A stretch of DNA of 64,000 nt, from the NCBI GenBank assembly GCA_903813345.2, contig CAIIXF020000003.1:3810109-3874108 (forward strand). Reading direction: 5' to 3'. The position numbers and the translations under genes are program-made. Source of the DNA: Owenia fusiformis. Lineage: Eukaryota; Annelida; Polychaeta; Sabellida; Oweniidae. Of this stretch, positions 1 through 64,000 are shown piece by piece. Position 1 is the stretch's first letter; every line of letters starts with the position of its first letter. The notes under the pieces were generated by a model. The model searched no databases and was not told where the DNA came from. It was given only the letters and a program-made list of their open reading frames with translations.

Positions 1-738
1 AGAATGTACAAACATATATTCAGATTGTAAAAACATGGTTGTATTTCAGGCCTGAAACCAGCTTTTGTCAAGAAGGTTGACTTTCTCAAAAAATTGAGGG
101 GGAGGGGCGTCATATTCTTCTCTCTATGATTAGTCTCAATCCAGCTTGGTTTCATTCGTTAAAATATTGATTCAATTTTGAAGATTTTGGTAAAAACAAA
201 ACATGCCAAAATTGTTGATTTTACAACTCAAGTGTCATGGTAAAAACATGGCATGTCCATGAAAAAACAATTACCAAACCACTAATTACCACGGAAAATC
301 ATGGTAAATATCCATGGAAGATTACCATGGGTATCCATGAATTTCCATGGAAAATACCATGAAAAACCATGAATTTCCATGGAAAACCATGGATTACCAT
401 GGACGCACCATGGATTACCATGGACGCACCATGGAATACCATGGTTACCATGGCTTTTTTCTTAAGGGAAGGTGCTCAAAATGTGGCCAAGGTGTTCAGA
501 TTTGGACCAAGGTGTCCAAAATTTGAACAAAGGTGTTCAACATTTGCAAGTCACTCATGTTAGGTGTTCCCAAGTTGACAGGCCTTTGAGTAGCATGTAA
601 GAAAATAGACTGGAAACTCTGCAAAAACATGCCTCGTCTATATAGTTGATTGTACCATATTTTATCTTATTTGTGTCCCTAATTATAATAGATATGATAA
701 GGTTTCAATTGATATCATTTGTGCAAAATGTACTATCA
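1..738. other. Upstream flank without a supported gene
   Basis: I see no coding exon here. The stretch holds the CCATGG-rich array at about 300-452, a short run of diverged repeats of roughly 22-24 bp at about 468-545 built on a core like AAGGTGTTCAAA, and AT-rich sequence. The 64-codon open frame at 369-563 is a by-product of these repeats. Confidence 0.5.
300..452. repeat. Irregular array of CCATGG palindromes
   Basis: About eleven CCATGG hexamers occur in some 150 bp, spaced roughly 10-20 bp apart and often set in ATTACCATGG or TTTCCATGG. Towards the right end the spacing becomes a regular tandem repeat. No known family was recognised. Confidence 0.7.
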
Positions 739-892
739 ATGGGTTTCATTAGCAGCAGGCAACAAGCAGGTTTCACCGCCTGTTGTTTTTAGAGACTTGT
801 CAACTTTTCCACATTAAATTTATGATTTCCATTAATTTTGCGTGTTGTTTTCATAATTAAGCCTGTTGTGAGAAATATTAGTGAAACCCCTG
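739..892 (+). mobile_element. Short inverted-repeat element, family A, copy 1 (TSD TATCA)
   Basis: A 154-bp non-autonomous element. Its right end is GAAACCCCTG and its left end is a decayed form of the matching CAGGGGTTTC. The 5-bp sequence TATCA flanks it at 734-738 and 893-897, as expected of a target-site duplication. The interior (GCAGCAGGCAACA, then CCTGTTGTTTT) matches the copies at 52,021 and 57,155. No coding capacity. The CAG...CTG ends with a 5-bp duplication suggest a hAT-like source, which is inference. Confidence 0.75.
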
Positions 893-1010
893 TATCAGTA
901 ATCACCTCTTTCAGCTTATAATACAGGAAATATTCCACAAAAGGTAACATCATCAGCCTAACGCTTCATCATATGCTTTACAAATGAAACATTTTAATTG
1001 TTATTTCCAG

Positions 1011-1089
1011 ACTGCAAATATGTACAAGGCTACAGCACCCTGAGAATGTGAGAGAGAAAGTGCTTGGAGCAACAGCGATATTAACATCT
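1011..1089 (+). other. Candidate 79-nt upstream exon
   Basis: A good acceptor (TTATTTCCAG) precedes the segment and a consensus donor (GTAAGT) follows. One frame is open across it for 26 codons. Joined to the next acceptor at 1430, that frame meets a stop within about 20 codons and does not continue into the BTB reading frame. It is therefore either a 5' UTR exon of the BTB zinc-finger gene or the end of a gene starting left of the window. Confidence 0.35.
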
Positions 1090-1443
1090 GTAAGTTGACA
1101 ATGAGCCACAAGCTAGAACCCATTTTCATGTAATTTCTGAGAAAACTTGTAATTGTTAAAATTGTTCTCAAATACAAACTGATTTGAAAAAAAACTGTCG
1201 CTCATTGCTTGGTATATGATTTTCACCTTATTTTAACTGGATTATTTAAAATGTACCATTTATTATCTCATTCAGATGTATTATCTCATTCAGATGTATT
1301 ATCGTATTATTTGGAATGTATCATCCTCTTACTTTCAATGTAATATCCTTTGGTTTCAGACCATCACTAATTTGTTTATCATCATACTATATCATATTTA
1401 TAATTATAATTAATCATAATAAAATTTCAGATGCATCATCGCC

Positions 1444-4400
1444 ATGTCGGCCACAATGTCAGCGTCTCCATTAATCCGGAGACAAGATGACAGGGATACA
1501 GAATTTTGGACTCTCATTAACGACCTCAGAGTGAACGGAAAACTGTGCGATATTTTGTTATCTGTGACTCGAAACGACGGAAGTGATGTTGAATATCCTG
1601 CCCATAAGGCAGTGCTGGCTGCATGCAGTCGTTACTTTGCGTCAAATATTGACGTGTTGGCTAGCGTCACAATTCACAAACTGTCAGAGATCTCTGAGCT
1701 AGGATTGAAGGCAGTTCTTGATGTTATGTATAGACAGGATATCCCAAAGCTGATTCTTGAGAGCACAGAGGTAAAACATTTTTTTTTTTTTTACTATTAC
1801 ATTATACTATTACAGTTATGAATACTATACATAACTGTAATTGTACATTGTATATAGTATGCCTTTATATAGATACATATATCCCCAAAATGCAATCTGT
1901 TTTCGCACCATTTCGGTGCCAAATTTTGGTGCCGTTTTAGCACCAAATGGACTGACTAGTCCGATGCCAAATTTTGGTGTCGAAAGGTTTCGGTGTCAGA
2001 ACAGCGCCGAATTTTTTCGATGCCGAAACGGCCCCTAATTATATTGGCTGTGGATAATACGTTTTCATCCTCTAAATATCCATATATATCTCAATGAGTA
2101 ATATCTTAAAGTTTTCAATATCAGCCTTAATATCAGGATTTAAGCCCTTGACTCCATGTGCATTATGGGCTGAATATCATTCTTCAAAAGTGTTATTTCA
2201 ACCTTTGCACGAGATGCATAGCATGGAGTGTTGGGTTGAGAAAACTACCCCTGAGTGGAATGAATCCATCACAATGCATTGAGTCTTGGGCTGAAATTCT
2301 TTTCACATATTGCAAAATGTTTTATACAATATCTCTTAAAAGATATGAACTGACCTAAGAAAATATTTTCAAGGAAACTTTCTGCAAAGGTCAAGTTTTC
2401 ACCTTGACAACCATTCAACACATCTAAAAATGACCTTGAGTGCATAAGAGAAGTATATTGCATGCAATATGTGGAATAGCATGTTCTGATTGGTTGGAAT
2501 GTGACACGCCTTGCCTAGCTATGTGTGAAATTACTCTTAATTTTTTCATTTTTAGGTAAAGCATGCTGCTGAAAAACTGAAGATTGCCCTTCCTGACTCT
2601 AATCCAACTGTGGCAACTTATGTGGATCCTAACCCCCAGTCTCATCAAAGACCTGCTGATCCATCTATGCCGATGTATACAGAGCTTGCTCTTGGACTGA
2701 TTCAAAGCTATGAACGTTCAGGTTTGGGTGACCCTGGGGAACAATTACAACAACAACAACAACATCAAGCACAGTTACAACCCCAACAAGCGCAAAATCC
2801 TCATATATGCACGCAAGACACTCATGTGACAACACAGAATACGTACACAATGAGTATGGGTACATTGGCTCCGAATCATCCTCAAAACCCATCATTTTCA
2901 CCAAGTATGTACAGTGAATCTAGCTGGAGACCTGAGCTAAATGGGGGAAAGCCTGAGGTGGTTCATCATCATCAGAATAATCTTCCTTCCCATTTTCAAC
3001 CAGTGCTTCCCCCTCCCTCTGTGCAACCACCACCTCAAAGTAACCATCATCAAATCCAAGAAATACCCAAACTACCCCCAATTCCCATGACAGGAGTTAA
3101 ACCTGATGGGAGCTCAACTACCTCCTTTGAAGGAGATTCAATCCCAGAAGGCACCAAGAGAAAACCCCTTGCACACTTGGACTTAAGTATCAGTAAAGCA
3201 AGTCGGGCTAATCGACTCTTGAAGAAAAAGAAACGAAAGAATTATAAAGATCCTTTCCTTTCTGGTGAAGAATCAGATGATGAGATCTATAACAAATTTG
3301 CAATAAACAGAGCCGGGGATATCCGGCCAGCGAAAACTCGACCAAAACAGGGACACAATACAAAAGAAAAATGTACGATGTGTGGAAAAACATACAATCT
3401 GACAAATATATTAAGACATATCTGGCGCGCTCATCAGGTCGGAGACAAACCCAAGAACCCATTTATCAGTAAGAAGTTCCCATATAGGGCCCCGCTGGCA
3501 AGTAAGCCTTCATACTCTAAACGTCGTATAAAGGTGAGTTGTCATATGTGTGGCCTGGTGCTATCTCAAGCCTGTTTGAAAACCCACATTGAGAGAACCC
3601 ATAAGAAGGTTAAACGACATGCTTGTAATGTATGCGGGAAAGGATTTTACGATTTGAAGAACATGAGAATGCATATTGAGCATGTTCACGAAGGAAAGCG
3701 GCCATTCAGTTGTGAAATATGCGACAAGAGCGTTGCTAGGTTACACACCTTACAGATGCATCTTGGGATACAACATGGCCTCAAATGGGAAAAATATGAA
3801 CTTTTAAGGGAGCAAAATAAACTTGGTGAAATCAAGATGAAATGGCTTGAATCTGGGGGAAATAAATCACGCACAAAAACTGAACCAAGCAGAGGTAATT
3901 TCAAAAATAGGACGCCAGTTCCCATGTGGCCCGACCCCCAACCAGACCAGGTTGCGCCATCTATGGTGAATCTGCATGGGATACCAGTACAACCTCCTTC
4001 AGTGTTGAACCAATTTCCGCACCTTCAAATGAAAACAAGGGCGCCCCCTAGCAATAACCAACAGCGATACTCCTGCAACATATGTGGGGAATCCTACGCT
4101 ACAAATGGCAGTCTCACACGTCATGTTACCCGTATTCACGAAGGCAATAAAAAATTTGCCTGTCAATTTTGTGGGCGTAAGTGCTTCGATTCTACGGCTT
4201 TGAAATACCACGTAATGACTCATACTGGTGAGAAAAACCAAGTGTGCCCAATGTGCCCTTATAAATGCATCAAAAAGGCTCAACTTATAGGCCATATTAA
4301 AACCAAGCACGAAGGTACAACAAAGAAACAGCAAAAGTTTGTCGTCGATCCTGAAGCTTCAAATACTTTTTTCTGTAACCAGTGCGATTTTTCGTCAAAG

Positions 4401-4841
4401 TATAAAGGAAGTCTGAAAATGCACATGATGCGTCTCCATGGAGACGGTACGCCACATGAAAATGTTATTTGTCCGGATTGCGGAAAATCCTTCAGATTTA
4501 AAGATGATCTTCATAAACACAATGAAAGGGTCCATTTAAAGATAAAACGAGTTCAATGCAAAGGATGTGGATGTCAGTTTTACACAAAACGTGATCTAGA
4601 TCATCATAAATGTAAAGCCATGGCAACCGGGCTTCCACCAGTGCTACCATCTGTTAATATCATGGTTCCCCAGCAACAGTTGCCACAGCAACAACAAGTG
4701 ATAAACACAACACATCACCAACAGCAACAGCTAATACAACAAGGCACTGCCAATGCCCATCCTGTACTAATTCAACTGCCACCAATGCAACATGACATAT
4801 CACAGCAACCTGTCACAACACAAGATCTTAGTGGTCTGTAA
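1444..4841 (+). CDS. BTB/POZ domain C2H2 zinc-finger protein, two coding exons
   Basis: Probable nuclear DNA-binding transcription regulator of the BTB-ZF class. Coding exons are 1444-1770 and 2556-4841, joined in phase 0 (donor GTAAAA, acceptor CATTTTTAG), giving 870 residues. The start is the first ATG after the acceptor at 1430. Residues 1-127 are a compact BTB-like domain with the hallmark CDILL and PAHKAVLAACSRYF stretches; the domain is completed by exon 2. A glutamine-rich, then proline-rich low-complexity region follows (about 165-320), then a basic KKKKRK patch near 200-210. Ten zinc fingers lie in two blocks: four at about 382-517 and six at about 616-797, the last a degenerate CC-HC finger. 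The tail is again glutamine-rich. The final codons and the TAA belong to the first unit of a 54-bp tandem array. The DNA target and orthologue are not recognised. Confidence 0.9.
1883..2052 (+). repeat. 170-bp interspersed repeat, family F, copy 1
   Basis: Lies in intron 1 of the BTB zinc-finger gene. It runs from CCCCAAAATGCAATCTG to AATTATATTGGCTGTG and is richer in CG than its surroundings, with repeated TTTCGGTGCC words. A second copy in the same orientation occupies 41,752-41,920 in a VPS35 intron. No clear terminal repeats or target duplication were found, so the class is unknown. Confidence 0.7.
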
Positions 4842-5998
4842 TAGAATTGTATGTCACAGCAACCTGTAACAAGACAAGATCTTAGTGGTCTGTAATAGAA
4901 TTGTATGTCACAACAACCTGTAACAACACAAGATCTTAGTGGTCTGTAATAGAATTGTATGTCACAACAACCTGTAACAACACAAGATCTTAGTGGTCTG
5001 TAATAGAATTGTATGTCACAACAACCTGTAACAACACATGATCTTAGTGGTCTGTAATAGAGTTGTATGTCACAACAACCTGTCACAACATAAGATCTTA
5101 GTGGTCTGTAATAGAATTGTATGTCACAACAACCTGTAACAACACAAGATCTTAATGGTCTGTAATAAAATTGTATGTCACAACAACCTGTAACAAGACA
5201 AGATCTTAGTGGTCTGTAATAGAATTGTATGTCACAACAACCTGTAACAACACATGATCTTAGTGGTCTGTAAAAGAACTGTATGTCACGACAACCTGTC
5301 ACAACACAAGATCTTAATGGTCTGTAATAGAATTGTATGTCACAACAACCTGTAACAACACAAGATCTTAATGGTCTGTAATAGAATTGTATGTCACAAC
5401 AACCTGTAACAACACAAGATCTTAATGGTCTCTGTCACAACAACCTCTTACAACACAAGATCTTAATGGTCTGTAATAAAATTGTATGTCACAACAACCT
5501 GTCACAACACGAGATCTTAGTGGTCTGTAATAGAATTGTATGTCACAACAACCTGTAACAACACAAGATCTTAATGGTCTGTAATAGAATTGTATGTCAC
5601 AACAACCTGTAACAACACGAGATCTTAATGGTCTGTAATAGAATTGTATGTCACAACAACCTGTCACAACACGAGATCTTAGTGGTCTGTAATAGAATTG
5701 TATGTCACAACAACCTGCCACAACACGAGATCTTAGTGGTCTGTAATAGAATTGTATGTCACAACAACCTGTAACAACACAAGATCTTAATGGTCTGTAA
5801 TAGAATTGTATGTCACAACAACCTGTCACAACACGAGATCTTAGTGGTCTGTAATAGAATTGTATGTCACAACAACCTGCCACAACACGAGATCTTAGTG
5901 GTCTGTAATAGAATTGTATGTCACAACAACCTGCCACAACACAAGATCTCAGTGGTCTGGTATAGAATTGTATGTCACTACACAAAATCTCAGTGGGT
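4798..5998 (+). repeat. 54-bp minisatellite seeded by the stop codon (about 22 units)
   Basis: Unit 54 bp, about 22 copies plus a degraded last copy; one unit near 5,430 is shortened. The first unit is coding: it supplies the last codons of the zinc-finger protein (SQQPVTTQDLSGL) and its TAA. All later units lie in the 3' UTR but keep the same reading frame, because 54 is a multiple of three, and nearly all retain the in-frame TAA. For the same reason the complementary strand stays open over long stretches and gives spurious 18-residue repeat proteins. Confidence 0.95.
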
Positions 5999-7091
5999 TT
6001 TAATGGAATTGTATCTCAGAATAATCCTGGAATTGAGTGATTTCTGCTTGATTTTGTCTGTAGCAAATGGCAGGTGGTGACAGTCTGCTTATGCTACAAA
6101 ATCCATTTAGACCAACGAGTAAAAGTAGTAAACAATATGGGTTAAACTACACATTTTTAAGAGAAGTTGTTCGTGAAGGAGTAGAATTATGTTCCTTTTG
6201 TGAATAGTTTTGTGATTTTTACTCCCCGATGGAGTGTAAAAGTATAAAGAAAAGAGTTGGATTTAGGTAGTCCCTGTGGGAAAAATTTGAGCGCTGGAAC
6301 AGTTATACCAGAGAGTTATCATACCACAGGGTCGTGCAAGTTCTCTTAAAACGTGTAGCGATCGTTTACAAATGCATGACGTTTATTATACTAAGAAAGG
6401 ACAGTTATTTTACTACATTATGGTGTGGGATAATATGAACATAAAAGCAATATTTAAATGTATTTATTCAACATTTGGAGATTTGAATCTTCGTAGTTGT
6501 ATTTATAGGTACATATGTGAGTTTCTGGTGGTTTGTACCAGACCCATAAACAGTTTTCATCAGGAGGAGCGTCTTATTTTTCTGTGGGAACTAGAAGTTA
6601 TTTATTATTTTGGCAAAATCAATTTTGCCCAAAAATTCCAGAGCCCCTGGTTTATGGGCAATTAGCATTTGTATGTATGGATATTAGTTTATACACTTTG
6701 CGCAATGAAATTGCCAATATATCAATTTATGCAATACTATAATGTTGATCGTTTTAATTTCAAAATGTTATATTGAATTTCACAGAGTTGTTCACTAATT
6801 GCTCAAATTGAGTGGCGGATAATCACATTCTGCCTTAACCAAGAGCAATTAGAACAATATATTTGCAATTTTTCAAAGTATGGTGTCTTACATATTAATG
6901 TTTGAATATTATGAATACATTAGAAAAAAAACAATATTTGTATGTTTTTGTTTAAAGTGATTTTAACGATTTGGATGTAAACTCGCTTCCGAAATCTTGG
7001 AAACCCAAACTCTCTTATTATTGAACATTGTGTAAAAAACTGTTTTCATTATTCGACCTGTTGAATTCTTTCATGGACTTCCAATATGGTA
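5999..7091 (+). other. Probable 3' UTR and flank of the zinc-finger gene
   Basis: AT-rich sequence without a recognisable exon. I found no AATAAA signal close to the end of the tandem array, so the end of the transcript is not fixed. The short open frames at 6372-6742 look random. Confidence 0.35.
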
Positions 7092-7310
7092 TATTATAAC
7101 ATACCTATGATGATGTATAGTGCAAAGAGTACACAAGACAGCGGGCCAATATAAGTTTTGAAAAGCCCGCGCCCGCTAACTTTCTGATTGGTCAAGGCGC
7201 TGACGTCATAACCAATCAATCGAAAGTCATTTTCAAACCATTTGTTTGTCAATTCTATAAGAAAACGGTACTCTCTGACCAGTCTACATCATCATAGGTA
7301 TGTTATAAAT
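7092..7310. mobile_element. Inverted-repeat element carrying a CRE and two CCAAT boxes
   Basis: About 215 bp bounded by a 23-bp terminal inverted repeat (TATAACATACCTATGATGAT..., left 7095-7117, right 7285-7307). The interior holds a perfect TGACGTCA at 7201-7208, with an inverted CCAAT box (ATTGG, 7187-7191) on one side and a direct one (CCAAT, 7212-7216) on the other. No coding capacity. Superfamily uncertain. Confidence 0.65.
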
Positions 7311-7312
7311 CG

Positions 7313-7425
7313 TTTATGTCACTATCGTGGCACATATGCCCTCGGTTCTCAGAGATCAATGTCCCTCCCAAGGTCGGGCCATATATCACTGACACCTCGG
7401 GCATGTATGCCACGATAGTGACATA
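7313..7425. repeat. Imperfect palindrome, about 31-bp arms
   Basis: Left arm 7313-7345 (TTATGTCACTATCGTGGCA...) pairs with 7395-7425. It directly abuts the preceding inverted-repeat element, so the two may be one composite insertion. Confidence 0.7.
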
Positions 7426-8046
7426 ACCTCTAATTATCAACTTTAAACCTTTAATGAGTATCGCCTTTGGTTATATTTTCAATTGATACGGAGGAAATGT
7501 ATCATGTTAACCTCTTGACTACCCAGAATGACGAGATGCATCTTAACTTGTATAGGTATGTAGTAAAATGTCAAAAGGTGGCAAAAATTAAAAAGTTCTC
7601 TGGTTTCAACCGATTTTAGAGCCTGGGATTCAAGAGGTTCAAGTATTTTAAGAATATTAAAAAGATCAATTTAGATGAATTTTCTTGAAAGCCCATGATT
7701 AGCATCCTCCTAAACCGATGTTCAGAATCCCGTTAGAGCTCTGCGAACGGAGGATGTTAATATGATGAACAGCTTTAATCACGCTATCCAATAACACCGT
7801 CCGTTTATGACCTAATCCGCGGTAATGAACTTGTTGACATTACCACGGAATCTTATTGATCATTTTAGTAAAAATGATGGCCTTACCCTGCGGAAATGGA
7901 GATAATGTTCCAATGCTTAACGTTTGAAGAGGAGTGTAGAGAAGTGCCATTGCCCTACAAAAGATGTCGCATGGTGCCGAAATCAGTCCATTATGTTTAT
8001 ATCACGAGTCCAGTATACGCCCGTGTACGTAAATCATGCTAAGAGC

Positions 8047-8957
8047 CAATACACTGGTGATCCACTCGATTACGCTGGTTACCGAAACGAACAAAATGTC
8101 GGAACGTCAAAGCTACGATTTTTCTTTTTTCCTTATTTCACACCTTGTAGGCAGAATTCTCACGACATTTTTAATACAAACGTGTATTAGTAACATATGT
8201 TTAAGAAAATGTACACATTTGCGAACAAATAGTTCAGTAGACAACAGAATAGTCGATTCAATTCCTAACTTAAGTTACAGAAACGGTATTTCAAAAAACA
8301 GTTAAGATCTGCACTTTTAACCCAAACCGTTTCTGTAACTTAAAGGCAGAATCAGATCTATAGGGGGTGACAAAATTACAAGCAATGTGTATAATTGACC
8401 TACCAATCTATTCCTTACAATATCAAATACAATATCTCCCAAAAGATTAACAATATGTTGTAAAATGGTGAAGTTATTAATGATTCAAAGTGCAAAAATG
8501 GTTGAAAAATGTTTAAATTCTCCCAAATAATAAGAATGGTAACCATTCTTATAGAAAAATAATACATTATTGTAAAAATATTTCGTTTTCCTTGAATAAA
8601 GTATGCACTTTTGTGATTTTTAGAAAATAGACATGACAAGGAATGACATGAGCCAAAAATATTCTAAAATTGAAACAATTTTTCATTTAGCATGCTCGCC
8701 ATATCTGATTCTCTCTTTAAGTGAGGAATTAATTCGACGATTCTGTTGTCTTCTGAGCTAATTTTTCGCAAACATGTACATTTTCTAAAACATATGATAC
8801 TGATACACGTTTGTGAGAAAAAACGTCGTGGGGATTCTGCCTACAACGCATGAAACAAGAAAAAAGAAAAATCGTACCTTCGACGTTCCGACATTTTGTA
8901 ACCGGAACGAATCGTTTCGGTAACCAGCGTAATCGAGCGGATCATCAGTGCAATATC
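8047..8957. mobile_element. Long inverted repeat (arms about 230 bp)
   Basis: Arm 8047-8274 is the imperfect reverse complement of 8717-8957, with about 440 bp between. Landmarks shared by the arms include TCGATTACGCTGGTTACC and ACAACAGAAT. The open frames of 70-89 codons in both arms are mirror images and are not conserved with each other, so I do not call genes. It is a foldback-like or MITE structure. Confidence 0.75.
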
Positions 8958-9489
8958 CCCATGTTAGACAAAGTGGGGTTGATTGGAAATGTATGTTGTG
9001 ATAAAACGGGATATTGTCGCAAACAACTTGAAATCCACAGTCTATTTGATTATTGTCAATAAATCACCTCAAAAATTAAATTAAAATGAATTAAAAACAA
9101 GTTGTAGATATACTAGAACCGATTATGTCATTATTACTTTTTATACAATAGTTATTCATCATAGGTCATAGGTACTAGACTGATTAGTATAGATGACAGT
9201 GCAGTTTATGTGAAATGCATGGACGAAACATGCCATCTTTCAATTCATCTAGTATGACATGATTTTAACCATGTACATCTGGATACCTACCCCACTCATT
9301 GGGACGCATTTGAGAAAATTGGGAGCAACGGATGACTGGTGACAACTTCCAGGTTTGAAGACGGTCCCTAGTTGTATCATCGGGAGTACCCAGTTGTGTC
9401 TATAGCTATGTACCACATTATCTTGGACTTCAGTGGTGGAACCAGAAATTCACAAGGGGGCCAATTTTTAGTCTTGAAAAAAATTAAGG

Positions 9490-9644
9490 CCGGTGTAAAA
9501 GAAATTATGGTCCCTTTCTGAAAGGCCCTTACTGGCCCTGATTGTGGATACGATAATAAGGGAAAGAGTTGTATTTAGGTCACCATATAAATCAATGGAA
9601 AGTAGGACCATAATTTGAGAGGACCTCCTACCCTTTTACACCTG
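9490..9644 (+). mobile_element. Inverted-repeat element, family C (CAGGTGTAAAAG ends), copy 1
   Basis: 155 bp with ends close to CAGGTGTAAAAG and CTTTTACACCTG. The interior words GGCCCTTACTGGCCCTGATT and AAATCAATGGA are shared with 30,427-30,598. Non-autonomous; no convincing target-site duplication. Confidence 0.65.
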
Positions 9645-10252
9645 CCATTTTTTAATAAATTGGCCAAAAAGGTCATTTTTAGGCCCTACAAATTTTGGGG
9701 CCCTAAAGCCAAACTTTTTGTCAGAGGGCTCACTAAAAGGGGGGGGGGCGGGAGAAAAATGTGCTTGAGAAAATGTTCTGTAGGAGTGCATCAAGAAATC
9801 AGAAGTACTAGGCGTCAGTCATCTGCATATTACAAATCGGTAAAGGATCTTGCAGAGATGTCTTAGTAGCATTATTTTATAAATCGGATAAAGATGATTG
9901 ACAATTTTTGATGGCACGGACATTTTTGTATGTCAGGAAGGTCGCCGTATGTCAATTTGCAAGCTGTTTGATATGTCAACGTCAAGGTTTTATTGCAGAT
10001 ATGTTAGTCCAATGTCACTTGAAAGTGTTAGTCCCTGGGGAAAAAATAGTGTAAAAACAATTAAGAATTCCATGTTGACAAGTGATATCTAGCTGGACCT
10101 GTGAATGTACAGAGTGACTCCAAATGCAGCCCTCTATATTATATTTATAGAATCAATGTCAATTTATGACACAATCTGACGGCCGTTTTTAATTATGCTT
10201 TGGGTGTTGACTTTTTGTCTTATCCTGTTTAACTGATGTCGATTTAAATCAC

Positions 10253-10389
10253 TTCATGGGCGTAGCCAGCAATTGTCAAGGTGATGCGATTTTTCATACA
10301 TCAATGCGGGCGGATGCTTTTTTCTTTTTTTTGTGGGGGGAGGCGATCGCACCCTTCGCATTCCCTCCTCCCCTTGCTACGCCCATGAA
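10253..10389. mobile_element. Inverted-repeat element, family B (GGGCGTAGCC ends)
   Basis: Ends TTCATGGGCGTAGCCA and TGCTACGCCCATGAA are nearly perfect inverted repeats. The interior has a T-rich then G-rich run and GCGATCGCACCC. No clear target-site duplication at this copy, unlike those at 19,913, 23,551 and 28,585. Confidence 0.75.
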
Positions 10390-10726
10390 CTGTACAAAAT
10401 TGCAATTCTATTATTTGACATAACAAACTCCATTTTTTCAACTGTAACCATATATCTATTGTAAAAATCTAAACTTCATCTATAATCAGTATATACAAAA
10501 TCGAGAGCTAGCATCAGAGGAATAAAGAGTGACATTCTTGCGATACTGTCATTTAGCATTTTAAAAGTGACATCTTACGAAAGAGCCACGAACTCAAATG
10601 GTGAAGCTGATTTGTAATCTACACTGTAGAAATCAAAAATAAATTAGCTAATGTACAAAGTTATTCTGCATAATCTATAAACCATATCAAATCGCTACAC
10701 CGATTGATTACCGTATACCCTCCCTC

Positions 10727-10822
10727 GTCATCTCAACCCCAAGTCAACTTAACCCAGTAAAACTCAACCCTGGTAAAACACAAAGATGACTTGGGATTGA
10801 GTTAACTTGGGGTTGAGATGAC
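10727..10822. repeat. 96-bp imperfect palindrome
   Basis: Left arm GTCATCTCAACCCCAAGT... pairs with ...ACTTGGGGTTGAGATGAC. The arms are about 30 bp and the sequence forms a strong hairpin. It may be a very short MITE. Confidence 0.7.
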
Positions 10823-11243
10823 CTGTCACTGCGTATACAGTGGCAATTGGGCCAAAACAATGAGCCAGTGTGTTTTGAAATTGTTGAATCTCGCCATTTA
10901 CTTGAATCGCACAATTGTGTCATCTTCTACATCTAAAATTCTAGCTTTAGTTGATACTAAATCAATGTCTGTAAATACACATAGAAGCTCGACTTTAAAA
11001 ATCTTTAGGTACTTCCTGAAGTGACAACAAAGGATACAGAATACACAGCCAATCCAAACCATGTGCAGCACTGTATGAAAGAGCTCCGTACAGCGCTGTT
11101 GCTCGAACAGCTTGCAGCGCGGAACTCGAATGGTGTTAATACAGCGCTGCAAGATGAGAATGCGGATTATACATACTCAAGGCCATATTACCTTCATAGA
11201 GAGATATCCATCATTTAAAAAGTCATCTGTAACATTGAAGATG

Positions 11244-11641
11244 CAAAGGACGATTCTCGGTTTGGAGAACAGTCTCCTGGGCTAATATTTTTTTTCATGA
11301 AAAATATAGAAATATTACCCAAATTAAACTATGAATATTCAAAGGAGGACATTTAAATCTACAAGATGTAAAAATATCAAATTGGTCTGGAGCAGGGATA
11401 ACGCTCAATTAGACCGATTTTAATAAAATACAAGTCTCGATTTGAGGAAAGAAGTTCATCAGTGTACTGCGCTAATATTTTTTTGAGAAAAATCTAGAAA
11501 TATTACCCAAATTAAATTATGACTATTCAAAAGAGGACATTCAAATCTATATTATGTAAAAAAAATCAAATTTGTCCGAAGCAGGGATAATGCTCATTTA
11601 GATTGATGAACTTCGTTCTCCTAACCGAGAATCGTCCTTTG
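11244..11641. mobile_element. 398-bp inverted-repeat element with an internal direct duplication
   Basis: The terminal inverted repeat of about 27 bp begins CAAAGGACGATTCTCGGTT and ends AACCGAGAATCGTCCTTTG. Inside, a block of about 185 bp is repeated directly (about 11,262-11,420 and 11,450-11,610), with shared words GCTAATATTTTTTT, ATTACCCAAATTAAA and AGCAGGGATAA. No open frame of note. It lies just beyond the 3' end of the minus-strand gene. Confidence 0.75.
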
Positions 11642-11779
11642 TTCAAATCAAAACGGCCACGTCAGAATTAATTCAAATTTAATGTTAAAAATCATGTCAT
11701 TTTAATCAAATGAATTCTAAATAGCTGTCTGTATTCTTTGTTGTCTCTTACATTGCTGTTTTTAATATCATGTGTCTTT

Positions 11780-12778
11780 TTAAGAATCTTCTAATGAACG
11801 ACTGTGCCGTTTACGACCCGATGGACCATAAACGTCATTTGGGCGTTCACCGTACCCCCAACCGTAATCATCGAACCAATAGTCAAAATCATATCTGTCC
11901 AAAACCTTATTAGGCTTTTCGTATATTCTATAAGAGAAAGTCCCCACTGAGGCAACTGCCAAAACGTCCATGAGAAACCCAACACTTTTTGGATTCTTGC
12001 CTCTTCCACGTCCATACCTGGGCCCTATCGGAGCGGATGACTCGTCTTCTTCATCCAAACTCTCGTCCCACCAATTAAACTCGGCCTTCCCTCCTTCTGC
12101 GATGGAGTCTGAACGCTTCGTACGTCTGCGAGGGTCCTTACCGGGGGCAATGTCACCCGGGCGTTGAATGTTTTTTGGTTTATGTCGACGCTCATTGAAT
12201 ACATCATCGTGAGCTTCATCTTCATCGTCATCCGTTTCAGCATCATCACCGGTACTAGATTTAGGATGTTTGGCAACTTTAAGAACTTTATCTTCAGTTA
12301 TTGTTTCATCAATACGTTTTAATTCATCACCGGGTTCTTCCCACCATTTGAACTCTCCGAGTCCACCTTCCGCAATTGACGATCGACGCAACAGTTTGCT
12401 CTTTTTCGGCACTTTCGGCGATTCGTCTAAATCATCAGGGAGTTTGATGTCTGATTCCATTACAGTGTGACGTCTTGATGATAGCGCACCGTTAAAATTT
12501 TCAAAATGTTTATTCGGACTAGTTTGTCCGGGAATTCTCATCTTGTCACCGAGTGTCATAGACCTAAATAGTTTTTTCAGTCCTCTCGGTTTTGACTTTT
12601 TGTCCTTGTGATGGTCATCATGAGTGTGTTTATTATCAGCTTTATTATTACATTTATCGTAAACGTCATCATCGGAGTCGCTCAATGCATTAGAACGTCT
12701 CAGGCGCGGTTTGTCGTGCTTCGGTCGACACGACAGCGTCGCATTTGGTTCAGGGGTGATATCGTCGCGGTCGCTCAT
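11780..12778 (-). CDS. Unrecognised 332-residue disordered protein with twin SIAEGG...WW motifs
   Basis: Single-exon gene starting at ATG (12,776-12,778). The long uninterrupted frame has non-random composition, so it looks real. The chain is rich in charged residues and mostly low complexity, with acidic runs near 179-190 and basic patches such as KKSKPRGLKKL. A motif occurs twice: residues 131-152 (RRSSIAEGGLGEFKWWEEP) and 221-242 (KRSDSIAEGGKAEFNWWDES). The shared core is SIAEGG, two residues, EF, one residue, WW, with basic residues and a serine just before it, like an AGC-kinase site. A weaker RRSNALS lies at 27-33. Residues 264-283 are hydrophobic and could be a membrane segment or amphipathic helix. 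The tail is rich in aromatic residues, glycine and aspartate. I do not recognise a family. A phase-compatible upstream exon (13,574-13,329) is possible but weak. Confidence 0.75.
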   Translation of the reverse strand: MSDRDDITPEPNATLSCRPKHDKPRLRRSNALSDSDDDVYDKCNNKADNKHTHDDHHKDKKSKPRGLKKLFRSMTLGDKMRIPGQTSPNKHFENFNGALSSRRHTVMESDIKLPDDLDESPKVPKKSKLLRRSSIAEGGLGEFKWWEEPGDELKRIDETITEDKVLKVAKHPKSSTGDDAETDDDEDEAHDDVFNERRHKPKNIQRPGDIAPGKDPRRRTKRSDSIAEGGKAEFNWWDESLDEEDESSAPIGPRYGRGRGKNPKSVGFLMDVLAVASVGTFSYRIYEKPNKVLDRYDFDYWFDDYGWGYGERPNDVYGPSGRKRHSRSLEDS

Positions 12779-12784
12779 AATTGG

Positions 12785-15700
12785 CTCAGTCCAACATGTT
12801 ATATCTTAATCCAGAAGTACATTAATTTTGTTATGAATTTTAGTTCCTCCAGTCTATAACACTACCTTTCGCGTTCACAACTGATAAATCAATTGCGCTA
12901 TGCTATATCCTATATCACATCTGCCCTTGAAATCTGCAAGAACATTCGTTTTCACTCGAGATCTAGACTAAGAACAGTTGTCCAGATTTCCCCGGCCTAA
13001 TTAGCTGCAAGAAACGGCAGGCCTGATGATATTCGCAGATAAACCTATCTATTGGTGGTAGACTTAAACTCGATAGTAATTACTTATTACATGCATTCAA
13101 AATCTTGCACCGAACAGGTTCTCACAGTAGTTCTGAAGAGAGTCTGTTTTTCTTTTGTTTTGAAGAAGTTTATAAATACAGCATCCTTGTTCCGGATGCC
13201 CAGTATGTGCCTATATTTACACGAACCTGTCCGGACCGTAATTAGCAAAGTTGTTATCGACCTTTAGCTCTGCGCTGGTGTTTCATCCCACCCGTCGAAT
13301 TCATTTATTTACCAGCCTTGCTTTTTACCTCACAACAAGACGTTGTAATAAATATCCAAGAATGCCTATGTAGAAATTTTTCCAAGTTCAGATTCTCAAA
13401 CTTCAAAGTTGGATGCCCCGCGATGGCGTTTCTCAACCGAGACCTTATATCGCATCCGGCAGCAGTTCTTATATCATTTTCAATACTTCCAGATGGTTTC
13501 GCTGTTAAAATTTCCAATTCGCGTACCAGATGTCGAATTTTTGAAATTGTTTTCGTTTCAGGTATTGGATTCACCGGATGCTGGTGTCAATCAAAGATCC
13601 AAATCGGTTTCCTGGAAGGTAACGAAAGGCCAGATTATGTAAACAGAATTTTATCCAGGTATAAAAAGTATTTACGTTGAAAGCAATCATCATTCCACAA
13701 CATCGTTCAGGTGAAAGTTACCTTGTAAAACATTTCAAGTACACATTTCTTGATTTACAATGTACAATAAATCATTGTATAATATGTCTCTGTTGCAACA
13801 AACCTGCCACATTTTCGTCATCAAAAAAGCTATATGATATACTATCGATTGTCATTGATTGTAAGAAGCATTTTATTCAGCAAAAGTAATCGTGACGTAT
13901 TGCTAATTTTGGAAATGTACTAGCAATAGATTTATCAATCTCTCCAATATATCATAACTTCTTTGATTTACAGAAAGGTGGCAGGATTTAACTGAAAGGA
14001 TTGTGATATTGCCAAAAGAGGCGGGAAACTGATTAAATTAAAGGCACCCAAATGAAATAAGCAATGATATTGCTTATTTTATAATAACGCATATTTTAAA
14101 TGGTTACATAATGTTTGATACTTTTAATTAAACTATAGTTTTTTCTCTTGCCGGAATTGTAAAGCATATCCCAAAACATAAATAACTTGAAATGAATATG
14201 GCCAAAAGAGGAGAGGGGAGAAAGTATAATAAACATTTATTGTATTTTGTATATGAGATCCAAAAAACATGAAATACACAATATTTTCATGCATTAAGGG
14301 ATGAGAATACATTACTTTCTGAGTCAAACTATAACCTTTCTCAAGATAATGTATTCCTGTACTAACTGAGTTTGGAGCAAACAAACAAGATCTAATTGAC
14401 CCACGAAACACCCCCATCCCATAAAAGCGATTCTAGTTCTTTTACAAAATGCTAACAGACCAATAAATCAATCAGAAGCTAAATAAAAAAGATAAATAGC
14501 ATTTAAAAACCTAAATATAGCGCAGGATATCTTATTTTAAAGAATAAATCCAACATATTGATTAGATGCGAAGGGGGTTGAATCCATCAATTGAATTGCA
14601 ATATGTTTAACAAACACAGTGTTTGAATTACTAACATCTTCGATGTATTTATACATTTCGGCAAGTTTATAATTACTACCCTGCTAGGCATGGTTTCTAT
14701 ATCAATTAGTTTCTTTTTTTTCTTTTCAAGAGTACTTATTTCCGTTGTCACCTATATCATAATTTTAACGTTTAAAGGTTTAGCGTTTCTTTTATCATAA
14801 GATGACTTCATTAAAAACAAACACACGTTGATTGTGTCATTGTCCCAATTGATTTTGTATGTAGTAACAGAACCATTGGTGTTTTATCAATCTCTCACAT
14901 CCCATAGCTTTGGTATTGCTTTTGTCGTCATAGTTAACTTGCAAAACATCGTCATTGTCTTCGTTGTCGTTACTGGAACCATCTTCTTTATCATTGTTTT
15001 AATTAAACATTAAATCCGGGAAACGCGCAAAGTATTGTGCTTTACCATTGCCACAATTTTCGACGTCGACATTGTCAGCTCTTTTAATGTCATATTTGGC
15101 AGATAGTATTATATGCTATAATTGGCAGATAGTATTATATGTTATAATTGGATTCGTTTTATCTCCCTGTAGTAACAGTTGCTAAGGTGCAAATGTTCTG
15201 AACGTTAAATTAGAAGGCGACGAAATAAATGAAAATATGTTATGTTATATAACCCGGGTTCAGCCTTAGCTCGATGAAAATGGAAAACATTGCTGCTCCA
15301 GGAAAGTACACTCCCCCTTAAAAGTTGAACAAAACCAATTTCTCTATTGAACACGTATACAAACCTAAATGCCTGACGAATTTTCCAAAATTGTCGAAAC
15401 CGTTTTTGACCATAAGGAAAAACAATTTGAGAAATAGAATGTTTAAACGCACAAATGCTGTGTAACTTAGGGTTGCTAATGTTTCGTTGGGGAGTGTTGG
15501 TGTATAATGAAACATGTTTTGACAGTTTGTGAACGGGGTTCGTTGGTTCGTTGGGTTTTTCAGTAAATGCCATAAAGGTCACGGTAAAAGTCACACCAGT
15601 TGCGCGCTTGAACATCATTCAATGTGAAAGGTAATGAAGAGCACGTGCAAAATCCATCACCTAAAGTTTTCAAGGGATCCGACCAGACATATGTTCCACG

Positions 15701-18700
15701 AGTGCGGAGAAAATTAACAGAAAACGTTAGTTTATTTCCAATATTCTCGGACCTTCTCGATTAAAGAGCGAACCACGAAAGGCTCAATTAGGCAATAATC
15801 TTTTTCAGGTGGACCAATCGTGTAAAATTATGGAAAACACACATTTACAACATATTAACGATTTTGAAAAACGTTCCATGGTCCTTTGATCTTAAATTAA
15901 GGTAGCAAAAACGAATGTTTACCCTATGCCCTAGTCATTCGTAGGAACTAGTTAACATTTTCTGAACTTGAGAATAAAGTGTTGATGATACGCATCTGCT
16001 TTGAGAGATCTATTTCAATGGCGTCATTTATTATCTACTTCCCGTAATAGTACGCAAGTACTTTAGAAGTGGGCATTTTTGATTCCGATCTTACATATTA
16101 CAGAGACTGGATGATATCTTTGACCATAACCTACTTGAGAAGTTTCCAAATGTGCAACGGTGTTGATTAATCGAGGTTCTTGTATCGAAACCGAAAATGG
16201 CCGAAGATGCTTCAAGGAATTTGTTTGGTTAAAATGTACCACCCATGCATGATATAAACATCTTCGAGTCACGTTGCCCCGGTGCTAGCCCGTTCTTGTC
16301 AAAAAGTTTAATTTTGAGAGAGATAATCTCTACTCTCATCAAAATCAGAAGAAATAAATTGATAGATTCATTTAACTAGAATACAACTTGAAGGCCAAGG
16401 AAGGATTGGCTCCCAGGATCGAAACTCGATATTTTCCAGCAATGAAAACGTCGAAATCGAAATCGAACCAACATCACGATCATTTTTGTGCGTTTTTGAA
16501 TTTTTCGTTTGGAAATAAGACCAAAATTCATAATTCAAATGTTGAAGTGAACAAAATGGCGGCTGTTTGAATTCGAATTTTGTAATCACGACATGGCCAT
16601 ATATGGCAAAAATATCGATGTTGCACTCTGGGAGTCAATCCTCCTTGTTGAAGGCGGGGTATCTACTGAAACTTCTTATTCTAGTGATTAATAGTAGTAA
16701 GAACTACAAAATGCTTTCATCTTCATTTTGTTACCATGTCCTCATATCATAACCGTTCTGATAGGAAAACGTCTTTCCTTTTCAAAGTACTTCTGGTCCT
16801 TTTCAAAGTACTTCTGTTCTGGTCCTGGATTGTGATATTGGTTCTCGATTGGAGGGGGAGGGGATTTTAGACATTATTTCTTTTCACATTAGATTATGGT
16901 TTTGGGATATATAGGGTCTACTTTTCTTATGACAGATTTACACTTACAGTTTGCTTTTCTTGTTGGGTTTCTTTAAAGTTTTTAGCCACCCTTCCCTTTG
17001 GCATTTGTGCTTATATATTCCTACGAGTTATATCCAAATTAGAGAGACGCTGCATGCAGACACTATAGTATCCGCCTACAGTATGTTGGAATGGGGGAGA
17101 TGTGAAAATGTATGTTAAAGTGTGACAACTTAGATACAATGAGTGATGGTGCGATTGTTGAAACTACCGATTTTTCAAAATTAAAGTGACAATGCTGATG
17201 TGGAAACCGATTATGGTGATGGTGGTGACGATAAAACCAATTTTGATGTGTAAATGACAACAGAGATGTTAATGCTGACGACAACAATTTTGAAAAGTCC
17301 TTGCTTAGCATGAGTAATGGGTTTTAATGATTTTGGCCCGTTACTCAAATTGAAGCTAATTCGGGAGCAAATATTCTCAGACGACGAGACCTCAAAAGGC
17401 CTGTTTTGGCTAAAAAAGAACGGAACATTTTTCATCCCAATTTAATTATTTTAAATTTTGCCTCACCTTACACCTTATGTCCCCAACTGTATCAGCCTTT
17501 GGACATGACATTAATTCACATGAAAATGACAAAATTATAACTAATTACCAAATACAATCGAATAACATTACGATTGATAAAACTAGAGCAGTCGAACGCA
17601 CTGAAACATACGCCTACAATCATTTAACTCCAGAAATGAAGTTTTAACAAGATTTGCTTATCAAGAATATTCCGGAAATGTTCCCAAGGGGCATAAAACG
17701 ATAGATAAGCGAATACTTTGTAAGCAATCTCCAGCTTACGTCTGTGAATGAGATAGCATTCGGTAGTCCAATTAGAGTAATTTAAAAGCCAGATATTCAC
17801 TTAATAGTGTCGATGTTTTGACATGGTAAACATGGAAATGGCGTCTGATGTTTTTTAGCTTGTGGTTATAGAAGTTGATGGGTGAAGGTCATTGTTCAAA
17901 TATGCTACCGTCGGTCGGAATGCGGAATGGAAATAAAACGCCAAGCACATAATAAATATGAAATGCGTAAATGGCACTGGAGGTTCCAGAAGCTAACAAG
18001 GTGGGGGGACGATTTCAAGAGAAAAAATGTCCGTAAAGAGATGTTGATGCCCTTGAATCCAAAAATCGGATCCACATTTTGAAATGGGCCGGGCAGATAC
18101 GTTATTGCAAGCTTTTTTAGACAGCTCTTACTTAAGTTCTAATACTTATTTGACCACAAAAACAAATGCGTTTGCTGAATTATCTTCAATTAGGGGCAAT
18201 AGAATGAAAGTAAATTCGAACGGATTATCTCTTAAGCTGTCATTAATCCACCCATCATCACCAATTTTCCACAATTATGAGCCAATTTTCACCAAAAATG
18301 CAGCATTTTATTCCAATTTTTACGACTCAATTGATATGTACTATAAGTCATGATTTACCTCTGAAAAGGAAAAGTGAGTCCCCTTGGGATTAAAATAATC
18401 CGAAAACAATGGAAATTTGAGGTCAAATATCTGGCGTAAAAGTAACATTTTTTTGATATGGTCAATGTACAAAAAGATTGGGGTATACTACATAACACTA
18501 GACAAACAGGTTGGAATTAACACATAATAATCAGCGATTAATTTTTTAGAATAATCATTAATAACCAGACACAGTCTGATCCTGACCTAATTATAACTTT
18601 TAAAGGCTAGATACAATGGCAACAGGCATGGCCTGGCGATAATCACTTTTTTCTTTACTGAATAACCGACCAACTGATTATCGTGATTGATTAAACTTCA

Positions 18701-19907
18701 AAGGGCTAATTACAAATGACACTGCTGGAATACAATCTCTTGTCTAAATAAAATGATCAACCTGTCTGTGATAAGAAGTATAAAGGAATTTAAAATGTAT
18801 CTAATATATTATACAATTAGACAGACTGGCTATTTTAATCCGTTATGAAAAGCCATTTGTCTTTTCCACAACAGGATGTTTCTACGGAAGTTAATTTGTT
18901 TATCTTAGTGTTTAGAGGCATTGTCCCTTGACGCTTTTATGAAATAAATGAACTTTTTGATGGGCTACAATTGTATATTCTTACATTACATTATTTTCAT
19001 TTTAGGTCTCTCTTATTACATGTAGTTGGATTGCAGAAGTCTAATGTTATTCTCTCCGTGTGCCGAAAGTACTTATACCCGTAGCCAAGGGGTGGGGGTG
19101 ATTCAAGGAGTGCGAGTGAACAGAATTCGAATTGAATACAAAATAAATACGTAACATATAAATATATAAGTACATAATGTCTAGCCAAGTCTTCTTACAT
19201 TTTCTGAACTTCAAATGCGACTTTTGACGTGTGGTAACAAAATACAAAATAAATACTTATGTTTCTCCAGCTTGTTTTTATATTAATTTGGCAATAAAAC
19301 ATGCATAGAGAGATAACAAATTGTGCACTGTGCATAACCCGAATCCCCTCCCCAATCGGGTCGCGTTTACTGTGTATGTAATAATGTACAAAAGTAATGT
19401 AATAAAGACAATAATGCCCCCCCCCCTATTGCAACATTTTTTCAATTAATAGTATTAGCTCGGCGCATCAACACACACGTTTGATTGAAATAATTCAAAT
19501 CAAAGTTTCAAATGAATAAAGATAATGAAGGTTCTGTTTGACATTCGAGAACAAGAATTTGTCCAGTCAAAAATAGATTTCTAATATTTGATCTTGATCA
19601 GATGTATTTATTGATCCTTGTTTTTAAAACTACAGATGGTTCACTTAATTCTGAAGTAAACAAAAAATAATCCTATACATGATTACTTGGTTCCCATGAT
19701 ACTGCCTATAAGCTATAATACTCATTTATCAAAACAAATATTAATTAATCCGTCCGTCTGATTGCATTTTGTTCCCTGGCTCAAACTAAGCAAACCCTGA
19801 TTACAGTTCTTAATTCTTCACTTGAAACGATTTAGCCAACATGATACAATATTAAATTTGATTAATTATACACTATAAATATAGTTTATTGTTATAACAC
19901 AATAACA
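12785..19907. other. 7-kb intergenic region without a supported gene
   Basis: AT-rich. Structures seen: a block at 13,305-13,680 open in several frames on both strands; a hairpin at 14,056-14,079 (AATAAGCAAT paired with ATTGCTTATT); a 26-bp direct duplication at 15,100-15,151; a 22-bp duplication at 16,775-16,825; and ATAATCAG/ATTAATC-type repeats at 18,520-18,690 that resemble 21,340-21,600. The longest open frame (137 codons, minus strand, 15,205-15,618) has no recognisable motif. Very short exons could be missed. Confidence 0.4.
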
Positions 19908-19912
19908 GATAT

Positions 19913-20208
19913 CAGGGGCGTAGCCTACTTTCAGTCAGGGGGGAGTGTGATTGCCAAAAATATTTCGGTTTTCAGTCGGGGGGGGGGGGTGTGATTGTGA
20001 CATAAACAAGGGAGTGCGATTATGACATAAACAAGCCAAAAATGATTTTTATATTGAATTTTACAAAAACTGGATGCAAGTTCCTTCCAAAGTGAGCTAG
20101 AAGCTTCAAATAAAAAGCATTTAAAACTCTTTGAGTCCTCTTTCTCAGGGTTTTTAATCTTTATTGGTTTTCGCAACCCCCCCCCCCTCCTCCTTGGCTA
20201 CGCCTATG
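19913..20208. mobile_element. Family B element with 5-bp TSD (GATAT)
   Basis: 296 bp from CAGGGGCGTAGCC to GGCTACGCCTATG, flanked by GATAT at 19,908-19,912 and 20,209-20,213. The ends are followed inward by G or C runs and GTGATTGTGAC-type words. Non-autonomous. Confidence 0.85.
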
Positions 20209-20239
20209 GATATTTAGAAAGTTTCAAATCAATAACTCG

Positions 20240-20515
20240 GCAACCAACCACGCAAGTAACCAACAAAGCAACCAAGCAAACGACCATCTAAGCAAGCAGG
20301 AAACTAAGCAAGTAAAAAGCAAACCATGCAACTTACAAATAAAGCAAGCAAACAACCGACAAACCAACCAAGCAAGTAGCTAATTAAACTCTAATGCAAG
20401 AAACCAAGGAAGCAGCAAGGCAACAAAGAAAGAATTTTAGCAAGTAAACGGCCAATCAAGCAATCAATCGTGCTAATAAACAAGCAAACAAACAATCTAC
20501 CATCCAAGCAACTAA
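20240..20515 (+). repeat. Degenerate AAGC/AACC low-complexity tract
   Basis: Built of interspersed AAGCAAGC, CAACCAAC and AAACAAGC words, an eroded tetranucleotide microsatellite of about 275 bp directly after the family B element. Confidence 0.75.
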
Positions 20516-21599
20516 TTAACACAATTCAATAAGATTAAAATTTAACCTTGCGCACATTTGCTCTACGGTAATAATGAGTAATATATAACTATCATATTGA
20601 TTGCATTTATTAAACACAGAAATGAAACACATTGGAGCATACATGTAGTTAAATGATTGGGGACGGGAGGGGGTAGTAAACACACGGGATACTGAATTCT
20701 TCCTCTTAAACTTAATTTTCAGTGCTTGAATGAAGGCTTCCCTTTAACAGATTTAGGGAGTCTCACTGCTAGTTTCACTGAGATTGAAGTTTTTCAATTG
20801 CCTTTGTTATAACATCTTATTTCAATACACTGGATATTATGTAAAAGTATTGATGTGTATTTCTTATTCCCGACAATCGAATTTCATATCAAACATTTTA
20901 ATTATAGTTTTACAGTGGTATCACAACGTTATTGCTTCTATAAATGCAACACATTTACCAGATTTTGGATTGGACTTTCTACACGATGATAAAATATTTT
21001 CTTGGTGATATTCTTTAATTACTACTAATTAGTATAAACTATTGATTGAATTGCAGAAATCTGCTGCATTATAATTGCTAATGAAAAATCTCGAATCCCG
21101 GTAATTGAAGTTGGACAGCTAAATAAAATCTAACATTAAATGAAATTCGAAAAATGTGTTTCTTTTATTTTTTGTTTGGTTGATAATAAATTAAAAAAGA
21201 TATTTGAATGAAAAATTCAATTTTGCAAAAACTCATATTCTTTAGCTGGACAAAAGCTATAGTTTGTTTATTCAACGGATAATAATTGGAAGCACTAGAC
21301 GCATAAATAGCAGACGGTTCTTAATTGCTAATGAAAACAAAGCGATAATCAGTTGGGGGAATAATCACTTGACATAATAATCAGTTGGAATTTTTGCCAT
21401 TGGCTACACATTAATAAGAATTGATTATCCTAATAACCAGTGAAAACACTGGTTATTTTTGATTAATAAGTCTCGATAATCAGCGATAACCAGCAATAAT
21501 AGTCTCGATAATAGGTTTTAACCAGATAATAATCATTTATTCACTGATTATTTGTGATTAAAATTGTTTATATTTGGTCACTTCGCCCAGTGTAATTAA

Positions 21600-21717
21600 T
21601 CTCCAAAAAGAAAAAAATAACAACAAAATAACAAAGGGATTATCTCATAATCCATTTGTCATAATCCATTATATCTCATAATCCATGTTATTTTGTTATT
21701 TTTTCTTTTTGGAGATA
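21600..21717. repeat. 118-bp palindrome, about 31-bp arms
   Basis: Left arm 21,600-21,633 (TCTCCAAAAAGAAAAAAATA...) pairs with 21,687-21,717. The loop repeats TCTCATAATCCAT. It borders a region of ATAATCAG-type short repeats. Confidence 0.75.
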
Positions 21718-22942
21718 AACCTTTACAACCTTTGCCTATTATCCGGTCATTTTAAATATTTTTTCTGCGTTATTTCCGAGCAGTTAGTCTAGTCCTTCTT
21801 TGTTAGAGTAGTAGATGTGTTGTTTCACGAATTAGTAAAGTCAGTAAAACATCACTGTAAAACATATGTTATGTAAGAGTATATCTGTCTGGGAAACTCT
21901 CTAAACCATATGTACAATTCAATTGATTTATCTTTAGACTGTTGTTTTTTAACCCCCTCGACCTTCACATTGTTCATCAAATATGAGAAAAATTATAACC
22001 ATGTGCATTTTTACCTATTTTCAGCAACATTATGTTCTAAATTTATATCCATTTTTCTGTTATATCTTGATGGATTAGATGTGAATGGTTCGTTTTGCAA
22101 AATAATTATCTAAAGTACTGTTGGTTGTTTGGTTTTAATTAACCACACCAACCACATCAATAAACTGTAAACTATGCACTCCTGAAGGAGAAACCCCCGC
22201 CGGTCTCCCTGTCTCCTTCTCCCAAATTGCCATCTTATTTTTCTCACTTTATAAAATAAAAACAACCGTAGATTGATGGTTAATGATAAGGCTGTGAAAG
22301 ACAAGGCCATACCTCGAGGTACTCGGTAGGGTTAGACGGGGTTAAGGGGCTCTTATTTTCGATGCAAGGTACTTAGGTTCCATTAAAAACATATCCATAA
22401 AAATGATTTGGCATTTTGGAGTTTCCTGTTCATGTTTTCCATGTGATTTGTTTGTTAGGGTGAAGAAGTTATGACGAAGTTCATTCCATGGGCTTCTAAT
22501 TGAAAGCCCATGTTCATTCTAATATGAATTATGGTTCCGCGGTATGTGTATTTTATTGGGTTTGAACTATAGCGTATTGTAATATTGTCAGTATAATGGT
22601 CAATGGATAAAGGACAATAAATTGCTCGGTCGTTGAAAAACTGTTTCCCGGGGAATGTTGGCCTTGCCGACCCCAATGTATAAACTCGTGGGGAAGAATT
22701 GTGTACTGACCATATATTGGATCGGTTGGTTTTGCAGGAAGAAAGGCGGGCAATCTTTGAAATCCCACCAATCCAACCATTGGCTTTTCACAAGTCTCCA
22801 AAAGACCCTCTTTTTCATCTCTACTTTATTTCCATGAAGACGTAACTATTATATTGTTTGTGACAAATAACCCCTCTTCGTTCCCAATTTCCTCCCTCAA
22901 TGTACACTATATTACACAAATAGTGTCTGCAACTGGTTTTAA

Positions 22943-23092
22943 ACAAGGTATGTAAAATGTCAACATTTGCTATTTGTTACAGACGCCAAACGCCATTTGT
23001 TACAGATGCCGATCGACCGCCGAACACCGTCCACAAAAAGGTGGAAACTACAACACTATGAGTCTACTACTATGCCATCACTTCTGGTGGTC
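22943..23092 (-). mobile_element. Deleted copy of the satellite-bearing element (family E)
   Basis: A diverged, reverse-orientation derivative of the 25,287-27,296 element without the satellite core. It has AACAAGG...AAAATGTCA at one end, the GCCATTTGTTACAGA word seen in other short copies, and a decayed hairpin end. Confidence 0.5.
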
Positions 23093-23550
23093 TAAAATTT
23101 ACTATTCCGAAAGCCGCATTAATTTACTGTATTTTATGAAATATAAAATGGTTGGTGTTACCTAGGCAACTTCCCAAAGATGAGCTCCGTGGGTCCGTTT
23201 ACGATCCGTCGGATGAAAAGTGTTTTTAGTAGTACCCCTGGTCTGGCATGTGTCAAACAATTAGTTGTATCTTACGATGATCATAAGTTTTTACCTTGGC
23301 ATAGTCTTCACTGAAAGTATATCCTTGAGATAACGCTGGTGTGTGTTTTCCTCAGTTATGTTTACTATTAGTGTTTTGCTAAGCCTTATATACCCTAAGC
23401 CAATAAGTGTTATTTGTTTATTATGGCTCTGTAATGAGTCTCTGATAAGGGTATCCATACACAAGATCATCATTTTCAAGAGCTACCAGATGAAAAGAAA
23501 TATAAATTTATCTCGATCGACAGGGCACGTGCGCAATATCTTTCACGGAA

Positions 23551-23757
23551 CAGGCCCGTAGCCAGGGGGGGTTGCAGGGTTCAGGCGAACCCTCCCCCTA
23601 GCCAAACATTCTTTCAAAATCATGCAGTTTTTCACCATTTTGACCACTTCTCAAGTGATTTTAGCCATATTTGGGCCAATATTGTCAAATGTGAACCCCC
23701 CTGGAAATTTTTGAAAACTGACCCCCCCCCCCTTGGCAAATACTGGCTACGGTCCTG
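23551..23757. mobile_element. Family B element with 5-bp TSD (CGGAA)
   Basis: 207 bp from CAGGCCCGTAGCC to GGCTACGGTCCTG, with CGGAA at 23,546-23,550 and 23,758-23,762. Interior G and C runs lie next to the ends as in the other copies. Confidence 0.85.
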
Positions 23758-25286
23758 CGGAACGTACAGGTCTACACCACCACCAGAAATTTGAACATTC
23801 AGATCGCTACTTTGGACCAAGGATAGAACGTTTAGCAATTCAACACATTCATCAAGGTCGTCAACAATTTAACTGTTTAACTGCTGTTATTGAGAAAAGA
23901 AACCAAGATTCAAAAATAAACAGGACATGTCAACACTCAATTTAATTTGGTCTTCTGGTTTCCAAACTTATGAGAAAGGGTGTAAGAACGGGGAACATGG
24001 GTTATTAAGAGCTATATCTGTATATAAATGTATTATTCCATCCTCAGTGCAAACGTAACAGAACCGTCCACCTGTCTGTGAAAGGCTGTCGGGGTGAACT
24101 CTACCCTGAGGCTAAAAGTAATTACTGCTGCAGACGAATCTCTCTAAACAAACACGCGAAATCAAAATATTTAAAAGGGTAGATGAACTCACTTAACTAC
24201 CAGTAAATAATTTGGTATGTTTTCTCAGAAAATGTTTGCTTTAGTGCTGGAGGAACAACATCGTAATTGCGGTAATATTATTTTTAAATGGCATATCAAG
24301 GTCACGTGGAACTTTTCCCAATCGAGAATGTACTCGAACAAACTTGCATAGGAATTTGTGTATAAGGAAGAAATGACAGGTTTTGTAGATATGGTATTTC
24401 TCGTGTCAGAACACGAGCGCATAGAACTATTCACAAGATTTGACTGCTCCGGCTTCATATATTGAATTATGTCTGTTTTCGTAATGTAGCCACCTTTGAG
24501 TACAATCTGTTGCCGTCGAAACTTCCTTTACGATCAGACTTCCCTTCTAGCACTGGTACCAAGCAATAGGAGGGGAAACAGACCACGGATGTGTTTTTTA
24601 AAATTGCAATAAAGCAATATCTTTCTCGAAAATAAGATAACCATTTCATAAGACTTAAACAAAATCAACAGCCTGCGCTCTTTGCGATCTTGATAATTTG
24701 GATTCGAATTTGGGAGTGTTTACTGATTTTAACTTACAATACAATTCCATCAAAAACGTTTTGATCAAGATTCACTATAAGAAAGACCAGTGGATTTCCG
24801 AAAACAACTTAATAATGACACGCCAGGTTTCAAAATCGTACACTGAACGCCTAATTGATTATATGAAAAAAATTGTCATTATTAAAATATTATCATTTAG
24901 CCATTTTAAGTTATTACAGAGCTGTATAATTTCAATCACGAAAAGGTGCGACATTTGTTTATTATATATCACACGGGGATTTTATGCTTTGATATTATTA
25001 ATTGCTCGACTTTCTATTTATTCTATCTGCTTGATGACATGTGGTTTTAATATACTACCTACGTAATATCTACGATCATTATGGCGTTCGCCAGACATAG
25101 AAACTCGACGAGAATCTGGAATATTTTCTTTTGAGGTAATTCCCGTTTATTCTACGTACGTAACAGATTTTCCTAAGTGCAAGCATATTTTAAGAATTCA
25201 TTTTCCATCAAATGGAATTACTGTTCGCGGAGTTGATCGTACACTCCCTATAAGTCTGGCAACTGCCCCCCCCCTTGTGAATCATT

Positions 25287-27296
25287 TATTATGTCACCAC
25301 CAAAAGTGGTGACATATTGTTATGGTCTCCGTTTTTTTGCGACGGCGTCCGGCGGTTGGTGGTTGGCGTCCGGCGGTTGGTGGTTGGCGTCCGGCGGTTG
25401 GCGTCCGGCGGTTGGCGTCCGGCGTCTGTAACAATTTCTTACAACTTCCTATAACTTAACAAATACTGTTTAGACTGACTTCAATTTTTTTCTAAATCAT
25501 CTACATGTTCTAAGAAGTTCAAATCTGACTTTAGATTTGACATTTGACCTTCAATGACCTTAAAAAGGTCAAAAAGGTCTTTTTTCAACTTGCTTCACAT
25601 TGACTAATTTTTTTTTCAAAATCATCTACATGTTCTCAGAAATTCAAATCTGACTTTAGATTTGACATTTGACCTTCAAATCTGACTTTAGATTTGACAT
25701 TTGACCTTCAATGACCTTCTCGAGGTCAAAAAAGGTCAAAAAGGTCTGTTTTCAACTTGCTTCAAATTGACTAAATTTTTTTTTCAAAATCATCTACGTG
25801 TTCTCAGAAATTCAAATCTGACTTAAGATTTGACATTTGACCTTCAATGACCTTCTCAAGGTCAAAAAAGGTCAAAAAGGTCTGTTTTCAACTTGCTTCA
25901 AATTGACTAAAAAAAAATTTCAAAATCATCTACGTGTTCTCAGAAATTCAAATCTGACTTTAGATTTGACTTAAGATTTGACATTTGACCTTCAATGACC
26001 TTCTCAAAGTCAAAAAAGGTCAAAAAGGTCTTTTTTCAACTTGCTTCAAATTGACTAAATTGTTTTTTCAAAATCATCTACATGTTCTCAGAAATTCAAA
26101 TCTGACTTTAGATTTGACATTTGACCTTCAATGACCTTCTCAAGGTCAAAAAAGGTCAAAAAGGTCTGTTTTCAACTTGCTTCAAATTGACTAAAATTTT
26201 TTTTCAAAATCATCTACGTGTTCTCAGAAATTCAAATCTGACTTAAGATTTGACTTATGATTTGACATTTGACCTTCAATGACCTTCTCAAGGTCAAAAA
26301 GGTCAAAAAGGTCTGTTTTCAACTTGCTTCAAATTGACTATTTTTTTTTCAAAATCATCTACATGTTCTCAGAAATTCAAATCTGACTTTAGATTTGACA
26401 TTTGACCTTTAATGACCTTCTCAAGGTCAAAAAAGGTCAAAAAGGTCTGTTTTCAACTTGCTTCAAATTGACTAAAAAAAATTTCAAAATCATCTACGTG
26501 TTCTCAGAAATTCAAATCTGACTTTAGATTTGACTTTTGACCTTCAATGACCTTCTCAAAGTCAAAAAAGGTCAAAAAGGTCTTTTTTCAACTTGCTTCA
26601 AATTGACTAATTTTTTTTTTCAAAATCATCTACATGTTCTCAGAAATTCAAATCTGACTTTAGATTTGACATTTGACCTTTAATGACCTTCTCAAAGTCA
26701 AAAAAGGTCAAAAAGGTCTTTTTTCAACTTGCTTCAAATTGACTAAATTTTTTTTTCAAAATCATCTACATGTTCTCAGAAATTCAAATCTGACTTTAGA
26801 TTTGACATTTGACCTTCAATGACCTTCTCAATGTCAAAAAAGGTCAAAAAGGTATTTTTTCATCTTGCTTCAAATTGACTAAATTTTTTTTCAAAATCAT
26901 CTACATGTTCTCAGCAATTCAAATATGACTTTAGATTTGACATTTGACCTTCAATGACCTTCTCAAGGTCAAAAAAGGTCAAAAAGGTCTTTTTTCAACT
27001 TGCTTCAAATTGACTAATTATTTTTTTCAAAATCATCTACATGTTCTCAGAAATTCAAATCTGACTTTAGATTTGACATTTGACCTTTAATGACCTTCTC
27101 AAGGTCAAAAAGGTCAAAAAGATCTGTTTTCAACTTGCTTCAAATTGACCAAATTTTTTTTTCAAAATCATCTACATCTTTTCAGAAGTTCTAATTTGAC
27201 TTTACAAGTTCTCAGAAATTCAAATCTGACTTAAGTTTGAACTCATAATATTGTGAGCAACTAGGTGGTGACATTTTGTCATGTTAATGCCTTGTT
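25287..27296 (+). mobile_element. 2-kb element with a roughly 134-bp satellite core (family E, long copy 1)
   Basis: The left end is a perfect stem-loop, TGTCACCAC-CAAAA-GTGGTGACA (25,292-25,314), followed by repeats of CGTCCGGCGGTTGG. The core is about a dozen tandem units of roughly 134 bp, each with CATCTACATGTTCTCAGAA, TGACCTTCAATGACCTTCTC and CAACTTGCTTCAAATTGAC. The right end is GGTGGTGACATTTTGTCATG then TTAATGCCTTGTT, which also contains a small palindrome. A second long copy is at 49,951-51,435. No coding capacity. The layout resembles tandem-repeat-bearing non-autonomous elements known from bivalves (for example pearl or Helitron-like), but assignment is inference. Confidence 0.85.
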
Positions 27297-28579
27297 AAAG
27301 CCTGTTTATCTTTGCAATTGGCAGCCACTTGAAAAAGATTCATCACTTTGCAATTGTCATAAGTTTAAAAAATATGGTAATAAAGAATTCAGATTCAGAT
27401 TAGTGTTTATTTGCTCACACTACTATTAACCTAACACCTAGAAATGCATAAGATACTTTGTTTGTCCAATTGTATTGTTTAGTATATTTTTGAAAGTACC
27501 TTATTAACATCTAACTTTGAACCGATAAACCATTAATAAGGAACAGACAAATAAAAACAAATACATAATCATTACTAATAAGCCAAATGGGTTGCTCATG
27601 AACACCAAATGCAAGGCATAATAGAGTGATGCTGTTCAATGTAATCTTACGTTGCCAAACTTATGGAGGAGACTATATCCATATCCTCAACAGCATACAT
27701 AATATAAGTCAACATTTTTTAAGTATGATTTTATAATCGTATGGTTATATACCCTGGCATGGATTACAGCAACATTGGCTCGTTTATTCTGTAAATCCAA
27801 GTCTAATAATTAAGTTACATTCCAAAGGAACACGTAAATCCCAGCAAATGCTGAGACAATATTTCGAAACAGTGTATTCCTGGTCGTCTATACTCGTACT
27901 TATTGAGCTATGTTTTTTTTTGGGGGGGGTCTCTACAATACCTTGCATTTGAATCATGTGCATGATTATGCCATTTTTCATGTTTCAAAGTGTGAAACGA
28001 GATTTTATGATGTCGCATATCCATGAAAGACAGCCGGGGATGCTCGTCTTTTTGAGGAAAGGGACGATATTGCATTCGGCATAAGGGCCTCTGCAATGTA
28101 TGCATTATATATCTATATGAATCAATTATGCAAATTAAAACGTTGTCCCATAATAATTTCGAAAAGCATACTGGAGCATTATTTAAAGATGATTCTTGTT
28201 TTAAAATATTTGTAAGAAACTTAAGGTTCATCTCTAAAACATTTACAATCAAAATCATTACAAAAAAAACATCGTGTTACAAATGAGACGCTTGTTCTAA
28301 AACATTTACAATGGAAACAGAGGAGCAATTCACAGAAAATCAATTTTGAAGAAAAAATTTCAATTACAATGTTGTTCTTTTGAAACATAATTCTGATTCG
28401 CGAAGATCATGATTCACAGGCGACATCTATTCATAAGGACAACGTTTCTCTAATTCTGTGTTACGACTAAAAGCAATCTTCTAAACTTCCTCGGCTCAAG
28501 TGCAGACCGAGTATGATGATCACGACATTTTTCGGACAGAAAATGAAGAAAATGAGAAACGACGAATACTATAAGAATT
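27297..28579. other. Intergenic region without a supported gene
   Basis: AT-rich sequence with no recognisable exon, tandem array or inverted repeat. A 116-codon minus-strand frame at 27,908-28,258 shows no motif and no plausible splice context. Confidence 0.4.
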
Positions 28580-28584
28580 GAACC

Positions 28585-29635
28585 CATGGGCGTAGCCGGG
28601 GGGGGGTGCGATGGGGGGTGCGATGGGTGGTGCGATCGCACCCCAACTCAACAAAACTGAATTTGTTGAAACAACATATAATAAATTATACTTTGAAATG
28701 CTTTGAAAGCACCACATATATAGAATGTAATTACAAATTTTTTAATTTTCCGGGGGTGAACCTAGACTGTATCCTTCGTCTGAATAAATATTCAGACTGT
28801 AAGTCACCTATTGTAAAATGTGGTGTTGAATAAATGTTACAAATAAGTTTGTTAAATGATAAAATGATTACCTTATAAAGTACTTACAATATTATTTTTT
28901 CGTATATTGTCCTCTTACTGAAGATATTCATAAAATGTACAGACGCTTCTTGTAGCGAAGCCATTGATTAGGTCAAGCCATTTTGGCAATGCCAATTCTC
29001 ACGATAAACGAGATTTAGCCAGTGACGTCAGTCTATTTGTAAACAAATAACACGTGGAGCGGACGGAAGCGTGTTGATAAATTCCATTTGTGCGGGAATT
29101 TATTAGATCTAGTCATTTATTATCATTATCCCGATTAATTTTCTTCATTTAATAGAGCGGAAATATTCATGAAGAAGGCCGAGGTAATCAAGTGGTCATG
29201 TGTTGTGTTAAAAAATTTGCATATCTCGTTTGGATCTCGTGAACTCAAACGTCCTTGACATTGATTTCGCGATGTACTTATAAACACATCCTGAACTTTT
29301 GGTGAGTCTGAACATTTCATTATTTTATATCAACTTGTACCCGCCTTATACAAATATCTTTGCTTCTAGTTTAAGATGAATATCTCTTCAACATATTCAC
29401 CAATTTTCAAGGTGAACATTCTTGTAATAAACGAGTAATTTATGTGCAAAAAATATCACCGCGATTTCCATAGGAAATATATCAATCATAACAGACCGAA
29501 TATTATATTCGGTCTGTTGGATACATACTAGGGGTGAACCCCGTACCCCTTTTTGGGGCTCGCTTCGCTCGCAGTGATGCAAAGCCCAAAAATCGCACCC
29601 CCTGCTGGCCTTGACGATTGCTGGCTGCGCCCCTG
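28585..29635. mobile_element. 1.05-kb family B element with 5-bp TSD (GAACC)
   Basis: Ends CATGGGCGTAGCC and GGCTGCGCCCCTG are imperfect inverted repeats, and GAACC lies at 28,580-28,584 and 29,636-29,640. Both ends carry the GGGTGCGAT/ATCGCACCCC words of the family. The interior contains a promoter-like cluster at 29,020-29,075: TGACGTCA, GTAAACAAATA (forkhead-like), CACGTG and CGGAAG. It also has a near-perfect hairpin at about 29,491-29,517 (ACAGACCGAATAT paired with ATATTCGGTCTGT). No transposase. Two unrelated ends with a chance 5-bp match are possible but less likely. Confidence 0.6.
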
Positions 29636-29640
29636 GAACC

Positions 29641-30426
29641 ATTTGGAAGGGGCTGGTCCCCAATTGCACGTGTGGATAGGTGGCATCAAGCATCATACAG
29701 TGTACATGTAGTCTCAGACAATTGCAATAGGGTGGACAAATTCCGATATACCCACTCACTCTGGCTTATGAGTCTCTCTTTATCTAAAGCTATCCATTCC
29801 AAGGGATACTGTAGTATAGAGACGTCGGCTCCCACAATGCATACCACATATTCCAATGATGCCAAATCAACATATTGCCATGGTAATCAATAATTGGGTA
29901 AAATGTATAGACACATCGATCTAGGACTAATTTGACTATGGTTATTGAGGTAAATACAATTCATACTCACATCCAAAATATCACGGTACCACTTCTGTTA
30001 AGAATTTCTCTATGTAGCAACTGTACTTGGATTTGGTTTTTCATGCAATCGGATTTTCACACTCGTATTGTAAACAAACTTATAAGTCGCATTTCATTCA
30101 GTAATTTTCACAAACCCTTGTTTTTGTTTTTGTTTTCCACTTCAATGCATTCTGAGCACTGGTTGGTGATTGGATGGTGACCACTCACACTGCAATCAAA
30201 ATTACCCTTTTCAAGATGCTGTTTTAGTTTGAGCTTGAATTTCTTCATCCTAGGTTTGAGCTCGAAAATACCATTACTTATATTTCAGTTTCGTCAAACT
30301 TTTTACGAAAAATCAAATCTTACAGATTTGTATGATTTTTATAGGAATGTGGACGTATACATGTAGTGTAGCAATCCTTCAAACTTTGAAGATGATCATG
30401 GTAATTTTTAATTGTTTGATCATGTG
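29641..30426. other. Intergenic region without a supported gene
   Basis: No recognisable exon or repeat structure. Short open frames only. Confidence 0.4.
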
Positions 30427-30598
30427 CCGATGTAAAAGAATTTATGGTCCCCCGGGGATTGTGGTCCCCCCTTTTAAAGGCCCTTACTGGCCCTGATTGT
30501 GTATAAGATAACAAGGGAAAGAGCACAAAGAGGTCACCATTTAAATCAATGGAGAGTAGGACCAATATTTGATAGGACCACCTACCCTTTTACACCTG
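30427..30598 (+). mobile_element. Family C element, copy 2
   Basis: 172 bp. Left end CCGATGTAAAAG is decayed; the right end CTTTTACACCTG is intact. It shares GGCCCTTACTGGCCCTGATT and GAGAGTAGGACCA-type interior words with the copy at 9490. Confidence 0.65.
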
Positions 30599-30692
30599 TG
30601 CTATTTATCATTGTGTTTCATTTTTTGTACAAAAGGTGCATTAGTGTACCTAGCTGATCGATTATTAATTGAGGGTTGTTAATTCTTTGGAT

Positions 30693-32042
30693 AATAGAGA
30701 ATTTTCGTTATAAGTTGTTTCAAAAACGTATACGTATACTTATAGTTTAAAGGGTCTTGTCGAACTAAAATAATCGGTACCAAGTGGGGCATAACTATTC
30801 CCGATATAGTCAAGCTCCATCATCAACTAGGGACTGCGAATACAATGTCCTTTGCTAGTGTCAATTATGAACACGATAAACTAAACGCTAGTTGACGGGT
30901 CCTTGTAGTGTACGATAAACAAGACCCTTTAAAGTGAATCACTACACGAACGAGTCGATCATTTCAAAGTTCTCATGAAATTATAAGGTCAATTTTTAAG
31001 TTTTTACGTATAAAAGGGCCTTTATCACCCTTGGTATACGCAGCTAACGAAAATTGACCGGTACGGGTCAAAAGCTGGACCGGTACGGGTTAACGGTTTT
31101 ATTTGAATTTAAAATAGCCATAACTTGCTCAATATTGACTTCCTCGTGTCTAATTTGAAATATATGATGCCTCCCGATGCTTTTAAGTACCCCAATTTTT
31201 TACAGATTTTTAAGCGGACCAAAACTCTCTTAATGCGCATTTATGCTCTTTTCTCTCGAGAACGACTGTCTCATTTTCACGATAACTTTTATTTAGTACT
31301 TCTAACATATAAGATCTATTTTTCCCCATCAAGGTATGATGTAAATGACATGCTATTTACATCTTGTGAGTTTCAATGACGCGCGTTTGATTTTATAAAA
31401 ATGCCAAACTTTGTGACAAAGAATTTCATCCTGCTTGCAGCGAGAAGACGGACCGGTTCGGGGCAATCTGCTTGCAGCGAGAAGACGGACCGGTTCGGGG
31501 CAATGTGAGACAGTCGTTCTCGAGAGAAAAGAGCATAAATGCGCATTACCGGTCAATTTTCGTTAGCTGCGTATACCAAGGGTGTTTATACGCAGATTAT
31601 AAACTTACAGAGTTGGATCTCCGCATAGTACTGTATATGTGTGGACCTACTGACCAGAATGGCTTATTAAAATTAATCGGCTGAATAGGCATAGTATCCA
31701 ATCAAACAGCTTGACTCATTCATTAGCTGAACTAATTCTCCCTTCGTTATTTCTACAAGGTGATTCAAAACGATCATCTACAAAAAATATATTTGAGAGT
31801 GAGATAAATCTGTTAAACCCGTGTGCTATATCAGCCTATTTGATTCTAGAAAACACATATGACACAACTAAACATGCTTTACATCAAGGGGGTACGGATG
31901 GTATGCCATTGGCCCTTTTTATTACCGTCCTAGGAGATATTTCCCGACGAATTAGGAAATTATGAAACACCTTGTTTATTGGGTTTATAAGTATAAGTAT
32001 ACGTATAAGTTTTTAAAAAACTTATAACGAAAATTCTCTATT
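30693..32042. mobile_element. Nested inverted-repeat complex, 1.35 kb
   Basis: The outer inverted repeat of about 50 bp (AATAGAGAATTTTCGTTATA... at 30,693-30,742 and 31,987-32,042) encloses three further inverted pairs. The first is 30,748-30,767 with 30,917-30,934 (AAAGGGTCTTGT core). The second is 31,023-31,061 with 31,549-31,588. The third is 31,231-31,274 with 31,505-31,548, nearly perfect over 44 bp. The right arms of the last two are contiguous. A 36-bp block (CTGCTTGCAGCGAGAAGACG...) is tandemly duplicated at about 31,432-31,503. Open frames inside have no recognised domain. Confidence 0.75.
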
Positions 32043-33959
32043 GTAGTATAAATAACTTATTCAGTGGTCTACTTTTTCAAAATTGCAAAAAAACAACGAG
32101 TACACACTGTCCTAAAAGGTTCCTTTAGCCATAAGTACTAATGGTAAATGTTTTCACAATTGGGTGATTATACTCAGCGGGAAATAAGAAAACGTTTCTA
32201 TATTTATAGTTGTACATATAAGTTGTTACATTCGATAAAACTTTTGCACTAGAAGGGATGAAAAAGAAACAATCGCTGTCATGGCTTGAATAATTTCAAA
32301 GCATCCTGATGATTGAAAGTGATAAGATAACCATTGAACACCATTGGATTATATCATATAAGGGTATCTGGATAAATGAAGTCGAATATAAGAATATCGG
32401 GAAACATGCTTACAATAAAATTCTAAATGTTTGGAACTACTTTTTGAATTTGAAAAATAAGCAATCAAATGACTATATTGCAACAGTATATGAAAAAAAT
32501 GGAAACATATGTACAAGTCCTAATTTGTATATTTCAGATAGTTATGTATAATGTGCAGCAAAGCTGTGGCCTTATGTAATTTATAGGGAGTTTCAGCCAT
32601 GTTAATTTTTTCGAAAATAACTTGGCAGAGAAGCATCAAAAATAAGAGGTCACAGATATGATAGCTAAGCTGCAAAACAGACTGAAATATACAAACGTTG
32701 GGACATGTATAACTTAATGTTTCTATTTTACATATTCTGTTTCAATATGGTCCTTTAATTGCTTATTTTTTAGATTTAAGGTAGTTCCAACATTTATAGT
32801 TGACAACAATACAATTAAGGCCAGGGTGCATGTTGGATTTTTTGCACTTTTGATGACTATTCTAGTTATTAAAACATTCTGAGGATTAATATTCTATACT
32901 GAGGCCCGGGTATACAAATCAGTCTTATTCTTATTCAATGTAAGTAATATAGTAAAAGTAAGTAATATAGCAAAAAATCTATTAATATACATGTATACAC
33001 CACGCATTACCAACTCAGTACACTAGGGGACTTTTTAAACATTTTAAACGTATTCCTAGGCCTCAGATTCTATAGGTACACTAATGCATCTTTTGTGCAA
33101 GGATGAAAGACGTAGATGATCATGTGTGAATGAGTTTAATGTTTATCTGAACTTTAATAACCCCTGACCTTATAATGTATTTTCCTCGATAAGAAAAATA
33201 TAAATAGCACATATATACATAAACACAAATATGGTGCTCTGACAGGTAACACTATCATCTTCTTAGGAAATATTATAATCTAATCAATTGGCAGTATCTG
33301 CATGTAAGATGGGTTCGGTCCGACGAACGCATCTAAGAGCCGTAAATCCCAAATGGATTCAAAAGGTATGTCATCATAAATGCCTTGGATTGACTTTAGA
33401 TTGAACTTAAAATATAGTGAGCAACTAGATGGTGATTTTGTCTTGTTATTGAATACATTTGTTCGGATTACCCTTTTTGAAACTTAAATACAATGAATAT
33501 GTATATTCTAATTTAAATAAATGATATATTACTCTGAAAGAATCAATAGTCATTAGCATTGACGGTCGACATTTGAAATTGTGTTGGAATTGGAACTGAT
33601 TGTGACATTGGTTGTGCTCCAGGGTTGTGCCATTAAAAATTGTGTTGAATGTTTATCTTTGCTAGTACTGGTGGTGATAATGATTTTGCCAACGCATATT
33701 ATGTTGATTGTATACACCTGGTATTTTATCCCCGGCCGGTATTTTATGATATTATAAATTGTGTTTTTGATACCTTACGTTGTGACATTGGTTGTGCTAT
33801 TTATCATTGTGTTAAATTTACGGGGTGTATATTTTTTCTTAAACTGGTGTTGGTTGTAATATTGGTTGTACTACCGACAATGAGTTGAGTACTAAAGTTG
33901 ACATTGGTCGTGAATTCAATCTTCACATTTTGAAAATAGGCAACATTACCATTTTGGTA
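32043..33959. other. Intergenic region upstream of VPS35
   Basis: No supported gene. It holds a decayed copy (about 32,815-33,175) of the long palindromic element seen at 53,027-53,453, a fragment of the satellite element's right end (about 33,395-33,447), and degenerate ATTGTGTTG-type repeats at 33,570-33,900. An 80-codon frame at 32,309-32,551 has no recognised homologue. Confidence 0.4.
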
Positions 33960-34042
33960 TTTGTCAGATCTCATGGGATTATACCAAAGTTGTGTTTATC
34001 GCAGTGAAAATTTGTGATCACATGACTCTGAAAAACAAAATG
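33960..34042 (+). promoter_or_regulatory. VPS35 first exon / proximal promoter with an M-box-like site
   Basis: The presumptive first exon ends exactly after an ATG (34,040-34,042), followed by a consensus donor GTGAGT. Just upstream, TCACATGA at 34,018-34,025 matches the M-box recognised by MITF/TFE-family factors, which control lysosome and endosome genes. CCATTTTGG lies near 33,950. The transcription start is not determined. Confidence 0.45.
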
Positions 34043-37000
34043 GTGAGTTGAATTTTGGAAATATTTTCACGATCGTTTCCTATTTCGATTTGAATAGATG
34101 ATTCGCAATATACTGCAAGTATTTTCACAACGCAATGATAAACATATATGCTTACATCAGTGCTATATGATATTTAGTGTGTTATATGCTGTTATGTTGT
34201 AATTTTGAATTGTAAATAATATGCAAAAATTGAAAAATCCTCCCCTTTTTCCTCATCGATATTTTATTTGATCTATCGCACGATGTTTTCAATAAGAAGT
34301 AAATGGATAATTGTTGAAACGCATGGAGACCCATATTTTTATCTTGTAAATCCAGCATGCTTTTATAAGCTTTTTACTGTACAACATTTCCATTCTCTAA
34401 AATATTTTTGGGTCACTGTATGGTACATGATGGGAAATAGTATCGAAATCTTCGAGGCTTCATCCAGCCCAGCCCAACCTCCACCGATACCCTTAGAACA
34501 TTGAAGCCCAGGCATACAAGTTACTAGTACTTACTCTAGTCTCTAGCCAATTCTTGGCTAGAAGTAATTTCATCTGGAACACCGTGAACGCTTGTGAAAA
34601 TAGCTGACCAGCGTGTCATAATTTTATTGAATATTTAAGAAAAAATCGCCAGATAAATAAATCATTAATTAAAATTTGAAATCAAATTTTTGCCAGTTTT
34701 CCACATCACAATTTGAATTGCGAGTACTAGTGTCAGACATCAACGACATTTGGTCCAGTTTTCGAATATCGCCATTTTTCTTGGAGCCGTTTGTTTTAAT
34801 TTTAGACGAAATCCTGACGAAATCATGCAATATCTCATTAAGGAGCCCAGCCAGTTCCATTTCAATTCATGAAATATTAACATGGCATTTTTATTTAGAA
34901 TAAAATATTTTACAATAGTTCATGGTGTTCCAGATGGAATTACTTCTCAAGAAACTCAAGTAAGCTGGAGCAGGTACAATGGAGAGAAGCCAGGCTTGTT
35001 AGCAAATGTACTTTCAAGGACAATTATAGTAAAATGGAATACTCTATCTTGTGATGTTTTAGAGAGTGATAGCTTATCAAGTTTTAAATCTTCTGACGCA
35101 GCACTTGCAGTTATCTGTCTCCCTCCCCTTAGGCCATTTTTAACCGCCCCCTGGACTCTTTGTAATATGATTATTTTATTTCGGCCATCTACAGTTATCC
35201 CCCACAGAGGAGCAAGAAAAGCTCTTGGATGAGGCTGTTGCAGTTATCTGACCCCCTCCCCCTGGGCCATATCATATGGAGTCTTTGTAATATTATTATT
35301 CTATTTCAGCCGTCTACACCACAGTTATCCCCCACAGAGGAGCAAGAAAAGCTCTTGGATGAGGCTGTTGCAGTTATCTGACCCCCTCCCCCTGGGCCAT
35401 ATCATATGGAGTCTTTGTAATATTATTATTCTATTTCAGCCGTCTACACCACAGTTATCCCCCACAGAGGAGCAAGAAAAGCTCTTGGATGAAGCCCTTG
35501 CAGTTGTCAAGCAGCAGTCATTTCAGATGAAAAGATGTCTGGTAAGATAGACTGAATTGTTTAAAGTCTAAATAAAGTTCAGTTTAATAAAACTTTATGT
35601 CACCATTTTCATGTCACCATCCGAAATGCTGACATATTGTTATAGTCTCCAACTTTTTTTGTGGATGGCAGTCAGCATTCAGCAGATGTGTAACTAATGT
35701 AACAAATGGCAGGTGACATATTGCATGTTAGTGCCTTGTTTCCTCCTCATGTGGCTCTGTTAATAAAATTGTACAATTTTTGTTGCAGGACAAGGGCAAG
35801 TTGATGGATGGACTGAAGCATGCTTCAAACATGTTGAGTGAACTCAGGACGTCCATGCTGTCACCAAAAAACTATTACGAACTCTGTATCCTTTTATTCA
35901 CACTATTTCACTACTCAGTCCAAAGAGTATCACCAATAATCATAAATATTCTACATGATTGAGCCACCAAAGGTTTTATATTTGAATTTCCTGGCAGATA
36001 CTCATCTTTTTGAAATAATTTCTTAAGACAACAGCCTAAGAAATTAGCTTTGTCCTGTTGCTATTCAAACTTGAGTATTTTATAAATTCAAATTTAAAAT
36101 TAAAAAATTATCAATATCCACCTTAACCTATGGCAGACATGGCAATATCTGATGAACTTCGCCACTTGGAACTATATTTAGTGGATGAATTTCAGAAGGG
36201 GCGTAAAGTGGCGGATCTGTATGAACTCGTGCAATATGCTGGGAATATTATCCCCAGACTGTGAGTAGTAATTGAGATTGCACAGCTGCAATTAAGTGAT
36301 TTAATTGAAGTAGGTGGTCTTTTCACTCACGATAGATTCTGAAAATATAACTTTTTCCAATTTTTCGTAAAAATGATTTGTTATGTACATTTACATTTAC
36401 TTAGAGAAAATTACGTATTCGCTTATTTTTCCCTTGTAGTCTACTGCATGTTAGATCATTGATATCGAAATATTCATCAGTCAAAAACATCCCAGTTTCT
36501 TCGCTCAATTAACAGTAAACATGATTTCCATAATTAGCTAGGCTGGCAGTTGATCCAATGCCAGATTGGAAACCAATGTAGTAAAACCTGTAAAATGGAA
36601 CATTTCAGTTAAAGCATTCATGTCTCATGACCCATTGATTTAAAATAGATATACCTCTTTTAGTGTCACACCTCCTTAGCAAACACTTTTTTTGATCAAA
36701 TGTGTTACTTTTTACAGATTTCACTCTATTTCCAGGTTCATTGCCATTGTCAAAATGTACTGAAAATATGTACTGTTAAAAACTAAAATAAAAATCCATT
36801 AAAAATTAATAAAAAATTTCCTCTGTTGAAATACAAATGCTGTAACCATAACTGTATTTTTTGTTTCTAGGTATCTCTTAATCACAGTTGGTGTCGTGTA
36901 CATCAAAGCGAGTGAACTCTCGCGGAAGGATATCTTAGCCGATCTTGTGGAGATGTGTCGCGGTGTGCAACATCCTCTTAGGGGACTATTTCTCCGGAAC

Positions 37001-40000
37001 TACTTACTGCAGTGTACAAAAAATGTCCTTCCCGATGTAGAGGCAGAAGGGGCCAGGTATATAGAGTTAAACGTATGTAAGTGGAACACCCTTGTATAAG
37101 TGGAACACTCTTGGTTCCACTTAAAGTGTTTCACTTACAGAAGTTGTTCAACTTGGCATAGTTCACACTACATATCACTCCCCCCAGTTTTCTGCAAGTT
37201 AAAATGCTCAATTCTGCAAGTGAAATTAGTGAATTCTGCAAGAAGAAAGGGCTAATTCTGCAGAAATTCCGCGGATATTCGCGGCATTTTTTTATATAAT
37301 ATAAATAACTGTTATTAATTTATGTCTTTGTTTAACTTTCTGATGAGAACCGAAAGAAAAACTAATGGTTTTCGAACCAGTAAACGGGAAAATATCGTGA
37401 TAGTCAGGTAGTCAGTCACTACATACATGCTGCCATCTAACGGCAGAAATCAAACGATGGCGTTTAGAATTTTCACTTCGCATAATTTGGGTTATTTCTG
37501 CAAGGGATTTGACTGAAAACGTGTCAAATTGTTACAGGTAAGACTGACTTTTTAAACTTTTGGAAAATATATGGATTCTGCGGAAAATTCCGCGGAAATT
37601 GACCAAAATAGTTGATTCTGCAATTCCGCGGGCAGAGGCAAATTCCGTCCGCGCTCTGCAAACACGGAATCCTGGGGGCAGTGACATATACACTGAGAGA
37701 AATTAAAATTCAAAATTCAAAAGTTGCTCTCAAAAATAAAAAAAGTGAAACAGTCAAATAATTTTAGTTTACAGTGTCTTATTTAAACCTCTTAATAAAT
37801 AAAGGAATTTGAATTTAAAATAAATTTCCTGTATTGTCAATGTCACATTCATGCATGAATTCATGCAAAATGTGACATTTTCAATACCCCATCTCATTAA
37901 GCTATCATTTCCCTTCTATTGCAGTGAATCTGAGACTGGAACTGTAAAAGATTCTGTTGATTTTCAATACCTTATCTCATTAAGCTATCATTTCCCTTCT
38001 ATTGCAGTGAATCTGAGACTGGAACTGTAAAAGATTCTGTTGATTTTCAATACCTTATCTCATTAAGCTATCATTTCCCTTCTATTGCAGTGAATCTGAG
38101 ACTGGAACTGTAAAAGATTCTGTTGATTTTCAATACCTTATCTCATTAAGATATCATTTCCCTTCTATTGCAGTGAATCTGAGACTGGAACTGTAAAAGA
38201 TTCTGTTGATTTTCAATACCCTATCTCATTAAGATATCATTTCCCTTCTATTGCAGTGAATCTGAGACTGGAACTGTAAAAGATTCTGTTGATTTTCAAT
38301 ACCTTATCTCATTAATTAAGCTATCATTTCCCTTCTATTGCAGTGAATCTGAGACTGGAACTGTAAAAGATTCTGTTGATTTTCAATACCTTATCTCATT
38401 AAGATATCATTTCCCTTCTATTGCAGTGAATCTGAGACTGGAACTGTAAAAGATTCTGTTGATTTTCAATACCTTATCTCATTAAGCTATCATTTCCCTT
38501 CTATTGCAGTGAATCTGAGACTGGTACTGTAAAAGATTCTGTTGATTTTCAATACCTTATCTCATTAAGATATCATTTCCCTTCTATTGCAGTGAATCTG
38601 AGACTGGAACTGTAAAAGATTCTGTTGATTTTCAATACCTTATCTCATTAATTAAGCTATCATTTCCCTTCTATTGCAGTGAATCTGAGACTGGAACTGT
38701 AAAAGATTCTGTTGATTTTCAATACCTTATCTCATTAAGATATCATTTCCCTTCTATTGCAGTGAATCTGAGACTGGAACTGTAAAAGATTCTGTTGATT
38801 TTCAATACCTTATCTCATTAAGATATCATTTCCCTTCTATTGCAGTGAATCTGAGACTGGAACTGTAAAAGATTCTGTTGATTTTCAATACCTTATCTCA
38901 TTAAGCTATCATTTCCCTTCTATTGCAGTGAATCTGAGACTGGAACTGTAAAAGATTCTGTTGATTTTCAATACCCCCCTCATTAAGATATCATTTCCCT
39001 TCTATTGTAGTGAATCTGAGACTGGAACTGTAAAAGATTCTGTCGACTTTATCCAATTGAACTTTGCTGAGATGAACAAACTATGGGTCCGAATGCAGCA
39101 TCAGGGGCATTCTAGGTAATTATATATATTTTCTTGTTTGTTAGAATGTATCTTGTTTGTGAGAATGTATCTTGTTCATGAGAGTGTATCTTGTTTGTCA
39201 GAATGTATCTTGTTTGTGAGAATGTATCTTGTTCATGAGAATGTATCTTGTTTGTTAGAATGTATTTTGTTTGTGTGAATGTATCTTGTTTGTTAGAATG
39301 TATCTTGTTTGTGTGAATGTATCTTGTTTGTTAGAATGTATCTTGTTTGTGTGAATGTATCTTGTTTGTTAGAATGTATCTTGTTTGTGTGAATGTATCT
39401 TGTTTGTGTGAATGTATCTTGTTTGTTAGAATGTATCTTGTTTGTGTGAATGTATTATGTATATAATGTGTGTATGAATGTTACCTATGGTGTGTTTGAG
39501 CGTTAACACATGTTTCCTCTAATCAGTTTGACTGATGAAACTCCCTTTTTGGGGTTGATGATTTGGCTGAGTGGACTGGAGCACACTGTAAGCTAAGCCT
39601 CTGTGGCTGTAACAATCAGGTTGAGAGTTCAAGTTCGTGTTTATTCATTTAATATGGAGTATATAGTATATACCCTTTTGCCCAGAAGCCAGTAAGTAAT
39701 AATTGTTTCTCTCTAACTAGGATGAATAATTTTAGAATTTTGCTGCCGGTTTTAGCTTAGTGGGTTTGGAGGCCATTTTGAATTTTTCGATAAAAATGTG
39801 AAAGTATCACTTTGTGTCTTGGTTAATTTGCAGAGATAAAGAAAAGCGTGAACAAGAGAGACGGGAACTGAGAATTCTGGTCGGTACAAATCTTGTGCGA
39901 TTGAGTCAGCTTGAATGCGTTGACTTGGAGACGTACAGGAAGGTCATACTGCCACCTATATTAGAGCAAGTAGTCAGCTGCCGAGACCCTATAGCTCAGG

Positions 40001-43000
40001 AATATCTAATGGAATGTGTTATTCAGGTATGTAATGTAAATTATGTAAAATGTATTTAAATAGAAATTATTACAGGGTACAACGATATAATGGGGGGCAA
40101 TAATGGCATGTAGATCACCCACATTAATATGGCCTTCAACAACTACAAACACTTGAAAAAAACAATTTAAATAGTTTTAATTCAAAATGTATGAGATATA
40201 ACGTTTAAGTACACTGTATGTTATAGGTGTTCCCTGATGAATTCCACTTACAGACCCTCAACACATTCCTTCGTGCATGTGCAGATCTTCATAAAGATGT
40301 CAATGTAAAAAACATCATCATTTCCCTCATAGACAGGTTGGTATTAATGTACTCTCATACAAGGGTTGTTCAAAAAATCAATGTAAAAAACATCATCATT
40401 TCCCTCATAGACAGGTTGGTATTAATGTACTCTCATACGAGGGTTGCTCAAAAAGTCAATGTAAAAAACATCATCATTTCCCTCATAGACAGGTTGGTAT
40501 TAATGTACTCTCATACGATGGTTTTTCTAAAAGTCTGAACTCTTTGAAGTTTCACTTCAGAAAAATATAGAATTATAGCATTCGACCATGACTAATTCAA
40601 ATCATGTAATGTCTATCCTAGTGATCTTTCATCCGGATTACATGTTTCTAATAGTCCCTGGAGACTGGCTTCAGAGCCACTCTTGGTATCACACTCACAG
40701 TATAAATGTACTCTCATACGAGGGTTGTTTTAAAAATTCAAACTGAAAATATCAAATTTCAGGCTGGCACAGTTTGCCCACAAAGATGAAAGTGTAGGCA
40801 TACCATCAGAAATCCAACTGTTTGACATATTTTCCCAGCAGATCTCTACAGTTATACAGGTAGCTATAATATGTCTTTCTTCCTGACTTGAACAGTACTT
40901 CTAACTCGTAATCCCCCATACTCCCCCCTCCCCATCGCAGGTATATAAATAGAGAATGGCGTACCATCAGAAATCCAACTGTTTGACATATTTTCCCAAC
41001 AGATCTCTACAGTTATACAGGTAGCTATTATATATCTTTCTTCCTGACTTGAACAGTACTCCTAACTCGTAATTCCCCCCCCCCTCCCCATTGCAGGTAT
41101 ATAAATGGAGAATGGCATACAATCTGAAATTCAAATTTTTTCCACTTTGTTCTCAAAGATTTCAAAAATTGTAGAGTGAAAATTTCCATAACTCTTGATT
41201 AAAGATCCTTTTTAAGAACCTATTCCATTCAACCTTCATGTAGTAGTTAATTTGAAGACTAAAGTAATGGCCATTCTATTTTGTATTCATTGTATTTCAG
41301 AATCGTCCAGATATGCCACCGGAAGATATTGTTTCACTACAAGTGGCTCTTATCAACCTAGCACTGAAATGTTACCCAGATAAGACAGAATATGTTGACA
41401 AAGTATTAGAAACAACGGAGGAAATATTTAACAGATTGAACTTAGACCAGTAAGTTAGAACTTAGACCAGTAAGTTAGAACTTAGACCAGTAAGTTAGAA
41501 CTTAGACCAGTAAGTTAATTATGGTTTTTTGTTTCTGACTCACTCTATTTGTACAAGATTATTCATGGAAAAATATCAATTATTGATAAAGTTAGAGCAT
41601 ATAGTGCATTACTTCTGAGACAACCCTCGTACACTGTGATTATGAAAGAATGGATTGTTAAAATATTACCCTTGATAACACATCATGACAGGATAACTTA
41701 AGTTATTACCAAAAATAATTTGCCCCTATTCTTGTCCAAATGTGCCTACACCCCCAAAATGCAATCTGATTTTGGACGCCGTTTTGATGCCAAATTTCGG
41801 TGCCACGGCGCCAAATTGACTGACTAGTCCGGTGAGAAATTTTGGTGTCGAAAATTTTCGGTGCCGGAACAGCGCGAAATTTTTTCGATGCCAAAACGGC
41901 GCCGAATTATATTGGCTGTGTATACTCTGGTATTGATCTGATTTTCATGTCTGAAAATGATAAATATCCTCAAGCAAGTCAGCCTTTATGAAATGCAGCC
42001 AAAAAACAATAGTCATTTGAGTGGAAGGTTAATGGTTAATTGAGTCTTTTTGGTAAAACTGGAGAAAACAGGGTAACCCAAAAGTATGTTTATAGTTATT
42101 CAACAATTTTTAAACTGTAACTGTAAACCTACTCTCGGGCCACCCAGTATATCCTCACAAAGCTAAAAAATCTAGAGAGAATTGTCAGAACTACTTCAAA
42201 ATTGTATCGATTTTAACAATTTTATTCAATCGAAGAATTAACATGTTCTACTTGTTAAAAGTTTGTTACAATTTGTATTTCAGTTTGGAGCACACCACAG
42301 CAGTATCAAAGGAACTTACAAAACTTATGAAAATACCAGTGGACAACTATAACAATGTTCTTACGCTTGTTAAACTGGAACATTATGGCCCTCTCTTTGA
42401 GTACTTTGACTACACAGCCAGGAAGGGCATTAGCTGTTATATTATCAATAATGCCCTTGATAACGATACACAGATACCAACACAGGAACAGGTATGGATA
42501 TTATCAATAATGCCCTTGATAACGATACACAGGAACAGGTATTGATATTATCAATAATGCCCTTGATAACGATACACAGATACCAACACAGGAACAGGTA
42601 TGGATATTATCAATAATGCCCTTGATAATGATACACAGATACCAACACAGGAACAGGTATGGATATTATCAATAATGCCCTTGATAACGATACACAGATA
42701 CCAACACAGGAACAGGTATGGATATTATCAATAATGCCCTTGATAACGATACACAGGAACAGGTATTGATATTATCAATAATGCCCTTGATAACGATACA
42801 CAGATACCAACACAGGAACAGGTATGGATATTATCAATAATGCCCTTGATAACGATACACAGATACCAACACAGGAACAGGTATGGATATTATCAATAAT
42901 GCCCTTGATAATGATACACAGATACCAACACAGGAACAGGTATGGATATTATCAATAATGCCCTTGATAATGATACACAGATACCAACACAGGAACAGGT

Positions 43001-46000
43001 ATGGATATTATCAATAATGCCCTTGATAATGATACACAGATACCAACACAGGAACAGGTATGGATATTATCAATAATGCCCTTGATAATGATACACAGAT
43101 ACCAACACAGGAACAGGTATGTATATTATTAATAATGCCCTTGATAATGATACACAGATACCTACACAGGAACAGGTATGGATATTATCAATAACGCCCT
43201 TGATAATGATACACAGATACCAACACAGGAAAAGGTATGGATATTATCAATAATGCCCTTGATAATGATACACAGATACCTACACAGGAACAGGTATTGA
43301 TTTTGATGCGGTAAAACATCTAAGATTGCACAGTTGTAATGAACACCTTCCTACTTGGAGTTTTCAAACGTAAATGAACCCTGTTTGTAAAGAACACCTG
43401 TTTAAAAGGTTGTGTACTGTGAATATACTGTTTCCTCTTTGAACATTACTATAAAGTTGCATATGATGTCAAAGAATGTATTGTATTTTTTCAATCTTTC
43501 AATTTCAGTTCAATCTTTGGCATTCATCAACTAATTTTTCTGGCACCTAATAGTTTGTGATTTAATTGCATTATAAGTTACAAATTACAAGTTTTATATC
43601 CCTTTCAACATTTTCTGTGTTGATAAATTTTTATTTATTTTAATCATTCATTACACTATTGAGATAAAGAAAAAAAGAAAAAAATTGTAAAATACTTTTG
43701 ATATTTTATTTTCAGGTTGACGCAATCCTTGGATTGGTTGGCCCACTCATCGTGGACCAGAGCGACCAACCAGAAGAAGAGGAAGATCCCGAAGATTTCA
43801 TGGAGGAACAAGGCCTGATGGGAAGGTTCGTCAACCTGTTACTCGCAGATGATCCCGATCAACAATATTTAGTAAGTATAATCACTATATGTTGGGGCAG
43901 GGTGAGCACTCTGGGTCACGTCGTTGGGGCAGGGTGAGCACTTTGGGTCACGTCGTTGGGGCAGGGTGAGCACTCTGGGTCATGTCGTTGGGGCAGGGTG
44001 AGCACTCTGGGTCACGTCGTTGGGGCAGGGTGAGCACTTTGGGTCACGTCGTTGGGGCAGGGTGAGCACTTTGGGTCACGTCGTTGGGGCAGGGTGAGCA
44101 CTCTGGGTCACGTCGTTGGGGCAGGGTGAGCACTCTGGGTCACGTCGTTGGGGCAGGGTGAGCACTCTGGGTCACGTCGTTGGGGCAGGGTGAGCACTCT
44201 GGGTCACGTCGTTGGGGCAGGGTGAGCACTCTGGGTCACGTCGTTGGGGCAGGGTGAGCACTTTGGGTCACGTCGTTGGGGCAGGGTGAGCACTTTGGGT
44301 CACGTCGGCAATTGAGTGTTGATGATAAATCTATGGGGCATTGACCACCAGTGAGCCCATATTCTTCCTAAGTTGTATGATGATGCATAGTCGATGGTTC
44401 TATAGTCAATTGTTGAATAGTCAGTGATTGCATAGTCATCGATGATGGTACAATATAAGATCATTAACTCAATAAGTCTTTGCACTTGGTTTTTGAACCC
44501 TCACTATGATACTTAGCTCAATACGTATATATAATATTAACCCATTGAAATTTTTGGAGTACTTGTGTCACAGTTTGATGTAAAAACTGTTAACACGAAT
44601 CTCACTTTCATTTTCAGATACTGAACGCAGCGAGGAAACATTTTGGAGCAGGCGGAAATAAGCGAATAAAATACACACTGCCATCTATAATATTTGGAGC
44701 TTACAAATTAGCATACAAGTATAAGAGCATAGCAGAAGAGGTAGGTTTTACCCAGAATTATTCATAAACATTAGGGAGGTTTAATGTTACAGGTTTAAGA
44801 GAACTTAGGCGTGAACTATAGTCCTTAGCTCATTAATGACCAACCCCGAGAGATTTTTTCTATGATGTCATAATCGTATCTGACCAACACTGAGATATCT
44901 TGTCCAATATATGTCACACAATTTGTATCAATAATCCTACCAAATATTGTAGGGGTCTATTGGGGAACATGGTTGGGTGCAATTCAAATATATTGTCATT
45001 GGCTTCACAATTGCATAAAACATCGCAAAGAGGGTGTTGATACAGTCAATTTTATGCTTATATGAAAACTTGCCATTTTGCTCAATCTTTCATCAAAATG
45101 GCCAGTCACCAACAGAAAACCTCCAAAAAAGCTTTGGCCAGCAATGAGTTAGGGGATCAGTTAAAAAATAAGAAAATTAGATACAAGATTTAGAAAAATC
45201 CTGAAAAATTTCCATATACTGCCACAATTCTTAGTTAAGTGCTGCCCTCTTTACAACATGCTCAAATCTAAAACCAAATAACAATTTTTCATGTATATAG
45301 GATGAGAAATGGGAAAAGAAATGTCAAAAGATCTTCTCATTCTGCCATCAAACAATAGGAGCCCTCATCAAGGCGGAGCTAGCAGAGTTGCCATTAAGGC
45401 TTTTCCTCCAGGGTGCCGTATCTGCGGGCGAGATCGGCTTCGAAAATCATGAATCTGTGGCGTATGAGTTCATATCTCAAGTAAGTTGATATTTTGTGAT
45501 CTCTTAATGTTGTACAGTTCTGTTATTCAGTTTAAATCATTATGGCAAAAATACTCATGATGCACCCTACTCCCCATTATGCTGAGTGTTGTTGATGCCA
45601 ATTTTGAGTCAAAAATTCAACGAAATTTGGTGATGTTGGGAGAGCATTGAATCAAAGTGGATAAAGATAAAAAACTACGACTGAAATTCATTTTTCACAA
45701 TTAATCTGAAAACATAGGATCAAATCCTATGCTAAGGGCTGATGTAAAAAAGTCATTTCATTTGAGAAACATTTTCAATAATAACTCCAGACTTTTATGT
45801 CATTTTATGACAAGACACAAATACATGACATAGCAAAATGAAGGAGATTTTCTTGCTTCCTAGTGTGACATTCCAGTGAACCTTATCTTCTTACAGTCTC
45901 TACGAGCCATCTCCAGATAATAAATAAACCATCAAGCCTCATGCATTGCTTTATTCCCAGGTTTAAAATCTGTGATTAGCTTATTCATCCAAACATTCTC

Positions 46001-47438
46001 AAAATACAGTTGCATCATGTGTTAAAACTCGGCGTTTAAATGCATGTTTATTTTTCAGGCATTTTCCATATACGAAGATGAAATATCTGACAGTAAAGCG
46101 CAGCTCTCTGCCATTACGTTAATAATAGGAACTGTTGAACAAATGAAATGCTTTGGAGATGAAAACCATGAGCCTCTGAGAACCCAGTGCGCACTAGCAG
46201 CCTCTAAATTGTTAAAGAAGCCAGATCAGTGTCGTGGAGTTGTGACGTGTTCACATTTATTCTGGTCTGGAAAGTCAAAAGACAACAATGGAGAAGAGGT
46301 AAATATTTAATAACTTGGAAATTATAGCTAAAGATAGTCGACAGAGTTAAGGGGTATTCAAAAAGTATTTTTGGGATACTTTGTAACCTTTAGTACTACA
46401 GACTGCCAACAAATATGTGGATAGCCATGGTACAAGACTAAGTTTTGTTTTGAAAAATCATGGTTTATTTTAACAAATACATTTGCATACACATTGTCAT
46501 GTAACTCTATTCTTCTTTAAGATGCGGGATGGCAAACGTGTTATGGAATGCTTAAAGAAAGGATTGCGGATTGCCAACCAATGTATGGATAGCTCAGTCC
46601 AAGTCCAACTGTTCGTAGAAATACTCAACCAATATATTTACTTCTATGAGAAGGGCAATGACCAGGTGAGAAATACACTATACATTCTCACACCTATGTA
46701 ACCTGAAATTCAAATCATTTAATTACCTGTTTCAAGTTCAATGGTTCTTGCAAATGCAGGTTTTCAAAACACATTCGTATCAATAAAGCCAAGTTACTTG
46801 AGTTGAAATTGACACTCCAAGACACTCAGTCATTCTTTTCCTAGGACTGTTCTATGTCGAGGACCTTTAGCATGATAAATGCCAACAATTGGGTTGATTT
46901 AAAGATAATGTCATTTTAAGTGCAAAATTGTACAATTTCTTACTATTTAGTGATTTTGATTTATGATGAGGACTTAAAGGAATGAAAACCTCACCATTGG
47001 ATCGATTTAAAGGTTATAAAGTGCAAGGTTGTTAGATTTTGTTATTTTAAGTGCAACATTATATAAGTTTAAGTATATAACATATAACAAGTTTAAGTAG
47101 AACATTGTAGATGTATGTCTTAGTACAACATTTAATGATTTTTGAATGCAAATTGTGGATTTGCTGCATCACAGAGATTCCAATGTGTTGAGAGCCCCCC
47201 CCCCCCACCCGATAGTCCAAATGTGTGAAGTATAATTTAATGATTACATGGTTTCGTCTTCCAGGTCACTGTTGCGGTGCTGAATCAACTTATTGGAAAG
47301 ATCCGGGAAGATCTACCAAACCTCGAGGCCAACGAAGAAACAGAACAAATCAACAAACATTTCCAGAACACTTTAGAACATTTAAGAGGTCAAATGGAGT
47401 CAGATGGGGAATCAAAATATGAGGGCCTTACACTTTAA
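34040..47438 (+). CDS. VPS35: VPS35, core subunit of the retromer complex (17 coding exons)
   Basis: Large alpha-solenoid scaffold of retromer, which recycles cargo from endosomes to the Golgi and plasma membrane with VPS26 and VPS29. Exons: 34040-34042, 35440-35541, 35789-35885, 36137-36260, 36871-37056, 39011-39115, 39834-40026, 40227-40336, 40763-40859, 41301-41449, 42284-42491, 43716-43871, 44618-44740, 45301-45480, 46059-46298, 46522-46665, 47265-47438. All junctions are GT-AG and in phase, giving 796 residues, the human length. The VPS26-binding PRLYLL motif is at 107-112 and spans intron 4. [12 protein letters not shown]-type and FGAGGNKRI stretches, IREDLPNLE and a YEGLTL end are typical. 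Asp622 in YEDEISD corresponds to human Asp620. Exon 1 carries only the start codon; an in-frame ATG six codons upstream (34,022) could extend the protein. Six exon junctions are tandemly duplicated. Confidence 0.97.
34559..34948. mobile_element. 390-bp inverted-repeat element in VPS35 intron 1
   Basis: Terminal inverted repeats of about 30 bp: TAGAAGTAATTTCATCTGGA... at 34,559-34,589 and its complement ending ...GGAATTACTTCTCA at 34,918-34,948. No coding capacity and no obvious target duplication. Confidence 0.75.
35180..35500 (+). repeat. Triplicated acceptor of VPS35 exon 2 (about 130-bp unit)
   Basis: The acceptor TTCTATTTCAG and the first 55 or so nucleotides of exon 2 occur three times, with exon starts near 35,186, at 35,310 and at 35,440 (the functional copy). 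The first copy has lost its AG (TTTCGG). The second has an intact AG, but the exon copy runs into TGA shortly after the duplicated part. Only the last copy continues into the rest of exon 2 and its donor. Confidence 0.9.
35594..35740 (+). mobile_element. Short family E copy in VPS35 intron 2
   Basis: 147 bp with the TGTCACCAT...GACATATTGTTATAGTCTCC left end and the GGTGACATATTGCATGTTAG...GCCTTGTT right end, lacking the satellite core. Confidence 0.75.
37176..37683. mobile_element. 508-bp inverted-repeat element in VPS35 intron 5 (TSD ACATAT)
   Basis: Ends CACTCCCCCCAG and CTGGGGGCAGTG are inverted repeats. ACATAT flanks both sides (37,170-37,175 and 37,684-37,689). The interior repeats ATTCTGC and the palindromic CCGCGG in AATTCCGCGG contexts. 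Non-autonomous; hAT-like by its CA...TG ends and short duplication, which is inference. Confidence 0.8.
37880..39055 (+). repeat. Array of 13 decoy acceptors plus the real acceptor of VPS35 exon 6 (83-bp unit)
   Basis: Fourteen tandem copies of an 83-bp unit; two copies carry a few extra bases around ATTAATTAAG. Each unit contains a polypyrimidine tract and AG (CCCTTCTATTGCAG) followed by the first 40 or so nucleotides of exon 6 (TGAATCTGAGACTGGAACTG). The last copy, starting at 39,011, runs on into the full exon and donor. The functional acceptor reads TTGTAG, whereas all decoys read TTGCAG. 83 is not a multiple of three, and a decoy used without further splicing reaches a stop in the next unit. 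Confidence 0.95.
39126..39465 (+). repeat. 19-20-bp minisatellite in VPS35 intron 6
   Basis: About 17 copies of TGTATCTTGTTTGTKAGAA-type units begin about 10 bp after the exon 6 donor. It does not contain exon sequence. Confidence 0.9.
40299..40534 (+). repeat. Three in-frame copies of the VPS35 exon 8 donor (78-bp unit)
   Basis: A 78-bp unit made of the last 38 or so nucleotides of exon 8 plus the start of intron 8 occurs three times. Donors ACAG/GTTGGT lie after 40,336, 40,414 and 40,492. Because 78 is a multiple of three and no stop occurs, all three donors keep the phase into exon 9. Use of the second or third would insert 26 or 52 residues. The intronic part contains TACGAGGGTTGCTCAAAAAG, which looks like a mariner terminal repeat. 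Confidence 0.9.
40790..41150 (+). repeat. Duplicated VPS35 exon 9 end and donor (about 161-bp unit)
   Basis: The 3' part of exon 9 and its donor (GTTATACAG/GTAGCT, first at 40,860) recur at 40,961-41,021 with an intact donor. A third, decayed copy lies at about 41,111. The second copy also has an AG (CATCGCAG, 40,940) upstream, so it could be read as a separate 80-nt pseudo-exon. Confidence 0.85.
41438..41518 (+). repeat. Four copies of the VPS35 exon 10 donor (20-bp unit)
   Basis: The 20-bp unit GAACTTAGACCAGTAAGTTA is repeated four times, placing identical GTAAGT donors at 41,450, 41,470, 41,490 and 41,510. The first continues the protein in phase. Later ones would add in-frame TAA (from CAGTAAG) and are non-coding. 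Confidence 0.92.
41752..41920 (+). repeat. 170-bp interspersed repeat, family F, copy 2
   Basis: Same orientation and ends as the copy at 1883-2052, lying in VPS35 intron 10. It shares GACTGACTAGTCCG and GAATTATATTGGCTGTG. Confidence 0.7.
42447..43298 (+). repeat. Array of about 15 copies of the VPS35 exon 11 donor (59-bp unit)
   Basis: A 59-bp unit (two copies shortened to about 45 bp) made of the last 45 or so nucleotides of exon 11 plus the first bases of intron 11. Each copy ends in a donor, CACAGGAACAG/GTATGG or GTATTG. The first, at 42,492, is the functional one by alignment with VPS35 and phase to exon 12. About 14 decoys follow, the last near 43,292. 59 is not a multiple of three, so decoys shift the frame. 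Confidence 0.95.
43892..44307 (+). repeat. 32-bp G-rich minisatellite in VPS35 intron 12 (13 units)
   Basis: Thirteen copies of GTTGGGGCAGGGTGAGCACT... begin about 20 bp after the exon 12 donor. The unit does not contain exon 12 sequence, but each has GGGTGAGC, a donor-like word. Confidence 0.93.
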
Positions 47439-49077
47439 ACACAGCGAAATGGACAAACACATAGATGTCTAATTTAATGGGTCTAATGCTATCAATACAA
47501 GCAAATTGGACATAAAAATACTGTATTTAGCTGACTGAGTTATAATGTATTTGGCTCTTGCGATTTTCTATATAATGTTCTTTATTGCCTCAAATATGTG
47601 GCTTTGAGTCATATTTGGCTATGTTCTGAGTCATAATACTTGACTATGTAAACGAGTCATTTGGAGGTAAAGATTAAAAGGTGGATTGGATCGAGTGGAT
47701 TGGATTCATGTAAAAGGTGGATTGGATTGGCTATCTTCAAAATATGGATTTTCCTTTAAAAAATTCTATTGATCTCCCTTTAGGAAGATTGGTGCTCTCT
47801 TCACTTGCACAGTGTCAAATAATAGATGTAATATTATTTTGCTTGGGTGGGCTAGAAGGATGACCTGGTACCCGCTTTCTGATACACGATCTTATTCATT
47901 CCAAGTGTAATTTGAGACATAAATCATAAGGCAGACTGGTTTGAAGATCCATATCTGTTTTCAATCCAAACTGAACATACCAAAAATGTTTTGTGAACAT
48001 TCACACATTAATTTGAATGACAGGTTTTCTTTTTCTAAAGATCTATGTCTTACAAAAGTTGATTTACAAGGGAAAGCGGTTAAATACTTCAGAGTGTCCC
48101 TGAACTAATTGGAGTATGTATTTGTCATTGCTTTGTTCTGATTTCTCAAAAGGGACCTGTAATACTGTAGAGGGAAATCAACAGAATTTTTTTATAAGAA
48201 ATTCCACATTTTGATGATTCCCAATCCAATCCACCTTTTACATGAATCCAATCCACTCGATCCAATCCACCTTTTAATCTCTACCCATTTGGAAGGACTG
48301 AATATGTGAGCTTGCATCTTGCGTTTTGCAGAAAATGAGAAAACTGTGGGCAGCGAGTGCAATACATGTATATCCTGTATGTCAGTCAAATCGCTGGATT
48401 ACAAAACTGGCAGTCATGAAGAAGGCATGTTAAAAATGAGCATTTGTGATATTTAGACATACATGTATGATCATGATTGATGTACAGTGAAACCTGTCTA
48501 AGTGAACACCTCTCTGGTGAACACCTCTCTCTGGTGAACACCTCTCTCTGATGAACACCTGTCCCTAGTGGACACCCTTCTTCTATAGATATTCTAATGA
48601 CTTCTGTGTAAGATACTCCTATGGCCTACATATATATCATATAGACGCCAACAAATAATATACAAGGAAATTGAACAAAAAACGGGACTGCTCTTTGAAA
48701 AACTAGGGAAAGATATATGTATTTTTTTTTTTAAGGGCAATATACACAGTGTATGTAAAATAAGGTATCACCCACCTAATACCGATAACAGTTCAATTGA
48801 CATACATGTATGGAAGTAAATAAATGAATTAAAAATAAAATGAATTAAAAAAAATGAATATGTCTTTTTGTATGAATAGATCTTTTGCTTGTCATCAAGG
48901 TACAATTAAAATCAGTTAAAAGATAGAATTAAATTTATTTGTTAGTCATGCATAAGGTTCAAATGAAAACAGTGCCTTCTCATTCAAGAAAAAAAAAGAA
49001 TTTCAAAAAACAATAAGAATCTGGAATTTCATTTCCAAAAGAGGAGGAAAGATTTTTCTGTAATCACTACTAATCAG
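47439..49077 (+). other. VPS35 3' UTR and downstream flank
   Basis: No further coding sequence was found. A poly(A) signal candidate AATAAA is at 48,819-48,824; if used, the inverted repeat at 47,664-48,286 lies within the 3' UTR. A fragment of the AGTGAAACCTGTCTAAGTGA repeat with tandem GAACACCTCTCT units lies at 48,486-48,600. Confidence 0.4.
47664..48286. mobile_element. 623-bp inverted repeat just after VPS35
   Basis: Arms of about 100-130 bp: AGATTAAAAGGTGGATTGGA... at 47,671 onward and its complement ending at 48,280. Each arm itself repeats GGTGGATTGGAT. The inner parts of the arms (GGATTTTCCTTTAAAAAATT...) also pair. If transcribed in the VPS35 3' UTR it would form a long hairpin. 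Confidence 0.8.
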
Positions 49078-49208
49078 AACAAGGCATTTAAAATGCAAAA
49101 TATTACCACCCGCCATTTGTTACAGACACAGAACTGAGACGACCACCAACCACAAAAAAGTTGAAGACTTAGGTGTATGTCACCATATTGTGGAGGTGGT
49201 GACATAAA
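49078..49208 (-). mobile_element. Short family E copy, reverse orientation
   Basis: Begins AACAAGGCATTTAAAATGCA and ends with GGAGGTGGTGACATAA, the reverse of the family E ends, with CGCCATTTGTTACAGACAC between. No satellite core. Confidence 0.7.
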
Positions 49209-49950
49209 ACTGGGAGGACAAACATCATATTATGCCAAAATCTAGAATGAAGGAAAAATGATTGAGAAAATTGTAACATGATAATTTCATCCACTGTGAT
49301 TTTTGCCGCAAATAATTTTGGACACTTAACTAATAAATGAAAACAAAGTGTAGCATACAATATAACTTACATGTATTTATTCTTTACCATTTTACATTTA
49401 TACATTTACATTTTATGAACATAAATAAATTATTTGTACATAAATTGAGCATTCATTGCAAACATGAACTTGGGCGCAGCCAGGTATGAGGAAGCAGGGC
49501 GGGGTTCTCGCTAGGAAATTTTTAGACCCCAGATTTTTCATGGTATCGCGACTACTAGTCCCCTACATAGGATCAGAGATATCCTATAAGAATACTTTTC
49601 AAAATACTACTTAAGATTATCTTCCTATTTTAATCACAAAATACATTTCTAAAAGGTTTCCGACTTCCTATTCCTTGTTTGTATCCAGTTTTATGTATTT
49701 CCTCGAGAGTTTTGCTACAAATAATGTGACAAAAATGTAAAATTAGACTCCAGAAAAGCTATTAGACTCTGAAGCAAGAGGGATCTAAAAGCCTAGTAAG
49801 AACCCTGGGAAGGCAAGGCAATAGTCTCAACAAATTTTTACACGAACATTTTAATTCACACAAGTTTTTATTAAAACCATAGGTTCTGGGCTGATATAAA
49901 TACGGCAGCAACAACAGAATCCAGTATTATCTTTTTTATACCATGCCATT
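49209..49950. other. Intergenic region without a supported gene
   Basis: AT-rich. A lone family B end (GGGCGCAGCCAGG) is at about 49,472. No exon recognised. Confidence 0.4.
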
Positions 49951-51435
49951 TTTATTATGTCACCACCAAAAGTGGTGACATATTGTTATGGTCTCCGTTT
50001 TTTTGCGACGGCGTCCGGCGGTTGGTGGTTGGAGGTTGGCGTCCGGCGTCTGTAACAATTTCTTACAACTTCCTATAACTTAACAAATACTGTTTAGATT
50101 GAGTTCAATTTTTTTCTAAATCATCTACATGTTCTCAGAAGTTCAAATCTGACTTTAGATTTGACATTTGACCTTCAATGACCTTCTCAAGGTCAAAAAG
50201 GTCTTTTTTCAACTTGCTTCACATTGACTAAATTTTTTTTCAAAATCATCTACATGTTCTCAGAAATTCAAATCTGACTTTAGATTTGACTTTAGATTTG
50301 ACATTTGACCTTCAAATCTGACTTTAGATTTGACATTTGTCCTTCAATGACCTTCTCAAGGTCAAAAAAGGTCAAAAAGGTCTGTTTTCAACTTGCTTCA
50401 AATTGACTAAAAAAAATTTTTAAAATCATCTAAGTGTTCTCAGAAATTCAAATCTGACTTTAGATTTGACCTAAGATTTTACATTTGACCTTCAATGTCC
50501 TTCTCAAAGTCAAAAAAGGTCAAAAAGGTCTTTTTTCAACTTGCTTCAAATTGACTAATTTTTTTTTCAAAATTATCTACATGTTTTCAGAAATTCAAAT
50601 CTGACTTTAGATTTGACATTTGACCTTCAATGACCTTTTCAATGTCAAAAAAGGTCAAAAAGGTATTTTTTCATCTTGCTTCAAATTGACCAAATCTTTT
50701 TTTCAAAATCATCTACATGTTCTCAGAAATTCAAATATGACTTTAGATTTGACTTTAGATTTGACATTTGACCTTCATTGACCTTCTCAAGGTCAAAAAA
50801 GGTCAAAAAGGTCTTTTTTCAACTTGCTTCAAATTGACTAATTTTTTTTTCAAAATCATCTACATGTTCTCAGAAATTCAAATCTGACTTTAGATTTGAC
50901 ATTTGACCTTTAATGACCTTCTCAAGGTCAAAAAAGGTCAAAAAGGTCTGTTTTCAACTTGCTTCAAATTGACCAAATTTTTTTTTCAAAATCATCTACA
51001 TCTTTTCAGAAGTTCAAATTTGACTTTACAAGTTCTCAGAAGTTCAAATCTGACTTTAGATTTGACCTTTGACCTTCAATGACCTTCTCAAGGTCAAAAA
51101 GGTCTTTTTTCAACTTGCTTCAAATTGACTAATTTTTTTTTCAAAATCATCTACATGTTCTCAGAAGTTCAAATCTGACTTTAGATTTGACATTTGACCT
51201 TCAATGACCTTTTCAAGGTCAAAAAGGTCTTTTTTCAACTTGCTTCAAATTTACTTAATTTTTTTTTCAAAATCATCTACATGTTCTCAGAAGTTCAAAT
51301 CTGACTTTACATTTGACATTTGACCTTCAATGACCTTCTCAATGTCAAAAAAAGTCAAAGAGGTATTTTTTCAACTTGCTTTAAATTGACCAAATTGTTT
51401 TAGGTGGTGACATTTTGTCATGTTAATGCCTTGTT
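49951..51435 (+). mobile_element. 1.5-kb satellite-bearing element (family E, long copy 2)
   Basis: Same left stem-loop (TGTCACCACCAAAAGTGGTG...), GTCCGGCGGTTGGTGGTTGG block, core of about nine to ten units of roughly 134 bp, and GGTGGTGACATTTTGTCATG...GCCTTGTT right end as the 25,287-27,296 copy. The unit number differs between copies. Confidence 0.88.
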
Positions 51436-52590
51436 TTAAAATTATTTCTATCGCCATTAGCCAAGTTTTATGATAGCATTATTCCTCCGTGCCTCTTTCA
51501 CCAATTTTCAAATCCTGGCTGTGCATCTGTATGACGCTTTATTATGTACTCACTGTCCCTTTCCACCATCTAATGCTGCAGTTCTGCCATTTCATGAATT
51601 TGGCTTTGATTGTGAATGTTCCTGAAGAAACACTCAAGTCAAAATGTTAAAACTAAAATGCCAAACTTTAAAATTCCTGACCCAGTAGTGTGTACCAGCA
51701 GAAATAGGCAGAAAGATAATGGAGTCACAAATATTAAACGCAGAGGATGATGAACACAAATTCTTATGAAGTATCATGGCCTTATTCATGGGCTTAACCA
51801 GGAATCAGTCAGGTAAGGCAACTATCTCACCAAAATTTTACAGAAATATATTTTTCAGATATTGTTAAACTGTGAAAACTAAAGTCCTATTGCTCTTATT
51901 TAAATCTATTTAGCCTCGCCTTTTCATTTTTGCCTCGGCTTATTTTAGAACCTGGCTACACCTCTGACTATAAATATATATGGAAGCTTTAGACCTGATG
52001 AGATAGGAAAATACATTAAGCAGGGGTTTCTTTAGCAGCAGGCAACAGGCGATTTTTTCACCGGTTGTTTTCACAAAATCGCCTGTTGTTTTCAGGGATG
52101 TTTCAACTTTTCCATGTTAAATTTATGATTTCCATTGATTTTGCCTGTTGTTTTCATTTATTTAACCGGTTGTGAAAAATTCTAGTGAAACCCCTGTTAA
52201 GGGACATCTATTTTCCAATCTCTTCTTCAATTCAAGAAGACTCTGCAATATGTACTACCAGACTGAACATTTGCTACATGTTTTTGATAAATAATGTTTA
52301 CATGCTATGGGTAAATGCTGGACTAAGCTACAGTTGAGTTTGACTTTCCAGGTACAATTGATTGCTGCAGATAGGGGTACTCTTCAGGCATATTCTTGTC
52401 TGAGACAAATACCCTCATATCCAATTGAACTAATGAGAGCCTACTAATTAATCTGGACATAACTGAAGAATCGCTGTAGATGCACATATCTTATAATCCA
52501 TTCCTTAGTATTTGTAACCACTGAGATATCCACATGGATTTACAGGCAATTTTACGAAATGGTGCTGATTACCGGTGAATCGAGCTAACT
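51436..52590 (-). other. SYS1 downstream flank
   Basis: No gene recognised. It contains a decayed family B-like pair at about 51,787-51,966 (CATGGGCTTAACCAGG and CCTGGCTACACCTCTG) and the family A element at 52,021. The first AATAAA on the minus strand after the SYS1 stop is at 52,162-52,157, inside the family A element. Confidence 0.45.
52021..52196 (+). mobile_element. Family A element, copy 2 (TSD TTAAG)
   Basis: 176 bp with intact ends CAGGGGTTTC and GAAACCCCTG, flanked by TTAAG at 52,016-52,020 and 52,197-52,201. Interior GCAGCAGGCAACAGGCGATT matches the copies at 739 and 57,155. It supplies the nearest AATAAA to the SYS1 stop codon. Confidence 0.9.
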
Positions 52591-54674
52591 CTAAAGATCT
52601 GTTTTCACCCCCAGACTTAGAGGTATGGCTTTCATTTCAGTCCTCATGCAGAGGTACTCTCCGACTACAGTCATAATCGCCACGCATATTAAATTGACTA
52701 GCCACCATGTTAGAGTTTGTGGGAAGGCAAGGTTATAGCACCAACATATTAGAAGATGAAAGAAATGTACTGTTGCAGTGAAGTCCAAACACTGTTTTGT
52801 CCTTTTTACTATATACCATAGTCCCAATGCACTGAAAACAAAAACATCATGTAATCTGGTAATTCAGTAATCTGGTAATTCAGTGATCTGGTAATTTCAG
52901 GTACCATTAATGATATATTTCAATTTTCCAGAAATGATTATTTAATTTTTGCTAAATAATATACTCATTGTATTTCTTATAAAACGTTATGTATTCTGGT
53001 AATTTTTGAACCTATTGTGTTTCAAGCTTAAGGTCAGGGTGCATGATGGGAAATTTTCTGCACTCCTCAATTGAGTCACATGTTATTTTTCAAACAAGAA
53101 TCACTCCTTCCCCACATTGTCTATATCTTCCAGTTTTGCACAAAGAGTGCTCTTATGTGCCTAGAAAAGACTTGTGAGAAGGATGTTTTGATAAAGTGTA
53201 TAAAAAGCAAGAAAATTCAGTGAAAAAATTCAGAAAATTTTCAGAAATTTTTTTCACTGAATTTTCTCGTTTTTTATACAATTCACAAAACAAATCTTCT
53301 CACAAGGCTTTTCTAGGCACATAAGTGCACTCTTTGTGCAAACCTGGAAGATGTAGACAATGTGGAGAAGGAGTTATATTCTTGTTTGAAAAATAACATG
53401 CGACTCAATTGAGGAATGCAGAACATTTCCCAACATGCACCCTGTCCTTAAGTGATATACAATACCTAGATGTTAAGGAATTCTGGGACTAATTAACAGT
53501 AGCGCCTATAGTTTTTAATTAAAAAATTTTCAATAAAAATTGTAATCAAGAAAACACATGTAGAGTTCATTTCACTGCTTCATTTCGTCAGTAGAACGGC
53601 AAAAATAAGAAATTGGGAGACCATTGTGCAATAATATATGGAAAAGTATATTCATAATGTACATGAATGACATTTGTATATCTTGGATTGCTTCTAGTTT
53701 GGCTTATAAAGTGTGTGGCCTCTTATATTTGGATGTTTCTCTGCCATGTTATTTTCAATAAGATTTACATGGCTGAAATTCTTCAAATTACAAGACGGCA
53801 AAGGCTTACTAAAAAATCTGAAATATACAAATGTCATTCATGTACATTATGAATACACTTTTCCATATACTATTGCACAATGGTCTCCCAATTTCTTATT
53901 TTTGCCGTTCTACTGACGAAATGAAGCAGTGAAATGGACTCTAGTAAACAAATACCGTAACTTGTTTTCTCAACCACACTTTTATATGTTGAAGGAAAAT
54001 AGGGAAGATATGTTTCAATGACAAAGAACATTAAATAAATTTTAGATGTTTTTTAGTACAGTGTACCTACCATGTTAATGCATTAAGTGCATAAGCACCT
54101 ACAAGAAGCCTCCCACTCAACCCCTTAAACTGCAGCTCCTGTAAAGGTTTAAAAATGAATTAATAAAATTTCAACATGTATATGTTTACTGGAATTCTTT
54201 TTATCTATCTGTTAATACTATATCTTTCAAAAAACTCAACCACTTAAACTGTGTCCTCCTGAAAAGTTTTAAAAATTCATTAAGATTTTAACATCTATAG
54301 TTTTACTTGGCTTTTCACCTCTCTGGCCATACCATCTCTTCCATTCAGACAATCAGTATTAGTGAAATTAAGGACACATATTTAAGATACAATAAGAATT
54401 GTGGTATTACTGTCGTACACTTGTATTTGATCGGATTTTGACAAAGATTTAATTTGGCAAAATCGTGCACATCTAAGACTTTCACACAATAGAGAACTGC
54501 AATCACCTGGTATTTAAACATCTGATCTAATGATTTATCAGCTCCAGCAATGAAGTCCATGATACAAATCCAAAATCCTAAAAGTCCATAAAAGATGCAC
54601 TGCATTGAGATTATCTGTGACACAATGAGTGTCGGGTCCCATACAAAACTACGAAATTGGCCGCTCAAAGCCAT
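52591..54674 (-). CDS. SYS1: SYS1 homologue, Golgi-localised integral membrane protein (3 exons)
   Basis: SYS1 is a small four-span Golgi membrane protein that recruits the ARFRP1 (Arl3-type) GTPase and so supports tethering at the trans-Golgi. Exons on the minus strand: 54674-54507, 54138-54071 and 52831-52591, joined in phases 0 and 2 with GT-AG junctions (CCAG/GTGATT, TTTACAG/GAG, CATG/GTAGGT, TTTTCAG/TGC). The product has 158 residues; human SYS1 has 156. Family hallmarks are GQFRSFVWDP near the start, SLDQMF at the end of exon 1, GRL...LNALTCALG across exons 2 and 3, QCLDFTATVHFFHL, LTWWLV and GEYLCMRTEMKAIPL near the C-terminus. The start is the first ATG of that frame; an upstream GTG is not needed. 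The gene is divergent to COX4. Intron 2 holds two long palindromic elements. Confidence 0.95.
52855..52905. repeat. Short tandem repeat near the SYS1 exon 3 acceptor
   Basis: About three copies of GTAATCTGGTAATTCA in the plus strand, lying within about 75 bp of the SYS1 exon 3 acceptor on the intron side. Confidence 0.75.
53027..53453. mobile_element. 427-bp near-perfect palindrome in SYS1 intron 2 (family D)
   Basis: Arms of about 205 bp (53,027 onward, starting CTTAAGGTCAGGGTGCATG; the other arm ends CATGCACCCTGTCCTTAAG at 53,453) with almost no spacer. In RNA it would fold into one long hairpin. A decayed copy is at about 32,815-33,175. Non-coding, foldback-like MITE. Confidence 0.85.
53561..53943. 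mobile_element. 383-bp inverted repeat in SYS1 intron 2
   Basis: Arms of about 118 bp (TAGAGTTCATTTCACTGCTT... at 53,561 and its complement ending at 53,943) with a spacer of about 145 bp. It stands about 110 bp from the preceding palindrome. The two overlapping 61-67-codon frames inside are artefacts of the repeat. Confidence 0.85.
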
Positions 54675-55194
54675 CACTTGATAAATGTAGTTTCCGTAAA
54701 ACTAAAAGTGACTGACAGGTCTTGCCCTCAAATCCTCGGGATTGAACTGCTGTTGTTTCGTCAAAACGTAGATCAAATATCTATTGTTGACACGTCAAGA
54801 CTCAACAAATGCGGTGTGTATTTTTCTTGTGTAGCAATTGTTTCTCTTTTGATTTGTGTGATCAAATTTTAAAATGTAACGGTAGGCTAGATCTAAAATC
54901 AAGACTAAAGATGTACTTTCCATGGAAAATGGGAATCAGATTCACAATGACTCATTTTTGATTTTTTCTGTCATTGGATTTGGATGCCACGTTTTTGTTA
55001 TCTTTTTAGTCAGTCTAGAATTGATTTTTAGAAGATTTTCTCTTTGGACGGTAACAACTATATATTCCGCATTGATTTGAGATCATTTATTTTCAATTTC
55101 ATCGATTAAATATTCCATAATCCTTTGTAACATAAATAATCTGTGTATTTTCATATTTTTTCAAATCTCGTTTTTTGACGTCATTTCCTCTTGC

Positions 55195-55255
55195 AAAGAC
55201 GAGACATCGCGAGATCTTACACTCCGCCATTTTGGATCTCGGCAGACAGAAAACG
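55195..55255 (+). promoter_or_regulatory. COX4 core promoter and non-coding first exon
   Basis: TCGCGAGA (55,207-55,214) and GCCATTTTG (55,226-55,234, the reverse of the YY1-type CAAAATGGC) lie just before a plausible donor CG/GTAATG at 55,256. Both motifs are frequent at broad, housekeeping-type start sites, and YY1-type sites are known at the start sites of nuclear oxidative-phosphorylation genes. The exact transcription start is inferred. SYS1 starts about 0.55 kb away on the other strand. Confidence 0.5.
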
Positions 55256-55740
55256 GTAATGTAACTTTTGTTTTTCAAGTATATTACGTTACTGGGACAT
55301 TATCAGATACAAAATTGTTGTCTGTTTGAAACTCTTCAATTCTCACTTCCAAGTCTCTATACTTTCGATGCGCAAGACTTTTGCATTTCTTCAGATTTTC
55401 CTATCAAAGTCGAGGAACATTTTTATTGCCGGTGGGATATTCTTGAAACTCTGTTGTCACGTACTTCACGCAGTTTATCGATTACCTTTTTTAGTACACT
55501 TTAAATGATCAAATTTGTGACATCACATTGTGAAGTTCATATTTTCATTATCAACAGCTATTCTGATGATGATATTGATGATATCTGGCTGCTGGATTGA
55601 CTGAGAGGCATTGCTAAAAAAGTCAAGGTCATTCGGTTTTTTTGAATTCACATCATGTACACATGGTCTTCGTTTTATTGATAATCACATTCTATTATTA
55701 TGCGTAAATGTTGAATCAAGTATCATATTTTCAGACAAAA

Positions 55741-58700
55741 ATGGCTCAAAACTTGGTTCGATTAGCCGCCAAGAGAATCCTCTCCATACCACAGAGATCC
55801 ATTAGCGTGACAGCAATTCGTAAGCAAGATGTGGCCCTGACACAAGAGGAGAGAGACAGAATATACCCAAGAATAGGTAAAGGATAAATAATACTTTCTG
55901 TATATGCGAAAGTTCATTATATATGTGAATGTTCATCAGACATACAAATGCACACCTATTCTTTATCTATCATTAACACTTAAGCACAAGTCAATAAACT
56001 CAGTACAAGTAAAGCTGTATATTTTTGTGTTGTCATTTTATATGAACAGGTTTGTGGTAATTTCTATATAATTTTCTCATTCAGGAGACAGAGATGTTGT
56101 TGGTTATGGATTCAACGGCACTGCCAGTTATATGGACAGAGAAGAAATGCCTTTCCCAGCCATTCGATTTAAAGAAAATACAGATGATGTTTTAGCCCTA
56201 AGAGAACTAGAAAAAGGAGACTGGTCAAACATGACTATAGAAGAAAAAAAAGCATGTAAGTGAAGTTTTCTATTGAATTATAAAAATATCTAATAGATAT
56301 TCAAGGTTTCACAATTAACATTATTTATTCAGGTTACTGTTAATTGAAATATCTGTGGTCATTATGTGATTTACACACAATTTTCTTGAGACCTATCACA
56401 CAATGTTGAATTGTTCATTCATTATACTTCAGCGAACCCTTCCAAATAGACGAGATTCACAATTTATTGTCAAGTTTCAGCTTTTGGTTAGCTGAAAAAT
56501 TCTGACATATTTCAGAGTATCATTCCACGTTTCAACACATACAAAATGAATTGCTTAAATTTTTCATTGCAGTGTACCGCTCCAGCTATAGACAAACATA
56601 TCGCATATTCACAATTTAGTGTCCAGTTTCAGCTTGTCCAGTTTCAGCTTTTGATTAACTGAAAAACTGACATATTTTGAGATTACCATTCTACCTTCCA
56701 ACACACATGAACTCAATCGTTCAATTTCATATTGCAGTGTACCGCTCCAGCTATAGACTAACATTTGCTGAAATGTTTGCACCTACTGGGGAGTGGAAAG
56801 CCGTCTTTGCTGCTTTCATGGTCTGTCTTGGTGTCACTGGATGGATTGTTATCTTCATGAAAAAATTTGGTAAGTCACTGTTTAAAAAAATTTTTTTTAC
56901 TAATTTCTTTGGTCATACTAAAAAAATTTCTTTTCTTTTTATTTGTTAGATCACATCTTATTTCTTTTATCTACGAGATTTCTAATCATTGAAATCTAGA
57001 TACACTGCATTCAGAACAACTACACTATTGTACATACAGTAAAACCTGTTTGGTGTAACACCTTCACAAGTTGAATATTTTGCAGAGTCTTGAGACACAT
57101 TAACTTATGTAAATGAACCTCTATTACTGAACCAGGTGTTTCATTTACACAGGTCAGGGGTCTCATTAGAATTTCTCAAAACAGGCTAAATAAATGAAAA
57201 CAATAGGCAAAATTAATGGAAATCATAGATTTAACATGGAAAAGTTGAAAAGGCCTTAAAAACAACAGGCAATATTGTGAAAACAATAGGTGAAAATCAC
57301 CTGTTGCCTGCTGCTAATTAAACCCCTGCAGGTTTTATTGTTTCATATTCAAAAATGTAAAATAACTGCAATTATTCATATATTTGTTATAAAATGTATA
57401 GATGTTTATTGGTGCTAATGCATAGCTTAGATATAAGGCTCACATTTCTGCTTTGCTTTCCATGTGTTTATGTTTTCAGGGGAAGAGATGAATTAAAATA
57501 TGTCACCTAAAATTGTCATATGTTTGCCCTGTTCTAGTCAATACATGGCCAACACTTAAATCCTTGTCTGTTCCCCCTTCTTAAAATAAGTTGTTCTGTT
57601 TGTGAGAACCTCTCTTCTTCTATTGATTTAGTTGCCAGAGTTTTATTGAAATGAATGATTACAAGAGATACTATTAAAAATTCTACTTATAGACTGAAAA
57701 CACTAGATTTCACTATAAATATCCTGAAAATATTCTTTAGTTCTGTTTCAAAAAAATCCAAGAACTGAATCTGTTATGTTTGACTAATTGGACTTCAATC
57801 AGCATTTCAGTTCTGAGATTTGCACCTTTGTCAAACTTACCTTAACTGTAAATGTATTGGGTAATCCCCTTGTTAGTATTCCTCTTTTTTGTTCATTGCA
57901 TGCTAAATGCCTTGCTTTATAGCAGAACAATGACTGTGGTTGTAAAATACTGATTTGTCAAATATTTTTTATAAAACTGAGTTGACTTATAAGCTTGCTT
58001 TAAATGTTTGCTGCTAGCAAGTGGGGGTTACAAAATCTATCCATGTATACAGACGTTATGGAAAGGTTTAGATTGGAGATATCCTTATGGGAATACCAAA
58101 GAGGAAACAAGAAATACTAGGCCTAGAGATATAAGAGCAGTGATCTCCCCAGGATTTTCCTCTCGTGGGTGCAAAATTCTCATTTTCACAATTCACACTT
58201 TTTTTATTTTCAAGTGGGTGCAAATGGATTTTCAGGTGGGTGGAGTCCTGTTTTTAAAATCTCAGGTGGGTTCTGCGCCCACTTGCTTTAATGCTGGGGA
58301 GATCACTGAAGAGTAAATGATTTTGTCTTGGACCCTGTGTTGTCTGAGTAAGAGATGAGTTAATGTTCCAGTTTTGGCAGTGCTTTTGTGATGCATTGCA
58401 CAAATTGCTTAACAGTGTTGTCCTTGTGACTGTCCTGCACTATGTTATACGTCAGCATAATGGTACAAACTTGGGTAATCCTTTAATCCTCTGTATGCAT
58501 CATAATGGAACAGCCGTGGTATATGCAGCATACTTGTACAACACATGCCTTGCCTGTCCTGCAGTTTGCTGTATGCTCTATAATGATGCAACCTTGGCCT
58601 GGCCTACAATGTGCTATATGAAGCGTAATGCTACAACCTTGGCCTTGCGGTCAATGTGCTATATGCAGCATAATGCTACAACCTTGGCCTGGCGTTCACT

Positions 58701-59537
58701 GTGCTATACTCAGCATAAGGATGCAAAATCATTTAGGGGCAAGGTCAAAATATTAATGTACACCCACATGTAATTACACTTGATGATGGGGCTAAAATTG
58801 ATTAGGCTTTGTCAGCCTAAATTGATTTTAAAATTCTTTGTAATGTAACACTTTTGAGGGGCATAAAGAGAAGGGTCCTATGGAATTAATTATGTATTTG
58901 GACAACATGAAAATTTTGACCTGGTCCCCTATGTTGTTAGGTCATGGTGAAAAGTCCATTGTTTTCAATATATTGACTGGTAATTACCAATCTGAAAGTT
59001 TTATATATTATACTCTTCACAACAAAGCTAAACTGTATAATGTATGGTTCAAGTTCTTTTATTCCCATGAACATTTTCCCTCACAACAGTCTTTAATGAC
59101 ACAACTACATGTAATTTGTGGAATTTTGGGAAATTGTTACCATAGTACAGTGTCTAATCAAATTAGCCCCATATTTTATGAGGAAAAACATGGAAACTTC
59201 CTTGTTTAAAGGGTCTTAAGAGCAAGTGTTTACAACAAAGTTATTATTTTTCTCTCATGTAAAATGTAAAAAATTAAACACAAATTGAATTGTTCCCTGT
59301 ATTAATTTAAGAATCAATTTTTCACCCTGGCCTACATAACATAAATCAACACTAGAGCTCCATTTCTGGTTTGTTTTTGATTTCAATCATTATCCTTTAG
59401 TGTACCCAGAATTCCCACGTACGATTACGAAGGAATGGCAGGACAAAGAATTGCAACGTCGAATCGACCAAAGACAGGGGATTGTCCTCGGTGATTCGTC
59501 TAAGTGGGACTACGAAAATCAACGCTGGAAGAATTGA
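55741..59537 (+). CDS. COX4: Cytochrome c oxidase subunit 4, isoform ending in exon 5a
   Basis: Nuclear-encoded subunit of mitochondrial complex IV, single-span in the inner membrane. Coding exons 55741-55876, 56085-56255, 56738-56869 and 59401-59537 join in phase to give 191 residues. Residues 1-25 or so form a basic, serine-containing mitochondrial presequence (MAQNLVRLAAKRILSIPQRS). YMDREEMPFP, DWSNMTIEEKKALYR and FAEMFAP...EWKAVF match COX4. The membrane helix is about 124-142 and the tail (147-191) is the intermembrane-space domain. The last exon here reads VYPEFPRTITKEW...SKWDYENQRWKN. Its acceptor is TATCCTTTAG at 59,400. A poly(A) candidate AATAAA is at 60,463. Exons 2-4 are shared with the other isoform. 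Confidence 0.93.
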
Positions 59538-61758
59538 TGTTACTTCAACCATAGCTATTTCAAATTTGTGTGAACTGTTGTTGAACCACACAAAGCACTT
59601 TTATGTATATTAGACTGTCAGTTTTAGTTGTAACACCTATGATTTAACAATTTTAATATACCTCACGCAAAAGGAGTGTGTGGATCGCTTTGAATCATCT
59701 AATTTATTTTCAAGATTGCGACATCTATGGACATAAATGAAAACCATTACCAACAGACAGTAACATCCATTCCGGCATTTCACAGAATTGTTGATCATTA
59801 TTATCATTTCAAAATTGTAATTTATTTTCAAGATTGCAAAAACTTTCTATGGCAACAGACTTCTAAAAAAAATCCAGTGTAATTATTATTTATCCAGGAA
59901 CAACAACATGCTTTATTTATACCATAACCCATATAAAAACTACAACTTTTATGATGTAGCTCTTTATCATTATAAACTCAGTTTGGGTACGGGTAGCTTG
60001 AATCAATATGTATGCTAAAATGGGTAACATTATATACACGTAATATGATTATATACATGTAATATTATTATATACACGTAATATGATTATATACATGTGA
60101 TATGATTATATACACGTGATATGATTATATACACGTGATATGATTATATACACGTGATATGATTATATACACATAATATGATTATATACACGTAATATGA
60201 TTATATACACGTGATATGATTATATACACGTGATATGATTATATACACGTGATATGATTATATACACATAATATGATTATATACACGTAATATGATTATA
60301 TACACGTGATATGATTATATACATGTGATATGATTATATACAAGTAATATGATTATATACACGTAATATGATTATATACATGTACTATGATTATATACAC
60401 GTAATATGATTATATACACGTAATATGATTTAGCAACTCTGTATCATCATAAAACCAGCTAAAATAAAAAGAATTAGTTAGAATGAGACTAATAAATTGT
60501 TTTATGTTAAAACATTTTAAAGGAAAAACAAAATAAAAACAAAACAAAACGCCATGATCAAATGGATTCCATAAGTAAAAAAACATTCAAAACCAGAGAT
60601 ACTTATAATGTCGATACTTCTAGTTTACCAAATGGAAACGATTGAAAATCATCCTTTGGAGTTGTACATCCCAAATTGTAATTCATTACTTAATAATTCA
60701 ATTTAGAAATTGCTTCATGCAAATTTGAAATACCAAGAGCATTAACAAAGGTTTGTATACATAAAGATAATACAAAATAATAGTAATATTACTTATAAAG
60801 ATAATATAAGATAGTAATATTACTAACAACATGTACTTTATTTTCTAATATCTGCACCTATGATAGTTGATGCACATAACTCTAAATTAGTTAGTTTTTA
60901 ACTTGATAATTTTCAATTTATTCATTTCTCTAGGAAATTATCGATGCATTTTATAAATGTATGTCAAAAGAGGAGATAGGTGGCGCTAGGTGGAGAAACA
61001 ACAAAACATTGAGGCTCAAGGTTGCCATGGTTACAGAAGATTATATGTATTGTAATTTTTTCAACTGCATGTACTGATTGTTTTGCAAAAGTCACTTTTA
61101 CTTTAAACCTGCTCCTAACTGCCTAAGGACAGGGTTTATTTACTTCTAAAAGGACTTTTGTGAAACCGGCAAAACTGTTCTTCAAATTTTCCTATTAATT
61201 TTCTCTCACTGTTTCGCAAATGTCACTTTAGAATTGACATTCATACACTTTGTTATTAGTGGGGCTAATCTTTAATATGGTGCTACTTAATTTGAACTTT
61301 CTGGAAATTTCGGATAGATTCAGCATTTTTAGGGGTTAAATCGCAGATCAAATTAATATATAATAAATATTAATTGGCTCTTTTGATTGGCTAAATTAAA
61401 ACACATGTGAATTATCAAATGGCATAATATAACCCTTTTCTCTATTTTATAGAGCCACTTGAACTTATGAATTACCTGTGCAAGAAGTGTCAACTATTTA
61501 AAGGCACATTTGTGAAACATTAAATTACTATTAATTGTTTTCTTTTTTTATTGGTAACCATGGTGAGAGCTTGAGCTATAATGTGTTTTACACTGTGTCT
61601 AATTGTTTCGTATTTTTTCAGTGTATTCTCCCTACCCAGAGACGATCACTCCAGAATATCAACAGAAGAATTTGGAGCGTATGATCGCACAGCGTCAAGG
61701 TATCGTGGAAGGCGTGGCTTCTAAATGGGATTACGAAAACAACCGCTGGAAGAAATAA
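55741..61758 (+). CDS. COX4: Cytochrome c oxidase subunit 4, isoform ending in exon 5b
   Basis: Same exons 2-4 as the other isoform, then 61622-61758, preceded by the strong acceptor TATTTTTTCAG. Also 191 residues: exon 5b is exactly as long as 5a (137 nt), in the same phase, and ends in its own stop. The tail reads VYSPYPETITPEY...SKWDYENNRWKK, with 29 of 45 residues identical to the 5a tail. It is slightly closer at its end to the vertebrate KWDYEKNEWKK. Poly(A) candidates AATAAA lie at 61,947 and 62,116. Because 5a has a stop, the two exons can only be used one per transcript. Confidence 0.93.
56458..56765 (+). repeat. Duplicated acceptor of COX4 exon 4 (165-bp unit)
   Basis: The end of intron 3 and the first 25 or so nucleotides of exon 4 (CATTGCAG/TGTACCGCTCCAG) occur twice, with exon starts at 56,573 (decoy) and 56,738 (real). 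After the shared part the decoy reads into TAG within 14 codons. Confidence 0.88.
57155..57328 (-). mobile_element. Family A element, copy 3, in COX4 intron 4 (TSD CAGGT)
   Basis: 174 bp in the opposite orientation to the other copies (TTGCCTGCTGCTAATT near the right end), flanked by CAGGT at 57,150-57,154 and 57,329-57,333. Confidence 0.9.
58139..58308. mobile_element. 170-bp inverted-repeat element in COX4 intron 4 (TSD AAGAG)
   Basis: Ends CAGTGATCTCCCCAG and CTGGGGAGATCACTG are near-perfect inverted repeats, flanked by AAGAG at 58,134-58,138 and 58,309-58,313. Interior GTGGGTGCAAA/TTCTGCGCCCAC words are also partly self-complementary. Confidence 0.88.
58420..58725 (+). repeat. Degenerate tandem repeat of about 57 bp in COX4 intron 4
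   Basis: Roughly five diverged units sharing CTATATGCAGCATAATG and CTACAACCTTGGCCT. The reading frame stays open for 136 codons because the unit is near a multiple of three; I do not call it a gene. Confidence 0.7.
60026..60430 (+). repeat. 19-bp minisatellite between COX4 exons 5a and 5b
   Basis: About 21 copies of GATTATATACACGTGATAT with G/A variation at the ACGTG/ACGTA position. It lies in the 5a 3' UTR (before the AATAAA at 60,463), which is also the intron leading to 5b. Confidence 0.95.
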
Positions 61759-62322
61759 GAAAAGAACTTTTAGGAAATTTTGTAATATAGACTAAGTAAA
61801 TTAACCAAAGGATGTTATAATGGATACAACTGGAACATTAACAATAGCATGTTATGTAATGGTACCCACACTTTCGAAGCATAAATTATTTGAACACCAG
61901 TTTTATTTTATGTTGCATATTTTTTATTTTTAAACTGGGTATATTTAATAAAAAGCACCCCACTTACAGACTTCAGTTGGTCAGAACAATTGGAGTCTTT
62001 TTCTCATTTTGCCAAGCACATTTTGATAAAAAATATATACAAATGAGAATACCAGTTTTTGATTGTTTTCTGTGCTTCTTTTTTCCAATATCACAAGTTA
62101 CGAAGTATCGCCATCAATAAATAATTTAAAATTATCATGTAGGCTAGAGTTGAGTATTAAACATTTAGTTACCTTGTATGAAGAGGTGTAAAATATCAAA
62201 ATTGTCTGTTCCGACATTTGAACTCCTCATGGTATGGAATCATATTCAACATAGGACACTTCTCAGGACTTCGTGTAATTTCCACATCAAGACACTCACT
62301 CAGTTACATCTAAAGTTAAAAC

Positions 62323-62503
62323 ACAGTAAAACCTTCCAATCAGAAGATCACCGGAATCAGCCAAAAGTGGTCAAGCTAGCTGATGATTGTATTTCACGAT
62401 TTTTCTTTAAGTCTATGGGAGGTCACGAAATTGGGACAAAGAAAAAGATGTAACAATGAGAGGTGTTGATATCAGAGGTATTCAGATAAAAAGGTTTTAC
62501 TGT
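62323..62503. mobile_element. 181-bp inverted-repeat element (ACAGTAAAACCTT ends)
   Basis: ACAGTAAAACCTT at the left pairs with AAGGTTTTACTGT at the right. Single ends of related sequence also occur at about 48,486 (CAGTGAAACCTGTCTAAGTG) and 57,038. Non-coding. Confidence 0.65.
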
Positions 62504-62800
62504 AGTACACAAATTGATTCCAACATGTTATTTATCATAAATAGGTTTTACTGTAATCTTAACATGTTATTTATGTATTGTGTGATTCGTTAGAAATGAC
62601 TGGTTTACAAGTAAAACCAGTTTGTTGAATAAATAGTTATAAAATAGTAATTTAACAAGTAACTGTTTATTATATATGTACAGACATATACAGAGACCTC
62701 AGACTTTGGGTGAATAAAGGTGGTTTAGAGATAAAAACAACCTTCCCATAAAGTCTGTCTTGTTCAGGATCTTTTTGTCCCCCTAGTTATCGTTTGTCAG

Positions 62801-62922
62801 TTATTATGTCACCATCAAAAGTGGTGACATAAGTTATAGTCTCCAATTTTTTGTGAATGGCATTTTGCGGATGGTGTTTGGCATCTGTAACAAGTGGCAG
62901 GTGGTGTCTGTGTCATGTCTAT
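62801..62922 (+). mobile_element. Short family E copy
   Basis: Starts TTATTATGTCACCATCAAAA with the terminal stem-loop, then TAGTCTCCAATTTTTTGTGA, CATCTGTAACAAGTGGCAGG and a decayed right end. No satellite core. Confidence 0.7.
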
Positions 62923-63603
62923 TTCCTAAAATTCAGACAACTATTTTAGTTCCTAGTTTAGTAGAGGAGATCTTAGACCTCACGTCTGAATAACAAAATG
63001 AATTGATTTGTATCCAAATATTGTATGTTGAATCCGGTTACTGAAAAGCCAATCAGTCACAAGTAAATATGAGTACATCCAAGGGCTCTTGACAGGCTTT
63101 TTATTAGTAACTGGATATTATTATTAACATCCGGGTAAAATATTTGAGTACGTCTTAACCTCTTTGTTGGTGAAAATGATGAAAATAAAAATCTTAACTA
63201 TTTTCTCCAAAGGAGGCTCATCCGTTTTGTATTATGACATAATCTGATGGGGACCAGTGAGTGAGCTTTATATATGATTGGCCATTTTGAAATGAATATA
63301 GCATTTCTAAAAGAAATAGGTTTTCTCACGTTAAATTGTCATGCCCATCTGTTCAACAGCAGAGGATCGGTTTATACCTTGATCACTGATATGAGGTGAA
63401 CTGTATAAGTGATACTTAATTTAAGTGGTTTTGCTGAATGGTCAAATTTTATCATTTTGCTAATGAAAAGAAACTTCCCATTGGATAACATTATGAAGAT
63501 AATATTTCCGGCATTTAATTTTCCGAACCTGTCGAAAATCAGGCAATGATTAGGCTTACCACTTATACAGATAGCACGTTGATAAAAATGATATTGAGGT
63601 TTT

Positions 63604-64000
63604 TGCAATATAAAATCAAGTACAACAATAATCAATAGGCGAGGCAAAGCTTATTGCAATATAAAATCAAGTGCAGCAATAATCAATAGGCGAGGCGAAG
63701 CTTATTGCAATATAAAATCAAGTGCAGCAATAATCAATAGGCGAGGCGAAGCTTATTGCAATATAAAATCAAGTGCATCAATAATCAATAGGCGAGGCAA
63801 AGCTTATTGCAATATAAAATCAAGTGCAGCAATAATCAATAGTCGAGGCGAAGCTTATTGCAATATAAAATCAAGTGCATCAATAATCAATAGGCGAGGC
63901 AAAGCTTATTGCAATATAAAATCAAGTGCAGCAATAATCAATAGGCGAGGCAAAGCTTATTGCAATATAAAATCAAGTGCAGCAATAATCAATAGTCGAG
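63604..64000 (+). repeat. 51-bp tandem array running off the window
   Basis: Nearly eight copies of a 51-bp unit with CAATATAAAATCAAGTGCAG, CAATAATCAATAGGCGAGGC and AAGCTTATTG. The first unit is slightly diverged. The array is not finished at base 64,000. Confidence 0.95.

Follow-up and report, generated by a model that had tools for sequence, protein, structure and literature searches.

Tandem arrays at the exon edges of VPS35

The VPS35 gene of Owenia fusiformis raises the question of why tandem repeats lie across so many exon-intron junctions of a conserved gene, and whether such repeats arise by preference at the junctions or are tolerated there. The gene is located in a window of 64,000 nucleotides at positions 3,810,109 to 3,874,108 of contig CAIIXF020000003.1; by window we mean the whole stretch of DNA that was analysed. 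An earlier note on this DNA had placed six VPS35 junctions inside tandem duplications and had argued that this is not what random minisatellite birth predicts. The gene was rebuilt by hand, which gave the following model in the coordinates of the window.

34040..47438, forward strand: VPS35 gene, 17 exons, 796 amino acids
34040-34042, 35440-35541, 35789-35885, 36137-36260, 36871-37056, 39011-39115, forward strand: VPS35 exons 1-6
39834-40026, 40227-40336, 40763-40859, 41301-41449, 42284-42491, 43716-43871, forward strand: VPS35 exons 7-12
44618-44740, 45301-45480, 46059-46298, 46522-46665, 47265-47438, forward strand: VPS35 exons 13-17

The translated coding sequence of the 17 exons has 796 amino acids and one stop codon, which is terminal, and the solved VPS35 chain, also of 796 amino acids, aligns with the predicted protein over residues 1-795. 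Translation and alignment thus agree with the exact length of 796 residues that had been claimed for the protein despite the arrays. The predicted protein matches the Vps35 family, and a search for this family in the genome (498.26 Mb in 525 contigs) returned 12 matches, which belong to a single locus. The genome also gave three matches to an erythrocruorin-linker model, a family known as annelid-specific, and no match in a search for mitochondrial COX1. The conserved protein is obtained with the first copy at the donors and the last copy at the acceptors.

Arrays were called with TRF, and eight arrays with a score of at least 100 were found in the gene.

35152..35505, forward strand: 130-bp unit, 2.8 copies, at the acceptor of exon 2; the last copy holds the acceptor at 35440
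37877..39050, forward strand: 83-bp unit, 14.1 copies, at the exon 6 acceptor, the last copy of which is at 39011
39132..39455, forward strand: 19-bp unit, 17 copies, intronic; begins about 16 bp downstream of the exon 6 donor
40299..40535, forward strand: 78-bp unit, 3.0 copies, at the exon 8 donor; the first donor copy follows 40336
40797..41134, forward strand: 161-bp unit, 2.1 copies, at the exon 9 donor; the first donor copy follows 40859
41438..41517, forward strand: 20-bp unit, 4.0 copies, at the exon 10 donor; the first donor copy follows 41449
42439..43301, forward strand: 59-bp unit, 15.0 copies, at the exon 11 donor; the first donor copy follows 42491
43891..44307, forward strand: 32-bp unit, 13 copies, intronic; begins about 20 bp downstream of the exon 12 donor

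The TRF calls confirm that the acceptors of exons 2 and 6 and the donors of exons 8, 9, 10 and 11 lie inside tandem arrays, and that the unit lengths are all different (130, 83, 78, 161, 20 and 59 bp, in 2 to 15 copies); the two other arrays are purely intronic. The 83-bp unit is made of about 40 bp of exonic and 43 bp of intronic sequence, the copies of the 20-bp array match at 100%, and the 59-bp array includes shortened copies. Random placement would be expected to give 1.7 junction-spanning arrays instead of six among the eight (P = 7e-4), a value that is inflated because the gene was chosen for being extreme.

Searches of the genome returned 14 matches for the 83-bp unit, whose identity to the query copy is 93-100%, and seven matches for the 59-bp double unit. 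All of these matches are at VPS35, which indicates that the two units arose in place, although missing matches in such a search do not prove rarity. A dispersed intron-like element was also considered as the source of the two units and was rejected on the same matches.

In addition to the intronic VPS35 arrays that begin at 39132 and 43891, an intronic array at positions 583-995 of L089 starts about 10-20 bp from a donor and does not span it. These near-donor arrays hint at a wider preference for exon neighbourhoods.

Edges of the COX4 and zinc-finger genes

The same architecture had been reported at exon 4 of COX4 and at the stop codon of a zinc-finger gene, both in the window.

56467-56599 and 56634-56764, forward strand: two diverged copies of a COX4 acceptor with the adjoining exon edge
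4800..5982, forward strand: array of a 54-bp unit that takes in the last codons, the stop codon and the 3' flank of a C2H2 zinc-finger open reading frame (2556-4841)

The gene at the first of these sites matches the COX4 family. The two diverged copies with their acceptor bear out the duplication of this junction, and on our reading the exon involved, exon 4 of the earlier note, is the third coding exon. The two-copy COX4 duplication is older, and the interval 56467-56764 is absent from the TRF rows for the window. The claim made for the zinc-finger gene held, since its open reading frame ends inside the array, with the last codons and the stop codon copied; TRF gave periods of 54, 108 and 162 for this array. 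It has the architecture of the junction arrays at an edge that is without splicing, and translation stops in its first copy.

Junction arrays in other genes and random placement

Because VPS35 had been chosen by the earlier note, other genes were sampled by protein family before the repeat search. The first sample consisted of 19 genes with 297 junctions: 10 of the 13 chaperonin-family loci, 8 of the 10 adaptin-family loci and one ADH3-like locus. The loci omitted (three of 13 for PF00118 and two of 10 for PF01602) were single-exon or single weak matches. The second sample consisted of 109 proteasome and myosin exon matches with 400 bp on each side, covering 204 junctions, and its test was fixed beforehand; it took all 29 PF00227 matches and 80 of the 92 PF00063 matches, 12 clustered alternative exons having been omitted before fetching. 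Exons were those of our own splice-aware model after 31 exon predictions, and the copies predicted within two arrays, had been discarded by eye; three exons of the second sample were re-set by eye, and all three had counted as array-spanning before.

Arrays were counted if they had a score of at least 100 and a shortest period of at least 15, which gave units of about 15 to 260 bp. In the null model each array was collapsed to one unit and placed randomly in its gene, wholly exonic placements being excluded.

In the first sample, 14 of the 48 arrays span a junction, compared with 6.9 expected (P = 0.003). When TRF's own period is used the expectation becomes 8.95 (P = 0.02, and P = 0.15 at a score of 300); the reduction of multiples to the shortest period was adopted after this result had been seen. 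The second sample has seven junction-spanning arrays among 15, against 4.1 expected (P = 0.06), and the second pre-specified test, which applies the intronic rate of the first sample, gives an expectation of 4.2 (P = 0.14), or of 2.7 without dispersed elements (P = 0.02). For both samples together, from which VPS35 is excluded, 21 of 63 arrays span a junction and 11.1 are expected (P = 5e-4). These main figures include the arrays of two dispersed elements; their exclusion raises the ratio, to 14 of 44 against 5.3 in the first sample and to 21 of 59 against 9.4 in both. A local control, limited to units ending at most 150 bp from a junction, gave 20 of 30 against 12.5 expected (P = 8e-4).

The junction excess is thus about 1.6 to 2 times random placement. 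In this the earlier claim that the arrays do not follow random minisatellite birth pointed the right way but exaggerated the effect, which is roughly twofold. The count of repeats at exon edges that the same note had proposed as a check, run here on samples, shows an excess, but the replication taken alone is not significant (P = 0.06 or 0.14). Arrays contain 21 of the 501 junctions of the two independent samples and six of the 31 counted in VPS35; VPS35 is therefore an extreme case of an architecture that is not peculiar to it.

Wholly exonic arrays with a score of at least 100 are missing (none among the 63, compared with 7.3 expected from free placement), and one weak wholly exonic array of two copies, with a score of 65, was seen in L084. 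Taken together, the combined excess and the missing exonic arrays indicate that the arrays that persist are not randomly placed.

Several of the sampled genes carry long arrays. One chaperonin gene (L011-L013, G000:C11:119700-143000, reverse strand) has four junction arrays, and two of its donors bear arrays of 105 bp x 49, about 5.2 kb long, and of 53 bp x 20. A second, separate array of the 53-bp unit lies inside the next intron of this gene. The donors of two adaptin genes bear arrays of 151 bp x 23 and 82 bp x 34. An adaptin-family exon (L021-L022, G000:C3:16254300-16271700, reverse strand) has an array at both ends, 119 bp x 3 at the acceptor and 21 bp x 9.7 at the donor. In the ADH3-like gene no junction array was found, and its arrays are intronic only.

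Properties of the junction arrays and of their extra splice sites

The 27 junction arrays comprise 15 at donors and 12 at acceptors, and their unit length, which differs by site, ranges from 20 to 259 bp. Six of the 27 units are multiples of three, where nine would be expected by chance; since the other 21 are not, the message cannot as a rule include the copies. Among the extra splice sites, 150 of the 154 that were traced have kept GT or AG. The tracing covered part of the copies, for example 10 of the roughly 49 sites of one array and 1 of the roughly 15 of the 59-bp array in VPS35. The mean site score is 9.2 for the exon-proximal sites and 8.8 for the extra sites (Wilcoxon P = 0.28).

Homogeneity is greater in junction arrays than in intronic arrays, with a median internal match of 96% compared with 87% (P = 0.005), and the median G+C content of their units is 0.39, compared with 0.34 for intronic units. 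When the arrays were divided at an internal match of 93%, a split chosen after seeing the data, 17 of the 30 arrays at or above this value span a junction (7.0 expected), compared with 4 of the 33 below it (4.0 expected). For two arrays, one with 23 and the other with 34 copies, a consensus drawn from the extra copies is identical to the exon-proximal copy, which indicates that these are recent expansions. In the 53-bp chaperonin array the extra copies share changes that are absent from the coding copy. The search for microhomology at breakpoints gave no clear signal, the surplus length of arrays of two to three copies clustering near 0, as it would by chance. For the position of the junction within the unit, a Kolmogorov-Smirnov (KS) test gave P = 0.07 with one row (L036) mismeasured, its acceptor having been set too early, and nothing is concluded from this value.

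Comparison with known systems

The original paper on the amphioxus Adh3 mirage reportedly dates from 2002. Passages of later papers describe mirages as tandem repeats across exon-intron boundaries in the amphioxus Adh3 and globin genes (PMC3087553), and also in troponin C and PGBD5 (PMC3902484). According to the same passages, amphioxus mirages give no aberrant mRNA and leave splicing undisturbed (PMC3087553, PMC3902484). Their length is unstable between and within individuals. The arrays described here span the boundary, occur at both exon ends, vary in unit length and keep the splice signal in most of the copies traced. As far as these passages go, both systems consist of minisatellite-like duplications across donors or acceptors, with site-specific unit lengths, extra copies that bear splice signals, and a gene that remains coding. 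The Owenia fusiformis arrays differ in reaching about 49 copies, in affecting many housekeeping genes and in having been counted against random placement, and the ADH3-like gene of this species is without a junction array, unlike the Adh3 mirage that is described for amphioxus.

Other systems are similar in part. Intron gain by tandem genomic duplication (the Rogers model, as cited in PMC3087553, with a potato RdRp case outlined in PMC4974935) shares tandem duplication that includes splice signals, whereas here the introns are already present. Introner-like elements (PMC4457414) share repeated DNA with splice signals, but are dispersed families, in contrast to the 83-bp and 59-bp VPS35 units, which were matched at their own locus only. 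We found no report of mirages outside amphioxus among the entries listed in searches of open-licence papers, and the extracts of two Owenia papers contain no mention of them. The architecture is thus already known from amphioxus, and what is new is its occurrence in an annelid and the first count against random placement.

If the counts extend genome-wide, about one junction in 24 (21 of 501) would sit in a tandem array, and mirages would be common outside chordates instead of being an amphioxus curiosity. They would then offer a natural test bed for the choice of the spliceosome among many equal sites, for minisatellite birth and for the proposal that junction duplications seed new introns.

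Origin and persistence of the arrays

The arrays are probably mirages, that is, minisatellites from tandem duplications that crossed exon edges and were kept because they are harmless there. Short tandem duplications would arise often in and around the genes of this genome, and a duplicated stretch may cross an exon edge by chance and later grow by unequal exchange or slippage. Duplications wholly within a coding exon would harm the protein and be removed. When a donor is duplicated, the original exon and the first donor would stay intact and the additional copies would fall in the intron; when an acceptor is duplicated, the last copy would preserve the exon. As long as splicing takes the exon-proximal site, the additional edges and sites would leave with the intron and the protein would be unchanged. 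Extra copies of a stop codon would become 3' UTR. The persistence of edge-crossing copies may therefore be neutral.

Tolerance is supported by the lack of wholly exonic arrays, by the stop-codon array and by the 21 units that are not multiples of three. Since the extra sites have not decayed, the splicing machinery would have to pick the exon-proximal site among equals if the protein is made. Exon definition is a natural candidate for this choice.

Plain tolerance with uniform birth does not account for everything, however, since junction arrays exceed the expectation set by intronic ones both in the combined count and in the local control. If duplicated strong splice sites were somewhat harmful a deficit at junctions would be expected, contrary to the excess. 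The earlier note had offered a choice between a duplication process that favours junctions and selection that tolerates them; our data support tolerance, and the excess beyond random gives the first option something to explain, though only about twofold. The concentration of the excess in homogeneous arrays would agree with arrays that are born more often at exon edges and then lost sooner, but also with a dilution of the introns by transposons or with the proneness of G+C-richer exonic DNA.

That duplications are born preferentially at exon-intron junctions is possible but doubtful. They might arise, for example, through DNA breaks linked to transcription or splicing, through R-loops at exon edges, or because G+C-richer exonic DNA duplicates more readily and survival is limited to copies that extend into the intron. 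The excess in the first sample, in the combined samples and within the nearest 150 bp speaks for such a bias, as do its confinement to homogeneous, presumably young arrays and the greater homogeneity and G+C content of the junction units. Against it, the replication alone falls short by either test, TRF's own period weakens the first sample, part of the intron length is derived from transposons and therefore dilutes the intronic rate, and a breakpoint signature was not found in the surplus lengths of arrays of two to three copies. Slightly more doubtful still is the idea that duplication is actively biased towards exon edges as hotspots of birth and that selection later erodes what they produce, which would make the arrays thousands of natural tests of competition between sites. 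Were this true, the spliceosome would have to choose the exon-proximal site among 2 to about 49 equally strong ones.

Ordinary random minisatellite birth, with VPS35 as the tail of a random distribution that the earlier note happened to pick, appears improbable. VPS35 was indeed picked as extreme, as its share of junctions inside arrays indicates, and the replication alone is compatible with chance; the combined excess was nevertheless obtained without VPS35, and the missing wholly exonic arrays also argue against this explanation.

It is very unlikely that the extra copies are functional, with alternative tandem sites giving in-frame protein variants. In VPS35 the reading frame of exon 8 continues without a stop through all three 78-bp copies (40227-40492), which could allow variants with 26 or 52 additional residues, and a 96-bp unit of a chaperonin gene is open through its copies, but multiples of three are fewer among the junction units than chance would give. 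An assembly artefact, in which collapsed or expanded reads or haplotypes gave false copies, is just as unlikely, since copies within an array differ by recurring variants (the 83-bp copies and the shortened 59-bp copies), the arrays are present on many chromosomes and the assembly was probably built from PacBio reads and optical maps, even though globin mirages of amphioxus are described as aberrantly assembled in a draft genome (PMC3087553).

Dispersed repeats and a myosin exon cluster

Several unrelated places hold copies of a dispersed element that contains a tandem array of about 135 bp (TTCAAATCTGACTTTAGATTTGACATTTGACC...).

25675-27204 and 50311-51401 of the window, and also introns of L006 and L023: dispersed element with the ~135-bp array

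Additionally, the interval G000:C9:37986009-37994334, outside the window, holds 12 consecutive same-strand matches to positions ~23-84 of the myosin head model, an arrangement that suggests tandem alternative exons clustered in a gene for muscle myosin.

Follow-up and report, generated by a model that had tools for sequence, protein, structure and literature searches.

COX4 isoforms are a standard example of how the last step of respiration is retuned. The known COX4 pairs are each encoded by two genes and differ along the chain, which makes the role of each part of the protein hard to separate. On the plus strand of the window, i.e. the 64-kb stretch of DNA of the marine annelid Owenia fusiformis that was analysed, a COX4 gene (positions 55741-61758) carries two candidate last exons, and this raises the question of whether a single gene could produce two forms of the subunit by changing its tail only. 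If so, a natural swap of the intermembrane-space tail alone would set the role of that part apart from the rest, and would constitute a third route to COX4 isoform choice, beside the vertebrate and the yeast gene pairs.

The first coding exon (exon 2, 55735-55876) encodes the presequence; its frame is open from the ATG at 55741 and it ends at a GTAAAG donor. The acceptor that would precede 55735 is read off the sequence, and the numbering allows for a putative 5' UTR exon, with a weak donor, that would end near 55255. Exon 3 (56085-56255) encodes the matrix domain, and exon 4 (56738-56869, donor at 56870) the end of this domain and the membrane helix. Two alternative last coding exons follow on the same strand, exon 5a (59401-59537; acceptor TAG, stop TGA) after an intron of 2531 nt, and exon 5b (61622-61758; acceptor CAG, stop TAA), 4752 nt from exon 4. 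They are in the same phase after one shared donor, each with its own stop, and the coding parts 55741-55876, 56085-56255 and 56738-56869 joined in frame to either of them give 576 nt and 191 residues. On recomputation, the exon coordinates, phase, acceptors, stops and number of identical tail residues given in an earlier note on this DNA were all correct. That note had described the two exons as mutually exclusive; they are indeed a homologous pair, but 'alternative last exons' is the better name because each of them ends the frame. With the 5b tail, the product is identical at every residue to P0002, the COX4 recorded for O. fusiformis. This is the sole Owenia COX4 form that we found in the protein database (one member sequence, in a database clustered at 90% identity), and this fits 5b as the main product.

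Both predicted products matched the Pfam profile PF02936 (COX4, cytochrome c oxidase subunit IV) over positions 2-138 of 138, with 164.8 bits for the 5a form and 172.2 bits for the 5b form (cut-off 26), and in PDB sequence searches both matched solved subunit IV chains, 13 distinct sequences each. We then have the profile search of the whole assembly (498,259,871 bases, 498 Mb, in 525 contigs; 5/5 candidates scored), a search that a very divergent COX4 paralogue could escape: it gave four matches, all at this locus, namely exon 3 (52.7 bits), exon 4 (35.8 bits), exon 5a (43.2 bits) and exon 5b (51.7 bits). No second copy of the COX4 core exons was found within the 64-kb window. The matches thus lie at one locus only, and not at a pair of separate genes in the style of COX4I1/COX4I2 or COX5A/COX5B, which agrees with the single COX4 gene with two tails proposed earlier.

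In subunit IV, the tail that follows the membrane helix faces the intermembrane space. Since the exon 4 junction coincides with the end of the membrane helix, the choice of the last exon would alter this tail only. A structure model was obtained for the 5b form only, with 84 of the 120 listed proteins (mean pLDDT 76, pTM 0.40). It contains a helix at residues 121-147 and, in the tail, a second helix (157-169) followed by two short strands around 182 and 188. In a comparison of the model with the PDB, 13 chains reached E ≤0.001, and the named ones are oxidase or supercomplex entries. The best structural matches were cytochrome c oxidase chains (E about 4e-9), with TM-scores of only 0.32-0.34 by query length; at about 0.33, the arrangement of the parts is therefore not reproduced by the model. 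Subunit IV makes numerous contacts with subunits I and II, according to a review (PMC5448071).

Exons 5a and 5b are identical at 29 of 45 residues (30 of 46 codons, stop included) and at 85 of 137 bases, so that 16 of the 45 residues differ. The differences are unevenly distributed over the codon positions (12, 10 and 30 at the first, second and third positions; chi-square p 0.0009), and the Nei-Gojobori count gave a pS of 0.86, which is saturated, against a pN of 0.26 (Fisher p about 2e-8). If either exon had drifted since the split, replacement changes would have gone far higher than this pN. All ten near-invariant tail residues (10/10) are kept in both exons. In a blastn comparison of the 1.1-kb stretches around 5a and 5b, the one match at E < 0.001 lies within the exons, and the next best one (E 0.032) lies outside them. 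The G+C content is 0.47 in 5a and 0.46 in 5b, versus 0.34 before 5a and 0.28 between the exons. Neutral evolution was simulated from 5b, with 20,000 runs per setting, and we counted the runs that retained an open frame, at least 29 identities and the ten near-invariant residues. Their proportion fell from 4.8% at 0.1 changes per site to 0.3% and 0.01% at 0.2 and 0.3, respectively; at 0.5 or 1.0 changes per site, none of the 20,000 runs retained them all. Taken from the sequences themselves, these figures indicate that 5a and 5b split long ago under protein-level constraint. They also indicate that neither exon drifted for most of the time since then and that any neutral period of 5a must have been brief and recent, because simulated neutral histories rarely keep the frame, the identities and the near-invariant residues. 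According to the earlier note, substitution patterns showing that one exon evolves neutrally would speak against the pair. Over the bulk of the history of the exons, pS, pN and the ten residues show no such pattern, and a short, recent relaxation of 5a is compatible with them. The proposal of two homologous and constrained terminal exons that alter only the tail after the membrane helix is supported by the sequence.

To see which residues distinguish the tails, we used a set of 191 proteins consisting of the 5a form, P0002 and 189 relatives (18,145 pairs); these relatives are the best-ranking entries listed out of 209 and out of 1,313 proteins and cover a minor part of the family. Each tail retains family-common residues that are lost from the other. 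W159 of 5a is present in 118/189 relatives and the Y of 5b at this position in 7/189, while S179 of 5a is present in 112/189 and the A of 5b in 63/189. Two residues of 5a with opposite charges, R167 and D178, sit at conserved hydrophobic positions: position 167 is M, I or L in 183/189 relatives and R in none of the 189, and position 178 is V, I or L in 181/189 and D in none of the 189. The R167 codon matches ATG at none of its three bases, and this points to an old substitution with later silent ones. R167 and D178 may have changed as a pair or may reflect a weaker constraint on 5a; as a matched pair, they may form a salt bridge in place of a hydrophobic contact of the tail. A third residue, L176 of 5a, had appeared unprecedented (0/119) and was dropped, the tubeworm Ridgeia piscesae (P0131) having L in the larger set.

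In the same 191 proteins, the identity of the core (residues 46-146) is at least 0.90 in 33 of the 18,145 pairs, and among these the difference between core and tail identity is greatest for the Owenia pair (1.00 versus 0.64, followed by a pair with 0.92 versus 0.70). A pair with the same core and divergent tails was not found in a second species among these proteins, which come from a database clustered at 90% that may hide such pairs. The tail region of the 5a form (residues 145-191), used as a database query, gave zero matches; this result is uninformative, as P0002, with which the query has several five-residue words in common, was missed too.

The origin of the pair was addressed with a tree of the tails (61 of 121 rows, 45 columns). 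Both tails fall within one poorly resolved group of 25 rows, in which 5a adjoins P0050 (95/74) and 5b is not its sister. Grouping 5a and 5b as one clade is not rejected in this tree (p-AU 0.288), and the end branch is 0.35 for 5a versus 0.27 for 5b. A duplication of the exon inside the COX4 gene is a possible origin, as is something more complex.

The acceptors of 5a and 5b have 12/16 pyrimidines each, with 8 T before 5a versus 11 before 5b. The candidate polyadenylation signal of 5b is an AATAAA at 61947-61952 (plus strand), about 190 nt past the stop. For 5a, the first canonical candidates are three AATAAA on the plus strand (60463, 60491 and 60532; 60463-60537), about 925 nt past the stop, and variant hexamers occur closer to the stop, from 59655; in AT-rich DNA such hexamers also occur by chance, and all these signals are candidates. 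A minisatellite of 19 bp, with about 21 copies, lies between the two exons (60029-60430), and transcripts of 5a that end at the first canonical AATAAA would carry it in their 3' UTR.

The explanation that we favour, and consider fairly probable, is that both last exons of this COX4 gene are functional and are used as alternatives, with separate 3' ends. The donor at 56870 would be joined to 5a, in transcripts cleaved and polyadenylated before 5b, or alternatively to 5b, and this would result in two proteins with a common presequence, matrix domain and membrane helix that differ at 16/45 tail residues. This explanation is supported by the same phase, the intact acceptors and stops, the single locus, a pS much higher than pN, the uneven codon positions, the simulations, the higher G+C content of both exons, the family-common W159 and S179 of 5a and the apparently old change at R167. 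The presence of only 5b in the database, R167 and D178 as residues unseen in the relatives, the distant AATAAA (about 925 nt), a donor-like site at 59987 and the failure to find the pair in a second species among these relatives count against it. We infer that both exons are used in mRNA with separate 3' ends and that their choice may affect the oxidase. The default form would probably be 5b, whereas 5a would probably be minor, conditional or restricted to certain tissues. Another explanation is that 5a was functional once and was lately abandoned, so that it would persist as a fossil exon whose frame is still intact, 5b alone being in use now. The protein database, with the 5b form alone, would fit this history, and so would R167 and D178, absent from the 189 relatives, the Pfam score of 5a below that of 5b (43.2 vs 51.7 bits) and the longer end branch of 5a (0.35 vs 0.27). 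However, the frame, acceptor, stop and all ten near-invariant residues of 5a are intact, and by the simulation 5a is unlikely to have undergone neutral change beyond about 0.1 per site, so we regard such an abandonment as unlikely.

It seems less likely again that both tails are functional with 5a as a cassette exon, whose transcripts would splice on to 5b in the 3' UTR, as suggested by the precedent of KRAS 4A/4B (PMC9882654). Scored with donor weights that are good for ranking only, the best donor-like sites between the exons are 61563 (4.7) and 59987 (2.3), the gene's own donors scoring 1.4 to 4.3. Two of the gene's four donors (1.4 and 1.6) score lower than 59987, so that 5a could be spliced to 5b. 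However, 59987 is located 450 nt after the 5a stop and 61563 just 59 nt before 5b, and the scoring between the exons revealed no good donor near the 5a stop. Finally, 5a and 5b might be the ends or the remains of two COX4 genes in tandem. Genes are often duplicated in tandem, but this arrangement is highly improbable here: the window contains no further copy of the core exons, the profile search of the assembly gave no further match to the family, and both tails are in phase to follow exon 4.

The two functional last exons that we favour resemble several known systems. In vertebrates there are likewise two subunit IV forms, one with a more restricted expression (PMC5448071); however, COX4I1 and COX4I2 are two genes whose products differ along the chain, whereas in Owenia one gene would change the tail only. 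The membrane and matrix parts of COX4-2 contain additional cysteines (PMC5448071). Yeast also has two forms of the homologous subunit, Va and Vb, with an oxygen-dependent use (PMC5448071). These forms are encoded by two genes, COX5A and COX5B, versus one in Owenia, and the exon labels 5a and 5b are only coincidentally alike. In the same review, an oxygen response of the isoforms is described for yeast and mammals and none for COX4-2 of several fish and reptiles (PMC5448071), so analogy gives no ground for assuming an oxygen response of the Owenia tails. According to this review, the oxidase subunits that are switched during development are produced by separate genes and not by alternative splicing (PMC5448071). 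Outside this family, KRAS 4A/4B is likewise a homologous pair of last coding exons giving two C-terminal ends; it belongs to a different protein family, and the pair is conserved over more than 450 million years (PMC9882654). OGDH 4a/4b are likewise homologous exons of one gene that retune a mitochondrial enzyme (PMC7969005), but they are mutually exclusive internal exons whereas those of Owenia COX4 are terminal. Of the features of the class of last exons arising by exon duplication, to which KRAS 4A/4B belongs, exons 5a and 5b show homology, same phase, own stops, a shared donor and constraint, and an origin of one from the other is possible. We found no case of COX4 isoforms produced via alternative last exons in the open-access literature, in line with the statement in the earlier note that none was known to its author. 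Two-gene COX4 pairs and paired last exons in other genes are already known; their combination appears to be new. It is possible, but rather doubtful, that COX4 isoform switching arose here independently of yeast and vertebrates, through the last exons of one gene, and that the oxidase is retuned through its tail alone, depending on tissue, stage or oxygen.

Some other features of the window are worth recording. Upstream of exon 4, a copy of the intron 3/exon 4 junction (56555-56599, plus strand) contains the acceptor and the start of the exon, 165 nt before the real one. It is 89% identical over 45 nt, and the duplication lies in the region 56455-56766. The decoy acceptor has 11/16 pyrimidines, equal to the real exon 4 acceptor, and the frame that it opens reaches a TAG after 14 codons. 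The same kind of event is seen in the VPS35 gene (35152-43301; Pfam Vps35 44.0 and 52.6 bits for two exons), in which about five exon/intron junctions lie inside tandem arrays and the real junctions were deduced from the reading frame only. One array (37911-38997) has 14 copies of an acceptor with the exon start, another (42450-43252) has 13 copies of a donor junction, and further junction arrays are located at 35152-35505, 40797-41134 and 41438-41517. Amplification across splice junctions is possibly a habit of the Owenia genome. On the minus strand, a SYS1-like coding exon (54345-54677; Pfam SYS1, 48 bits) lies head to head with COX4, and because of this orientation a common promoter region is possible for the two genes. 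Two arrays separated by about 24 kb (25675-27204 and 50311-51401) have a near-identical consensus unit of about 136 bp. Near the start of the window (region 1423-5982), a frame with a BTB domain (1423-1821) and one with C2H2 zinc fingers (2556-4841) are perhaps parts of one gene, and the latter frame runs into a 54-bp minisatellite (4800-5982).
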